From assembly GCA_032622095.1 (NCBI GenBank), contig CP136062.1, forward strand, positions 225,756,578 through 225,820,577: a stretch of 64,000 bases of DNA, read 5' to 3'. The DNA is from Siphonodentalium dalli (taxonomy: Eukaryota > Mollusca > Scaphopoda > Gadilida > Siphonodentaliidae). Positions within the stretch are counted from its first letter, which is position 1. Every line of letters begins with the position of its first letter. Positions 1 through 64,000 of this stretch are shown here, in pieces. Both the position numbers and the translations under genes were made by a program. The notes beneath the pieces were generated by a model. That model saw only the letters and a program-made list of their open reading frames with translations. It was not told the origin of the DNA and ran no database searches.

Positions 1-3000
1 CACTTTAAGATTATTTACCATTTCTATCTGATCACCCTATCGGAGTGTTTCACATCACTTTAAGATTATTCCCCATTCTATTTGATATCACCCTATCAGA
101 GTGTTTCACATCACTTTAAGATTATTCCCCATTCTATTTGATATCACCCTATCGGAGTGTTTCACATCACTTTAAGATTATTCCCCATTCTATTTGATCA
201 CCCTATCGGAGTGTTTCACATCACTTTAAGATTATTCGCCATTCTATTTGATATCACCCTAACGGAGTGTTTCACATCACTTTAAGATTATTCCCCATTC
301 TATTTGATATCACCCTATCGGAGTGTTTCACATCACTTTAAGATTATTCCCCATTCTATTTGATATCACCATATCGGAGTGTTTCACATCACTTTAAGAT
401 TATTCCCCATTCTATTTGATATCACCATATCGGAGTGTTTCACATCACTTTAAGATTATTCCCCATTTCTATTTGATATCACCCTATCGGAGTGTTTCAC
501 ATCACTTTAAGATTATTCCCCATTTCTATTTGATATCACCCTATCGGAGTGTTTCACATCACTTTAAGATTATTCGCCATTCTATTTGATATCACCCTAT
601 CGGAGTGTTTCACATCACTTTAAGATTATTCCCCATTCTATTTGATATCACCCTATCAGAGTGTTTCACATCACTTTAAGATTATTCCCCATTCTATTTG
701 ATATCACCCTATCGGAGTGTTTCACATCACTTTAAGATTATTCGCCATTCTATCTGATCACCCTATCGTAGTGTTTCACATCACTTTAAGATTATTCGCC
801 ATTCTATTTGATATCACCATGTCGGAGTGTTTCACATCACTTTAAGATTATTTACCATTTCTATTTGATCACCCTATCGGAGTGTTTCACATCACTTTAA
901 GATTATTCTCCATTCTATTTGATATCACCCTATCGGAGTGTTTCACATCACTTTAAGATTATTCTCCATTCTATTTGATATCACCCTATCGGAGTGTTTC
1001 ACATCACTTTAAGATTATTCCCCATTCTATTTTATATCACCCTATCGGAGTGTTTCACATCACTTTAAGATTATTCCCCATTCTATTTGATATCACCCTA
1101 TCGGAGTGTTTCACATCACTTTAAGATTATTCTCCATTCTATTTTATATCACCCTATCGGAGTGTTTCACATCACTTTAAGATTATTCCCCATTCTATTT
1201 GATCACCCTATCGGAGTGTTTCACATCACTTTAAGATTATTCGCCATTCTATTTGATATCACCCTATCGGAGTGTTTCACATCACTTTAAGATTATTCTC
1301 CATTCTATTTGATATCACCCTATCGGAGTGTTTCACATCACTTTAAGATTATTCACCATTCTATTTGATATCACCCTATCGGAGTGTTTCACATCACTTT
1401 AAGATTATTCCACATTCTATTTGATATCACCCTATCGGAGTGTTCCACATCACTTTAAGATTATTCTCCATTCTATTTGATATCACCCTATCGGAGTGTT
1501 TCACATCACTTTAAGATTATTCGCCATTCTATTTGATATCACCCTATCGGAGTGTTTCACATCACTTTAAGATTATTCCACATTCTATTTGATATCACCC
1601 TATCGGAGTGTTTCACATCACTTTAAGATTATTCTCCATTCTATTTGATCATCCTATCGGAGTGTTTCACATCACTTTAAGATTATTCCCCATTCTATTT
1701 GATATCACCCTATCGGAGAGTTTCACATCACTTTAAGATTATTCGCCATTCTATTTGATCACCCTGTCGGAGTGTTTCACATCACTTTAAGATTATTTGA
1801 CCATTCTATTTGATATCACCCTATCGGAGTGTTTCACATCACTTTAAGATTATTCCCCATTCTATTTGATCACCCTATCAGAGTGTTTCACATCACTTTA
1901 AGATTATTCCACATTCTATTTGATATCACCCTATCGGAGTGTTTCACATCACTTTAAGATTATTCTCCATTCTATTTGATATCACCCTATCGGAGTGTTT
2001 TACATCACTTTAAGATTATTCCCCATTCTATTTGATCACCCTATCGGAGTGTTTCACATCACTTTAAGATTATTCGCCATTCTATTTGATATCACCCTAT
2101 CGGAGTGTTTCACATCACTTTAAGATTATTCCCCATTCTATTTGATATCACCCTATCGGAGTGTTTCACATCACTTTAAGATTATTTACCATTTCTATTT
2201 GATCACCCTATCGGAGTGTTTCACATCATTTTAAGATTATTCCCCATTCTATTTGATATCACCCTATCGGAGTGTTTCACATCACTTTAAGATTATTCCC
2301 CATTCTATTTGATATCACCCTATCGGAGTGTCTCACATCACTTTAAGATTATTCGCCATTCTATTTGATATCACCCTATCGGAGTGTTTCACATCACTTT
2401 AAGATTATTCGCCATTCTATTTGATATCATCCTATCAGAGTGTTTCACATCACTTTAAGATTATTCGCCATTCTATTTGATATCACCCTATCGGAGTGTT
2501 TCACATCATTTTAAGATTATTCGCCATTCTATTTGATATCACCCTATCGGAGTGTTTCACATCACTTTAAGATTATTCGCCATTCTATTTGATATCACCC
2601 TATCGGAGTGTTTCACATCACTTTAAGATTATTCTCCATTCTATTTGATATCACCCTATCGGAGTGTTTCACATCACTTTAAGATTATTCGCCATTCTAT
2701 TTGATATCACCCTATCGGAGTGTTTCACATCACTTTAAGATTATTCCCCATTCTATTTTATATCACCCTATCGGAGTGTTCCACATCACTTTAAGATTAT
2801 TCGCCATTCTATTTGATATCACCCTATCGGAGTGTTTCACATCACTTTAAGATTAATCGCCATTCTATTTGATATCACCCTATCGGAGTGTTTCACATCA
2901 CTTTAAGATTATTCTCCATTCTATTTGATATCACCCTATCGGAGTGTTTCACATCACTTTAAGATTATTCTCCATTCTATTTGATATCACCCTGTCGGAG

Positions 3001-6000
3001 TGTTTCACATCACTTTAAGATTATTCGCCATTCTATTTGATATCACCCTATCGGAGTGTTTCACATCACTTTAAGATTAATCGCCATTCTATTTGATATC
3101 ACCCTATCGGAGTGTTTCACATCACTTTAAGATTATTCTCCATTCTATTTGATATCACCCTATCGGAGTGTTTCACATCACTTTAAGATTATTCGCCATT
3201 CTATTTGATATCACCCTATCGGAGTGTTTCACATCACTTTAAGATTATTCTCCATTCTATTTGATATCACCCTATCGGAGTGTTTCACATCACTTTAAGA
3301 TTATTCGCCATTCTATTTGATATCACCCTATCGGAGTGTTTCACATCACTTTAAGATTATTCCCCATTCTATTTTATATCACCCTATCGGAGTGTTCCAC
3401 ATCACTTTAAGATTATTCGCCATTCTATTTGATATCACCCTATCGGAGTGTTTCACATCACTTTAAGATTAATCGCCATTCTATTTGATATCACCCTATC
3501 GGAGTGTTTCACATCACTTTAAGATTATTCTCCATTCTATTTGATATCACCCTATCGGAGTGTTTCACATCACTTTAAGATTATTCTCCATTCTATTTGA
3601 TATCACCCTGTCGGAGTGTTTCACATCACTTTAAGATTATTCGCCATTCTATTTGATATCACCCTATCGGAGTGTTTCACATCACTTTAAGATTATTCTC
3701 CATTCTATTTGATATCACCCTATCGGAGTGTTTCACATCACTTTAAGATTATTCGCCATTCTATTTGATATCACCCTATCGGAGTGTTCCACATCACTTT
3801 AAGATTATTCTCCATTCTATTTGATATCACCCTATCGGAGTGTTTCACATCACTTTAAGATTATTCGCCATTCTATTTGATATCACCCTATCGGAGTGTT
3901 TCACATCACTTTAAGATTATTCCACATTCTATTTGATATCACCCTATCGGAGTGTTTCACATCACTTTAAGATTATTCTCCATTCTATTTGATCATCCTA
4001 TCGGAGTGTTTCACATCACTTTAAGATTATTCCCCATTCTATTTGATATCACCCTATCGGAGAGTTTCACATCACTTTAAGATTATTCGCCATTCTATTT
4101 GATCACCCTGTCGGAGTGTTTCACATCACTTTAAGATTATTTGACCATTCTATTTGATATCACCCTATCGGAGTGTTTCACATCACTTTAAGATTATTCC
4201 CCATTCTATTTGATCACCCTATCAGAGTGTTTCACATCACTTTAAGATTATTCCACATTCTATTTGATATCACCCTATCGGAGTGTTTCACATCACTTTA
4301 AGATTATTCTCCATTCTATTTGATATCACCCTATCGGAGTGTTTTACATCACTTTAAGATTATTCCCCATTCTATTTGATCACCCTATCGGAGTGTTTCA
4401 CATCACTTTAAGATTATTCGCCATTCTATTTGATATCACCCTATCGGAGTGTTTCACATCACTTTAAGATTATTCCCCATTCTATTTGATATCACCCTAT
4501 CGGAGTGTTTCACATCACTTTAAGATTATTTACCATTTCTATTTGATCACCCTATCGGAGTGTTTCACATCATTTTAAGATTATTCCCCATTCTATTTGA
4601 TATCACCCTATCGGAGTGTTTCACATCACTTTAAGATTATTCCCCATTCTATTTGATATCACCCTATCGGAGTGTCTCACATCACTTTAAGATTATTCGC
4701 CATTCTATTTGATATCACCCTATCGGAGTGTTTCACATCACTTTAAGATTATTCGCCATTCTATTTGATATCATCCTATCAGAGTGTTTCACATCACTTT
4801 AAGATTATTCGCCATTCTATTTGATATCACCCTATCGGAGTGTTTCACATCATTTTAAGATTATTCGCCATTCTATTTGATATCACCCTATCGGAGTGTT
4901 TCACATCACTTTAAGATTATTCGCCATTCTATTTGATATCACCCTATCGGAGTGTTTCACATCACTTTAAGATTATTCTCCATTCTATTTGATATCACCC
5001 TATCGGAGTGTTTCACATCACTTTAAGATTATTCGCCATTCTATTTGATATCACCCTATCGGAGTGTTTCACATCACTTTAAGATTATTCCCCATTCTAT
5101 TTTATATCACCCTATCGGAGTGTTCCACATCACTTTAAGATTATTCGCCATTCTATTTGATATCACCCTATCGGAGTGTTTCACATCACTTTAAGATTAA
5201 TCGCCATTCTATTTGATATCACCCTATCGGAGTGTTTCACATCACTTTAAGATTATTCTCCATTCTATTTGATATCACCCTATCGGAGTGTTTCACATCA
5301 CTTTAAGATTATTCTCCATTCTATTTGATATCACCCTGTCGGAGTGTTTCACATCACTTTAAGATTATTCGCCATTCTATTTGATATCACCCTATCGGAG
5401 TGTTTCACATCACTTTAAGATTATTCCCCATTCTATTTGATATCACCCTATCGGAGTGTTTCACATCACTTTAAGATTATTCTCCATTCTATTTGATATC
5501 ACCCTATCGGAGTGTTTCACATCACTTTAAGATTATTCTCCATTCTATTTGATATCACCCTGTCGGAGTGTTTCACATCACTTTAAGATTATTCTCCATT
5601 CTATTTGATATCACCCTGTCGGAGTGTTTCACATCACTTTAAGATTATTCCCCATTCTATTTGATATCACCCTATCAGAGTGTTTCACATCACTTTAAGA
5701 TTATTCCCCATTCTATTTGATATCACCCTATCAGAGTGTTTCACATCACTTTAAGATTATTCGCCATTCTATTTGATATCACCCTACCGGAGTGTTTCAC
5801 ATCACTTTAAGATTATTCTCCATTCTATTTGATATCACCCTGTCGGAGTGTTTCACATCACTTTAAGATTATTCGCCATTCTATTTGATATCACCCTATC
5901 GGAGTGTTTCACATCACTTTAAGATTATTCCCCATTCTATTTGATATCACCCTATCGGAGTGTTTCACATCACTTTAAGATTATTCTCCATTCTATTTGA

Positions 6001-9000
6001 TATCACCCTATCGGAGTGTTTCACATCACTTTAAGATTATTCTCCATTCTATTTGATATCACCCTGTCGGAGTGTTTCACATCACTTTAAGATTATTCTC
6101 CATTCTATTTGATATCACCCTATCGGAGTGTTTCACATCACTTTAAGATTATTCGCCATTCTATTTGATATCACCCTATCGGAGTGTTTCACATCACTTT
6201 AAGATTATTCGCCATTCTATTTGATATCACCATATCGGAGTGTTTCACATCACTTTAAGATTATTCGCCATTCTATTTGATATCACCCTATCGGAGTGTT
6301 TCACATCACTTTAAGATTATTCCCCATTCTATTTGATATCACCCTATTGGAGTGTTTCACATCACTTTAAGATTATTCCCCATTCTATTTGATATCACCC
6401 TATCGGAGTGTTTCACATCACTTTAAGATTATTCGCCATTCTATTTGATATCACCCTATCGGAGTGTTTCACATCACTTTAAGATTATTTGCCATTCTAT
6501 TTGATATCACCCTATCGGAGTGTTTCACTTAACTTTAAGATTATTCCCCATTCTATTTGATCACCCTATCGGAGTGTTTCACATCACTTTAAGATTATTC
6601 GCCATTCTATTTGATATCACCCTATCGGAGTGTTTCACATCACTTTAAGATTATTCTCCATTCTATTTGATCACCCTATCGGAGTGTTTCACATCACTTT
6701 AAGATTATTCGCCATTCTATTTGATATCACCCTATCGGAGTGTTTCACATCACTTTAAGATTATTCCCCATTCTATTTGATATCACCCTATCGGAGTGTT
6801 TCACATCACTTTAAGATTATTCCCCATTCTATTTGATATCACCCTATCAGAGTGTTTCACATCACTTTAAGATTATTCCCCATTCTATTTGATATCACCC
6901 TATCGGAGTGTTTCACATCACTTTAAGATTATTCGCCATTCTATTTGATATCACCCTATCGGAGTGTTTCACATCACTTTAAGATTATTCCCCATTCTAT
7001 TTGATATCACCCTATCGGAGTGTTTCACATCACTTTAAGATTATTCGCCATTCTATTTGATATCACCTATCGGAGTGTTTCACATCACTTTAAGATTATT
7101 CCCCATTCTATTTGATATCACCCTATCGGAGTGTTTCACATCACTTTAAGATTATTCTCCATTCTATTTGATATCACCCTATCGGAGTGTTTCACATCAC
7201 TTTAAGATTATTCGCCATTCTATTTGATATCACCCTATAGGAGTGTTTCACATCACTTTAAGATTATTCCCCATTCTATTTGATATCACCCTATCGGATT
7301 GTTTCACATCACTTTAAGATTATTCTCCATTCAATTTGATATCACCCTATCGGAGTGTTTCACATCACTTTAAGATTATTCGCCATTCTGTTTGATATCA
7401 CCCTATCGGAGTGTTTCACATCACTTTAAGATTATTCTCCATTCTATTTGATAACACCCTGTCGGAGTGTTTCACATCACTTTAAGATTATTCGCCATTC
7501 TATTTGATATCACCCTATCGGAGTGTTTCACATCACTTTAAGATTATTCTCCATTCTATTTGATATCACCCTATCGGAGTGTTTCACATCACTTTAACAT
7601 TATTCGCCATTCTATTTGATATCACCCTACCGGAGTGTTTCACATCACTTTAAGATTATTCGCCATTCTATCTGATCACCCTATCGAGTGTTCCACATCA
7701 CTTTAAGATTATTCTCCATTCTATTTGATCACCCTATCGAGTGTTCCACATCACTTTAAGATTATTCGCCATTCTATTTGATATCACCCTATGGGAGTGT
7801 TTCACATCACTTTAAGATTATTCGCCATTCTATTTGATATCACCCTATGGGAGTGTTTCACATCACTTTAAGATTATTCCCCATTCTATTTGATATCACC
7901 CTATCGGAGTGTTTCACATCACTTTAAGATTATTCGCCATTCTATTTGATATCACCCTATCGGAGTGTTTCACATCACTTTAAGATAATTCTCCATTCTA
8001 TTTGATCACCATATCGGAGTGTTTCACATCACTTTAAGATTATTCGCCATTCTATTTGATATCACCCTATCGGAGTGTTTCACATCACTTTAAGATTATT
8101 CTCCATTCTATTTGATCACCATATCGGAGTGTTTCACATCACTTTAAGATTATTCTCCATTCTATTTGATATCACCCTATCGGAGTGTTTCACATCACTT
8201 TAAGATTATTCCCCATTCTATTTGATATCACCCTATCGGAGTGTTTCACATCACTTTAAGATTATTCGCCATTCTATTTGATATCACCCTATCGGAGTGT
8301 TGCACATCACTTTAAGATTATTCTCCATTCTATTTAATATCACCCTATCGGAGTGTTTCACATCACTTTAAGATTATTCTCCATTCTATTTGATATCACC
8401 CTATCGGAGTGTTTCACATCATTTTAAGATTATTCCCCATTCTATTTGATATCACCCTATCAGAGTGTTTCACATCACTTTAAGATTATTCTCCATTCTA
8501 TTTGATATCACCCTATCGGAGTGTTTCACATCACTTTAAGATTATTCCCCAATCTATTTGATATCACCCTATCGGAGTGTTCCACATCACTTTAAGATTA
8601 TTCCCCATTCTATTTGATATCACCCTATCGGAGTGTTTCACATCACTTTAAGATTATTCCCCATTCTATTTGATATCACCCTATCGGAGTGTTTCACATC
8701 ACTTTAAGATTATTCCCCATTTCTATTTGATATCACCCTATCGGAGTGTTTCACATCACTTTAAGATTATTCCCCATTTCTATTTGATATCACCCTATCG
8801 GAGTGTTTCACATCACTTTAAGATTATTCGCCATTCTATTTGATATCACCCTATCGGAGTGTTTCACATCACTTTAAGATTATTCCCCATTCTATTTGAT
8901 ATCACCCTATCAGAGTGTTTCACATCACTTTAAGATTATTCCCCATTCTATTTGATATCACCCTATCGGAGTGTTTCACATCACTTTAAGATTATTCGCC

Positions 9001-9646
9001 ATTCTATCTGATCACCCTATCGTAGTGTTTCACATCACTTTAAGATTATTCGCCATTCTATTTGATATCACCATGTCGGAGTGTTTCACATCACTTTAAG
9101 ATTATTTACCATTTCTATTTGATCACCCTATCGGAGTGTTTCACATCACTTTAAGATTATTCGCCATTCTATTTGATCACCCTATCGGAGTGTTTCACAT
9201 CACTTTAAGATTATTCTCCATTCTATTTGATATCACCCTATCGGAGTGTTTCACATCACTTTAAGATTATTCCCCATTCTATTTGATCACTCTATCGGAG
9301 TGTTTCACATCACTTTAAGATTATTCTCCATTCTATTTGATATCACCCTATCGGAGTGTTTCACATCACTTTAAGATTATTCGCCATTCTATTTGATATC
9401 ACCCTGTCGGAGTGTTTCACATCACTTTAAGATTATTCCCCATTCTATTTGATATCACCATATCGGAGTGTTTCACATCACTTTAAGATTATTCCCCATT
9501 CTATTTCATATCACCCTATCGGAGTGTTTCACATCACTTTAAGATTATTCCCCATTCTATTTCAAATCACCCTATCGGAGTGTTTCACATCACTTTAAGA
9601 TTATTCCCCATTCTATTTGATATCACCCTATCGGAGTGTTTCACAT
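1..9646. repeat. Higher-order satellite repeat, copy 1
   Basis: The run of unit variants starting at position 1 reappears at 9647 and 18845 in the same order, so about 170 units form one higher-order unit. Copy 1 is the longest version. It contains two units near 3.5 kb, four units at about 8300-8525 and two units near 8.6-8.7 kb that are absent from copy 2, which accounts exactly for the 448-bp length difference (8 x 56). Confidence 0.93.
1441..5419. repeat. Nested 2344-bp duplication inside the higher-order unit
   Basis: About 1.6 kb at 1441-3075 is repeated at 3785-5419 with offset 2344. For example, the GATCATCC variant sits at 1647 and at 3991. The same nested pair occurs in copy 2 (11293 and 13525) and copy 3 (20491 and 22724), with offsets of 2232 and 2233. 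The duplication is therefore older than the 9.6-kb amplification. Confidence 0.88.
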
Positions 9647-12600
9647 CACTTTAAGATTATTTACCATTTCTATCTGATCACCCTATCGGAGTGTTTCACA
9701 TCACTTTAAGATTATTCCCCATTCTATTTGATATCACCCTATCAGAGTGTTTCACATCACTTTAAGATTATTCCCCATTCTATTTGATATCACCCTATCG
9801 GAGTGTTTCACATCACTTTAAGATTATTCCCCATTCTATTTGATCACCCTATCGGAGTGTTTCACATCACTTTAAGATTATTCGCCATTCTATTTGATAT
9901 CACCCTAACGGAGTGTTTCACATCACTTTAAGATTATTCCCCATTCTATTTGATATCACCCTATCGGAGTGTTTCACATCACTTTAAGATTATTCCCCAT
10001 TCTATTTGATATCACCATATCGGAGTGTTTCACATCACTTTAAGATTATTCCCCATTCTATTTGATATCACCATATCGGAGTGTTTCACATCACTTTAAG
10101 ATTATTCCCCATTTCTATTTGATATCACCCTATCGGAGTGTTTCACATCACTTTAAGATTATTCCCCATTTCTATTTGATATCACCCTATCGGAGTGTTT
10201 CACATCACTTTAAGATTATTCGCCATTCTATTTGATATCACCCTATCGGAGTGTTTCACATCACTTTAAGATTATTCCCCATTCTATTTGATATCACCCT
10301 ATCAGAGTGTTTCACATCACTTTAAGATTATTCCCCATTCTATTTGATATCACCCTATCGGAGTGTTTCACATCACTTTAAGATTATTCGCCATTCTATC
10401 TGATCACCCTATCGTAGTGTTTCACATCACTTTAAGATTATTCGCCATTCTATTTGATATCACCATGTCGGAGTGTTTCACATCACTTTAAGATTATTTA
10501 CCATTTCTATTTGATCACCCTATCGGAGTGTTTCACATCACTTTAAGATTATTCTCCATTCTATTTGATATCACCCTATCGGAGTGTTTCACATCACTTT
10601 AAGATTATTCTCCATTCTATTTGATATCACCCTATCGGAGTGTTTCACATCACTTTAAGATTATTCCCCATTCTATTTTATATCACCCTATCGGAGTGTT
10701 TCACATCACTTTAAGATTATTCCCCATTCTATTTGATATCACCCTATCGGAGTGTTTCACATCACTTTAAGATTATTCTCCATTCTATTTTATATCACCC
10801 TATCGGAGTGTTTCACATCACTTTAAGATTATTCCCCATTCTATTTGATCACCCTATCGGAGTGTTTCACATCACTTTAAGATTATTCGCCATTCTATTT
10901 GATATCACCCTATCGGAGTGTTTCACATCACTTTAAGATTATTCTCCATTCTATTTGATATCACCCTATCGGAGTGTTTCACATCACTTTAAGATTATTC
11001 ACCATTCTATTTGATATCACCCTATCGGAGTGTTTCACATCACTTTAAGATTATTCCACATTCTATTTGATATCACCCTATCGGAGTGTTCCACATCACT
11101 TTAAGATTATTCTCCATTCTATTTGATATCACCCTATCGGAGTGTTTCACATCACTTTAAGATTATTCGCCATTCTATTTGATATCACCCTATCGGAGTG
11201 TTTCACATCACTTTAAGATTATTCCACATTCTATTTGATATCACCCTATCGGAGTGTTTCACATCACTTTAAGATTATTCTCCATTCTATTTGATCATCC
11301 TATCGGAGTGTTTCACATCACTTTAAGATTATTCCCCATTCTATTTGATATCACCCTATCGGAGAGTTTCACATCACTTTAAGATTATTCGCCATTCTAT
11401 TTGATCACCCTGTCGGAGTGTTTCACATCACTTTAAGATTATTTGACCATTCTATTTGATATCACCCTATCGGAGTGTTTCACATCACTTTAAGATTATT
11501 CCCCATTCTATTTGATCACCCTATCAGAGTGTTTCACATCACTTTAAGATTATTCCACATTCTATTTGATATCACCCTATCGGAGTGTTTCACATCACTT
11601 TAAGATTATTCTCCATTCTATTTGATATCACCCTATCGGAGTGTTTTACATCACTTTAAGATTATTCCCCATTCTATTTGATCACCCTATCGGAGTGTTT
11701 CACATCACTTTAAGATTATTCGCCATTCTATTTGATATCACCCTATCGGAGTGTTTCACATCACTTTAAGATTATTCCCCATTCTATTTGATATCACCCT
11801 ATCGGAGTGTTTCACATCACTTTAAGATTATTTACCATTTCTATTTGATCACCCTATCGGAGTGTTTCACATCATTTTAAGATTATTCCCCATTCTATTT
11901 GATATCACCCTATCGGAGTGTTTCACATCACTTTAAGATTATTCCCCATTCTATTTGATATCACCCTATCGGAGTGTCTCACATCACTTTAAGATTATTC
12001 GCCATTCTATTTGATATCACCCTATCGGAGTGTTTCACATCACTTTAAGATTATTCGCCATTCTATTTGATATCATCCTATCAGAGTGTTTCACATCACT
12101 TTAAGATTATTCGCCATTCTATTTGATATCACCCTATCGGAGTGTTTCACATCATTTTAAGATTATTCGCCATTCTATTTGATATCACCCTATCGGAGTG
12201 TTTCACATCACTTTAAGATTATTCGCCATTCTATTTGATATCACCCTATCGGAGTGTTTCACATCACTTTAAGATTATTCTCCATTCTATTTGATATCAC
12301 CCTATCGGAGTGTTTCACATCACTTTAAGATTATTCGCCATTCTATTTGATATCACCCTATCGGAGTGTTTCACATCACTTTAAGATTATTCCCCATTCT
12401 ATTTTATATCACCCTATCGGAGTGTTCCACATCACTTTAAGATTATTCGCCATTCTATTTGATATCACCCTATCGGAGTGTTTCACATCACTTTAAGATT
12501 AATCGCCATTCTATTTGATATCACCCTATCGGAGTGTTTCACATCACTTTAAGATTATTCTCCATTCTATTTGATATCACCCTATCGGAGTGTTTCACAT

Positions 12601-15600
12601 CACTTTAAGATTATTCTCCATTCTATTTGATATCACCCTGTCGGAGTGTTTCACATCACTTTAAGATTATTCGCCATTCTATTTGATATCACCCTATCGG
12701 AGTGTTTCACATCACTTTAAGATTAATCGCCATTCTATTTGATATCACCCTATCGGAGTGTTTCACATCACTTTAAGATTATTCTCCATTCTATTTGATA
12801 TCACCCTATCGGAGTGTTTCACATCACTTTAAGATTATTCGCCATTCTATTTGATATCACCCTATCGGAGTGTTTCACATCACTTTAAGATTATTCTCCA
12901 TTCTATTTGATATCACCCTATCGGAGTGTTTCACATCACTTTAAGATTATTCGCCATTCTATTTGATATCACCCTATCGGAGTGTTTCACATCACTTTAA
13001 GATTATTCCCCATTCTATTTTATATCACCCTATCGGAGTGTTCCACATCACTTTAAGATTATTCGCCATTCTATTTGATATCACCCTATCGGAGTGTTTC
13101 ACATCACTTTAAGATTAATCGCCATTCTATTTGATATCACCCTATCGGAGTGTTTCACATCACTTTAAGATTATTCGCCATTCTATTTGATATCACCCTA
13201 TCGGAGTGTTTCACATCACTTTAAGATTATTCTCCATTCTATTTGATATCACCCTATCGGAGTGTTTCACATCACTTTAAGATTATTCGCCATTCTATTT
13301 GATATCACCCTATCGGAGTGTTCCACATCACTTTAAGATTATTCTCCATTCTATTTGATATCACCCTATCGGAGTGTTTCACATCACTTTAAGATTATTC
13401 GCCATTCTATTTGATATCACCCTATCGGAGTGTTTCACATCACTTTAAGATTATTCCACATTCTATTTGATATCACCCTATCGGAGTGTTTCACATCACT
13501 TTAAGATTATTCTCCATTCTATTTGATCATCCTATCGGAGTGTTTCACATCACTTTAAGATTATTCCCCATTCTATTTGATATCACCCTATCGGAGAGTT
13601 TCACATCACTTTAAGATTATTCGCCATTCTATTTGATCACCCTGTCGGAGTGTTTCACATCACTTTAAGATTATTTGACCATTCTATTTGATATCACCCT
13701 ATCGGAGTGTTTCACATCACTTTAAGATTATTCCCCATTCTATTTGATCACCCTATCAGAGTGTTTCACATCACTTTAAGATTATTCCACATTCTATTTG
13801 ATATCACCCTATCGGAGTGTTTCACATCACTTTAAGATTATTCTCCATTCTATTTGATATCACCCTATCGGAGTGTTTTACATCACTTTAAGATTATTCC
13901 CCATTCTATTTGATCACCCTATCGGAGTGTTTCACATCACTTTAAGATTATTCGCCATTCTATTTGATATCACCCTATCGGAGTGTTTCACATCACTTTA
14001 AGATTATTCCCCATTCTATTTGATATCACCCTATCGGAGTGTTTCACATCACTTTAAGATTATTTACCATTTCTATTTGATCACCCTATCGGAGTGTTTC
14101 ACATCATTTTAAGATTATTCCCCATTCTATTTGATATCACCCTATCGGAGTGTTTCACATCACTTTAAGATTATTCCCCATTCTATTTGATATCACCCTA
14201 TCGGAGTGTCTCACATCACTTTAAGATTATTCGCCATTCTATTTGATATCACCCTATCGGAGTGTTTCACATCACTTTAAGATTATTCGCCATTCTATTT
14301 GATATCATCCTATCAGAGTGTTTCACATCACTTTAAGATTATTCGCCATTCTATTTGATATCACCCTATCGGAGTGTTTCACATCATTTTAAGATTATTC
14401 GCCATTCTATTTGATATCACCCTATCGGAGTGTTTCACATCACTTTAAGATTATTCGCCATTCTATTTGATATCACCCTATCGGAGTGTTTCACATCACT
14501 TTAAGATTATTCTCCATTCTATTTGATATCACCCTATCGGAGTGTTTCACATCACTTTAAGATTATTCGCCATTCTATTTGATATCACCCTATCGGAGTG
14601 TTTCACATCACTTTAAGATTATTCCCCATTCTATTTTATATCACCCTATCGGAGTGTTCCACATCACTTTAAGATTATTCGCCATTCTATTTGATATCAC
14701 CCTATCGGAGTGTTTCACATCACTTTAAGATTAATCGCCATTCTATTTGATATCACCCTATCGGAGTGTTTCACATCACTTTAAGATTATTCTCCATTCT
14801 ATTTGATATCACCCTATCGGAGTGTTTCACATCACTTTAAGATTATTCTCCATTCTATTTGATATCACCCTGTCGGAGTGTTTCACATCACTTTAAGATT
14901 ATTCGCCATTCTATTTGATATCACCCTATCGGAGTGTTTCACATCACTTTAAGATTATTCCCCATTCTATTTGATATCACCCTATCGGAGTGTTTCACAT
15001 CACTTTAAGATTATTCTCCATTCTATTTGATATCACCCTATCGGAGTGTTTCACATCACTTTAAGATTATTCTCCATTCTATTTGATATCACCCTGTCGG
15101 AGTGTTTCACATCACTTTAAGATTATTCTCCATTCTATTTGATATCACCCTGTCGGAGTGTTTCACATCACTTTAAGATTATTCCCCATTCTATTTGATA
15201 TCACCCTATCAGAGTGTTTCACATCACTTTAAGATTATTCCCCATTCTATTTGATATCACCCTATCAGAGTGTTTCACATCACTTTAAGATTATTCGCCA
15301 TTCTATTTGATATCACCCTACCGGAGTGTTTCACATCACTTTAAGATTATTCTCCATTCTATTTGATATCACCCTGTCGGAGTGTTTCACATCACTTTAA
15401 GATTATTCGCCATTCTATTTGATATCACCCTATCGGAGTGTTTCACATCACTTTAAGATTATTCCCCATTCTATTTGATATCACCCTATCGGAGTGTTTC
15501 ACATCACTTTAAGATTATTCTCCATTCTATTTGATATCACCCTATCGGAGTGTTTCACATCACTTTAAGATTATTCTCCATTCTATTTGATATCACCCTG

Positions 15601-18600
15601 TCGGAGTGTTTCACATCACTTTAAGATTATTCTCCATTCTATTTGATATCACCCTATCGGAGTGTTTCACATCACTTTAAGATTATTCGCCATTCTATTT
15701 GATATCACCCTATCGGAGTGTTTCACATCACTTTAAGATTATTCGCCATTCTATTTGATATCACCATATCGGAGTGTTTCACATCACTTTAAGATTATTC
15801 GCCATTCTATTTGATATCACCCTATCGGAGTGTTTCACATCACTTTAAGATTATTCCCCATTCTATTTGATATCACCCTATTGGAGTGTTTCACATCACT
15901 TTAAGATTATTCCCCATTCTATTTGATATCACCCTATCGGAGTGTTTCACATCACTTTAAGATTATTCGCCATTCTATTTGATATCACCCTATCGGAGTG
16001 TTTCACATCACTTTAAGATTATTTGCCATTCTATTTGATATCACCCTATCGGAGTGTTTCACTTAACTTTAAGATTATTCCCCATTCTATTTGATCACCC
16101 TATCGGAGTGTTTCACATCACTTTAAGATTATTCGCCATTCTATTTGATATCACCCTATCGGAGTGTTTCACATCACTTTAAGATTATTCTCCATTCTAT
16201 TTGATCACCCTATCGGAGTGTTTCACATCACTTTAAGATTATTCGCCATTCTATTTGATATCACCCTATCGGAGTGTTTCACATCACTTTAAGATTATTC
16301 CCCATTCTATTTGATATCACCCTATCGGAGTGTTTCACATCACTTTAAGATTATTCCCCATTCTATTTGATATCACCCTATCAGAGTGTTTCACATCACT
16401 TTAAGATTATTCCCCATTCTATTTGATATCACCCTATCGGAGTGTTTCACATCACTTTAAGATTATTCGCCATTCTATTTGATATCACCCTATCGGAGTG
16501 TTTCACATCACTTTAAGATTATTCCCCATTCTATTTGATATCACCCTATCGGAGTGTTTCACATCACTTTAAGATTATTCGCCATTCTATTTGATATCAC
16601 CTATCGGAGTGTTTCACATCACTTTAAGATTATTCCCCATTCTATTTGATATCACCCTATCGGAGTGTTTCACATCACTTTAAGATTATTCTCCATTCTA
16701 TTTGATATCACCCTATCGGAGTGTTTCACATCACTTTAAGATTATTCGCCATTCTATTTGATATCACCCTATAGGAGTGTTTCACATCACTTTAAGATTA
16801 TTCCCCATTCTATTTGATATCACCCTATCGGATTGTTTCACATCACTTTAAGATTATTCTCCATTCAATTTGATATCACCCTATCGGAGTGTTTCACATC
16901 ACTTTAAGATTATTCGCCATTCTGTTTGATATCACCCTATCGGAGTGTTTCACATCACTTTAAGATTATTCTCCATTCTATTTGATAACACCCTGTCGGA
17001 GTGTTTCACATCACTTTAAGATTATTCGCCATTCTATTTGATATCACCCTATCGGAGTGTTTCACATCACTTTAAGATTATTCTCCATTCTATTTGATAT
17101 CACCCTATCGGAGTGTTTCACATCACTTTAACATTATTCGCCATTCTATTTGATATCACCCTACCGGAGTGTTTCACATCACTTTAAGATTATTCGCCAT
17201 TCTATCTGATCACCCTATCGAGTGTTCCACATCACTTTAAGATTATTCTCCATTCTATTTGATCACCCTATCGAGTGTTCCACATCACTTTAAGATTATT
17301 CGCCATTCTATTTGATATCACCCTATGGGAGTGTTTCACATCACTTTAAGATTATTCGCCATTCTATTTGATATCACCCTATGGGAGTGTTTCACATCAC
17401 TTTAAGATTATTCCCCATTCTATTTGATATCACCCTATCGGAGTGTTTCACATCACTTTAAGATTATTCGCCATTCTATTTGATATCACCCTATCGGAGT
17501 GTTTCACATCACTTTAAGATAATTCTCCATTCTATTTGATCACCATATCGGAGTGTTTCACATCACTTTAAGATTATTCGCCATTCTATTTGATATCACC
17601 CTATCGGAGTGTTTCACATCACTTTAAGATTATTCTCCATTCTATTTGATCACCATATCGGAGTGTTTCACATCACTTTAAGATTATTCTCCATTCTATT
17701 TGATATCACCCTATCGGAGTGTTTCACATCACTTTAAGATTATTCCCCATTCTATTTGATATCACCCTATCGGAGTGTTTCACATCACTTTAAGATTATT
17801 CGCCATTCTATTTGATATCACCCTATCGGAGTGTTGCACATCACTTTAAGATTATTCCCCAATCTATTTGATATCACCCTATCGGAGTGTTCCACATCAC
17901 TTTAAGATTATTCCCCATTTCTATTTGATATCACCCTATCGGAGTGTTTCACATCACTTTAAGATTATTCCCCATTTCTATTTGATATCACCCTATCGGA
18001 GTGTTTCACATCACTTTAAGATTATTCGCCATTCTATTTGATATCACCCTATCGGAGTGTTTCACATCACTTTAAGATTATTCCCCATTCTATTTGATAT
18101 CACCCTATCAGAGTGTTTCACATCACTTTAAGATTATTCCCCATTCTATTTGATATCACCCTATCGGAGTGTTTCACATCACTTTAAGATTATTCGCCAT
18201 TCTATCTGATCACCCTATCGTAGTGTTTCACATCACTTTAAGATTATTCGCCATTCTATTTGATATCACCATGTCGGAGTGTTTCACATCACTTTAAGAT
18301 TATTTACCATTTCTATTTGATCACCCTATCGGAGTGTTTCACATCACTTTAAGATTATTCGCCATTCTATTTGATCACCCTATCGGAGTGTTTCACATCA
18401 CTTTAAGATTATTCTCCATTCTATTTGATATCACCCTATCGGAGTGTTTCACATCACTTTAAGATTATTCCCCATTCTATTTGATCACTCTATCGGAGTG
18501 TTTCACATCACTTTAAGATTATTCTCCATTCTATTTGATATCACCCTATCGGAGTGTTTCACATCACTTTAAGATTATTCGCCATTCTATTTGATATCAC

Positions 18601-18844
18601 CCTGTCGGAGTGTTTCACATCACTTTAAGATTATTCCCCATTCTATTTGATATCACCATATCGGAGTGTTTCACATCACTTTAAGATTATTCCCCATTCT
18701 ATTTCATATCACCCTATCGGAGTGTTTCACATCACTTTAAGATTATTCCCCATTCTATTTCAAATCACCCTATCGGAGTGTTTCACATCACTTTAAGATT
18801 ATTCCCCATTCTATTTGATATCACCCTATCGGAGTGTTTCACAT
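9647..18844. repeat. Higher-order satellite repeat, copy 2
   Basis: Same variant order as copy 1 but 448 bp shorter. Rare variants such as the TTTGACC unit, GATCATCC, the CGGAGAG unit and TCACTTAAC recur at constant offsets: +9646 before the first deletion, 9534 after it. Copies 2 and 3 share the two-unit deletion relative to copy 1, which suggests they are each other's closest relatives. Confidence 0.92.
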
Positions 18845-21800
18845 CACTTTAAGATTATTTACCATTTCTATCTGATCACCCTATCGGAGTGTTTCACATC
18901 ACTTTAAGATTATTCCCCATTCTATTTGATATCACCCTATCAGAGTGTTTCACATCACTTTAAGATTATTCCCCATTCTATTTGATATCACCCTATCGGA
19001 GTGTTTCACATCACTTTAAGATTATTCCCCATTCTATTTGATCACCCTATCGGAGTGTTTCACATCACTTTAAGATTATTCGCCATTCTATTTGATATCA
19101 CCCTAACGGAGTGTTTCACATCACTTTAAGATTATTCCCCATTCTATTTGATATCACCCTATCGGAGTGTTTCACATCACTTTAAGATTATTCCCCATTC
19201 TATTTGATATCACCATATCGGAGTGTTTCACATCACTTTAAGATTATTCCCCATTCTATTTGATATCACCATATCGGAGTGTTTCACATCACTTTAAGAT
19301 TATTCCCCATTTCTATTTGATATCACCCTATCGGAGTGTTTCACATCACTTTAAGATTATTCCCCATTTCTATTTGATATCACCCTATCGGAGTGTTTCA
19401 CATCACTTTAAGATTATTCGCCATTCTATTTGATATCACCCTATCGGAGTGTTTCACATCACTTTAAGATTATTCCCCATTCTATTTGATATCACCCTAT
19501 CAGAGTGTTTCACATCACTTTAAGATTATTCCCCATTCTATTTGATATCACCCTATCGGAGTGTTTCACATCACTTTAAGATTATTCGCCATTCTATCTG
19601 ATCACCCTATCGTAGTGTTTCACATCACTTTAAGATTATTCGCCATTCTATTTGATATCACCATGTCGGAGTGTTTCACATCACTTTAAGATTATTTACC
19701 ATTTCTATTTGATCACCCTATCGGAGTGTTTCACATCACTTTAAGATTATTCTCCATTCTATTTGATATCACCCTATCGGAGTGTTTCACATCACTTTAA
19801 GATTATTCTCCATTCTATTTGATATCACCCTATCGGAGTGTTTCACATCACTTTAAGATTATTCCCCATTCTATTTTATATCACCCTATCGGAGTGTTTC
19901 ACATCACTTTAAGATTATTCCCCATTCTATTTGATATCACCCTATCGGAGTGTTTCACATCACTTTAAGATTATTCTCCATTCTATTTTATATCACCCTA
20001 TCGGAGTGTTTCACATCACTTTAAGATTATTCCCCATTCTATTTGATCACCCTATCGGAGTGTTTCACATCACTTTAAGATTATTCGCCATTCTATTTGA
20101 TATCACCCTATCGGAGTGTTTCACATCACTTTAAGATTATTCTCCATTCTATTTGATATCACCCTATCGGAGTGTTTCACATCACTTTAAGATTATTCAC
20201 CATTCTATTTGATATCACCCTATCGGAGTGTTTCACATCACTTTAAGATTATTCCACATTCTATTTGATATCACCCTATCGGAGTGTTCCACATCACTTT
20301 AAGATTATTCTCCATTCTATTTGATATCACCCTATCGGAGTGTTTCACATCACTTTAAGATTATTCGCCATTCTATTTGATATCACCCTATCGGAGTGTT
20401 TCACATCACTTTAAGATTATTCCACATTCTATTTGATATCACCCTATCGGAGTGTTTCACATCACTTTAAGATTATTCTCCATTCTATTTGATCATCCTA
20501 TCGGAGTGTTTCACATCACTTTAAGATTATTCCCCATTCTATTTGATATCACCCTATCGGAGAGTTTCACATCACTTTAAGATTATTCGCCATTCTATTT
20601 GATCACCCTGTCGGAGTGTTTCACATCACTTTAAGATTATTTGACCATTCTATTTGATATCACCCTATCGGAGTGTTTCACATCACTTTAAGATTATTCC
20701 CCATTCTATTTGATCACCCTATCAGAGTGTTTCACATCACTTTAAGATTATTCCACATTCTATTTGATATCACCCTATCGGAGTGTTTCACATCACTTTA
20801 AGATTATTCTCCATTCTATTTGATATCACCCTATCGGAGTGTTTTACATCACTTTAAGATTATTCCCCATTCTATTTGATCACCCTATCGGAGTGTTTCA
20901 CATCACTTTAAGATTATTCGCCATTCTATTTGATATCACCCTATCGGAGTGTTTCACATCACTTTAAGATTATTCCCCATTCTATTTGATATCACCCTAT
21001 CGGAGTGTTTCACATCACTTTAAGATTATTTACCATTTCTATTTGATCACCCTATCGGAGTGTTTCACATCATTTTAAGATTATTCCCCATTCTATTTGA
21101 TATCACCCTATCGGAGTGTTTCACATCACTTTAAGATTATTCCCCATTCTATTTGATATCACCCTATCGGAGTGTCTCACATCACTTTAAGATTATTCGC
21201 CATTCTATTTGATATCACCCTATCGGAGTGTTTCACATCACTTTAAGATTATTCGCCATTCTATTTGATATCATCCTATCAGAGTGTTTCACATCACTTT
21301 AAGATTATTCGCCATTCTATTTGATATCACCCTATCGGAGTGTTTCACATCATTTTAAGATTATTCGCCATTCTATTTGATATCACCCTATCGGAGTGTT
21401 TCACATCACTTTAAGATTATTCGCCATTCTATTTGATATCACCCTATCGGAGTGTTTCACATCACTTTAAGATTATTCTCCATTCTATTTGATATCACCC
21501 TATCGGAGTGTTTCACATCACTTTAAGATTATTCGCCATTCTATTTGATATCACCCTATCGGAGTGTTTCACATCACTTTAAGATTATTCCCCATTCTAT
21601 TTTATATCACCCTATCGGAGTGTTCCACATCACTTTAAGATTATTCGCCATTCTATTTGATATCACCCTATCGGAGTGTTTCACATCACTTTAAGATTAA
21701 TCGCCATTCTATTTGATATCACCCTATCGGAGTGTTTCACATCACTTTAAGATTATTCTCCATTCTATTTGATATCACCCTATCGGAGTGTTTCACATCA

Positions 21801-24800
21801 CTTTAAGATTATTCTCCATTCTATTTGATATCACCCTGTCGGAGTGTTTCACAATCACTTTAAGATTATTCGCCATTCTATTTGATATCACCCTATCGGA
21901 GTGTTTCACATCACTTTAAGATTAATCGCCATTCTATTTGATATCACCCTATCGGAGTGTTTCACATCACTTTAAGATTATTCTCCATTCTATTTGATAT
22001 CACCCTATCGGAGTGTTTCACATCACTTTAAGATTATTCGCCATTCTATTTGATATCACCCTATCGGAGTGTTTCACATCACTTTAAGATTATTCTCCAT
22101 TCTATTTGATATCACCCTATCGGAGTGTTTCACATCACTTTAAGATTATTCGCCATTCTATTTGATATCACCCTATCGGAGTGTTTCACATCACTTTAAG
22201 ATTATTCCCCATTCTATTTTATATCACCCTATCGGAGTGTTCCACATCACTTTAAGATTATTCGCCATTCTATTTGATATCACCCTATCGGAGTGTTTCA
22301 CATCACTTTAAGATTAATCGCCATTCTATTTGATATCACCCTATCGGAGTGTTTCACATCACTTTAAGATTATTCGCCATTCTATTTGATATCACCCTAT
22401 CGGAGTGTTTCACATCACTTTAAGATTATTCTCCATTCTATTTGATATCACCCTATCGGAGTGTTTCACATCACTTTAAGATTATTCGCCATTCTATTTG
22501 ATATCACCCTATCGGAGTGTTCCACATCACTTTAAGATTATTCTCCATTCTATTTGATATCACCCTATCGGAGTGTTTCACATCACTTTAAGATTATTCG
22601 CCATTCTATTTGATATCACCCTATCGGAGTGTTTCACATCACTTTAAGATTATTCCACATTCTATTTGATATCACCCTATCGGAGTGTTTCACATCACTT
22701 TAAGATTATTCTCCATTCTATTTGATCATCCTATCGGAGTGTTTCACATCACTTTAAGATTATTTCCCCATTCTATTTGATATCACCCTATCGGAGAGTT
22801 TCACATCACTTTAAGATTATTCGCCATTCTATTTGATCACCCTGTCGGAGTGTTTCACATCACTTTAAGATTATTTGACCATTCTATTTGATATCACCCT
22901 ATCGGAGTGTTTCACATCACTTTAAGATTATTCCCCATTCTATTTGATCACCCTATCAGAGTGTTTCACATCACTTTAAGATTATTCCACATTCTATTTG
23001 ATATCACCCTATCGGAGTGTTTCACATCACTTTAAGATTATTCTCCATTCTATTTGATATCACCCTATCGGAGTGTTTTACATCACTTTAAGATTATTCC
23101 CCATTCTATTTGATCACCCTATCGGAGTGTTTCACATCACTTTAAGATTATTCGCCATTCTATTTGATATCACCCTATCGGAGTGTTTCACATCACTTTA
23201 AGATTATTCCCCATTCTATTTGATATCACCCTATCGGAGTGTTTTCACATCACTTTAAGATTATTTACCATTTCTATTTGATCACCCTATCGGAGTGTTT
23301 CACATCATTTTAAGATTATTCCCCATTCTATTTGATATCACCCTATCGGAGTGTTTCACATCACTTTAAGATTATTCCCCATTCTATTTGATATCACCCT
23401 ATCGGAGTGTCTCACATCACTTTAAGATTATTCGCCATTCTATTTGATATCACCCTATCGGAGTGTTTCACATCACTTTAAGATTATTCGCCATTCTATT
23501 GATATCATCCTATCAGAGTGTTTCACATCACTTTAAGATTATTCGCCATTCTATTTGATATCACCCTATCGGAGTGTTTCACATCATTTTAAGATTATTC
23601 GCCATTCTATTTGATATCACCCTATCGGAGTGTTTCACATCACTTTAAGATTATTCGCCATTCTATTTGATATCACCCTATCGGAGTGTTTCACATCACT
23701 TTAAGATTATTCTCCATTCTATTTGATATCACCCTATCGGAGTGTTTCACATCACTTTAAGATTATTCGCCATTCTATTTGATATCACCCTATCGGAGTG
23801 TTTCACATCACTTTAAGATTATTCCCCATTCTATTTTATATCACCCTATCGGAGTGTTCCACATCACTTTAAGATTATTCGCCATTCTATTTGATATCAC
23901 CCTATCGGAGTGTTTCACATCACTTTAAGATTAATCGCCATTCTATTTGATATCACCCTATCGGAGTGTTTCACATCACTTTAAGATTATTCTCCATTCT
24001 ATTTGATATCACCCTATCGGAGTGTTTCACATCACTTTAAGATTATTCTCCATTCTATTTGATATCACCCCTGTCGGAGTGTTTCACATCACTTTAAGAT
24101 TATTCGCCATTCTATTTGATATCACCCTATCGGAGTGTTTCACATCACTTTAAGATTATTCCCCATTCTATTTGATATCACCCTATCGGAGTGTTTCACA
24201 TCACTTTAAGATTATTCTCCATTCTATTTGATATCACCCTATCGGAGTGTTTCACATCACTTTAAGATTATTCTCCATTCTATTTGATATCACCCTGTCG
24301 GAGTGTTTCACATCACTTTAAGATTATTCTCCATTCTATTTGATATCACCCTGTCGGAGTGTTTCACATCACTTTAAGATTATTCCCCATTCTATTTGAT
24401 ATCACCCTATCAGAGTGTTTCACATCACTTTAAGATTATTCCCCATTCTATTTGATATCACCCTATCAGAGTGTTTCACATCACTTTAAGATTATTCGCC
24501 ATTCTATTTGATATCACCCTACCGGAGTGTTTCACATCACTTTAAGATTATTCTCCATTCTATTTGATATCACCCTGTCGGAGTGTTTCACATCACTTTA
24601 AGATTATTCGCCATTCTATTTGATATCACCCTATCGGAGTGTTTCACATCACTTTAAGATTATTCCCCATTCTATTTGATATCACCCTATCGGAGTGTTT
24701 CACATCACTTTAAGATTATTCTCCATTCTATTTGATATCACCCTATCGGAGTGTTTCACATCACTTTAAGATTATTCTCCATTCTATTTGATATCACCCT

Positions 24801-24902
24801 GTCGGAGTGTTTCACATCACTTTAAGATTATTCTCCATTCTATTTGATATCACCCTATCGGAGTGTTTCACATCACTTTAAGATTATTCGCCATTCTATT
24901 TG
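18845..24902. repeat. Higher-order satellite repeat, copy 3 (cut by gap)
   Basis: This repeats copy 2 at an offset of 9198 bp for about 6.06 kb and then stops at the run of Ns. It differs from copies 1 and 2 by five single-base length changes between 21853 and 24070, all in short homopolymers. The other copies show none of these. Confidence 0.9.
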
Positions 24903-25002
24903 NNNNNNNNNNNNNNNNNNNNNNNNNNNNNNNNNNNNNNNNNNNNNNNNNNNNNNNNNNNNNNNNNNNNNNNNNNNNNNNNNNNNNNNNNNNNNNNNNN
25001 NN
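24903..25002. other. Assembly gap of exactly 100 N
   Basis: There are 100 consecutive Ns. A round 100 is the usual placeholder for a gap of unknown size, so true satellite length and distance across this point are unknown. Confidence 0.97.
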
Positions 25003-25317
25003 TCTTCACATAGTTTCTATTTTTTTTACTTTAGTTTCTCTACATCCCCATATTGGCAGATCACACATTGCATACTCGAGGTTCGCAATGGGTGTACATT
25101 ACAATATTCACCCTTTGGTAACTTCAATCTGAGTATACGTCTCCCATAGCCGATGCATGAGGTCGTGCAGAGGGTGAATTTAGTGATGCTAACCTCATTC
25201 TGCTAAATGACAGGCACACTAAAAATTCAGAAAATAGTTTTAGTTATTTCAGTTGAATCGTATCTGATGTAATGCAACTTTCATGGCGGACATGCGCTGG
25301 TAGCGCATTAAGGATCA
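25003..25317. other. Single-copy-like spacer after the gap
   Basis: No coding region or splice-site pair is convincing here. A stretch near 25165-25205 (TGAGGTCGTGCAGAGGGTGA and what follows) resembles the reverse complement of 53146-53205, so part of it is a diverged dispersed repeat. Confidence 0.5.
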
Positions 25318-25475
25318 TGTGCCAGTGCATTCTCTTATATATATGAGACTCCCATATATAAGATAATTCACCGACTTACAAGGTCAATGTAAATATTGTT
25401 AGGCCAATGCATTATCTTATATATGCGAGGCTCCCTACGGGAGACTCGTATATATGAGACTATATTGGCACAGGG
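25318..25475. mobile_element. Palindromic hairpin MITE, copy A
   Basis: Two hairpin arms, each built from GCCAATGCATTCTC, TTATATATG and a short loop, are separated by a spacer reading TCAATGTAAATATTGTTAGG. The right end reads TTGGCACAGGG. The spacer is the reverse complement of the one in the element at 42902-43078, so the two copies lie in opposite orientation. A third relative lies at 44173-44396. No clear target duplication is seen. There is no coding capacity, so it would be non-autonomous. Confidence 0.75.
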
Positions 25476-26003
25476 TTTTGGAAAATTTCTAGTCGTGTGA
25501 ACTCCATGGTTGATAAAATATACTGCCTAAGCTGTTAATTGTATTAACCATATTGAAGTCTATCATGATACCTTCGGCTATATACCATGATATACAGTAC
25601 GTAAAGAGTGTGCGATAAGCAAAACACTCAACACTCTGGCCATTTTTTTTCTTTGAGAGAGTGATTCGCCGTGACTCAATCATCATCGAAAGCTAGAGTG
25701 GCTGATTAGCGAGTAATCAACATGGTGGTGTTGTAGTTTTATATCGCATCGCATCAAGGGGGGGGGGGGGGTCAACAAAAAATTCAGGCACGTATGCCGA
25801 TTTTTTCCTTTCGACCTTTGTTTGGACACACCCAACCCCGCGTCCAAATTTTTTTCCGTTTTCGGCAGTTTTTTTCCCGACCATTTTTGGACACCCACCC
25901 CCTTTTAACACTGAAACAGATATTTGCGGGGGTGATTCACTGTAAACAGCTGTATATGAATTTCTGTGCATACTATTTGTCATGGATGTTAACATTGACA
26001 TGT
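25476..26003. other. Spacer with a 14-G run
   Basis: No gene is supported. It holds a run of 14 G at 25758-25771. A segment at about 25592-25637 (GATAAGCAAAACACTC core) recurs inverted near 41885-41927, on the other side of the LINE. Confidence 0.5.
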
Positions 26004-26037
26004 ACGAACGAACGAACGAACGAATATTTTATTATAG
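26004..26037 (-). mobile_element. Very short retroposon tail with target duplication
   Basis: A 34-bp insertion is flanked by the direct repeat TGACATGT (25996-26003 and 26038-26045). Read on the minus strand it is AATAAAATA followed by (TTCG)n, the look of a LINE or SINE 3' tail that was cut short almost at once during insertion. Confidence 0.65.
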
Positions 26038-26045
26038 TGACATGT

Positions 26046-27030
26046 GTATAGTGTATAAAAACATATGACATACTACATGTGATAACAATGTCGAGTAAAC
26101 AAAATAAGAACACACCCGGCCAATAAGGCATATAAGTCACTTTAAACAAAATAATAAATTTAAATAGGAACGCGTCATTTTGGGGTCATTCGGCCAAAAA
26201 AAAAACATGGCTGCCAGCGGCCATCTTGGATTTCAAAATTCAATCCATTAGCATGGGCTACGGGCTATACTGTTTGTCTGATCATCATGAAATTTTTCAT
26301 TTATGTTAATATTGACATTCTAAGTCGTTTTAAGCCAAACTCATTGCAAAAACAGCCAAAAAGACTTTGAGTTGCGGACAAAATTGTTTGTTGGTCCCAT
26401 CGACCACCGTGCACCCAACCCGACATACGTGCCCGGAAATTTGTTCCCCCCCCCCTCTCTGATCGCATAGGTTTACAATTTCCATAAATTGTCATTTTCG
26501 AGGTCATTAAATTCTTGAACAAACCGAGACAAGATATTATCAATATTTAGTTAATAGTGTTATTTAATAACTCGAAATGGCGTAAACCATTCTGAGTATA
26601 CTCGTTTGTTTTTTGCGGAGATTCTCAGTGATACGCGGTGATTCTATATAATAGAGCTGGTCAGTCTCCAATTCAATTTTCAATTTCGTTTAATCTTTTT
26701 GACCCATAATACATAGGTATTAAGATAACATATAATACATTTTATGTACATGACTTACATAATAGAAATACAAATGATATACATTATAATATATGAAAAG
26801 TATTTACAATATAAATAATATACCTGTTTGCCATAGGTGCTGTCTGCTGACGCTATATACTATGGTGTCATATATGACTGATCCACACAAAGTGCATAGA
26901 CACCCTCAATTATATTACCAGCGAGGTAATATAATTAAGAGTATGTATCCACTCTGGTTTAGTCGCTTGCACATGTTATTTCGTGTTAGGTTCGTAGGAA
27001 TACTGTGTCATTTACTATCTTTTTCGGTAT
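26046..27030. other. Spacer and probable 3' untranslated region of the LINE
   Basis: No gene is supported from 26046 to about 26690. It includes A- and C-homopolymers near 26196 and 26446. The part nearest 27030 lies just downstream of the LINE reverse transcriptase stop on the minus strand and is very AT-rich. It is likely the LINE 3' UTR, but I cannot place its end, and no poly(A) or simple-repeat tail is obvious. Confidence 0.45.
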
Positions 27031-29160
27031 CTACCCAAGCTTATCTGAATTTATAAGTTTACGATTGATTATTTTAATAAAGTCGCACAATTTCCGTATG
27101 TCTGTTGAATTGTTCTGGTTAAGTATTTCACTCATTGTGATAGTATTTTGTTTTTTGTTAGTAAATTTTGATAGTAATCGCTGTCTTTCGGGTGATAGTC
27201 TCTCGCATTCAAGAAGATAATGAAATTCATCTCCAATCTTTCTGGAGTTACAGAGTGGACATAGTCGGTTAGTTTGTTCAGGTTTTCGCCAGCGTCCTGT
27301 TTCAATAGGTAAATGGTGATTACTGGTTCTAAATTTACATAATGTAATCCGGTTTACTACGTTCAACGTTAGATACCTTTCAAAAGATAAGTCATGTTTA
27401 AAAATTTGGTATATCTTACCACGACTGGAGTTGTTCATATCAGTTTCCCAATTATCCGTGAATTGTGAAATTAAACTACACTTTATATACGAAACGAATT
27501 GGGCAGTATCCGGTATGCGTTCCATGTGCCATGCATGTAATTGGTTACAATGGTCTAATAAATCATAGATTCGGTGTAACAAAGGGAAATGATTAGCGTT
27601 GATATCGAACATAGTCTGTGCTAATTTCAGAAGTATTCTGGGATATCTCACCTCCTCACTGTTCATAATTTTGCACCAATATTTTATTATTCTCGTGTTT
27701 ATATACACGTCAATTGGTAGTCTCCCACATTCCCCATACAGCATAAAGTTGGGAGTAGATGGCCTCAGGTGAAGAATATGCTTCATAAATTTTCGATGAA
27801 CTTTTTCAAGAATATCATTGTTACCGAAACCCCAAATCTCGCAACCATATAATAAAATTGGCATAACGTGCAAGTCGAACAAATCAAGTTGGGTTTTGAT
27901 CGAGAGACAGTGCTTTCGCGAATTGCCAATAACTGAGTACATGGCTTTGGTAGCTTTTTCTGCCAGGGCCTTTTTTGCCGTCGTGAATGATCCAGATTTG
28001 CAAAATATTATTCCTAGGTAATTAAATTTGTTTACTGTTTCGATTCTTCTTCCTTTGAACAGAAATTTTGTCTTTTTTGGAAGACTGGTCTTCGAAAAGT
28101 TGACAATTTTCGTTTTCTCGATATTCACTGTTAATTTCCATTTATTGCAATATTTTTCAAAGAGGTCCAGTTGTTGTTGTAATACTTTTGGGGTTTCCGC
28201 CATGATTGTCGTATCATCGGCGTACATAATCATGAATATTTTCACATAACAGTTGAGTCGATTCTCTATTTCTAGGTCTATTGTTTTTAAACCCACTACG
28301 TCGTTATCAAGTAAATATTCTTGCAAATCGTTCAAGTACAGTGTGAATAGTAGGGGGGATAGGTTCTCACCTTGCCTAACACCAGCATGGCAGGGGAAGT
28401 AAATGGATTTACTTCCCTCTGCTTGAACACAGGATTTAATATGATTATACATGTTGGCAATAACCGTAAATATTTTCCCATTGATCCCATATTTCAAAAT
28501 TTTCATCCAAAGTCCTTGCCTCCACACCATGTCGAATGCCTTTTGGAAGTCAATGAACGCACATAATAATTTCTTGTTTAATTTTCTACTTATTTCAAAT
28601 AATAAATTTAAAATGAAAATGTTGTCGATAGTCGAATAATTTTTCCTGAAACCGGCCTGATTTTCTGATATAACGTCAAAATCGTCAGTGAATTGTCCCA
28701 AACGGTTGGATAAGATCTTAGTAAACAGTTTACCAAAACAACTCAGAAGGGTGATCGGCCTATAATTACTGGGGTCGGTCGGGTCACCCTTGTTTTTGTA
28801 AAGAGGTACAATGGTACCTATCACCCAATCTGCCGGTATTATCCCCGTGTTAAATACTATGTTAAACAATTTGCAGTATATGCCGATGAAAACATCTGAA
28901 GAGGCTTTGATATAGTCATTGAGAATAAGATCATGGCCGCTTGATTTGTTATTTTTGAGACCCTTAATGGCTTGTCTTATTTCCTCTTCGGTGATCGGTC
29001 GGTTCAGGTCGGTATTCGCGTCTACGTTAAATAGTTCAATTATGTCCCGTTCTATTAATGGGTCGTCATCGTGTTTAGTCGCATTGATGTTCTGAAAATA
29101 ATGTGTCAAATCATCGAGAGTAGCATCAATGCGTTGAGAATTTCCGCCCCTAATTTTCTT
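27031..29160 (-). CDS. LINE reverse transcriptase region
   Basis: This stretch of about 710 codons lies after an in-frame UGA (29161-29163). Counting from the TTG at 29109, the RT fingers and palm include SNYRPITLLS, motif A FIDFQKAFDMVW (about 186-196), motif B GVRQGENLSPLLF (about 243-255) and the catalytic MYADDTTIM (YADD at 296-299). A thumb region follows, then a CX2CX9HX4C zinc finger at about 617-635, typical of the C-terminus of this LINE class. It copies LINE RNA at the nicked target. No ATG begins this part; the frame is continuous with the endonuclease region upstream. It is intact except for the preceding stop. Confidence 0.93.
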   Translation of the reverse strand, partial: KKIRGGNSQRIDATLDDLTHYFQNINATKHDDDPLIERDIIELFNVDANTDLNRPITEEEIRQAIKGLKNNKSSGHDLILNDYIKASSDVFIGIYCKLFNIVFNTGIIPADWVIGTIVPLYKNKGDPTDPSNYRPITLLSCFGKLFTKILSNRLGQFTDDFDVISENQAGFRKNYSTIDNIFILNLLFEISRKLNKKLLCAFIDFQKAFDMVWRQGLWMKILKYGINGKIFTVIANMYNHIKSCVQAEGSKSIYFPCHAGVRQGENLSPLLFTLYLNDLQEYLLDNDVVGLKTIDLEIENRLNCYVKIFMIMYADDTTIMAETPKVLQQQLDLFEKYCNKWKLTVNIEKTKIVNFSKTSLPKKTKFLFKGRRIETVNKFNYLGIIFCKSGSFTTAKKALAEKATKAMYSVIGNSRKHCLSIKTQLDLFDLHVMPILLYGCEIWGFGNNDILEKVHRKFMKHILHLRPSTPNFMLYGECGRLPIDVYINTRIIKYWCKIMNSEEVRYPRILLKLAQTMFDINANHFPLLHRIYDLLDHCNQLHAWHMERIPDTAQFVSYIKCSLISQFTDNWETDMNNSSRGKIYQIFKHDLSFERYLTLNVVNRITLCKFRTSNHHLPIETGRWRKPEQTNRLCPLCNSRKIGDEFHYLLECERLSPERQRLLSKFTNKKQNTITMSEILNQNNSTDIRKLCDFIKIINRKLINSDKLG

Positions 29161-32100
29161 TCAGAAATCACGCGGGCTACCGTGTTGTAAAGCTGACATT
29201 TCGCGAGTAATCATATCTCTGTGTGCTCTAATTGATTTGTCCATTTCGCTTTTATAAACGCGAGACGCTTGTTTCATATCTCTATCTGAGGTGGAGTCCC
29301 GGCTTAATTTTTTAGCACGAGAAGCTCTCCGATAAGACTGTCGTGCAATTCGGCACGCTTCATTGAACCATGGTTTATTTTTACCATTTCTACGGTTATT
29401 CGACTGCCTAATTGTCCGTTCAGTGTGTACACCTAAAGTATTTTCTGCCGTTGTTGTCATGACTTTGCTTATGGAGGTGACAATCATATTAATTGCTTCG
29501 GGGCACAACTCGTTCGGCTTGAGTGAATTCAATAAGTGGTGTATGCTGGAAATGGCATTATAATCAATATTTTCAACAAATTCTGGTCGTTTAGAAGGGT
29601 CCCACTTTTTTACGCGGTTCGTTTTGCTGGCAGACGTCGTGTCATTGTCAGTGGGCCACTTACGTGCATATTCAGAATTGAGCGTTGTTACGAGACCGCA
29701 ATGTATATCTGATGCCAATGGGCTAAATTGGAGTACTTGGAAGTCCAATATAGCTGGTAGAGCTGTCGCTAAAGATAATGTATAATCAATTACGGTCTTA
29801 TTTTGACTGGTGAATGCGCCAACGTTTTTGTCTTTACCAGCCCTTCCGTTCAAAATAACAAAACCGTGATGTTGACATAAGTTCAAGAGTGAGATTCCAT
29901 ATTGGTTTCTGTTGTGGTCCTGGTTCTGTCTGGCTATAGGCATATTAGTCATGTGTAAATATATCAATTGTTCTGAAAGTATTTCGTGAAATATATCCGA
30001 TTCGAACATGTCGTTGTCGGTACCATAATTACTAATATCAGTTTCAAGCGATGTACGTGCGTTGAAATCGCCAGTGATGAATATCTTATCTGTGCGGTTC
30101 GCTAAATTTAAGAACTCACTTTCTACTTCTGTAAATGCGTCTTTCGATGCGTAGTTACTACTTTCAGGTGGTATATATACTGCACCTATTATTACATGGA
30201 ATTTACATGAATTTTCTGACCTTTTAATCTCAATCCAATGTACAAACTTGGACGGCGTTTCAATGATTTTCGAAAATCTACAAAGTTCGTCTTTGATGCC
30301 AATGGCTATTCCACCTGACCGTATTCGCGAAAGTTTTTGTCTATTTTTCATAAAAAAGGTATACCCCTTTAAATACAGTTTGTCACAGTCATCGGTTTTT
30401 GTTTCCGATAGACATAAGACATGGTATTTAGAACAAAACTCCTGGAAATCCGGATATTCAAGTCTTTTTCGAAGACCACACACATTTAAGGACAAGATTT
30501 CGAAATTTCCTTCGTTCTTTTCGGAATTGAGGTCTTGTTCGAATGGATATATCTCAGCTACATCAAGATAATTATTTTTACACAAACATGGCGTATCTGT
30601 AATATTAATGTCATCACAATAGTTTTCGTGCAAATATTCATTCATACAATCAATAGTATCGCCCTGATCATAATCAAGTGAGTCATTGTTATGTGATAAA
30701 GAACATTTATTTTCATTGGTGTTATCTACTAATTCTCGTGCGTCTTTTAAAATATCTGATAGGGGTTTAGTCTCTAGCGTTATAATGTGGTCTTTTTTAA
30801 CTACACCACGACGCTCACAGTCCGCTGTGATATGCTCCAAATTGTCATCAAGCGGAGTTAATTGATAGAGATCGGTGTTAGATGTTGTCCCGTAATTCAT
30901 TATTCTATCATGAATATTACAGTACTCATAATCAGTTTCTGACTGCCAATCGCATTCCGATTGATCAAGTGAACAGTCTACCGTGGGTGTGTCTCTGTCA
31001 CTGGGCCATACAGCTTGGGGCACGTGATCAAAACAGTCTACCATGCTTTGTTCATTATGACGCTCGCCCATGCGTTGTTCACAACTACGGTCATAATTAA
31101 AGTGGGATTCGGTAATGCATGTAGTCATGTTCAGGAGATCCGCATATACATTGTCCCTTATGTTCTCAATCGGAACGTCATTAGGAACAAATACACTTTC
31201 TCGAACCTTTCTGCGGACATCCGATAAATCAGTAGATGCATGTGACATAGTAGCAAACTTGTATAACGTACTTGAATCAGTTACAAGATCTGGCGCCAAG
31301 CTATTACTATATGGGTACTGTACTGTACCATTATGTTCGTAAGATGCGATGTCATTACACACGCTAGGATAGGATGAGTTATCATTGTAATTATCAAAAA
31401 CAGCATTTGAACTCACTGTGTGACAAGCACTATCAGTTGTATTGAGTGACAATGACATTGATGCATTTACATGCCCATTGTCAATTAACAATTTGCCGTT
31501 AACTTTATCGGTGTCGCTTTTTGTACAATTTTGTAATTGTAACTTATATGTGTCATGTAAGCTTAACTGAGTGCCGGTGTCCAGCAAATGAGAATCTGAA
31601 TAACGTATTACAGTATCTGTGGCTTTTGGCGCTTTGATACAAACTTCGCCCCTAATGACATTCACATTTACTTGTTTGCTACTACTGTACGTACATTTAC
31701 GCTCAACATCATCATTTTCAACACAACATATATCAGCCAGCTCAATATTGTTACATATACATGTTTCTAAATTAACATTATTTGAAGACATTTCACAAAC
31801 ATTGCCATACATTATCTCCCGTGTTTCTCTCAAAATGTCGTAGGTGCTTAATAAGGGCGATTCAGGTTCGGTAGATTGAGAATAGTCAGAAACATAGGCA
31901 TGAACAATTGGTGCGGACAACTCACTATCGCGATCGCGATATGCGTCTACTTTGCTTGTCTCAGTCGCCTGACGTTTTGTGAGCGATACTCCTACTCCGA
32001 CCATGTGAAATCTCGATCCATTGACAAAACCATTATTTGCAGTTCGGGTATTCAACTGGTCACCGTTACTAGCGCGACATGTCGAGTTCGGACTGACAGC

Positions 32101-32580
32101 GTGATTGCTATTGAGCACGTGATTTCTGTGTACCTGGCCTTCGTTACAACGGGTTGCGGTTGATTGGCTACAGTAACACGGGCAATCATTACGATTCAGC
32201 GGACTCAATGGATTACTAGAAGTCAACATTACATTGAGCGATATTGGTACGGTCGCGTGATGTCTGTCTGGCTCGCCGTCAAAACAATGGTTTTCGGGTT
32301 GTTTTGGATTGACCGGCGCACGTGATATGTCATGAGCTAACGGTACACTGAGCGAAACTGGTGCGGTCAAGTGATGTTTGTCTAGCTCGCCGTCATAACA
32401 ATGGTTTTCGGTTTGTTTTGAATTGACCGATGTACTTGATATTTGCTCGCACACTTGGGGAGATTGCACGGCAATGTTTGCAGAGTTACATGTATAACGT
32501 GTATATCCGAAGACATTAATGTTCTCATATCTAGTGACAATATCTTGAGAACTGATATTATTACACAATTGATTAACAGT
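29161..32580 (-). CDS. LINE endonuclease region with long N-terminal extension
   Basis: An open stretch of about 1139 codons lies between two UGA codons in the same frame. Counting from the TTG at 32568, the endonuclease/exonuclease/phosphatase domain starts near residue 688 (LSLNVCGLRKR) and shows LCLSETKTD, ITGDFNAR (about 832), VIDYTLS and SDIH near 950; these are the metal-binding and catalytic signatures that nick target DNA. The ~690 residues before it are rich in N, S, T, C and D, match nothing I know, and include a tandem repeat (KQTENHCYDGELDKHH, then KQPENHCFDGEPDRHH). The first internal ATG is near codon 116, so initiation is unclear. It ends at UGA, where related LINEs usually have a tryptophan (DFW). 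Confidence 0.88.
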   Translation of the reverse strand, partial: TVNQLCNNISSQDIVTRYENINVFGYTRYTCNSANIAVQSPQVCEQISSTSVNSKQTENHCYDGELDKHHLTAPVSLSVPLAHDISRAPVNPKQPENHCFDGEPDRHHATVPISLNVMLTSSNPLSPLNRNDCPCYCSQSTATRCNEGQVHRNHVLNSNHAVSPNSTCRASNGDQLNTRTANNGFVNGSRFHMVGVGVSLTKRQATETSKVDAYRDRDSELSAPIVHAYVSDYSQSTEPESPLLSTYDILRETREIMYGNVCEMSSNNVNLETCICNNIELADICCVENDDVERKCTYSSSKQVNVNVIRGEVCIKAPKATDTVIRYSDSHLLDTGTQLSLHDTYKLQLQNCTKSDTDKVNGKLLIDNGHVNASMSLSLNTTDSACHTVSSNAVFDNYNDNSSYPSVCNDIASYEHNGTVQYPYSNSLAPDLVTDSSTLYKFATMSHASTDLSDVRRKVRESVFVPNDVPIENIRDNVYADLLNMTTCITESHFNYDRSCEQRMGERHNEQSMVDCFDHVPQAVWPSDRDTPTVDCSLDQSECDWQSETDYEYCNIHDRIMNYGTTSNTDLYQLTPLDDNLEHITADCERRGVVKKDHIITLETKPLSDILKDARELVDNTNENKCSLSHNNDSLDYDQGDTIDCMNEYLHENYCDDINITDTPCLCKNNYLDVAEIYPFEQDLNSEKNEGNFEILSLNVCGLRKRLEYPDFQEFCSKYHVLCLSETKTDDCDKLYLKGYTFFMKNRQKLSRIRSGGIAIGIKDELCRFSKIIETPSKFVHWIEIKRSENSCKFHVIIGAVYIPPESSNYASKDAFTEVESEFLNLANRTDKIFITGDFNARTSLETDISNYGTDNDMFESDIFHEILSEQLIYLHMTNMPIARQNQDHNRNQYGISLLNLCQHHGFVILNGRAGKDKNVGAFTSQNKTVIDYTLSLATALPAILDFQVLQFSPLASDIHCGLVTTLNSEYARKWPTDNDTTSASKTNRVKKWDPSKRPEFVENIDYNAISSIHHLLNSLKPNELCPEAINMIVTSISKVMTTTAENTLGVHTERTIRQSNNRRNGKNKPWFNEACRIARQSYRRASRAKKLSRDSTSDRDMKQASRVYKSEMDKSIRAHRDMITREMSALQHGSPRDF

Positions 32581-33470
32581 TCATGTATTGACTTTCGGCA
32601 TTTTTGGTCCGTCATTGGTGGGCGTGGTACTGTCTCTGGCACGCTTCACTCTGGTATCATCGGTGCATGTGTATTCAGATGCACCAACTAAATACGATAC
32701 TAGTCTTGCTCTGCCATCCTCATTGAAGTGCAGTCCCGAATGGTCCTTCGCGTTATAAAGCGATTTCACTCCATTGCCATCTTTGGAACGGAACATTGCA
32801 TTATCAATGTACTTCAAATAGAATTTCCGCTTACACAGCCTCTCAGTATATTTGTTCACTCGAAGAGCAATCGAATTGTGATCTCTCATCTTAGCACCCA
32901 AGCCTTTCCTAGGTGGAATGCTGCACAAATTAACTGTGGCAAACGGAAACGCCTCGTGTACAGCAGAGGCACCATCACTGACGTCCATTTCAATCAGTTC
33001 CAGATCCGAATGGTTCTCCACTATATCGTTGGTGCCGAGGTGAACTGTTACCTTTTTAACCTCAAATCGGTCGACGCCTGACTTTGCACTGTTGATTAGT
33101 TTCTCCACTTCGGAATATTTAGCCCCTGAATATTGAAACACTTTGATGTCATCCCTGCCCAATTTTAAACCACCGCAATTGCTCGCCCCGAGGACGATGG
33201 CTTTCACTGAACTCTGTTCATCCTCTTTATTTCCATCTACAACTTTCCTGAAATCACCACATTCCATTTCGAGATTTTCATTGGTTTCGTCTGCATCACA
33301 CTTTGTTTCAGTACTACCGTTTATTTCAGCATCATCATTTGTTTCGGCATTAACAACATCATCATCATCGACACCTGTGTTTGCATCATGTGTCTCACTT
33401 CCTCCAGCTTTACCAAAAACATCATCACTTTGGGTTGAATCGCGTGTCACCTCACAGAAATCAATCAGAT
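32581..33470 (-). CDS. LINE ORF1, C-terminal half: SGNH esterase-like domain
   Basis: This is the 3' half of ORF1, cut off from its 5' half by the LTR element. After an acidic, Thr/Asp-rich linker the protein shows esterase blocks: VLGASNCGG (nucleophile Ser region), VTVHLGTNDI (block III, G-x-N-D) and DHSGLHFNEDG (the Asp/His pair of block V). SGNH esterase domains are known in ORF1 of CR1-like LINEs, where they are thought to help the ORF1 particle interact with membranes or lipids. It has no native start; its frame is the same as that of 40677-41634 once the insertion and one target copy are discounted. It ends in UGA, in frame with the endonuclease region. Confidence 0.85.
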
Positions 33471-33475
33471 TAGCT
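33471..33475. repeat. Target site duplication, left copy (TAGCT)
   Basis: TAGCT abuts the 3' LTR here and is repeated at 40677-40681 beside the other LTR. Removing the element plus one copy keeps the LINE ORF1 frame, which supports 5 bp as the true duplication length. Confidence 0.85.
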
Positions 33476-33687
33476 AAAGCAAAACAGGACTATACATTGT
33501 CTATTCAACATGGTTTATTATGCACAAGTCATGGTAAAGTCATATTATACAAGATGTCAGCCAAATAGGTCTTGTTCGGTCGGGATTCAGTTCTGTTCTG
33601 TTCTTCTCGATAGCTGGGAGTGACGTCACATCCTCGGGTGCACTCGTACCGGATAACCGGTACTCTTCGGGACCTAAAACCGCTACA
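33476..33687 (-). repeat. 3' LTR (212 bp)
   Basis: Identical to 40465-40676. On the minus strand it runs from TGTAGCGG to GCTTT. It contains a CRE-type palindrome TGACGTCA, a TATA-like TTGTATAATATG and an AATAAA in GCATAATAAACC that could serve as the poly(A) signal. Confidence 0.93.
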
Positions 33688-34198
33688 TTCCCCCAAGCTT
33701 TGAAAAGAAGGCCCTGTTGGAGGGGGTTGAAGAATTCGTCCATCCATCGTCATTAGTCAGTCCAAGTTCCAACAAGACTTCTGTTACGTCATAGGCCTCC
33801 GTGGGCTCGGTTGCAGAGTCTTGTAGTCGACGCATTGGATCCTGAACATCGGATGACTGACGAACACTTGTAACTTGGTCGAGGAAGGCACCGTCATATG
33901 GATGGCTGGCAGAGTAGAATTTCTCAGCATCTCGTATCATCCAACTACCATTTTCTGTCATATCTGGTAATGTCTTCGCCATTGTATCGGTCAAATGATT
34001 GTCTGGCCCGCTTGTTGACACCGCCCAATGTCTTGGCTCCATTGGGTGACCAGTTAAGTTCTTGATCCGGAACGCATGTCGTAGGTACAGTAAGTTCCTT
34101 CTGTTGAACCGTATAGAGGTGGTCTGCACTATGTATAATCTGGCCAGTGGTGAATAGCTGCTGACATTCACTTCTTGGTCCACTCGACCGATAACCAT
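33683..34198 (-). CDS. Integrase C-terminal remnant (171 aa)
   Basis: An ATG-started frame of 171 codons whose stop lies in the first bases of the 3' LTR. Residues about 15-42 (SPLARLYIVQTTSIRFNRRN and what follows) look like the short beta-strand stretch at the C-terminus of Ty3/Gypsy integrases, usually written as SYxVxTxxGxxxRRNRxHL. The rest is polar and unrecognised and ends SKLGGM at the polypurine tract. The catalytic DDE core is absent. I read it as what is left of pol after its replacement or deletion. Whether it is translated is unknown, since it lies 390 bp beyond the stop of the large ORF. Confidence 0.5.
   Translation of the reverse strand: MVIGRVDQEVNVSSYSPLARLYIVQTTSIRFNRRNLLYLRHAFRIKNLTGHPMEPRHWAVSTSGPDNHLTDTMAKTLPDMTENGSWMIRDAEKFYSASHPYDGAFLDQVTSVRQSSDVQDPMRRLQDSATEPTEAYDVTEVLLELGLTNDDGWTNSSTPSNRAFFSKLGGM
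33688..33694 (-). promoter_or_regulatory. Polypurine tract
   Basis: GGGGGAA on the minus strand lies directly before the TG of the 3' LTR, the expected place of the plus-strand primer of an LTR retroelement. Confidence 0.7.
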
Positions 34199-34588
34199 TG
34201 ACTGGGTTCTGCGTGTTATGCTTCGTGGAATATGTACATCAATGCAGAGTGAAAGAGAAACCGGGGCCCGGCATTCTCAGTACAACATACAAATGGTGGT
34301 TCAATGTCGGTGTAGTATATCAGCTGGCCCGATATCCATTACCGACAACGCAACCACAATGTTGGATTCACTCATTGCTGCATTAACTGTGAACATCATT
34401 TAAACGTTGCGAACAAGCATATGATTACGTTCAGTGAGTCATGGAGGTACATTTCCATACTGGAACCCGCATCATTCTGGCGACAAGTAATGGTCTTAAT
34501 AGTTTGCCATGGGGTCTGATGATACTCTGACCATGGCTGTGGATCTCTTCATTGTAGTTAGTAATAGCGATCCACGTCTGATTCGGAC
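34199..34588 (-). other. Spacer between the orphan ORF and the integrase remnant
   Basis: No convincing gene. An ATG at 34616 overlaps the end of the large ORF and opens a 61-codon frame to 34431, with no recognised similarity. It may be non-coding or decayed pol sequence. Confidence 0.4.
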
Positions 34589-37500
34589 TCACTTGCCACC
34601 AGGATCCCAAGGCCATTGATCTGGAGAGCCTGTTTTATTTCGGAGCCAGGTATGTTTCATTGGATTCTGGCTCTGGTTCTCCCTATATGTTGGTTCGGCA
34701 CTTACAGGTATGAAACCTGAACTTGGTTTGCAGATCCAGGTCGACCTGCTTTCCGAACTGCTCCTAAGTTGAGGCAATTCTGTACCAAAATTTCCATTGC
34801 TGCCAGGCCTCAACTGAACATCTTTCTTCACCCTATTGCTGTCATGGTGCTCATCACGTGGTGGGTGGTGATTCTGGTACGGCTTCTCAGATTGACCATG
34901 TGATATTGGCAGTGCACAGCGACTTTCTTCCGGACTGTCATTACATAACTTATGGTTCGGCTGGTCATGATCATATAGTATTGGTGACAACACATCATTT
35001 GTGGTTACGAGAGGCTCCATATACTGCTCAGGTGATCCATTGTCGAAGAGCATCGCCTTGTTCATATGACCCACATTTTCATCAGAGTCGAAGGAAACTG
35101 GTCTTAGAACTGTTAATACAGCATCTGAGACATTAGCGGGCGACTCCAGAACTGTTTGGACAGCGTCTGAGATGTTAGTGGATGCCGAATCATCATCATA
35201 GGAGCCTGATGTGATTGAATACATGGTCGAGTCAAAGCCAATTTTCTCGAATTCAAGGAAGGATGTATCGCCATCGGATGTCAAAGACTCAAACTGTGTG
35301 AGAAGAGGGATCTGGGCGTCTCTCAGATCGCCTCTGTCTCCACCTGACCATCCTTGCTGCTGAAGCAGAACTGCATCCTCTTCATAATCTATTGAATTCA
35401 GCTCCAGAGAAACGCTATCGTCCCATTCTAGATTGATATCATAGATCGGCGACTCTTCATCTTGTATGTAGCTTGTGTTGGCATCGTGGTTGATATATGT
35501 CTCATCCGGCAATAGTGGTTTATGCTGAACTGCATTTCCTGAATAGAATGCATACTCCTCTGGTGTCAGAAGTTGCATGTCTTCTATTTCAGACTGTACG
35601 TTCAGCAGTTTGTCGGACAAGGTTGTCAGTTCCTGTACCAGTGTCCCTGGTTGTTCATCACTGATAAATGGCCCAGACGCAGAATCATTTACCTCCAATG
35701 ATAAAGCGGGTGTCGGCATAATAGGAAGACTCGTGGTTGTTGGAGCTTCAGTCTTCAACTCAGAGCTGGAAAACATCAAAGTTGTTGGACCAAGAGACTC
35801 GGATCTGGATGTAAACGTTTCTGGCAATGGCGTTATTGGGACCTCAAAATCTCGGAAATCGAGACGGGGAGTATCTTTCTGCACCAAAGAAATCTTGCGA
35901 AACGATTCTTCTAAAGATGATAATCGAACCTCAAAATCTCGGAAATCAAGACGGGGAGGATCTTTCTGCATTGAAGAAGTTTGTCGGGAATCTCTGTCGA
36001 CAGGGAGCTGTGTGACTGTATTGTTGTCAGCTACTTCTTCCCCAACTAATTCAATTGGGCTGCCCTCTACTCTCTTATTTCCATGTGCCGACTTGATGGC
36101 TATTGTTGACGGCCGATTGTTCAGGACTGCCGTTTTGGATGCCATCTTTTCTGATAATTTGCATCGTGGCAACTTCTTGACAAGTAAGCCAGATTGTTTG
36201 GATGCTGGCTGGTTGTAGGCCACTTGCCCTGCCATAGTGTCTTCTGATGTGTTGACCGTTTGATTAGAATGGCGGTATGCAGGAACACTGTCGGTCTCTA
36301 TGGAACTCGTCCATAATGGTTGGTCATGTGCGGCCATTCTGGATGCCATCTTCGTTTTCTCATCTCTGGCTCGCACCAGGTGAACATCCAGGATATTCGC
36401 AGGGATAATCACATCTGCTTCTTCATCAGAATGTAACTCTTCGTCGCTTACCATTTTAGCAAAAGACGATGATACTTTGACCTCAAGATCTGGGTAGTCA
36501 AGACGGGGAGGATCTATCTGCATTGAAGACTTGGACGACATTTCTTCTGAGGGCGATACTGGCACATCATAATCTCGGAAATCGAGACGGGGATGATTTC
36601 TCTGTATCGAAGACTTGGGAGACATCTCTTCTGAGGGCGATACTGGAACCTCAATGTCTCGAGAATCAAGACGGGGAGGATCTCTCTGCGCCGAAGAAGT
36701 TTGTGAGTCGTTATTGTTGTCCGCCATCTCTTCCCTATCTAAATCAATTGGACTGCCCCTGGCCCTTTTCCTCATGGTAGAATCATCATCTTCCCCTTTA
36801 GTATAATTCCTGTATATTTCCTGGAACTTCTCTTGGACTAGACGGACCACGGAATGGGTCTGTCGCCATTCTTCTTGTGCCTTATCTCCACTTTGACGCA
36901 ATCGCCATAGCTTGGTCTTAGCTCCAAAGAAATTCATCGGCTTATCATGTTTACGCAGATTTTTTAAGAAGTACATCATCTCAATATTAGCTAGGTAATA
37001 TTGTACCAGAATAGTTCTCATCTCCGATTCTAGTTCTTTTAGAAAGCAAACTACCTTGTATAGCACTGGATTAGCGATATTTTGGGCATGTTTATACTCA
37101 TCCACAAAGTCCCGCACCTCCTTCCGAAGACAGTCTAACTCTTGCGCCTCTTCTTGAAAACCCGTGCTCTGATCTCCAAACTGGATGTCCAATATCTCTT
37201 GGGCCATTTCATGTCTCCATTCTTTATTCTTTCGCTCACGTCTTGGTCTGTTGTTCGATTCTCTCTTGCCAATGGGTTTCAATGAGGGTGATTCGATGGG
37301 CTTATCACAATAACACAATAACTTGTAGTAGACAAACCGTATTTTGGAATTTATGTCCCTCCACTCTTGTTGTTTCTTATTCCTTAATTGAAGATTTTGC
37401 TTGACTTTGTTCCTTTTGTTCTTGGCTAAGTCCTGGTAACCCATCCGTTGGTCAAATTTGTTTCTAACCTCCCAGAAAATGGTATCAATCTCATTGGCGG

Positions 37501-38008
37501 CTTCGCAAATTCCCGTGAAAGCTTTTGACCTCTCGCGCCGTAGTTTTAGCATGGTGGATTCTACGTTAATTCCACACAAGCCCCTATCAACATAGTCTTG
37601 AATTAACGTCAGCGCTTCGATTGCAAGACTGTCTGAATCTTGTACCTCTTCTATAAAACGCTTATTCTCATCTCCATACACAGTTGTTATTGGTATCTTC
37701 ACGGTTTTGTCGTCTCCCTGTAGCGTCTTTTTGCCATGAGGCTGTTCAAGTCCAGGTGACACTGGCATGTGCACAGCATTGGTCTTGGGCTGTTGACGAC
37801 ACCCAGCCGAATACTCCGGACTATACCGGGGGTTGATGGGATATGGCACACCTGGTGAACAATAACCTGGGGGTCGAGCTGGCCATGAGCTAGACTCGGC
37901 TGATGAGCTACATAAGCTAGACGATGAGCTCCATGAATATGGATGTGGGTTAACGCCATACATGGGAGTTTGGCCTGGTAGGTTGTGACCTTGATTAGCA
38001 CTGGACAT
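34589..38008 (-). CDS. Orphan protein of 1139 aa carried by the LTR element
   Basis: An intact 1139-codon ORF I do not recognise. Start chosen at the ATG at 38008 (A at -3); the frame is open 16 codons further but without an upstream ATG. Residues 1-90 are Ser/Pro/Tyr-rich. Residues 112-234 and 278-400 look like two copies of one helical module: both open GD....F.EE.Q..D.L..E and close with a QxEWR motif. Between and after them are basic patches (RPRRERKNKEWR, about 254-265; MRKRARGSP, 412-420) that could be nuclear signals. Residues 440-730 carry five copies of a PRLDxRDxEV motif, and a GSPI(D/E)L..EE.ADNN block occurs at 418-432 and 649-663. The last 400 residues are acidic and low in complexity. 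No signal peptide, membrane helix, zinc knuckle, protease or polymerase motif is seen. It could be a captured host gene or a diverged structural protein. Confidence 0.8.
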   Translation of the reverse strand: MSSANQGHNLPGQTPMYGVNPHPYSWSSSSSLCSSSAESSSWPARPPGYCSPGVPYPINPRYSPEYSAGCRQQPKTNAVHMPVSPGLEQPHGKKTLQGDDKTVKIPITTVYGDENKRFIEEVQDSDSLAIEALTLIQDYVDRGLCGINVESTMLKLRRERSKAFTGICEAANEIDTIFWEVRNKFDQRMGYQDLAKNKRNKVKQNLQLRNKKQQEWRDINSKIRFVYYKLLCYCDKPIESPSLKPIGKRESNNRPRRERKNKEWRHEMAQEILDIQFGDQSTGFQEEAQELDCLRKEVRDFVDEYKHAQNIANPVLYKVVCFLKELESEMRTILVQYYLANIEMMYFLKNLRKHDKPMNFFGAKTKLWRLRQSGDKAQEEWRQTHSVVRLVQEKFQEIYRNYTKGEDDDSTMRKRARGSPIDLDREEMADNNNDSQTSSAQRDPPRLDSRDIEVPVSPSEEMSPKSSIQRNHPRLDFRDYDVPVSPSEEMSSKSSMQIDPPRLDYPDLEVKVSSSFAKMVSDEELHSDEEADVIIPANILDVHLVRARDEKTKMASRMAAHDQPLWTSSIETDSVPAYRHSNQTVNTSEDTMAGQVAYNQPASKQSGLLVKKLPRCKLSEKMASKTAVLNNRPSTIAIKSAHGNKRVEGSPIELVGEEVADNNTVTQLPVDRDSRQTSSMQKDPPRLDFRDFEVRLSSLEESFRKISLVQKDTPRLDFRDFEVPITPLPETFTSRSESLGPTTLMFSSSELKTEAPTTTSLPIMPTPALSLEVNDSASGPFISDEQPGTLVQELTTLSDKLLNVQSEIEDMQLLTPEEYAFYSGNAVQHKPLLPDETYINHDANTSYIQDEESPIYDINLEWDDSVSLELNSIDYEEDAVLLQQQGWSGGDRGDLRDAQIPLLTQFESLTSDGDTSFLEFEKIGFDSTMYSITSGSYDDDSASTNISDAVQTVLESPANVSDAVLTVLRPVSFDSDENVGHMNKAMLFDNGSPEQYMEPLVTTNDVLSPILYDHDQPNHKLCNDSPEESRCALPISHGQSEKPYQNHHPPRDEHHDSNRVKKDVQLRPGSNGNFGTELPQLRSSSESRSTWICKPSSGFIPVSAEPTYRENQSQNPMKHTWLRNKTGSPDQWPWDPGGK

Positions 38009-40451
38009 CTTAATTGAACCCGCACCTAAATAAATCAGGCGTAACAGGCTTATCAATTATTTATTTCACTCTGACCAATCAAGCGTCACGGTATGTAAAT
38101 ACCCAATTCCAAGCGTTTCAGAGTATGATTGGCAAATCAATTGATTAGTGCACTAGCAATAGTGCAATACTACAAGTGATTTGCCCTCTAAACTTCTGAA
38201 AACTTTGTAGGTACTTTTATATAATCTATCTCAATTTAAATCAATACACAAAGGAAAAAAACAATTGAATATTCCAACAAGCAATCTGAGCAGCTATCTT
38301 ATGAATACATGAGATATAATGCAATTTCAACAGGAATGACTGAACACAAACCGAGGTTCCAAAAAATCATTCCCAGCAAATCTGCATCCGGAAAATACAC
38401 AACAGGGCTCAGAAAACTTAAGCAATATTCCTAGAACAAAAAATAATGGAAATAAATATACCTATTCTGACACACTAAACATGACAATTACTGCACAGAG
38501 AATACATAACTTATACTATTTAATACCAAGCAATTAATTTAATACTGTGCAAATGTGTATCAGAAATTCACAAAAATTAATACATATACATCAGGGTCTC
38601 CAAAGTAAATTTAACTTGTACAGAGAACCTGATCACAGTGACAAAAATATATGAAACAAAAAACCAATTACATTTAGGTTAATCAGCTCTAAAAGTAAAC
38701 ATAACTTATATTGGCAAGCTGATTGCAAAACTACTGGTAGATACTGGTTGAATCGATGTGTATCAATTTAACTACAAGATATAGGCTGGCTTAATCCAGT
38801 CCGTTTCTTATGAAAAGAGTAATCTCCCTGGAAGAACGGCTGGATTATGTAAGAAATTAAGGTATTGAACGGTTATGCCCGCATCAATTTCTAAATTTGA
38901 AGTTGATCATTGAATGAACAAGAAATATAGATTCTGTTAACACAATGAAATATTTTTTTTTTCAGCCAGAGAGTTATGGAAATATAGAACTTAACAGAAG
39001 AAGTTGTATACATGGGAATTATGAACCAATTCAGAAATATATGGAAAATGCCTACTCAAAATACTACAAAAATATAACTTTATCTGATAGGCTACACACA
39101 AATAATTAATTCATTTATCAAAAATAACCACATACAAAATATTAATGAAAAAATATGCATATATCAGATGTGAAATTATTACCCAAATTTGAATTAAACG
39201 AGAAAACTCGCCTTAATTTATCAAGAGATCTGACTCAAATGTCAAAAGAAGTGGAACTCATAGTTTTTATCCAAATTCTAATTAAACGAGACAACTCGCG
39301 TTAGTTCAGGTGGTTAGTTAATCAAAATATCTGATTCAAATGTCACATGGAATGAAACTCATGTGGAGCTGTGTCTTATCCTTGTGGACCGTCCAATACA
39401 AACTCTAATATTTGACATCAGATAGAACAAGAAGTTTCATGCTGATTTTGGCAAGAATTTCCTTTCAGTTGAGTACTGGTTGAGCAGGTTTAATTGATAT
39501 ATATATACTGGAAGCTGTTCAATTTAGTATATGAGCTGTTGAAGTTGATCGAATTACTGTCCAATTTTAACTCTGGATATGTTGATATCTGCATAAGGAT
39601 GAACATGTAATTTTCAGGCTGCTTGGTTATCCATATTCAAATTAAACGAGCGACTCGCGTTAATTTATTAAAATGTCAAGATGATGAAAATCATGTTGAG
39701 TCAACATTGAGAAATGTTGATGTCCAATTTAAACTCAGATGATCTGACATCAAGTTGAACAAGAAATTTCAGGCTGCTTTCAAAGTTTGTCAAGAATTTT
39801 ATTTCAGTTGAATCGTGGTTGAGCTGATATAATGAAAATTGTCCAATTTGTTGGGAACTGCCAAATGTTATATTTTCACCACTGGTATTTCACTGGTATG
39901 GCATCTAAATTGGTTTGATGGGTGGAACAGAACTATTTAGTTGGTTGTGACTTGTATTCATGTCGATTATTGATGAGTTGTGGCATGTTCAAATCAGTTG
40001 GCAGATTGAACTACATTGTGATTGACATTTTGTGTGAAAAATAGGAAAGTTTATCTGACCGTAATTCTGTTGACACTGGGCAGCGAAGTTGTCGATTACA
40101 CTCTCCTCTCTCCCCTGTCTTCAAAAACTGGCCAGCTAGCTGTGGTGAAGAATTGATGTCCGGAGACTGTATTCTACGTGTGGTCTATTTTTAGACCACC
40201 GCGGTGATTTTGAAGCAAACTGACGCACAATTTGCCACAAATGTCGAAATTAGACATTTCAACATGTTGTCAGCAATATCCCTCAGTTAGAATAAGAAGA
40301 ATATATATTCAGCAGCACAAACACACAGTCGAACACTGAATATATAAATATCAGGAACGGAAAAACATGACGAAAATGGCAGAAATTCACAAGTCATTTT
40401 TACGAAAGTTTTTCACATCAAAATAAACTTCTCCGCGTGGATCCGTGGTTA
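38009..40451 (-). other. 2.4-kb leader of the LTR element
   Basis: This is non-coding in all frames. It is AT-rich with imperfect duplicated modules about 333-360 bp apart (for example near 39390-39500 and 39722-39830). Reading the minus strand, GATTTATTTAG followed by GTGCGGG (AG at 38027-38026) looks like a 3' splice site 17 bases before the ORF ATG. A donor-like GAG|GTAACC overlaps the end of the PBS (GT at 40452-40451), so the whole leader could be one intron. This is an inference from two short motifs. Confidence 0.5.
39191..39667. repeat. Three short hairpin repeats in the LTR leader
   Basis: A small palindrome occurs at 39191-39219, 39280-39305 and 39640-39667. Each has AATTAAACGAG, a 2-4 base spacer, then ACTCGCGTTAATT or a close variant. 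The stems AATTAA.CGAG / CTCG.TTAATT can pair. They could be packaging or regulatory structures of the element RNA; no function is known. Confidence 0.6.
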
Positions 40452-40462
40452 CCTCGTCGCCA
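40452..40462 (-). promoter_or_regulatory. Primer binding site, tRNA-Ser type
   Basis: TGGCGACGAGG starts two bases after the 5' LTR on the minus strand. It is complementary to the 3' end CCTCGTCGCCA found in animal tRNA-Ser(GCU), over 11 bases including CCA. Confidence 0.75.
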
Positions 40463-40464
40463 AT

Positions 40465-40676
40465 AAAGCAAAACAGGACTATACATTGTCTATTCAACAT
40501 GGTTTATTATGCACAAGTCATGGTAAAGTCATATTATACAAGATGTCAGCCAAATAGGTCTTGTTCGGTCGGGATTCAGTTCTGTTCTGTTCTTCTCGAT
40601 AGCTGGGAGTGACGTCACATCCTCGGGTGCACTCGTACCGGATAACCGGTACTCTTCGGGACCTAAAACCGCTACA
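40465..40676 (-). repeat. 5' LTR (212 bp)
   Basis: Same sequence and length as 33476-33687. Its first bases create the stop codon that ends the upstream LINE ORF1 fragment. Confidence 0.93.
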
Positions 40677-41634
40677 TAGCTACCGGTACTCTGTTGATTG
40701 GGTCATATTTATGATGTGTGTCTGCACTATATGAGAACATAGATCCTAGCCGTTCACGATTGGTTGTCCAATCATCTCGACGATCAGCGTTCGCGGGTTG
40801 TCTCTGCATGGTGGGCTGACCGTGTATGGGCTGTCGATTTCTACTCACATAATCATCAGTGGTACCGATAGCTGGTTTGTCTGGCGGTCTTTGTATGGGC
40901 TGCCGATTACTGCTCACAACATCATCAGTGGTAGTGTTTACAGTAGTTGGCTTGCCTTTGCATATGGGATCATCTGAGCGGTGTCCAGGGTTGAGACATG
41001 ATTTGCATATCATCTCATTTTCACATTGCCAAGATTTATGTGCACTACTGTAGCACCGCCCACATCTATTTTTGGCTGTACGCTCTTGGTCACATATTGT
41101 TGTCGGGAAATGTAGGTCATTGCAGTATTTACATAAACACATTGTTTTGGAAGAGAACATTTTAATCACGAATTTTCCCATCTTAACTTCACTTGGAATT
41201 TCCTGACAACCACTCTCAGCTATCTGCACATAGCGAACCCCTGTCTGCACATGTGAACCTTGGTATGTCCCTCTCCTGATTGAATTTGGTACCACATTTC
41301 CGTAAGCAGACAGAAATGTAACGATGTGGCCGTCACCGAGTTCGAATGGGACATTCCTTATTGTCACATGTATAGTGCGATTTTCCACGTCATTGGGTCT
41401 GATAAATTCCCTGAACAATTTGAATCCACGTTCAATTAAGAAGTCCTTTGCCTCATATGAATGCAGAGTAATTAAGCATTCTTCATCAGTAACCTGAATG
41501 GCCGCGATATCGTCAGGGTTGACAACCCTCTCCACTCCGCGTAAGACATCTCTGCCATTTAAACGACCAAATTTTTGTCTATCGAATGAAACAGTTCTAT
41601 CTCTGGACAGAGTCATGTCTGGCATGTATTCCAT
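40677..41634 (-). CDS. LINE ORF1, N-terminal half: RRM-like region and zinc knuckles
   Basis: This begins at the ATG at 41634 (an open frame runs further to a GTG at 41661). The first ~160 residues contain paired short beta-like stretches (IAAIQVTDEECLITLHSY; RTIHVTIRNVPFELGDGHIV) that suggest RRM-type RNA-binding folds. Cysteine clusters follow: CKYCNDLHFPTTIC, CGRCYSSAHKSWQC and CKSCLNPGHRSDDPIC, the last two CCHC knuckles. The end is a Gln/Arg/Pro-rich linker. ORF1 proteins of this type bind LINE RNA. The LTR insertion at 40676 truncates it by adding a Met codon and a TAG; the remainder of ORF1 lies at 32581-33470. Confidence 0.82.
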
Positions 41635-41929
41635 TACTAACCTGGATAGTATAGTCCACACATAACAGTTTTAGAAAAATAATCCCGTGTTAATCCATTA
41701 TTTAATCCATTATTTCATATTAATTGAAAAATTCACAGAGGAAAAATACAAACAAACCGCCATTGTTCACGCATGCGCATACCTCCAGGATTTATATTGA
41801 TTCATATAAATCCGCCCCATCCAAGTTAACCGTGCAACACCGCGAAATAAATCACAGTTAATCCTGCCCCCCCCCCACCACCCCCAGTGTAGAGTGTTTT
41901 GCTTATCGTACACTCGTTATCTACTGTAC
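41635..41929 (-). other. Probable 5' untranslated region of the LINE
   Basis: Sequence upstream of ORF1 on the minus strand with no coding region. Its 5' limit may lie near the C-rich block at 41868-41886. A segment at 41885-41927 is an inverted copy of 25592-25637. Confidence 0.4.
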
Positions 41930-42081
41930 CTTACTAGCGTATATAACAGCCCAAATTTTCCTAACTACCTGTTTTTATTTGTTTTGTTTTTTTGGTCTCG
42001 CATTAACTCAGGTAGTGGGCTCGTTCGATAGTTGTATCGATATTAAGTTTTATGGAATAAAGGTTGGTTGGTTGGTTGGTG
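41930..42081 (+). mobile_element. 3' end of a second non-LTR retroposon with (TTGG)n tail
   Basis: The plus strand reads TTTTATGGAATAAAGG followed by five TTGG repeats ending at 42081. AATAAA plus a simple-repeat tail is the hallmark of some LINE or SINE 3' ends. The left limit is a guess and no coding part remains. Confidence 0.55.
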
Positions 42082-42485
42082 TATCTGTTGACGTTCTTTT
42101 GACGGAGACTTTCGCTCTGTTATGTAGCTCCAATAATCCAATTATACCCTCAATGCTTTAATCCACTGTAGTACTGTACTCAGTTGCAGGAGTGTGTGAC
42201 GTCAGATGGTGCTGTAAAATGAGCAGTTCCCATAATGTGATTGAAGCTTTGCTTCATTATTGTGAAATGTTTGTATCGAATAAACGGTTTAAGTGAGACT
42301 AAGAATTGGTATTATTAAAACAGTTGGTATTAGAAAAATTAATATCAGATCAGTGGGAGAAAAAGGGAGAATTGGATAGTAATGTTTCAGATAGAAGAGA
42401 ATTTAAAGATATGTGGATAATCTGCTATATAATATAATATCCGGTCATATCGGTCGGTAAAGGGCTATCTATTTACACAACCCAG
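42082..42485. other. Intron-like sequence before the BPI-like exon
   Basis: AT-rich, with no recognisable repeat or exon. It ends in TTTACACAACCCAG, the 3' splice site of the next exon. Confidence 0.5.
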
Positions 42486-42644
42486 GTCTATGCCTTCTCA
42501 CAAGATGACAGCAAACAGGTCGTGAGGCATCAACCGTATGTATTGGCGAAGATTCCCGAGACAAACAGCATGCTAACCATGGCAGTCGGCGAGGATATGT
42601 TCAGCACGGTGCTCCAACAACACACCAAGAAATTAACCGATCAG
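42486..42644 (+). CDS. BPI/LBP-like gene, exon a (53 codons)
   Basis: An internal exon bounded by ACAACCCAG| and GATCAG|GTAATATG, phase 0 at both ends. Its protein includes KIPETNSMLTMAVGEDMFST, which matches the linker and first helix of the C-terminal barrel of BPI/LBP proteins (a proline-rich linker, then DxMxxxGxSDYxFNTA). BPI-family proteins are secreted and bind lipopolysaccharide or other lipids in two pockets; this exon would open the second barrel. It joins in phase with the exons at 45221, 52023, 53261 and 54900. No N-terminal exons are visible upstream. Five tandem copies of the donor follow, so its 3' end may vary. Family assignment is from pattern memory and needs a search. Confidence 0.62.
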
Positions 42645-42824
42645 GTAATATGTCCATGCATAGAGTTACCCCACCTGGAACACGATCAGGTAATATGTCC
42701 ATGCATAGAGTTATCCCGCCTGGAACACGATCAGGTAATATGTCCATGCATAGAGTTATCCCGCCTGGAACACGATCCGGTAATATGTCCATGCATAGAG
42801 TTACCCCACCTAGAACACGATCAG
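42645..42824 (+). repeat. 45-bp minisatellite duplicating the exon a splice donor
   Basis: Four units of exactly 45 bp each end in GAT(C/C)(A/C)G|GTAATATG, giving potential donors after 42644, 42689, 42734, 42779 and 42824. The period is 15 codons and the frame stays open, so use of a later donor would add VICPCIEL(P/S)(H/R)LEHDQ-type units to the protein. If no donor is used, the frame stops at about 42923. Confidence 0.88.
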
Positions 42825-42901
42825 GTAATATGTCCATGCATGTTTATTGACATAATTATGGAACCCATTCATAACTGTCGAATCCTGAAATTTGCCGAAA
42901 A

Positions 42902-43078
42902 CCCTGTGCCATGCATTCCCTGATATATGCAAGTCTCCCTAATGGAGCCTCGCATATATGTACGAGAATGCATTGGCCTAACAATATTTACATTGAGCTT
43001 GTAAGCCAGTGCATTCTCTTATCTATTTGAGTATTCCTATTTGATACTCGAATATATAAGAGAATACACTGACACGGG
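42902..43078. mobile_element. Palindromic hairpin MITE, copy B
   Basis: It starts CCCTGTGCCATGCATT, has a first hairpin with CTCGCATATATG, a spacer CCTAACAATATTTACATTGA, then a second hairpin with GCCAGTGCATTCTCTTATC, and ends CACTGACACGGG. It belongs to the same family as 25318-25475 (inverted relative to it) and 44173-44396. Confidence 0.75.
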
Positions 43079-44016
43079 ATATTTAATGCTGCACCAGCGC
43101 AGCTCCCATCATGGAATAAAGTAAATAATATTGGATTTGATGCTATCACCAAATCACCCATACAGAATATATAAAATCAAGTACGAGTTGACTTCTTCCG
43201 TTTGGGTACGAGCTGGCGAGGGTACGATATGAATTACTCTCGAAGATATTATACAGATTATATAAGGATCATTCACGTCCTGTTATTACTCCTTGTCAAG
43301 TGGTCCTGCTAATCTAACAACAAAAACATCAAAGGGACACACCGGGACTCCCCACATACCCCGTATTAAAGCTCGTGTGCCCCCCCCCCCAGCAACCCAA
43401 TTCAAATTAATCCAATTCAAGATATAACATTTAATTCAATTATATTCAACTTTTGCCGTGTTCAGACATGACGTTTTTCTGTGTGCTATATCTCCAACAA
43501 CAACAAACCGTGGGGTGAAGGAGAAGTTCACTCGATCTTTTCGACCATCCCGGGCGCTTCGCGCCCATCTACTCACTTCTCTCTTGCTAATCTGCTATAT
43601 ACATGATGCTGGTGGGTCCTACTCAATTGATATGAAGCTGTTAGGCCAAACTGAAGAAGTACTGAAAAAGAACCGTTATTTTTCTAAAGTTGTCATTTTC
43701 GCGGTGTTAGGGATAATCATAATCTGAACACATCCAAGTGAAGCCATTATGTGTATAAAACATAAAAAAAAAACATATAATTTGCGAACTATTTTAATAC
43801 TGACTTTATTAGATGTTGCAAATCGGCTAAAATATAGATGGCTGCTCGCGTCAATCACTGGCCATGTCGTATTTGTGACCATCTGGTCACGTGGTCCCGC
43901 TATAAGAAATTAACTATTCTAACTGTTAGATATTGCAAGAAAAACATTTTCTTATATTTCTTGAAATTTGAGAATATTTTTCTAACTTTTGTCTAGAAAG
44001 TAAGAATGTGCCCTTC
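43079..44016. other. Intron of the BPI-like gene
   Basis: No exon supported. It holds an 11-C run at about 43381-43391 and a perfect GGGCGC/GCGCCC hairpin at about 43548-43563. A frame near 43600-43670 (YIHDAGGSYSIDMKLLGQ) resembles a BPI segment but lacks splice sites. Confidence 0.45.
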
Positions 44017-44419
44017 TTAACCCTTTACCCAACAAACCGGCCAAAAACCGGTCAAAAACGGCCAAAAACGGCCAAATAAAGCTGCAACAGACTAAATTAT
44101 CTTGGGTCTGTCTCAATAAAACCATACAAATTGGAACCGGCTCATTGACCACATTGTGATGGTTACAGTTATGCCCTGTGCCAATGCATTCTCTTATATA
44201 TGCGAGTCGACCATAGGTCGCCTCGCATATATAAGAGAATGCATTGGCCTAACAAAAAACTTTTTACCATTTTGTCTTACATTCTTTAACAATTTTATCA
44301 TTTTTAATATGTGTTAAGCCAATGCATTCTCTTATATATGCGAGGTGACCTATGGTCGACTCGCATATATATTAAGAGAATGCATTGGCACAGGGCCGTT
44401 CTGTTGGGTAAAGGGTTAA
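44017..44419. mobile_element. piggyBac-like MITE with TTAA target duplication
   Basis: A 395-bp element (44021-44415) lies between two TTAA tetranucleotides (44017-44020 and 44416-44419). The inverted ends read CCCTTTACCCAACAAACCGG on the left and CCCTTTACCCAACAGAACGG on the right, reverse-complemented. TTAA duplication with CCC-starting ends is typical of piggyBac. It has no transposase. Most of its interior is the hairpin structure at 44173-44396. Confidence 0.85.
44173..44396. mobile_element. Palindromic hairpin element, copy C, inside the piggyBac-like MITE
   Basis: The left arm (44173-44248) and right arm (44318-44396) are reverse complements of each other, and each arm is itself a hairpin built from GCCAATGCATTCTCTTATAT and its complement around GTCGACCATAGGTCGCC. 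A 69-bp AT-rich spacer separates them. The ends GCCCTGTGCC / GGCACAGGGC match copies A and B. Confidence 0.85.
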
Positions 44420-45220
44420 CGCATTAGAAATAAGTTCTAACTTTAAGAAATATATTTTCTTGATGTAGGAACAGTATACCAGTGAGTATGTATACTCCCA
44501 AATTTTCTAGTCTTTTCTAGTCTTGTGAGAAAATAATTTCTTGACATTTAAGAAATGATTTCTTACCTTTTTCTATATACTGAGAAAATGACTTTCTAGG
44601 ATTTAACAAATTATTTTATGCTGAATTGCTATGATGATGGTTTGCATAGTTTTAGTAATTCTTTCAGCCACCAGGTCACGTGGTACAAATAGAAGGCATA
44701 GTATACTTACATAAACAAATTCACACCGTATACCGTGAGTGGAGGCTTTTAAGAAACTTGGTATTATTATCGACGCAACGTATGTATTATATAGCTAACT
44801 TAAAGCTACTCAATCCGATTCAATGGTCCCCATATAATCAGATTCCAAGTTAGAGTTATCCATCTTCATCCGCAATTTGGTCCGAGACCGTCGGCTTGTC
44901 GACTTATTACTGGGCCACTATTAAGTCTCGATGGTAAAAAATAATAGATTTCAAATATCGATGTATAATAACTATGAGCTTTGATATAGGTGTCTTGACT
45001 CGAATCAAATATTGTTTACCCCGAATCCAAATAAATAGTAATTGACGGGCCCTTAATCGGATTATGCATCCTTAACTCAACAACATCAGCGCTGGGTATA
45101 TATTTTGACAAATATGTTTAAAGCCAAAACAATGCATTGCTGTTAAGAAATAAATATATATATACCGTTGGAATAAATAACACGTCATATTGCTATATCC
45201 TCTGTTTGTTCTTTTTACAG
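44420..45220. other. Intron of the BPI-like gene
   Basis: Nothing supported beyond AT-rich sequence with repeated TTTCTT/AAGAAA tracts near 44430-44600. It ends with TTGTTCTTTTTACAG, a strong 3' splice site. Confidence 0.5.
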
Positions 45221-45280
45221 TTCCATAATGTGGTGGGCGACTATTTATCAATAAATATGTTGCACGGATATTTTCCCGAG
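45221..45280 (+). CDS. BPI/LBP-like gene, exon b (20 codons)
   Basis: A 60-bp exon between CTTTTTACAG| and |GTGAGTGAAA, phase 0 on both sides. It encodes a short stretch ending MLHGYFPE. Placed before the next exon (SKILYPN), this aligns with the FxxFLPExxKKxPN segment of the second barrel of BPI proteins, with the same spacing of PE and PN. It is seven or so residues shorter than vertebrate BPI in the linker. Both splice signals are near consensus, which is the main support for so short an exon. Confidence 0.58.
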
Positions 45281-46082
45281 GTGAGTGAAAAAACTTTGCA
45301 CATAAATAGCTCCGTAAGAAATAGGGTTTATGCCCAGTATCGTTGGAGAGGTCTCACTCACCAAAAAAGTTCTGAAGGGTACACATGTTTTGAAAATGTG
45401 CTGAAGGGTATACATGTTTTGCCAGAGAGGGGCGTGGCCAGAGGGTCTCTGCTGGGGGGTCTCCACCTTGGAATTTCCAACTGCGCCCCCTTGAAATAGA
45501 CCAAATTACTCACACGTTTCATGCATAATTCCATTTGCACCCCCTCCCCTGGTTTTGATTTTCCCAACTGTTATGCGGAAAATATGGATATGTTGGTCTA
45601 AAAATAACAAATTACCAACTAGACACCCCCCAAACTCCCGTCGCAACGGCCCTGGCGACAGCCTATCAGGAATACAGTTAGAGCCGATATCAAACAATGT
45701 GTACCCTTCGGCACTTTTTGAGATGAGAGTAACCACGTCCCGCACCTTTGCAATGCATTGGATGCGGCATAACTTATATTGTACGAATTTCATGCGGGTT
45801 TAAAAAAAACAGAATCACGTTTCGACCTCTGGGAAACACGCTCGAGCTAAGTTTTATTCCACAACTGTTGGTGTGGAACCGGGCATATGTTTTCAACTGA
45901 ATCACAATCAGTAAACACATACTGTTGTATACCACATCGTCAACATGCTGAATGCATAGATAGAATGAGACCAGTGCGGGGACATGTTAACGTTATTGCA
46001 AGAGTTTGTTGTGACCCGATCCGGCACGACAAGCGGCACGACAAGCGATTGCAATAATGTGTGCTTTATGTAGACTATACCT
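45281..46082. other. Intron of the BPI-like gene
   Basis: No gene. A short motif GAAGGGTACACATGTTTTG is repeated at about 45373 and 45403, with an inverted version near 45693-45715. Confidence 0.45.
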
Positions 46083-47279
46083 CATAATTTAGTGAAATGA
46101 TATGAAAACACATTTTAAATAGCGTTCATCTGGTAAGTCGCGAGTCGCTGTCGTTTTCAGTTCGTTGTGTACTCGTTTTATGGTTTATGCCATTATGGCA
46201 AAGGGGATGTCAAGGCCTAGTAACTACAAACTGGGTGGATAGCACCACACCGGCCCACCGGACTAGCAGGAAAATACTAGTATGGAAGGTCGACTGGTAA
46301 CCGAGAGGGATCCCTCGACTATCTACAGGTCAACACAGGATACAGGATAGTATAACGGCCGATCATTCTGTCGTCATATATGTAAATCTTTCACGTGATA
46401 TGTGTATAAAACAAATGTATGCATACCATGACGGAAAAGGAACATAGTACCAAGATTTATTAGGGATATGGGGATATCTTATTGTTATGCCGCCCAAATT
46501 GTAGTACAGGTACATGTTACCCCGTACACCGTGATATGAAATTTACGAGGCATGATTCGGGAAGTGATTTAGTCAACGCTCTTCATTTAGCATCAAACTA
46601 TAGCATTGTGTTATTAGTAGCTGTGTAGCTTAAAAATTATAATTTCTTATCTGATCCACTAAGCTATAACATTTTATAGTGTTTATAGGCCCTGAGTTCC
46701 CGCTAATGAGGGGAGTGGCTATACTAACATAGGGTGATAACAGTCAATGATATATAGTAGTCAACAATAGGTACATATACATATATGGTTTATTGTTTAA
46801 ATAAAAGTATAATTACAGTGATTCTGATCTGTGAATGTCGCTAAGCATTTTGAGAGCGCACAGTGAAATGTTTCAGAGAAAGAATTACTACGACCAGACC
46901 GAAATATGTCACAATTACAAAGTTGGGTATGCCAGAAAATAAAAGTGGACTACGGTGGTCATCGGAAGCGCACATGAGTTATATAATGGACGAAATGAGT
47001 CCATTATTATATGAGACGGTTTCGACGAGTAAGCGCCTGACCCTAGGTCCTCGTGCCTCGTCACGAAAAGGTGATTACGACCAGTCACCTTCCCGTCCAC
47101 CAAGCCCAAAAACAGGCCAAAATCAACTCTATGCTGAGGACAACCAGATCAGAATATTAAGAAAAACGCGCTCGATATCAGTGCACTGCACGCAATGTAG
47201 ACGGATGAGCGATACAAAAACAAAAGTAATACAAATACATAAATATAATTAAATAAAGTGAAGTCAGTGAAGTAGAGAT

Positions 47280-49300
47280 ATTTTTACATGTAGTCATTGT
47301 GCCATCATGTGCGAAGATATGGGTGGGCAATATGTCTGTGACAAGGCCATTATTAGAGTGGTGGTAATCAAGTAACGACATATGTCGTAACACGTGGTTA
47401 TTGTATGAAAATCTGAACGGGGGGAAAGGGCAGTCAACCAAATAATTTGTTATATTTTGAAGCCAGTGGTGTACATGTAAACAATTAACTGTAACAGTAA
47501 TGTCGATGGCATGACCATTATTAGAGTGGTGGTAACGAAGTAAGGATATATGTCGGAAACGTGGCTATACACTGTCGCGGTAATGTTGTGAAATCCTGAA
47601 TGGGGTGGGGGGGGGGGGGGGTTGGAGCCAACCAGATACCTAAGTTGGCAGCATGGTATCAGTTTATATGGTATGGAATATCAATTACTGAGCAGATGTA
47701 GATATAAAACAATAATATGTTATTAAACGCAACTATACTATCACGAAAAGCTTAGGTAAATATACATAACTATACAGTGGGGATAAGGGTGGGATGGGTT
47801 ATGGAAGGGCCGTGGATTAGTATTGATTTCCATGCAATTTGCGTTGAATGTGGTGCACATTAAATCAAATGGTATCTCAAATGTTAATAATAACTATATA
47901 TAGTTAGGTTTATTCGTTTAATAAAACCGATGTAGACGAGGGTATTTCATATATGAATGAAATTTAAGTGCGAATTGCGATATTGAATAAATCTAATTCT
48001 AAGTTACCTTATGTGAATGCATGCCATAGTATTATATAGACAATGCAGATTCCGTCATCCCTGTCATTCGAATTATTGCTGTGTATCTATCTTATATACA
48101 TATGCACAATATTCAGAAATCAACGATCACACGCAGCACAACTCCGCGGATCCATGGCAGCAAATGATGACTCAATGATTTCAAACGATACTTGTTAACG
48201 TACGTAATGACGTAGTTGAACGTAAAGCAAGTCGCGCGATTGAATGATGTCATAGTCAACAGGTGCTTGGCATGGCAGGGTTGTATAAATATGCCTGTAG
48301 GGAGGGAGAATCATAGGGAATTCAGCAAGAATATATATCCATGATTGATATAAATTATTGTGTCAACAGTAATATTATGCATGCATGGTACCATGACTGT
48401 ACTGTCGTGGTAAGAGTTATGAAACGGGAGGGGGGGTAGCTAAAATCTCGTTATAATCTGAAGGTATCATGACGTTTAGATCATGATTGATATAAAATAT
48501 TATCGTTTCAACAGTAATATAATGCATGCATGGCATTGCATGCATGGTACCATGACTGTACTGTCGTGGTAAGAGTTATGAAACAGGAGGGGGTAGCTAA
48601 AATTTCCACACCAGTCGTGACTTAAATACCAAATTCCACACCAGTCCTGACTTAAATACCAAACCAAGGAATAGTATTTGATGTCACGATGAGTAGACAC
48701 GTAAATCAGCAAAGAAATATTTATAATTTGAACATGTCATGTGCCGTGAATATATCATAGAAAGCTTTTTTAAAGTATATGAAACGCGGACAGTGGGTAA
48801 TACCCGGGTGGGGTGGGGGTGGCTGTGGATATACTATCGTTAATTAGATAATCATAGTCAACAGTTTCTTATTGGAACGGGGTAATATATATATTTTTTA
48901 AATAGGCAATATATAGAGTAATGAAACAATTGTTTTAAATGTATATATAAAATAGGTTGTCGTATGTCAGAGTCCCCCCTCCCCGGTGGTCCAGTTGGTA
49001 GATTGCTGGGCAAGTTTGTGAGTTACTTTCCGGGGATCGGCGGCCCCCATACGCAGCGGGACGATATCTCGGCGAAATCAAGCCCCCGTGCGGTCTTTCC
49101 TCCACCCTTAAAATTGACAATGTCGCGCGTGGCCCAGTGGCCAGAACGACTATGAACCCTAATAAAGCAAACACAACGTTGTTTGTGAATAGGTATTAAT
49201 AGGTTATCGTTAACAAAACAACTTTTTCAATGTTTATATAGAATAGGTTGTCGTTTGTAAATAGGCATTAATATATTGTTAATATAATGTGTTGCAAACA
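47280..49300 (+). repeat. Diverged tandem repeats with G-rich blocks
   Basis: Blocks of about 150-170 bp recur with drift. CATTATTAGAGTGGTGGTAA occurs near 47348 and 47517. GCATGGTACCATGACTGTAC occurs near 48382 and 48545. Each is followed by GTTATGAAA or similar and a G-rich run (47605-47622, 48428-48437, 48586-48592, 48807-48822). A separate 31-bp tandem pair lies at 48601-48662 (TTCCACACCAGTC(G/C)TGACTT). Confidence 0.6.
48985..49170 (+). mobile_element. Possible tRNA-derived SINE fragment
   Basis: TGGTCCAGTTGG fits the RNA polymerase III A-box consensus, and a weak B-box-like GGGATCGGCGGCC lies about 40 bases on. A second A-box-like TGGCCCAGTGGCC occurs near 49131, followed by AATAAAG. 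It is more GC-rich than its neighbours. No target duplication or poly(A) tail was found, so this is tentative. Confidence 0.3.
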
Positions 49301-50401
49301 CAATTATTTCTTTATAATCTGATAGGTATCATGACGTTTAGATATATAGACCTGGACTCCATAGTTTTGAACTTATGATCTTAGACCTGTCAGTAAAGTT
49401 AGTTTATGTTCACAATTGTTTCTGATCCTGCTATATGTGCCGAAAAGGATAAACATGGCAACCGTTTAGGAAGTCATGAATCAAGCGCTAGCAACTGATG
49501 ACGCTTCCGGTGTCATTTCAACCTTTCCAAAATATGGGAACTCTTTGCTAACGTTCAAAATTATCTATTTTGGCTATTCAACTTTACTTTGGTATGTACG
49601 TTCCAAATCTTTTCCAAATTTCTGTAAACCGCTCCTGGATCATGCCTCGCAAATCTTGTATCATGATGGACGGGGAAACCTGTATCTGTACAAATTGGGC
49701 AACAGAACCATAAACCACCCCCATATCTTTAATATGCTTGGCAGCTACGTTCCTTTTCCATCATGATATGCACACACCCGTTTTATGCACATATCACATG
49801 AAAAATTATATTTATAGCGAACAGAATTATCAGTCATTTTAGTATTATATATCCTTTGTTGACTTATAGATAGCCGAGGGTTCGCCCTCGGTTACCAGTC
49901 GATCCTTCATACTAGTATTTTCCTGCTAGTCCGTGGGGTCGGTGTGGCGCTATCCACCCAGTTTGTAGTTACTAGGTCTTGACATCCCCTTTGCCATTTG
50001 GCATAAACCATAAAACATAATTTAGTGAAATGATATGAAACACTCCGGTAGGGTGACCAAATATAAGTGGAGAATAATCTTGTTCAAAGTAGTCATTTTT
50101 ACAAATATTATATCCAAATTGACAACACGCACCGTCAATCTTATATATTAATTAAATGCAGTGACTCTCGATGGCGGACTCATTTTCGTTAGTTTATCGC
50201 CGATAGATGCGTCCCGAATCGAGTAGAAAATGTTTATATTTGAGCGTAATTCAGACGATGTTTTCTACTAAGTGGTACGGTCGATTTGCTTCAGATTTTC
50301 GGCGATGTTAGTAGAATGGTACATTCCTCCAGTTGGCATAGCGCATTGATACTAACTTATCGGTTTCACGCACCCGAACAAGCACATAATATGTCTTTAA
50401 A

Positions 50402-50835
50402 GGCCCACTTAATTTTCGAACCCCCAATTTATGACATATTATATACCATTTATAAGAGGAAGCTCCAAAACATTGTATTTTCAACTTATTCGATGTAATA
50501 AACTGTGAACATGTTGCTTTCGTTGAGTTACCGACGTGTTTATGTGCTTACATTTTATCTGAATTGTAGTGCAAATTGTATTATTTTGAATGGAGCGGGA
50601 ATAACTCTATAACTTAAAGACAGAGTTATTCCCCTTCCATTGCAAATACATTTTTAGTTTGAATTCTGTTGCATTCTCGGGGCCATATCGGGGGAAATCT
50701 TTCTATGAGACACAGAAGTTTCATATGGTGATGAATTATAGTATTTTTATCATATTTTATGGCATATATTGTTATTAAAACGTATATCAAGGCACTATAA
50801 AAAAAATAATCGGTGATTCGAAAATTAAGTGGGCC
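50402..50835. mobile_element. 434-bp MITE with 19-bp perfect inverted ends
   Basis: GGCCCACTTAATTTTCGAA at 50402-50420 is perfectly inverted at 50817-50835. TTAA lies one base outside each end. The interior is non-coding and includes a hairpin at about 50599-50633 (GGGAATAACTCT / AGAGTTATTCCCC). Confidence 0.75.
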
Positions 50836-50963
50836 ATTAAATTTGACGACGTGCATAGTCCAAATGTTGGATTAAATCGGACGAATGGGTGAATGTTCTA
50901 TAAACGCCCAAAAATATTTACGTGTTTACAGAGAGACGTTTGAGTTTTTTACTGACTGAGATA

Positions 50964-51974
50964 TAGATCATGCCATGAATCTCTACTCTATAGCTTATGC
51001 CCGTAGAGATCATATACCACCAGTACAAAACCTGGGAACTTTGACATGGAACTGTATAACATCGAACAAACAGGACAGGGAATACTTGTTCCTCAATAAT
51101 TTGCGTTGTAGTAGGGAGTGGTCGCATCTCGATATTGCATGATTTGTTTACTTTTGTGAACATTGAATTAATTACCCGGGGGAAATTGCCACGATTGCAA
51201 CCGATGCACAGCAAAGTCGCTCATAAAGTCAACTAAACCATGTAATTTCAAGCTGGGATCTTCAACTACAGTGAAATACATTATTAAGGAACAAATAATT
51301 ACTGAGAAATATATTACCTGCACTATTCTATCAATATTATAAACTTACCCTATATATCACAACATCAAAAAGTTCCCAGATTTTATCATGTTGGATAGAT
51401 CATGCCATGAATATCTACTATGGCTAACGCCCGTAGAGATTATATTCCACCAGTACAAAACCTGGGAACTTTTTGAAGTTTTGGCAGTCGAAAACATAAC
51501 GCGGGGAATATATTTTTCAGTTATTATTTATTCCTTAATAATGCACTTCATTATAGATAAAGGTCGACCCCAGCTCGAAATTTCAAGATTTAAGTGACTT
51601 TATGAACGATTTTGCTTTGCGTTGCTAACAATTGTCGAATTTCTCCTGGGCAAATTATGTCAATGTTATAGCGATATCGTCTCACAAAAGTCACAGAAAG
51701 GCATGCAACTTCGAGTTGGGAACTTCATCGACAGTGAAGTACATTATTAAGGAACAGATAATAACTAAGAAATATATTCCCCGCGTTATGTTTTCGACTT
51801 TATAAGGTATAACCTGTCAAAACTTCAAAACGTTGCCAGGCTTTGTACTGGTCGATTACGATCTATATATATATATACGCGCGTTAGCCAGAGTAGAGAT
51901 TCATGGCATGATCTACATGTTGGAGTGTGATCTTTATGGGTGTAACCTCGACTAGAGATTCATGGCACGATCTA
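50964..51974. mobile_element. Outer foldback element (older), interrupted
   Basis: The ends TAGATCATGCCATGAATCTC (50964) and its inverted form ending GGCACGATCTA (51974) bound two long inverted arms. The right arm is split by the inner element 51396-51915 and resumes afterwards. Candidate 9-bp target copies ACTGAGATA and ACAGAGATG match at 7 of 9, consistent with age. No transposase is present. It ends 48 bp before a BPI-like exon. Confidence 0.75.
51396..51915. mobile_element. Inner foldback element (younger) with 9-bp target duplication
   Basis: A 520-bp element with arms of about 230 bp each (51396-51640 and 51685-51915), same family as the outer one, flanked by perfect CATGTTGGA copies (51387-51395 and 51916-51924). 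The 9-bp duplication and long inverted arms fit Mutator-like or FB-type non-autonomous elements. Confidence 0.85.
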
Positions 51975-52022
51975 ACAGAGATGTAGATACATTTTATGTC
52001 TGTCGTAATACGACATTTGTAG

Positions 52023-52196
52023 TCCAAGATACTCTATCCCAATGCGACGGTGGACTTCAACTTTACAGAGCCGAACGTCCGTGTGAAGATCCGTCCAGAG
52101 ATGATGTCAATACAGTTCACCATGACGATGGATCTACTGGCTAAAACCGTGTGCAAAAACCGAAACACAACCGACCTCTTCTTTACCATGGATCTG
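52023..52196 (+). CDS. BPI/LBP-like gene, exon c (58 codons)
   Basis: An exon between ACATTTGTAG| and |GTAAGTTATG, phase 0 at both ends. It encodes SKILYPNATVDFNFTEPNV, then VKIRPEMMSIQFTMTMDLL, then NRNTTDLFFTMDL. This is the alternating strand pattern of the C-terminal BPI barrel (KFPNMxxxIxVxxxxPPxxxxxPxGxxxxxxxxxxxxxLPN). NAT, NFT and NTT are possible N-glycosylation sites, fitting a secreted protein. A foldback transposon ends 48 bp upstream and a G-rich minisatellite begins 65 bp downstream. Confidence 0.65.
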
Positions 52197-52261
52197 GTAA
52201 GTTATGTGCACATTTCAAACTCTGCATCATGATTGTCGATCTTCACTTCGTGTGAGATCCA

Positions 52262-52380
52262 CCCCCGGTAACCGGGGGTGATACGGGGGTTACCGGAGGT
52301 GATACGGGGGTTACCGGGGGTGATACGGGGGGTTACCGGGGTGATACGGGGGTTACCGGGGGTGATAGCGGAGGACCGGG
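52262..52380 (-). repeat. 21-bp G-rich minisatellite in the intron
   Basis: Five to six copies of a unit like GGTGATACGGGGGTTACCGG on the plus strand. The first copy contains the palindrome CCCCCGGTAACCGGGGG. The G runs could form quadruplexes. Confidence 0.85.
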
Positions 52381-52704
52381 TGATGGCAGAGGAGCCCAAA
52401 TATGTCGTTCTTTGGTATACCATAGAATTAAGATGAGAGGAAATGATCTACTGAGATTTGGAGATGACACTGAAACGCGTCAGCCATTCTCGAGTATAAT
52501 GCTCGTTGTTTATTCTGGACTACAAAATCACACAAAATGTGTAAAAACTGTCGGTTTTGCGTTGCAAAAAAAAAATGTCATTTGAATATTATATGTACCA
52601 GCGTTGCACTGAATCTCGAAATATCACAATGGAAGATTCGTGTGTCGCGAGGGAAACAAAATGGATGTCTGGCCTATTTATATCTCCATTGTTTATGTCG
52701 TCTT
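52381..52704. other. Intron sequence with no recognised feature
   Basis: AT-rich; a 9-A run near 52567. Nothing else supported. Confidence 0.5.
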
Positions 52705-52871
52705 ACCTTTACTAAATAATGGCGATTTGTATGAGAAATTGCAACACCACAATAGATCAACTCTGGTGAAATATAAGTCAAATTGTTCTATTGGGTCAAA
52801 ATCACTTCAAATATCTCCGTTATTTCGTCAAAACACTTCTTCTCATACAAATCGCCGTTATTTAGTAAAGG
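52705..52871. repeat. 167-bp inverted repeat (MITE-like stem)
   Basis: ACCTTTACTAAATAATGGCG continuing to ATGAGAA at 52737 is inverted at 52839-52871 with two mismatches over 33 bp. No target duplication is seen. Confidence 0.65.
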
Positions 52872-53260
52872 TACATTCTTTATAGAGTTATTACCCTTAA
52901 GATTAAATATGAAGCTAACATGCAGGATTATCGTGATTTAGTGGACAATCCCAACATCACGTGCCACGCGTGGTCGGATTGACCATTAATTAATGAAAAT
53001 TTAGGTACGGATTGTCCATTTATAAATGGCCAATCCTTAAAGAATTGCCTTTGTGGGTGAAGTTCTGTTTGAATTATTTTGTATTTACGTGATCGCCAGA
53101 TCGCCCGTTGTGCAGCAACTTCAAACTCGTAGGTCTCCCATAGCAATTGGGGCCTAAGCAGAATGAGGTCCACAGGGGGTAAATTCACCCTCTTGCACCT
53201 CATTCTACAAACTATTTGAAGGCTCGCCGTCAAATGATTTTGTGTTTTCTAAAATTTCAG

Positions 53261-53328
53261 AATGCTGATATTCCCATTCAGATGTTGCACAATGACACGC
53301 ACGGGAAAATTAATCTGATGTCAGTGAA
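53261..53328 (+). CDS. BPI/LBP-like gene, exon d
   Basis: A 68-bp exon between AAAATTTCAG| and |GTAAGTATG, entering in phase 0 and leaving after two bases of a codon. It encodes NADIPIQMLHNDTHGKINLM and a few more residues, fitting the HxxGxIxLxxxxxxL strand pair in the second barrel of BPI proteins. NDT is a possible glycosylation site. The split codon is completed by the first base of the exon at 54900. Confidence 0.62.
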
Positions 53329-53332
53329 GTAA

Positions 53333-53642
53333 GTATGTGGCCACCAGAAGGGGGTGAAGACACAATTCAGTTATTTAAAGAATAGCGTTGTTGACCTGCA
53401 CCTAACAGTACATGTATGTGGCCACCAGAAAGGTTGTGCAGACCCAATGCAATTATTTAAAGTATAACGTTATTGACCTGCATCTGACAGTACATGGCCA
53501 CCAGAAAGTGGGTGTAGACCAATTCAATTATTTAAAGAATAACGTTGTTGACCCGCACCTAACAGTACATGTATGTTGCCACCAGAAAAGGGCGTGCAGA
53601 CCCCAATTCAATTATATAAGACCTATATACCCCTAACAGTAA
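53333..53642 (+). repeat. About 80-bp tandem repeat starting at the exon d donor
   Basis: Four imperfect copies beginning GTATGTGGCCACCAGAA at 53333, 53414, about 53490 and 53571. Each has CAATTCAATTATTTAAAG (or close), CGTTGTTGACC and CACCTAACAGTACAT. The first unit begins four bases into the intron. Confidence 0.85.
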
Positions 53643-54576
53643 ATTCGCCGTTTATATTACATGCAGTTTCTAAAGCTGTTTTAAATGGGCACTGTATTCA
53701 AATGTTGTTGTTTTCTCTACTGTCTGCTTCGTATAGAATAAGGTAACACTATGTCCATTATTTGAGTGTCTGCTGACTACGAAGTAATGTTACAGATGAC
53801 AGATAAGCCGGAATGCAAAAACCAAACGCTCGTTATCAAGATATTTTTATACAGTTTTCAGGCAAATAAATGTTATATTATATATATATAATAGTTCCAG
53901 ATACTCATTAATGGTATTGTATAGTCATTGAGTGGCTTAAGATTACGCATGTTGCCCGATCCACTATCTGTCATTTAATTTTATTAGACTTGTACATGAA
54001 AATTCGGAGCCATAAATAAATTGATATTAAATTATTAAATTAGATTTTAAAGTAACCTGTTAATCTGAACGTTTACAGAAGAAATCTTCGAGTCAAATTA
54101 ATTATTGTTCGATATATTATCGATATTAGATCGGTGTTATTACCGGACACTTATTGAAATTGGCGAACCCTCTCCCTTAAAGTAAAATTGTTTTTAACCA
54201 ATGCGAGGCATATATTCCTCCACATTAACCAAAGCGAGGCATATATTCCTCCACGCGTTCCACTTCAGAAATATCACATAACATTAAGTTTAACTTTGCC
54301 CTATAAGTCATTTAACTTTTTGTTATAAGTACGTTGAAAAATGGTCGTATTATGTAATCAATCCGACGTCGTCCGGGAAAAAGTGTCCATTATACAAATT
54401 GGATACACGCCCATCCAGCTAAGTATAAGAAGGGTGTCCCATCTGGAGAGTTACCACAACAAATCCGAATATATAAAATAACTTGACATTTATTAGCAAT
54501 TATTGTTATATTTTTCAATAAAAATAACATTCGTCATGTAGAATAAATACAACAATTTGTGACCTTCGAGTGTAAT
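53643..54576. other. Intron with one 31-bp tandem duplication
   Basis: At 54196-54257, two copies of AACCAA(T/A)GCGAGGCATATA plus following bases lie in tandem. No exon or element is otherwise supported in this AT-rich stretch. Confidence 0.5.
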
Positions 54577-54862
54577 CAGCTGCATGTTCTATGTACTTGT
54601 CTCTGAGACATGCCGAGCGTTGCCTTGTTCACATGCCTGTGACTATATAACGGACAAGGCGCCGATTTTTAGAAGCTGCCTTGCGTCAAGCAGCCACCGA
54701 AGCGACAAAAACAAAGGAAGCTCCAATGGCCGCTGTACACCGACGTCGCACTGGTTTTAGGACAATATATGCACATTTTAAGGTATCTCTATATTAGGTA
54801 TAGGTAGAATTTTGACACAGCTGCATGTTATATGTACTTGTCTCCTAGACATGCCGATCGTT
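54577..54862 (+). repeat. 45-bp direct repeat pair, 241 bp apart
   Basis: CAGCTGCATGTT(C/A)TATGTA continuing to GACATGCCGA(G/T)CGTT occurs at 54577-54621 and 54818-54862. The second copy lies just before the pyrimidine tract of the next exon. Confidence 0.75.
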
Positions 54863-54899
54863 AAAATAATATTATTGTTATCTTTCGTCTTTTTTTCAG

Positions 54900-54942
54900 T
54901 GGCACCATAACGATAAAGAATTCAACAATTGGATCAGCTAAG
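54900..54942 (+). CDS. BPI/LBP-like gene, exon e
   Basis: A 43-bp exon between TCGTCTTTTTTTCAG| and |GTGAGGGTTA. Its first base completes the split codon (Asn), then it encodes GTITIKNSTIGSAK and ends in phase 0. This matches the LxLxxSxIGP strand that follows the HxxGxIxL segment in BPI-family barrels, and it is the best single confirmation of the family and of the exon chain. NGT and NST are possible glycosylation sites. Later exons (the C-terminal helix with a PLP-type motif) were not found before the tandem array at 57137. Confidence 0.65.
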
Positions 54943-55290
54943 GTGAGGGTTAGTTGGTGATGTGAAGTTGGATTTATTTTGTTTATTGTGAATTGCGGGT
55001 AGGAATGGTGATTATGTGGGCATATAGCGACAGCTTGTGCCACTAAATACTCAAACCACAGGTATTAGGCACAATTTGTTTTTAATTTATTAAAAATCTC
55101 GGAAAGGTATCTATCTCAATTTTGATAGAGGTCAGCATTTTATTTTTTATTGATCTGTAATTGCAGCACTATGTGACCAAATAATCATAGTTTTCAAAAA
55201 AGTTTGGTTCGCCGTCGTATTTGAGATTAGTGAACATAGAAAAACATTTAAAGTTGATAAACCCGAAACGTCCGTCCAATGAAAAATAAA
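54943..55290. other. Intron sequence with no recognised feature
   Basis: AT-rich. Nothing supported. Confidence 0.5.
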
Positions 55291-57115
55291 CAAATCAAAC
55301 AATCCAACCCCTAAATCACAGAAATCTATACTCTAATCATCAAACTAAATAGCCCTATTGTCAAACAGACGTTGTTTCACGAAGAACAGCTAATTTGGGT
55401 GTGGTACTCAACATACATCGAGTTTAATAACGATTTTGTCTTCTTTTTTTCGTCAGTTTTACAGATTTATTTTCGCGGGAGGCCATTTTGAAAGTGCGAA
55501 ACAAACTCGAGAAACGCTGCAGTAAATGACTCCAAAATAAAATAATTTTACATCGATAAAAAAAAATGTTTTTATCTAATTCCTTATCTAGTGCTACGGT
55601 AATACGGTATATATGTTTTGTGAATGTTGTTGTTGTTGTTTCAAGTTCAACTTGCTGTTGTTTTTGTCATGTCGGTGGTGGTTGTCTTGTGTTTTTTTTT
55701 TTAATTATAGTTTATTTCTATTTTTTTCATTCTGCGAATATTTAAAAAAAAAAAGTCAAATAACGTAATGTCAATCAAACATAAATTTAAATTGTTTTTT
55801 AAAAATCATGCAGACGATATTTATATAGGCCTATAGTTTGACTTTGAACAGACACAAAACAGTCAGTTACGGTGGTGTAGAACGCCACCAGACGTTACGA
55901 AAATGACTTTAAAAAAATGAAATAAGCGCACAAAATAAATAAATTACTTTTTAATAATAATTAAGTGGCGAAATAATAGAAGTATAGACTACTATAAAAA
56001 TAACATCAATTCCAGCAGCCTATGCTCTTGTTCACAGCGCTATCGATAGCTAACCATTGATACAGTGCTTAAATGGGTACACATTTCACGTTTCGACTTG
56101 ACTGTGGTGTTTGTTCCTACAATACGGCGAAATGTAGTTATGAAACTTGGCATGTATGGATTAGAGTTATGTCCCGTAGCTCGGTATGTTACCAATCGGA
56201 GATCTGTTCGGAGTATGTGCAGAATACACCCAAAAGTCAACACGAATAATGCCGAATATCTTTCGGTGGGAATCGGGGGATCTTCAAAATCGAAGATCAG
56301 ATAAATTGCGTTTGATAGAGTTGTCGATCGGGTTTCCCTTTGTACTGTCCGCGATCGGGTTTCCCTTTGTCGAGTCGGCGATATATTCCCACTTTCGGTG
56401 TTTTCGGACTAGATCGTTCACATCACAGAATTGAAAACCCACTTTGCCAAACATTTTGCCAAATGAGATTTTTTGTTGCCATTGGCAAATTTGGCAAGTG
56501 GCAGCGCGAACCCTGTCTGTATATTATGTTAGATTTAGAAATAAAAATATGTTTACACTAAATGTTAGAGCTTACCTTTTGCTGTTAAGGAACGATATTT
56601 CATAAGTACAAAAATAATGAAATACATTCGTCACCTAACTTCGTCTTGAATGTCGATCTATTGAGCGCTTTTATTAATTAGCTTTTTTCTGGGTAAAAAA
56701 AAAGTTTAGCCAAAATTTTGCCAAATGAAATTTGTATTAGCCAAATTCGAAAAATATTAGCCATTGGCTTATTTAGCTAACGACAGCGCGAACACTGTCT
56801 AGTGGGTATTATATATCCACGCATGATTTTTGTCATTAAGAATGCCGGATATCAATTAAAAGAGAGATATTAAAATTAATTTAATAAAGTTCAAGTTAGT
56901 TTCGCTTTTAGTTTTCCAAACTGGCCTCCCGCGAAAAGAATTTTGTAAAACTGACGTAAAAAAGGACATACATCGTTATTAAACTTGATCTATGTTGAGT
57001 ACCACCCCCAAATTAGCTATACTTCATGAAACAACGTCTGTTTGACAATAGGGCTATTTAGTTTGATGATAATAGTATAGATTTCGGTGATTTAGGGGTT
57101 GGATTATTTGATTTG
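55291..57115. mobile_element. 1.8-kb element with about 220-bp terminal inverted repeats
   Basis: 55291-55510 (CAAATCAAACAATCCAACCC and on, to CGCGGGAGGCCATTTTGAAA) is inverted at 56892-57115 with moderate divergence. The interior has no transposase frame. It holds a diverged internal duplication around TTTTGCCAAATGA near 56455 and 56715, both followed by GACAGCGCGAAC or GGCAGCGCGAAC. No target duplication could be fixed. Likely a non-autonomous DNA transposon. It ends 21 bp before the 50-bp array. Confidence 0.75.
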
Positions 57116-57136
57116 AGAAAACGGGCAATGTGACCC

Positions 57137-60100
57137 AACGACCACAGCGCCGTATCCTCTAATAACACAGACACTAACTACATTCATTAACGACCACAGC
57201 GCCGTATCCCACAATAACACACACCACTAAATTCATTAACGACCACAGCGCCGTATCCGACAATAACACACACCCACTACATTCATTAACGACCACAGCG
57301 CCGTATCCCCCAATAACACACACACCCACTACATTCATTAACGACCACAGCGCCGTATCCCCCAATAACACACACACCCACTACATTCATTAACGACCAC
57401 AGCGCCGTATCCTCTAATAACACACACCCACTACATACATTAACGACCACATCGCCGTATCCTCTAATAACACACACCTATTACATTCATTAACGACCAC
57501 AGCACCGTATCCCCTAATAACACACACCCATTACATTCATTAACGACCAAAGCGCCGTATCCCCTAATAACACACACCCACTACATTCATTAACGACCAC
57601 AGCGCCGTATCCCCTAATAACACACACCCATTACATTCCTTAACGACCACAGCGCCGTATCCTCTAATAACACACATCCACGTGACTACATTCATTAACG
57701 ACCACAGCGCCGTATCCCATAATAACAAACACCCATTACATTCATTAACGACCACATCGCCGTATCCCCTAATAACACACACCCATTACATTCATTAACG
57801 ACCACAGCGCCGTATCCCCTAATAACACACACCCATTACATGCATTAACGACCACAGCGCCGTATCCCCTAATAACACATACCCACTACATTCATTAACG
57901 ACCACAGCGCCGTTTCCCCTAACAACACACACCTATTACATTCATTAACGACCACAACGCCGTATCCCCTAATCACACGCACACACATTACATTCATTAA
58001 CGACCACAGCGCCGTATCCTCTAATAACACACACCCACTACATTCATTAACGACCACAGCGCCGTACCCTCTAATGACACACACCCACTACATTCATTAA
58101 CGACCACAGCGCCGTATCCTCTAATAACACACACCCACTACATTCATTAACGACCACAGCGCGCCGTATCCCCTAATAACACCCACCCACTACATTCATT
58201 AACGACCACAGCGCCGTTTCCTTTAATAACACACACCCACTACATTCATTAACGACCACAGTGCCGTATTCTCTAATGACACACACCCACTACATTCATT
58301 AACGACCACAGCGCCGTATCCTCTAATAACACACACCCACTACATTCATTAACGACCACAGCGCCGTATCCTCTAATAACACACACCCACTAGCGCCGTA
58401 TCCTCTAATAACACACACCCACTACATTCATTAACGACCACAGCGCCGTACCCTCTAATAACACACACCCACTACATTCATTAACGACCACAGCGCCGTA
58501 TCCTTTAATAACACACACCCACTACATTCATTAACGACCACAGTGCCGTATCGTCTAATGACACACACCCACTACATTCATTAACGACCACAGCGCCGTA
58601 TCCTCTAATAACACACACCCACTACATTCATTAACGACCACTGCGCCGTATCCTCTAATAACACACACCCACTACATTCATTAACGACCACAGCGCCATA
58701 TCCTCTAATAACACACACCCACTACATTCATTAACGACCACAGCGCCGTATCCTCTAATAACACACACCCACTAGCGCCTTATCCTCTAATAACACACAC
58801 CTACTACATTCATTAACGACCACAGCGCCGTATCCTCTAATAACACACACCCACTACATTCATTAACGACCACAGCGCCGTATCATCTAATACACACACA
58901 CCCACTATATTCATTAACGACCACAGCGCCGTATCCTCTAATAACACACACCCACTACATTCATTAATGACCACAGCGCGACGTACCCCTAATAACACCC
59001 ACCCACTACATTCATTAACGACCACAGCGCCGTATCCCCTAATAACACCCACCCACTACATTCATTAACGACCACAGCGCCGTATCCTCTAATAACACAC
59101 ACCCACTACATTCATTAACGACCACAGCGCCGTATCCTCTAATAACACACACCCACTACATTCATTAACGACCACAGCGCCGTATCTTCTAATGACACAC
59201 ACCCACTGCATTCATTAACGACCACATTGCCGTATCCTCTAATGACACACACCCACTACATTCATTAACGACCACAGCGCCGTATCCTCTAATAACACAC
59301 ATCCACTACATTCATTAACGACCACAGCGCCGTATCACCTAATAACACACACCCACTACATTCATTAACGACCACAGCGCCGTATCCTCTAATAACACAC
59401 ACCCACTACATTCATTAACGACTACAGTACCGCATCCCCCATTATCGCACACCCACTACATTCATTAACGACCACATTGCCGTATCCTCTAATGACACAC
59501 ACCCATTACATTCATTAACGACCACAGCGCCGTATCCTCTAATGACACACACCCACTACATTCATTAACGACCACAGCGCCGTATCCTCTAATAACACAT
59601 ACCCACTACATTCATTAACGACCACAGCGCCGTATCATCTAATAACACACACCCACTACATTCATTAACGACCATAGCGCGCCGTATCCTCTAATGACAC
59701 ACACCCACTATATTCATTAACGACCACATCGCCGTATCCTCTAATAACACACACCCACTACATTCATTAACGACAACAGCGCCGTATCCTCTAATAACAC
59801 ACACCCACTACATTCATTAACGACCACAGTGCCGTATCCTCTAATGACACACACCCACTACATTCATTAACGACCACAGCGCCGCATCCTTTAATAACAC
59901 CCACCCTCTACATTCATTAACGATCACAGTGCCGTATCCTCTAATAACACACACCCACTACATTCATTAACGACCACAGCGCCGTATCCTCTAATAACAC
60001 ACACCCACTACATTCATTAACGACCACAGCGCCGTATCCTCTAATGACACACACCCACTACATTCATTAACGACCACAGCGCCGTATCCTCTAATAACAC

Positions 60101-63100
60101 ACACCCACTACATTCATTAACGACCGCAGTACCGCATCCTCTAATAACACCCACCCTCTACATTCATTAACGATCACAGTACCGCATCCTCTAATAACAC
60201 CCACCATCTACATTCATTAACGACCACAGCGCCGTATCCTCTAATAACACCCACCCACTACATTCATTAACGACCACAGCGCCGTATCCTCTAATGACAC
60301 ACGCCCACTAGCGCCGTATCCTCTAATAACACTCACCCACTACATTCATTAACGACCACAGAGCCGTATCCTCTAATAACACACACCCACTAGCGCCGTA
60401 TCCTCTAATAACACACGCCCACTACATTCATTAACGACCACAGTACCGCATCCTCTAATAACACCCACCCTCTACATTCATTAACGACCACAGCACCCTA
60501 TCCTCTAATAACACACACCCACTACATGCATTAACGACCACAGCGCCGTATCCCTCAATAACACACACCCACTACATTCATTAACGGCCACAGCGCGGTT
60601 TCCCTCAATAACACACACCCACTACATTCATTAACGACCACAGCGCCGTATCCTCTATTAACACACACCCACTACATTCATTAACGACTACAGTGCCGTA
60701 TCCTCTAATGACACAAACCCACTACATTCATTAACGACCACAGCGCCGTATCATCTAATGACACACACCCACTACATTCATTAACGATCACAGCGCCGTA
60801 TCCTCTATTAACACACACCCACTACATTCATTAACGACCACAGCGCCGATTCCTCTAATAACACACACCCACTACATTCATTAACGACCACAGCGCCGTA
60901 TCCTCTAATAACACACACCCACTACATTCATTAACGACCACAGCGCCGTATCCTGTAATGATACACACCCACTACATTCATTAACGACCACAGCGCCGTA
61001 TCCTCTAATAACACATACCCACTACATTCATTAACGACCACAGCGCCGTATCGTCTAATAACACACACCCACTACATTCATTAACGACCATAGCGCGCCG
61101 TATCCTCTAATGACACACACCCACTATATTCATTAACGACCACAGCGCCGTATCCTCTAATAACACACACCCACTACATTCATTAACGACAACAGTGCCG
61201 TATCCTCTAATGACACACACCCACTACATTCATTAACGACCACAGTGCCGTATCCTCTAATGACACACACCCACTACATTCATTAACGACCACAGCGCCG
61301 CATCCTTTAATAACACCCACCCTCTACATTCATTAACGATCACAGTGCCGTATCCTCTAATAACACACACCCACTACATTCATTAACGACCACAGCGCCG
61401 TATCCTCTAATAACACACACCCACTACATTCATTAACGACCACAGCGCCGTATCCTCTAATGACACACACCCACTACATTCATTAACGACCACAGCGCCG
61501 TATCCTCTAATAACACACACCAACTACATTCATTAACGACCACAGTACCGCATCCTCTAATAACACCCACCCTCTACATTCATTAACGATCACAGTACCG
61601 CATCCTCTAATGACACCCACCATCTACATTCATTAACGTCCACAGCGCCGTAACATCTAATAACACCCACCCACTACATTCATTAACGACCACAGCGCCG
61701 TATCCTCTAATGACACACGCCCACTAGCGCCGTATCCTCTAATAACACTCACCCACTACATTCATTAACGACCACAGAGACGTATCCTCTAATAACACAC
61801 ACCCACTAGCGCCGTATCCTCTAATAACACACACCCACTACATTCATTAACGACCACAGCACCGTATCCTCTAATAACACACACCCACTACATGCATTAA
61901 CGACCACAGCGCCGTATCCCTCAATAACACACACCCACTACATTCATTAACGGCCACAGCGCGGTTTCCCTCAATAACACACACCCACTACATTCATTAA
62001 CGACCACAGCGCCGTATCCTCTATTAACACACACCCACTACATTCATTAACGACTACAGTGCCGTATCCTCTAATGACACAAACCCACTACATGCATTAA
62101 CGACCACAGCGCCGTATCCTCTATTAACACACACCCACTACATTCATTAACGACCACAGCGCCGATTCCTCTAATAACACACACCCACTACATTCATTAA
62201 CGACCACAGCGCCGTATCCTCTAATAACACACACCCACTACATTCATTAACGACCACAGCGCCGTATCCTCTAATGATATACACCCACTACATTCATTAA
62301 CGACCACAGTGCCGTATCCTCTAATGACACACACCCACTACATTCATTAACGACCACAGCGCCGTATCCTGTAATAACACACACCCACTACATGCATTAA
62401 CGACCACTGCGCTGTATCCTTTAATAACACACACCCACTACATTCATTAACGACTACAGTGCCGTATCCTCTAATGACACACACCCTCTACATTCATTAA
62501 CGACCACAGCGCCGTATCCTCTAATGACACACACCCACTACATTCATTAACGACCACAGCGCCGTATCCTCTAATGACACACACCCACTACATTCATTAA
62601 CGACCACAGTGTCGTATCCTCTAATAACACACCCACTACATTCATTAACGACCACAGCGCCGTATCCTCTAATAACACACACCCACTACATTCATTAACG
62701 ACCACAGAGCCGTATCCTCTAATAACACACACCCACTAGCGCCATATCCTCTTATAACACACACCCACTACATGCATTAACGACCACAGTACCGCATCCT
62801 CTAATAACACCCACCCTCTACATTCATTAACGACCACAGCACCGTATCCTCTAATAACACACACCCACTACATGCATTAACGACCACAGCGCCGTATCCC
62901 TCAATAACACACACCCACTACATTCATTAACGGCCACAGCGCGGTTTCCCTCAATAACACACACCCACTACATTCATTAACGACCACAGCGCTGTATCCT
63001 CTATTAACACACACCCACTTCATTCATTAACGACTACAGTGTCGTATCCTCTAATGACACAAACCCACTACATTCATTAACGACCACAGCGCCGTATCAT

Positions 63101-64000
63101 CTAATGACACACACCCACTACATTCATTAACGACCAGAGCGCCGTATCCTGTAATAACACACACCCACTACATTCATTAACGACCACATCGCCGTATCCT
63201 CTAATACCACGTCCTCTACATTCATTAACGACCACAGCGCCGTATCCTCTAATAACACACACCCACTACATTCATTAACGACCACTGCGCCGCATCCTTT
63301 AATAACACACACCCACTACATTCATTAACGACAACAGTGCCGTATCCTCTAATGACACACACCCTCTACATTCATTAACGACCACAGCGCCGTATCCTCT
63401 AATGACACACACCCACTACATTCATTAACGACCACAGCGCCGTATCCTCTAATGACACACACCCACTACATTCATTAACGACCACAGTGTCGTATCCTCT
63501 AATAACACACCCACTACATTCATTAACGACCACAGCGCCGTATCCTCTAATAACACACACCCACTACATTCATTAACGACCACAGAGCCGTATCCTCTAA
63601 TAACACACACCCACTAGCGCCGTATCCTCTAATAACACACACCCACTACATTCATTAACGACCACAGTACCGCATCCTCTAATAACACCCACCCTCTACA
63701 TTCATTAACGACCACAGCACCGTATCCTCTAATAACACACACCCACTACATGCATTAACGACCACAGCGCCGTATCCCTCAATAACACACACCCACTACA
63801 TTCATTAACGGCCACAGCGCGGTTTCCCTCAATAACACACACCCACTACATTCATTAACGACCACAGCGCCGTATCCTCTATTAACACACACCCACTACA
63901 TGCATTAACGACTACAGTGTCGTATCCTCTAATGACACAAACCCACTACATTCATTAACGACCACAGCGCCGTATCATCTAATGACACACACCCACTACA
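57137..64000. repeat. 50-bp satellite/minisatellite array
   Basis: About 137 head-to-tail copies of a 50-bp unit: ACATTCATTAACGACCACAG, CGCCGTATCCTCTAATAACA, CACACCCACT. Variants include AATGACAC, CACAGTACCGCATCC and CGGCCACAGCGCGGTTTCCC. Eight or so units are 32 bp long and lack the 18 bases between CCCACTA and GCGCC. Frames on the minus strand stay open for 60-70 codons only because of the repeat composition. The array continues past the window end. Confidence 0.97.
60301..64000. repeat. Higher-order copies within the 50-bp array
   Basis: The CGGCCACAGCGCGG variant unit recurs at 60586, 61952, 62932 and 63810 (intervals 1366, 980 and 878). The ACGCCCACTAGCGCC short unit recurs at 60301 and 61717. 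Blocks of units were therefore duplicated with internal losses, more recently than the first 3 kb of the array. Confidence 0.85.

Follow-up and report, generated by a model that had tools for sequence, protein, structure and literature searches.

Non-autonomous LTR elements are commonly regarded as empty shells, and the locus described here raises the question of what a large, intact gene is doing between the LTRs of one of them. The window, by which we mean the whole stretch of DNA analyzed, comprises 64,000 nt of the Siphonodentalium dalli genome (GCA_032622095.1, contig CP136062.1, positions 225,756,578-225,820,577, forward strand) and contains a 7.2 kb LTR element on its minus strand at 33476-40676 (Table 1). 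In our reading, to which we assign a probability of roughly 70%, the element is a recently inserted LTR retrotransposon that is non-autonomous and mobilized in trans; an intact orphan ORF has replaced gag-pol in it, and it is known from one copy.

Table 1. Features of the element and of the LINE that it has invaded, in the order in which they are read on the minus strand (positions within the window).
Feature	Position	Strand	Remarks
LINE ORF1, upstream half	40672..41661	-	cysteine-rich, zinc-knuckle-like; weak match to Pfam zf-CCHC_3 (E 0.5)
Target-site duplication, 5' side of element	40677..40681	.	5 bp
5' LTR	40465..40676	-	212 bp, TGTAGC...TGCTTT
CRE TGACGTCA	40617-40610	-	perfect motif within 5' LTR
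TATAA	40538	-	promoter-like motif within 5' LTR
AATAAA	40508	-	polyadenylation motif within 5' LTR
Primer-binding site (PBS) TGGCGACGAGG	40452..40462	-	complementary to tRNA-Ser(GCT) 3' end
Non-coding leader, AT-rich	38009..40464	-	34% GC, 36 upstream ATGs
Candidate intron	40452 to 38025	-	putative donor GAG/GTAACC at 40452, putative acceptor TTATTTAG/GTGCGG at 38025
Orphan ORF	34589..38008	-	ATG start, 1139 codons, intact
Helical module A, residues 109-241	37286..37684	-	
Helical module B, residues 270-405	36794..37201	-	predicted three long helices, pLDDT 71.8
Repeat of ~28 aa around PRLD, three copies, residues 429-515	36464..36724	-	
PRLD repeat, two more copies, residues 669-728	35825..36004	-	
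171-aa ORF	33683..34198	-	runs up to and through the PPT; shares the frame of the main ORF
Polypurine tract (PPT) GGGGGAA	33688..33694	-	immediately 5' of 3' LTR; short
3' LTR	33476..33687	-	212 bp
Target-site duplication, 3' side of element	33471..33475	.	5 bp
LINE ORF1, downstream half	32581..33450	-	GDSL-esterase-like, Pfam E 4.9e-7, slightly under the curated cut-off

Ends and cis-acting signals

The two LTRs match at 212 of 212 positions, both of them lying within an identical block of 214 nt, and the insertion is considered young because of this identity. The PBS starts two bases past the 5' LTR and matches tRNA-Ser(GCT) over 11 of 11 nt. Sequence checks thus bore out all the ends described in the original prediction, namely identical LTRs, a target-site duplication (5 bp), a PBS, and a PPT. 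According to the cited part of PMC9072684, the first 11 nt of a published tRNA-Ser(GCT) primer are the same as the PBS of the S. dalli element.

Search for gag-pol genes

Pfam searches detected neither a gag nor a pol domain in the 1139-codon ORF, in the 171-aa ORF, in the sense or antisense frames of the leader and the 3' region, or in the longest antisense ORF. The same library did recognize the endonuclease of the adjacent LINE and, less strongly, its esterase. In the frames searched, no Pfam family of the autonomous set (gag, protease, reverse transcriptase (RT), RNase H, and integrase) was found. As far as Pfam shows, the claim that reverse transcriptase and gag are missing is therefore upheld, and standard gag-pol coding in the main ORF, which would have spoken against the original prediction, was not detected with this library. 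Since the cis-acting ends are intact while gag and pol are undetectable, it follows that the element is probably non-autonomous and would be moved by the proteins of another element, which supports the earlier description of it as a parasite of an autonomous one.

The 171-aa ORF is unlikely to have arisen by chance, as shuffling the 3' region 2000 times gave an ORF of this kind once. It had been described as a remnant resembling the C-terminus of integrase, a resemblance to the Gypsy-type protein that is one of motif only and unsupported by the searches. No family match was found in Pfam, NCBIfam, or PHROGs, the one match among PDB sequences was the unrelated PutA (E 0.11), and none of the 13 candidates in a directed protein search scored, so that this part of the prediction, having no integrase match in any of these collections, was not confirmed. 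A Ty3/Gypsy helper is plausible; the element contains no RT by which it could be classified, and the searches lent no support to an integrase remnant. A tRNA-Ser primer is associated with Mag-like Ty3/Gypsy elements, although the type of primer does not define a clade.

The orphan ORF and its relatives

The predicted intact 1139-codon ORF in place of gag-pol was confirmed. Its length is far beyond chance: when the element was shuffled 400 times with dinucleotides preserved, no frame that long arose. A profile search with the 1139-aa protein, proposed together with that prediction, was run and gave no Pfam match, either for the whole ORF (E up to 1) or for its pieces covering residues 109-1139 (E up to 10); PDB sequences gave no match either. 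Among 5.8 billion proteins, none of 4444 candidates matched at E up to 10, with the query words being drawn from residues 1-500 only, and the second half thus not queried itself. The same set returned 3536 relatives of the RT of the adjacent LINE, and mollusc retroelements are represented in it. Since the orphan ORF itself was not returned and the best relatives of the LINE RT were 48-49% identical, the host and closely related genomes seem to be absent from this set, and same-species copies are invisible there. The orphan ORF gave 4 pattern matches in viral_contigs and 15 in prokaryote genome contigs, with no close relative confirmed in either collection.

Patterns made from the ends of the element (LTR-PBS, PPT-LTR, and LTR) had no match in viral_contigs, and the LTR pattern had none in genome_contigs. 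As these collections consist of viral and prokaryote records, respectively, such results say little about other copies. A tRNA-Ser-type PBS pattern was found at six loci in viral_contigs, probably by chance; none of the six was accompanied by an LTR-like 18-mer repeat, and the five RT catalytic motifs (YxDD) looked for in three frames were likewise absent.

The best reading of the ORF is that it was either captured or newly built, with no source gene found in the protein, viral, and prokaryote sets. Nested in our main reading, and overlapping with it in probability, is a one-off transduction, in which a single ordinary LTR element caught a gene of the host or of a virus while being reverse-transcribed and carries it as a passenger, with no family trait involved. 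Such an event would agree with the one known copy and with the selection signal that was not found (see below), but one would expect searches to bring up a conserved host gene that had been captured, and the lack of a cellular or viral relative among the 5.8 billion proteins, and of a confirmed one in viral_contigs or the prokaryote contigs, therefore counts against it. We consider this course of events possible, with the odds clearly against it.

Modules, repeats, and selection in the orphan protein

The two helical modules represent a duplication, as their local alignment reached a score of 86, compared with a best score of 66 in 2000 shuffles, and BLASTP of module A against module B gave E 1e-6 with composition correction off. 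Self-comparison of the whole protein listed the full-length row only and missed even the short repeats, and as it was uninformative, we relied on the shuffle test. The part of the protein that bears the PRLD repeats is a long, mostly acidic tail. The start-to-start distances between the repeat copies (87, 552, 84, and 84) are all divisible by three, which fits duplication while the sequence was coding but is no test of selection.

The original prediction took the intact frame as a sign of selection. The pooled omega among the repeats, calculated from pairwise differences in five 31-codon windows around the repeat, with neighboring windows sharing two or three codons, was 0.73 in frame, while the two shifted frames gave 0.83 and 0.77. 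These values are no evidence of constraint within the orphan protein, and the idea of a functional protein gains no support from its internal repeats. The youth of the insertion, which follows from the identical LTRs, is enough to explain why the frame is intact.

These properties also bear on the possibility, which we find improbable, that the ORF is in fact a gag gene, either extremely diverged or rebuilt; the element would then belong to the familiar gag-only class of non-autonomous LTR elements, and the 171-aa ORF would be a worn pol end. The ORF occupies the position of gag behind the leader, but no Pfam gag family was found at the thresholds given above (E up to 1 for the whole ORF, up to 10 for residues 109-1139). 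While its N-terminal part is helical with a duplicated module, the structure model, with two sequences behind it, gives that module three long helices (a fold that is not firm), whereas retroviral capsids consist of many short ones. One PPxY motif is present at residue 46, but the CCHC knuckle is absent, and 1139 aa, mostly repeat-bearing and acidic, is long for a gag protein.

We likewise think little of the idea that the ORF is the third one of a fuller element that lost gag and pol later, as in the rotifer TelKA2n, and that it encodes an envelope-like protein or a regulator acting on the CRE of the LTR. Kyte-Doolittle averages over 19 residues peak at 0.92 in the protein, so that no segment is hydrophobic enough to anchor it in a membrane, and the orphan ORF precedes, rather than follows, the possible pol remnant, despite the precedent of TelKA2n. 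The perfect CRE in the LTR and the long, mostly acidic tail might suit a putative regulator.

The invaded LINE

The element lies between the two halves of a LINE ORF1; the final bases of the upstream half extend into the LTR. In silico excision of the element with a 5-bp duplication produced a continuous LINE ORF of 627 aa over the junction, whereas alternative duplication lengths of 0, 3, 4, 6, and 7 gave at most 331 aa. That the LTRs are a duplicated stretch of the assembly, a danger of which the original prediction had warned and which their identity and the one 100-N gap in the window (24903-25002, 8.5 kb from the element) might suggest, is highly improbable, because the 5-bp duplication alone restores an in-frame empty site in the LINE, and the PBS and PPT sit precisely at the LTR edges.

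The leader and a possible intron

The leader has fewer ORFs than expected by chance, as its longest one, 40 aa, was reached by 1943 of 2000 shuffles. Judging from its sequence, the leader may possibly be spliced out as an intron, because its upstream ATGs would otherwise obstruct translation of the orphan ORF. According to rough splice matrices, the candidate donor ranks 2nd among 161 sites, and the candidate acceptor near the ATG takes a middling 23rd place among 133, with a stronger acceptor at 38827. The best-fit low-GC block begins at 40054, 0.4 kb past the donor, and its support range includes the donor.

Proposed mechanism and significance

We propose that host RNA polymerase II would transcribe the element from LTR to LTR, and that an intact relative at another locus of the genome would supply the proteins that package this RNA, copy it into DNA from a tRNA-Ser primer, and integrate the copy. 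The 1139-residue protein would be translated from the same transcript, perhaps once the AT-rich leader has been removed. The ORF may have been captured when reverse transcription switched templates to an mRNA of the cell or of a virus, or may have grown via internal duplications, with gag-pol being replaced. Its product is predicted to be most likely an intracellular binding or assembly factor, or else a mere passenger. A single copy cannot show that the LTRs and the ORF travel together.

A more far-reaching, and unlikely, version is an animal LTR family devoid of gag and pol, with a new protein of its own composed of duplicated helical modules and repeats and with a spliced LTR transcript. 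In such a family, the protein would be no payload but would aid packaging or activate the CRE-bearing LTR, outcompeting the helper. If true, a parasite equipped with a dedicated gene would here be exploiting another parasite. With its cis signals kept, its gag-pol undetectable, and its large orphan gene intact, the element may represent either a natural example from an animal of a gene being carried between LTRs or a selfish element with its own protein. Among the best-ranked titles and abstract openings of the open-license literature, none described the replacement of gag-pol by an orphan gene in an LTR element of an animal.

Comparison with known systems

In defective transducing retroviruses, gag-pol is replaced by other coding DNA and the virus depends on a helper, while plant LTR elements that capture genes reportedly carry other coding DNA between their LTRs; in contrast to both, no cellular source gene was found for the S. 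dalli ORF. The internal DNA of LARDs is non-coding and without a long ORF, and the S. dalli element, with its intact 1139-codon ORF, is thus not a LARD. It resembles LARDs in that other DNA replaces much of the coding sequence between the LTRs, and LARDs are likewise moved in trans (cited passages of PMC6431247).

In TelKA2n of bdelloid rotifers, the ORF is env-like, and its type is traced to paramyxovirus fusion proteins in the cited part of PMC5408684, whereas the orphan ORF of S. dalli lacks both a membrane segment and a Pfam match, and env-like features were not found in it. Extra ORFs whose role is unknown, like that of the S. dalli ORF, are described in the relevant passages on Retand (PMC11963269) and on the bdelloid Vesta and Juno (PMC5408684). 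As presented there, they are mostly added to gag-pol, usually after pol, while the S. dalli element is without detectable gag-pol; some Retand elements are themselves non-autonomous, according to the same part of PMC11963269. TRIMs of bivalves and Helenus are non-autonomous LTR elements present in mollusc genomes, among others, and in the cited portions of PMC6934838 and PMC10886601, TRIMs are shorter than 1 kb and encode no mobilization proteins, whereas the S. dalli element extends over 7.2 kb and carries a large ORF.

Insertion Into a LINE

The retrotransposon studied here is a 7.2 kb minus-strand element, oriented like the LINE it interrupts and situated among the nested transposable elements that occupy the middle of the window between long satellite arrays at either end, a make-up that resembles animal DNA. 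The insertion is real. As had been predicted from the sequence, its LTRs are identical, and 0 differences over 212 sites (an arithmetic 95% upper bound on divergence of approximately 1.4%) indicate that it is young. The predicted target site duplication is likewise present, as 5 bp in the flanks; when these are joined with one copy retained, the zinc-knuckle-like and esterase halves of the LINE ORF1 form a single 627-residue frame, while alternative duplication lengths of 0, 3, 4, 6, and 7 yield at most 331 residues. The predicted primer-binding site (PBS) and polypurine tract (PPT) also stand at the LTR edges: the PBS starts two bases past the 5' LTR, and the PPT, GGGGGAA, directly adjoins the 3' LTR. 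The PBS is identical to the first 11 bases of a published primer against tRNA-Ser(GCT) (PMC9072684). Each LTR contains a perfect CRE (TGACGTCA) and TATAA, with AATAAA 30 bp beyond, a motif layout that fits a compact U3-R-U5 organization. The sole N run of the window is 8.5 kb away from the element.

Features of the window and their positions
Feature	Position	Strand	Description
Satellite arrays (two)	1-24902 and 57137-64000		one with a 56-bp unit, ~446 copies, 95% matches; the other with a 50-bp unit and 82-bp and 132-bp variants
N run	24903-25002		100 bases
Invaded LINE	27031-41661	minus	ORF1 zinc-knuckle-like and GDSL-esterase-like
LTR element	33476-40676	minus	
LTRs	40465-40676 and 33476-33687	minus	212 bp each
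Main ORF	38008-34589	minus	ATG start, 1139 residues
Short palindromic repeats	44173-44396, 42902-43078, 25384-25489		arms like GCCAATGCATTCTCTTATATATGCGAG
Inverted repeat	50961-51918		long, imperfect; 72% match between 51396-51915 and its reverse complement; related stretches alongside

In the second ORF of the LINE, about 690 aa precede the endonuclease match, and the endonuclease part (ending at 29161) and the reverse transcriptase (RT) part (starting at 29109) share a common frame with at least one stop between them. The best of the 3536 RT relatives in the protein database reach 48-49% identity; among the 120 listed, the few names comprise Mercenaria and Patella, among others, together with bins assigned to Sedimenticola and Thiodiazotropha. 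The latter two are bacteria living in lucinid clams, and the several relatives found in these symbiont bins are probably host DNA. A mollusc is thus the likely host. Elsewhere in the window, the short palindromic repeats probably belong to a single fold-back element family.

An Orphan Gene in Place of Detectable gag-pol

The original prediction of an intact 1139-codon ORF was confirmed; no ATG ORF of such length arose in 400 dinucleotide shuffles of the element, the largest being 172. The absence of RT and gag likewise held as far as Pfam reaches: there was no match at E up to 1 for the main ORF or the 171-aa ORF downstream of it, for leader and 3' region in all three sense frames (X at stops), for the antisense frames of these two regions, or for the longest ORF on the antisense strand. 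Over the main-ORF stretch, Pfam covered its own frame and, among other readings, a 213-aa antisense ORF only. Pfam recognized the endonuclease of the invaded LINE, with its esterase just under the cut-off. Pieces spanning residues 109-1139, searched at E up to 10, gave only three weak, unrelated matches (best E 0.016), and the protein carries neither a CCHC knuckle, a protease-type D[S/T]G, nor a membrane segment.

The 171-aa ORF, which extends across the PPT and is equalled in length in 1 of 2000 shuffles, had been read as an integrase C-terminus-like remnant, which it resembles only by a motif; family and protein searches returned no integrase match in support of this reading.

Relatives of the main ORF were sought widely. 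None was returned from 5.8 billion proteins (query words from the first 500 residues) or from PDB sequences, no close relative was confirmed in viral contigs and prokaryote genome contigs, and nothing exceeded the cut-off in NCBIfam or PHROGs. The 5.8-billion-protein result is meaningful for widespread genes, since the same database gave the 3536 LINE RT relatives, and weak for close relatives, because the ORF itself was not returned, the best LINE relatives were only about half identical, and the query drew on no more than those first 500 residues.

In the protein, 57 of the first 100 residues are Ser, Pro, Gly, Asn, Gln, or Thr. A helical module occurs twice, once within residues 101-265 and once within 266-440 (local score 86, shuffle maximum 66, n=2000; 32% identity when cut out and aligned). 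The second copy is predicted, from two sequences only, to form three long helices (mean pLDDT 71.8); it can be aligned with many different types of solved helical bundle, and the fold is therefore generic. Between residues 401 and 1000, acidic residues exceed basic ones in five of six 100-residue blocks, block 601-700 being slightly basic, and there are five copies of a ~28-aa repeat. Codon preferences correlate only moderately with those of the LINE ORFs (0.53). The suggestion that selection maintains the frame was not substantiated: the internal repeat copies show no sign of constraint when compared, and the youth of the insertion suffices to explain the intact frame.

Leader and Possible Splicing

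The leader between the 5' LTR and the main ORF (2456 nt, 34% GC, 36 ATGs) has ORFs shorter than chance, the longest, of 40 aa, being equalled or exceeded in 1943 of 2000 shuffles. We hypothesize that it may be removed by splicing. Scored with rough matrices, a candidate donor that shares bases with the PBS takes rank 2 of 161, and a candidate acceptor at 38025 ranks 23 of 133, with a better one at 38827. The low-GC block that fits best spans 40054 to 38027; the support range of its end (sense position 2478 to 2698) covers the ATG and the TTATTTAG|GT junction at 38025, and the position of its start is poorly constrained (120 to 943). The middling acceptor rank, the better site at 38827, and this poorly constrained start keep splicing a hypothesis, and a simple transition between non-coding and coding sequence accounts for the composition equally well. 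Degenerate direct repeats with units of 39-49 nt occur at 39176-39833, as does a ~105-nt repeat pair (75% identity, ~335 bp apart).

Proposed Mechanism and Known Elements

Cis signals and a target duplication are present. A transcript would be driven from the LTR, its RNA packaged by helper proteins, reverse transcribed with them from a tRNA-Ser primer, and integrated at a cut staggered by 5 bp. Translation of the orphan protein may use the same RNA or a spliced one.

The separate parts of the element are of known kinds. Precedents are non-autonomous LTR elements, LARDs (PMC6431247), LTR elements with additional ORFs (PMC11963269), and TelKA2n, an animal element with an env-like ORF that has lost most of pol (PMC5408684). 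The S. dalli element differs from TelKA2n in that its ORF is an orphan, non-envelope one. The unusual feature is this large, intact, orphan non-envelope gene, which takes the place of all detectable gag-pol.
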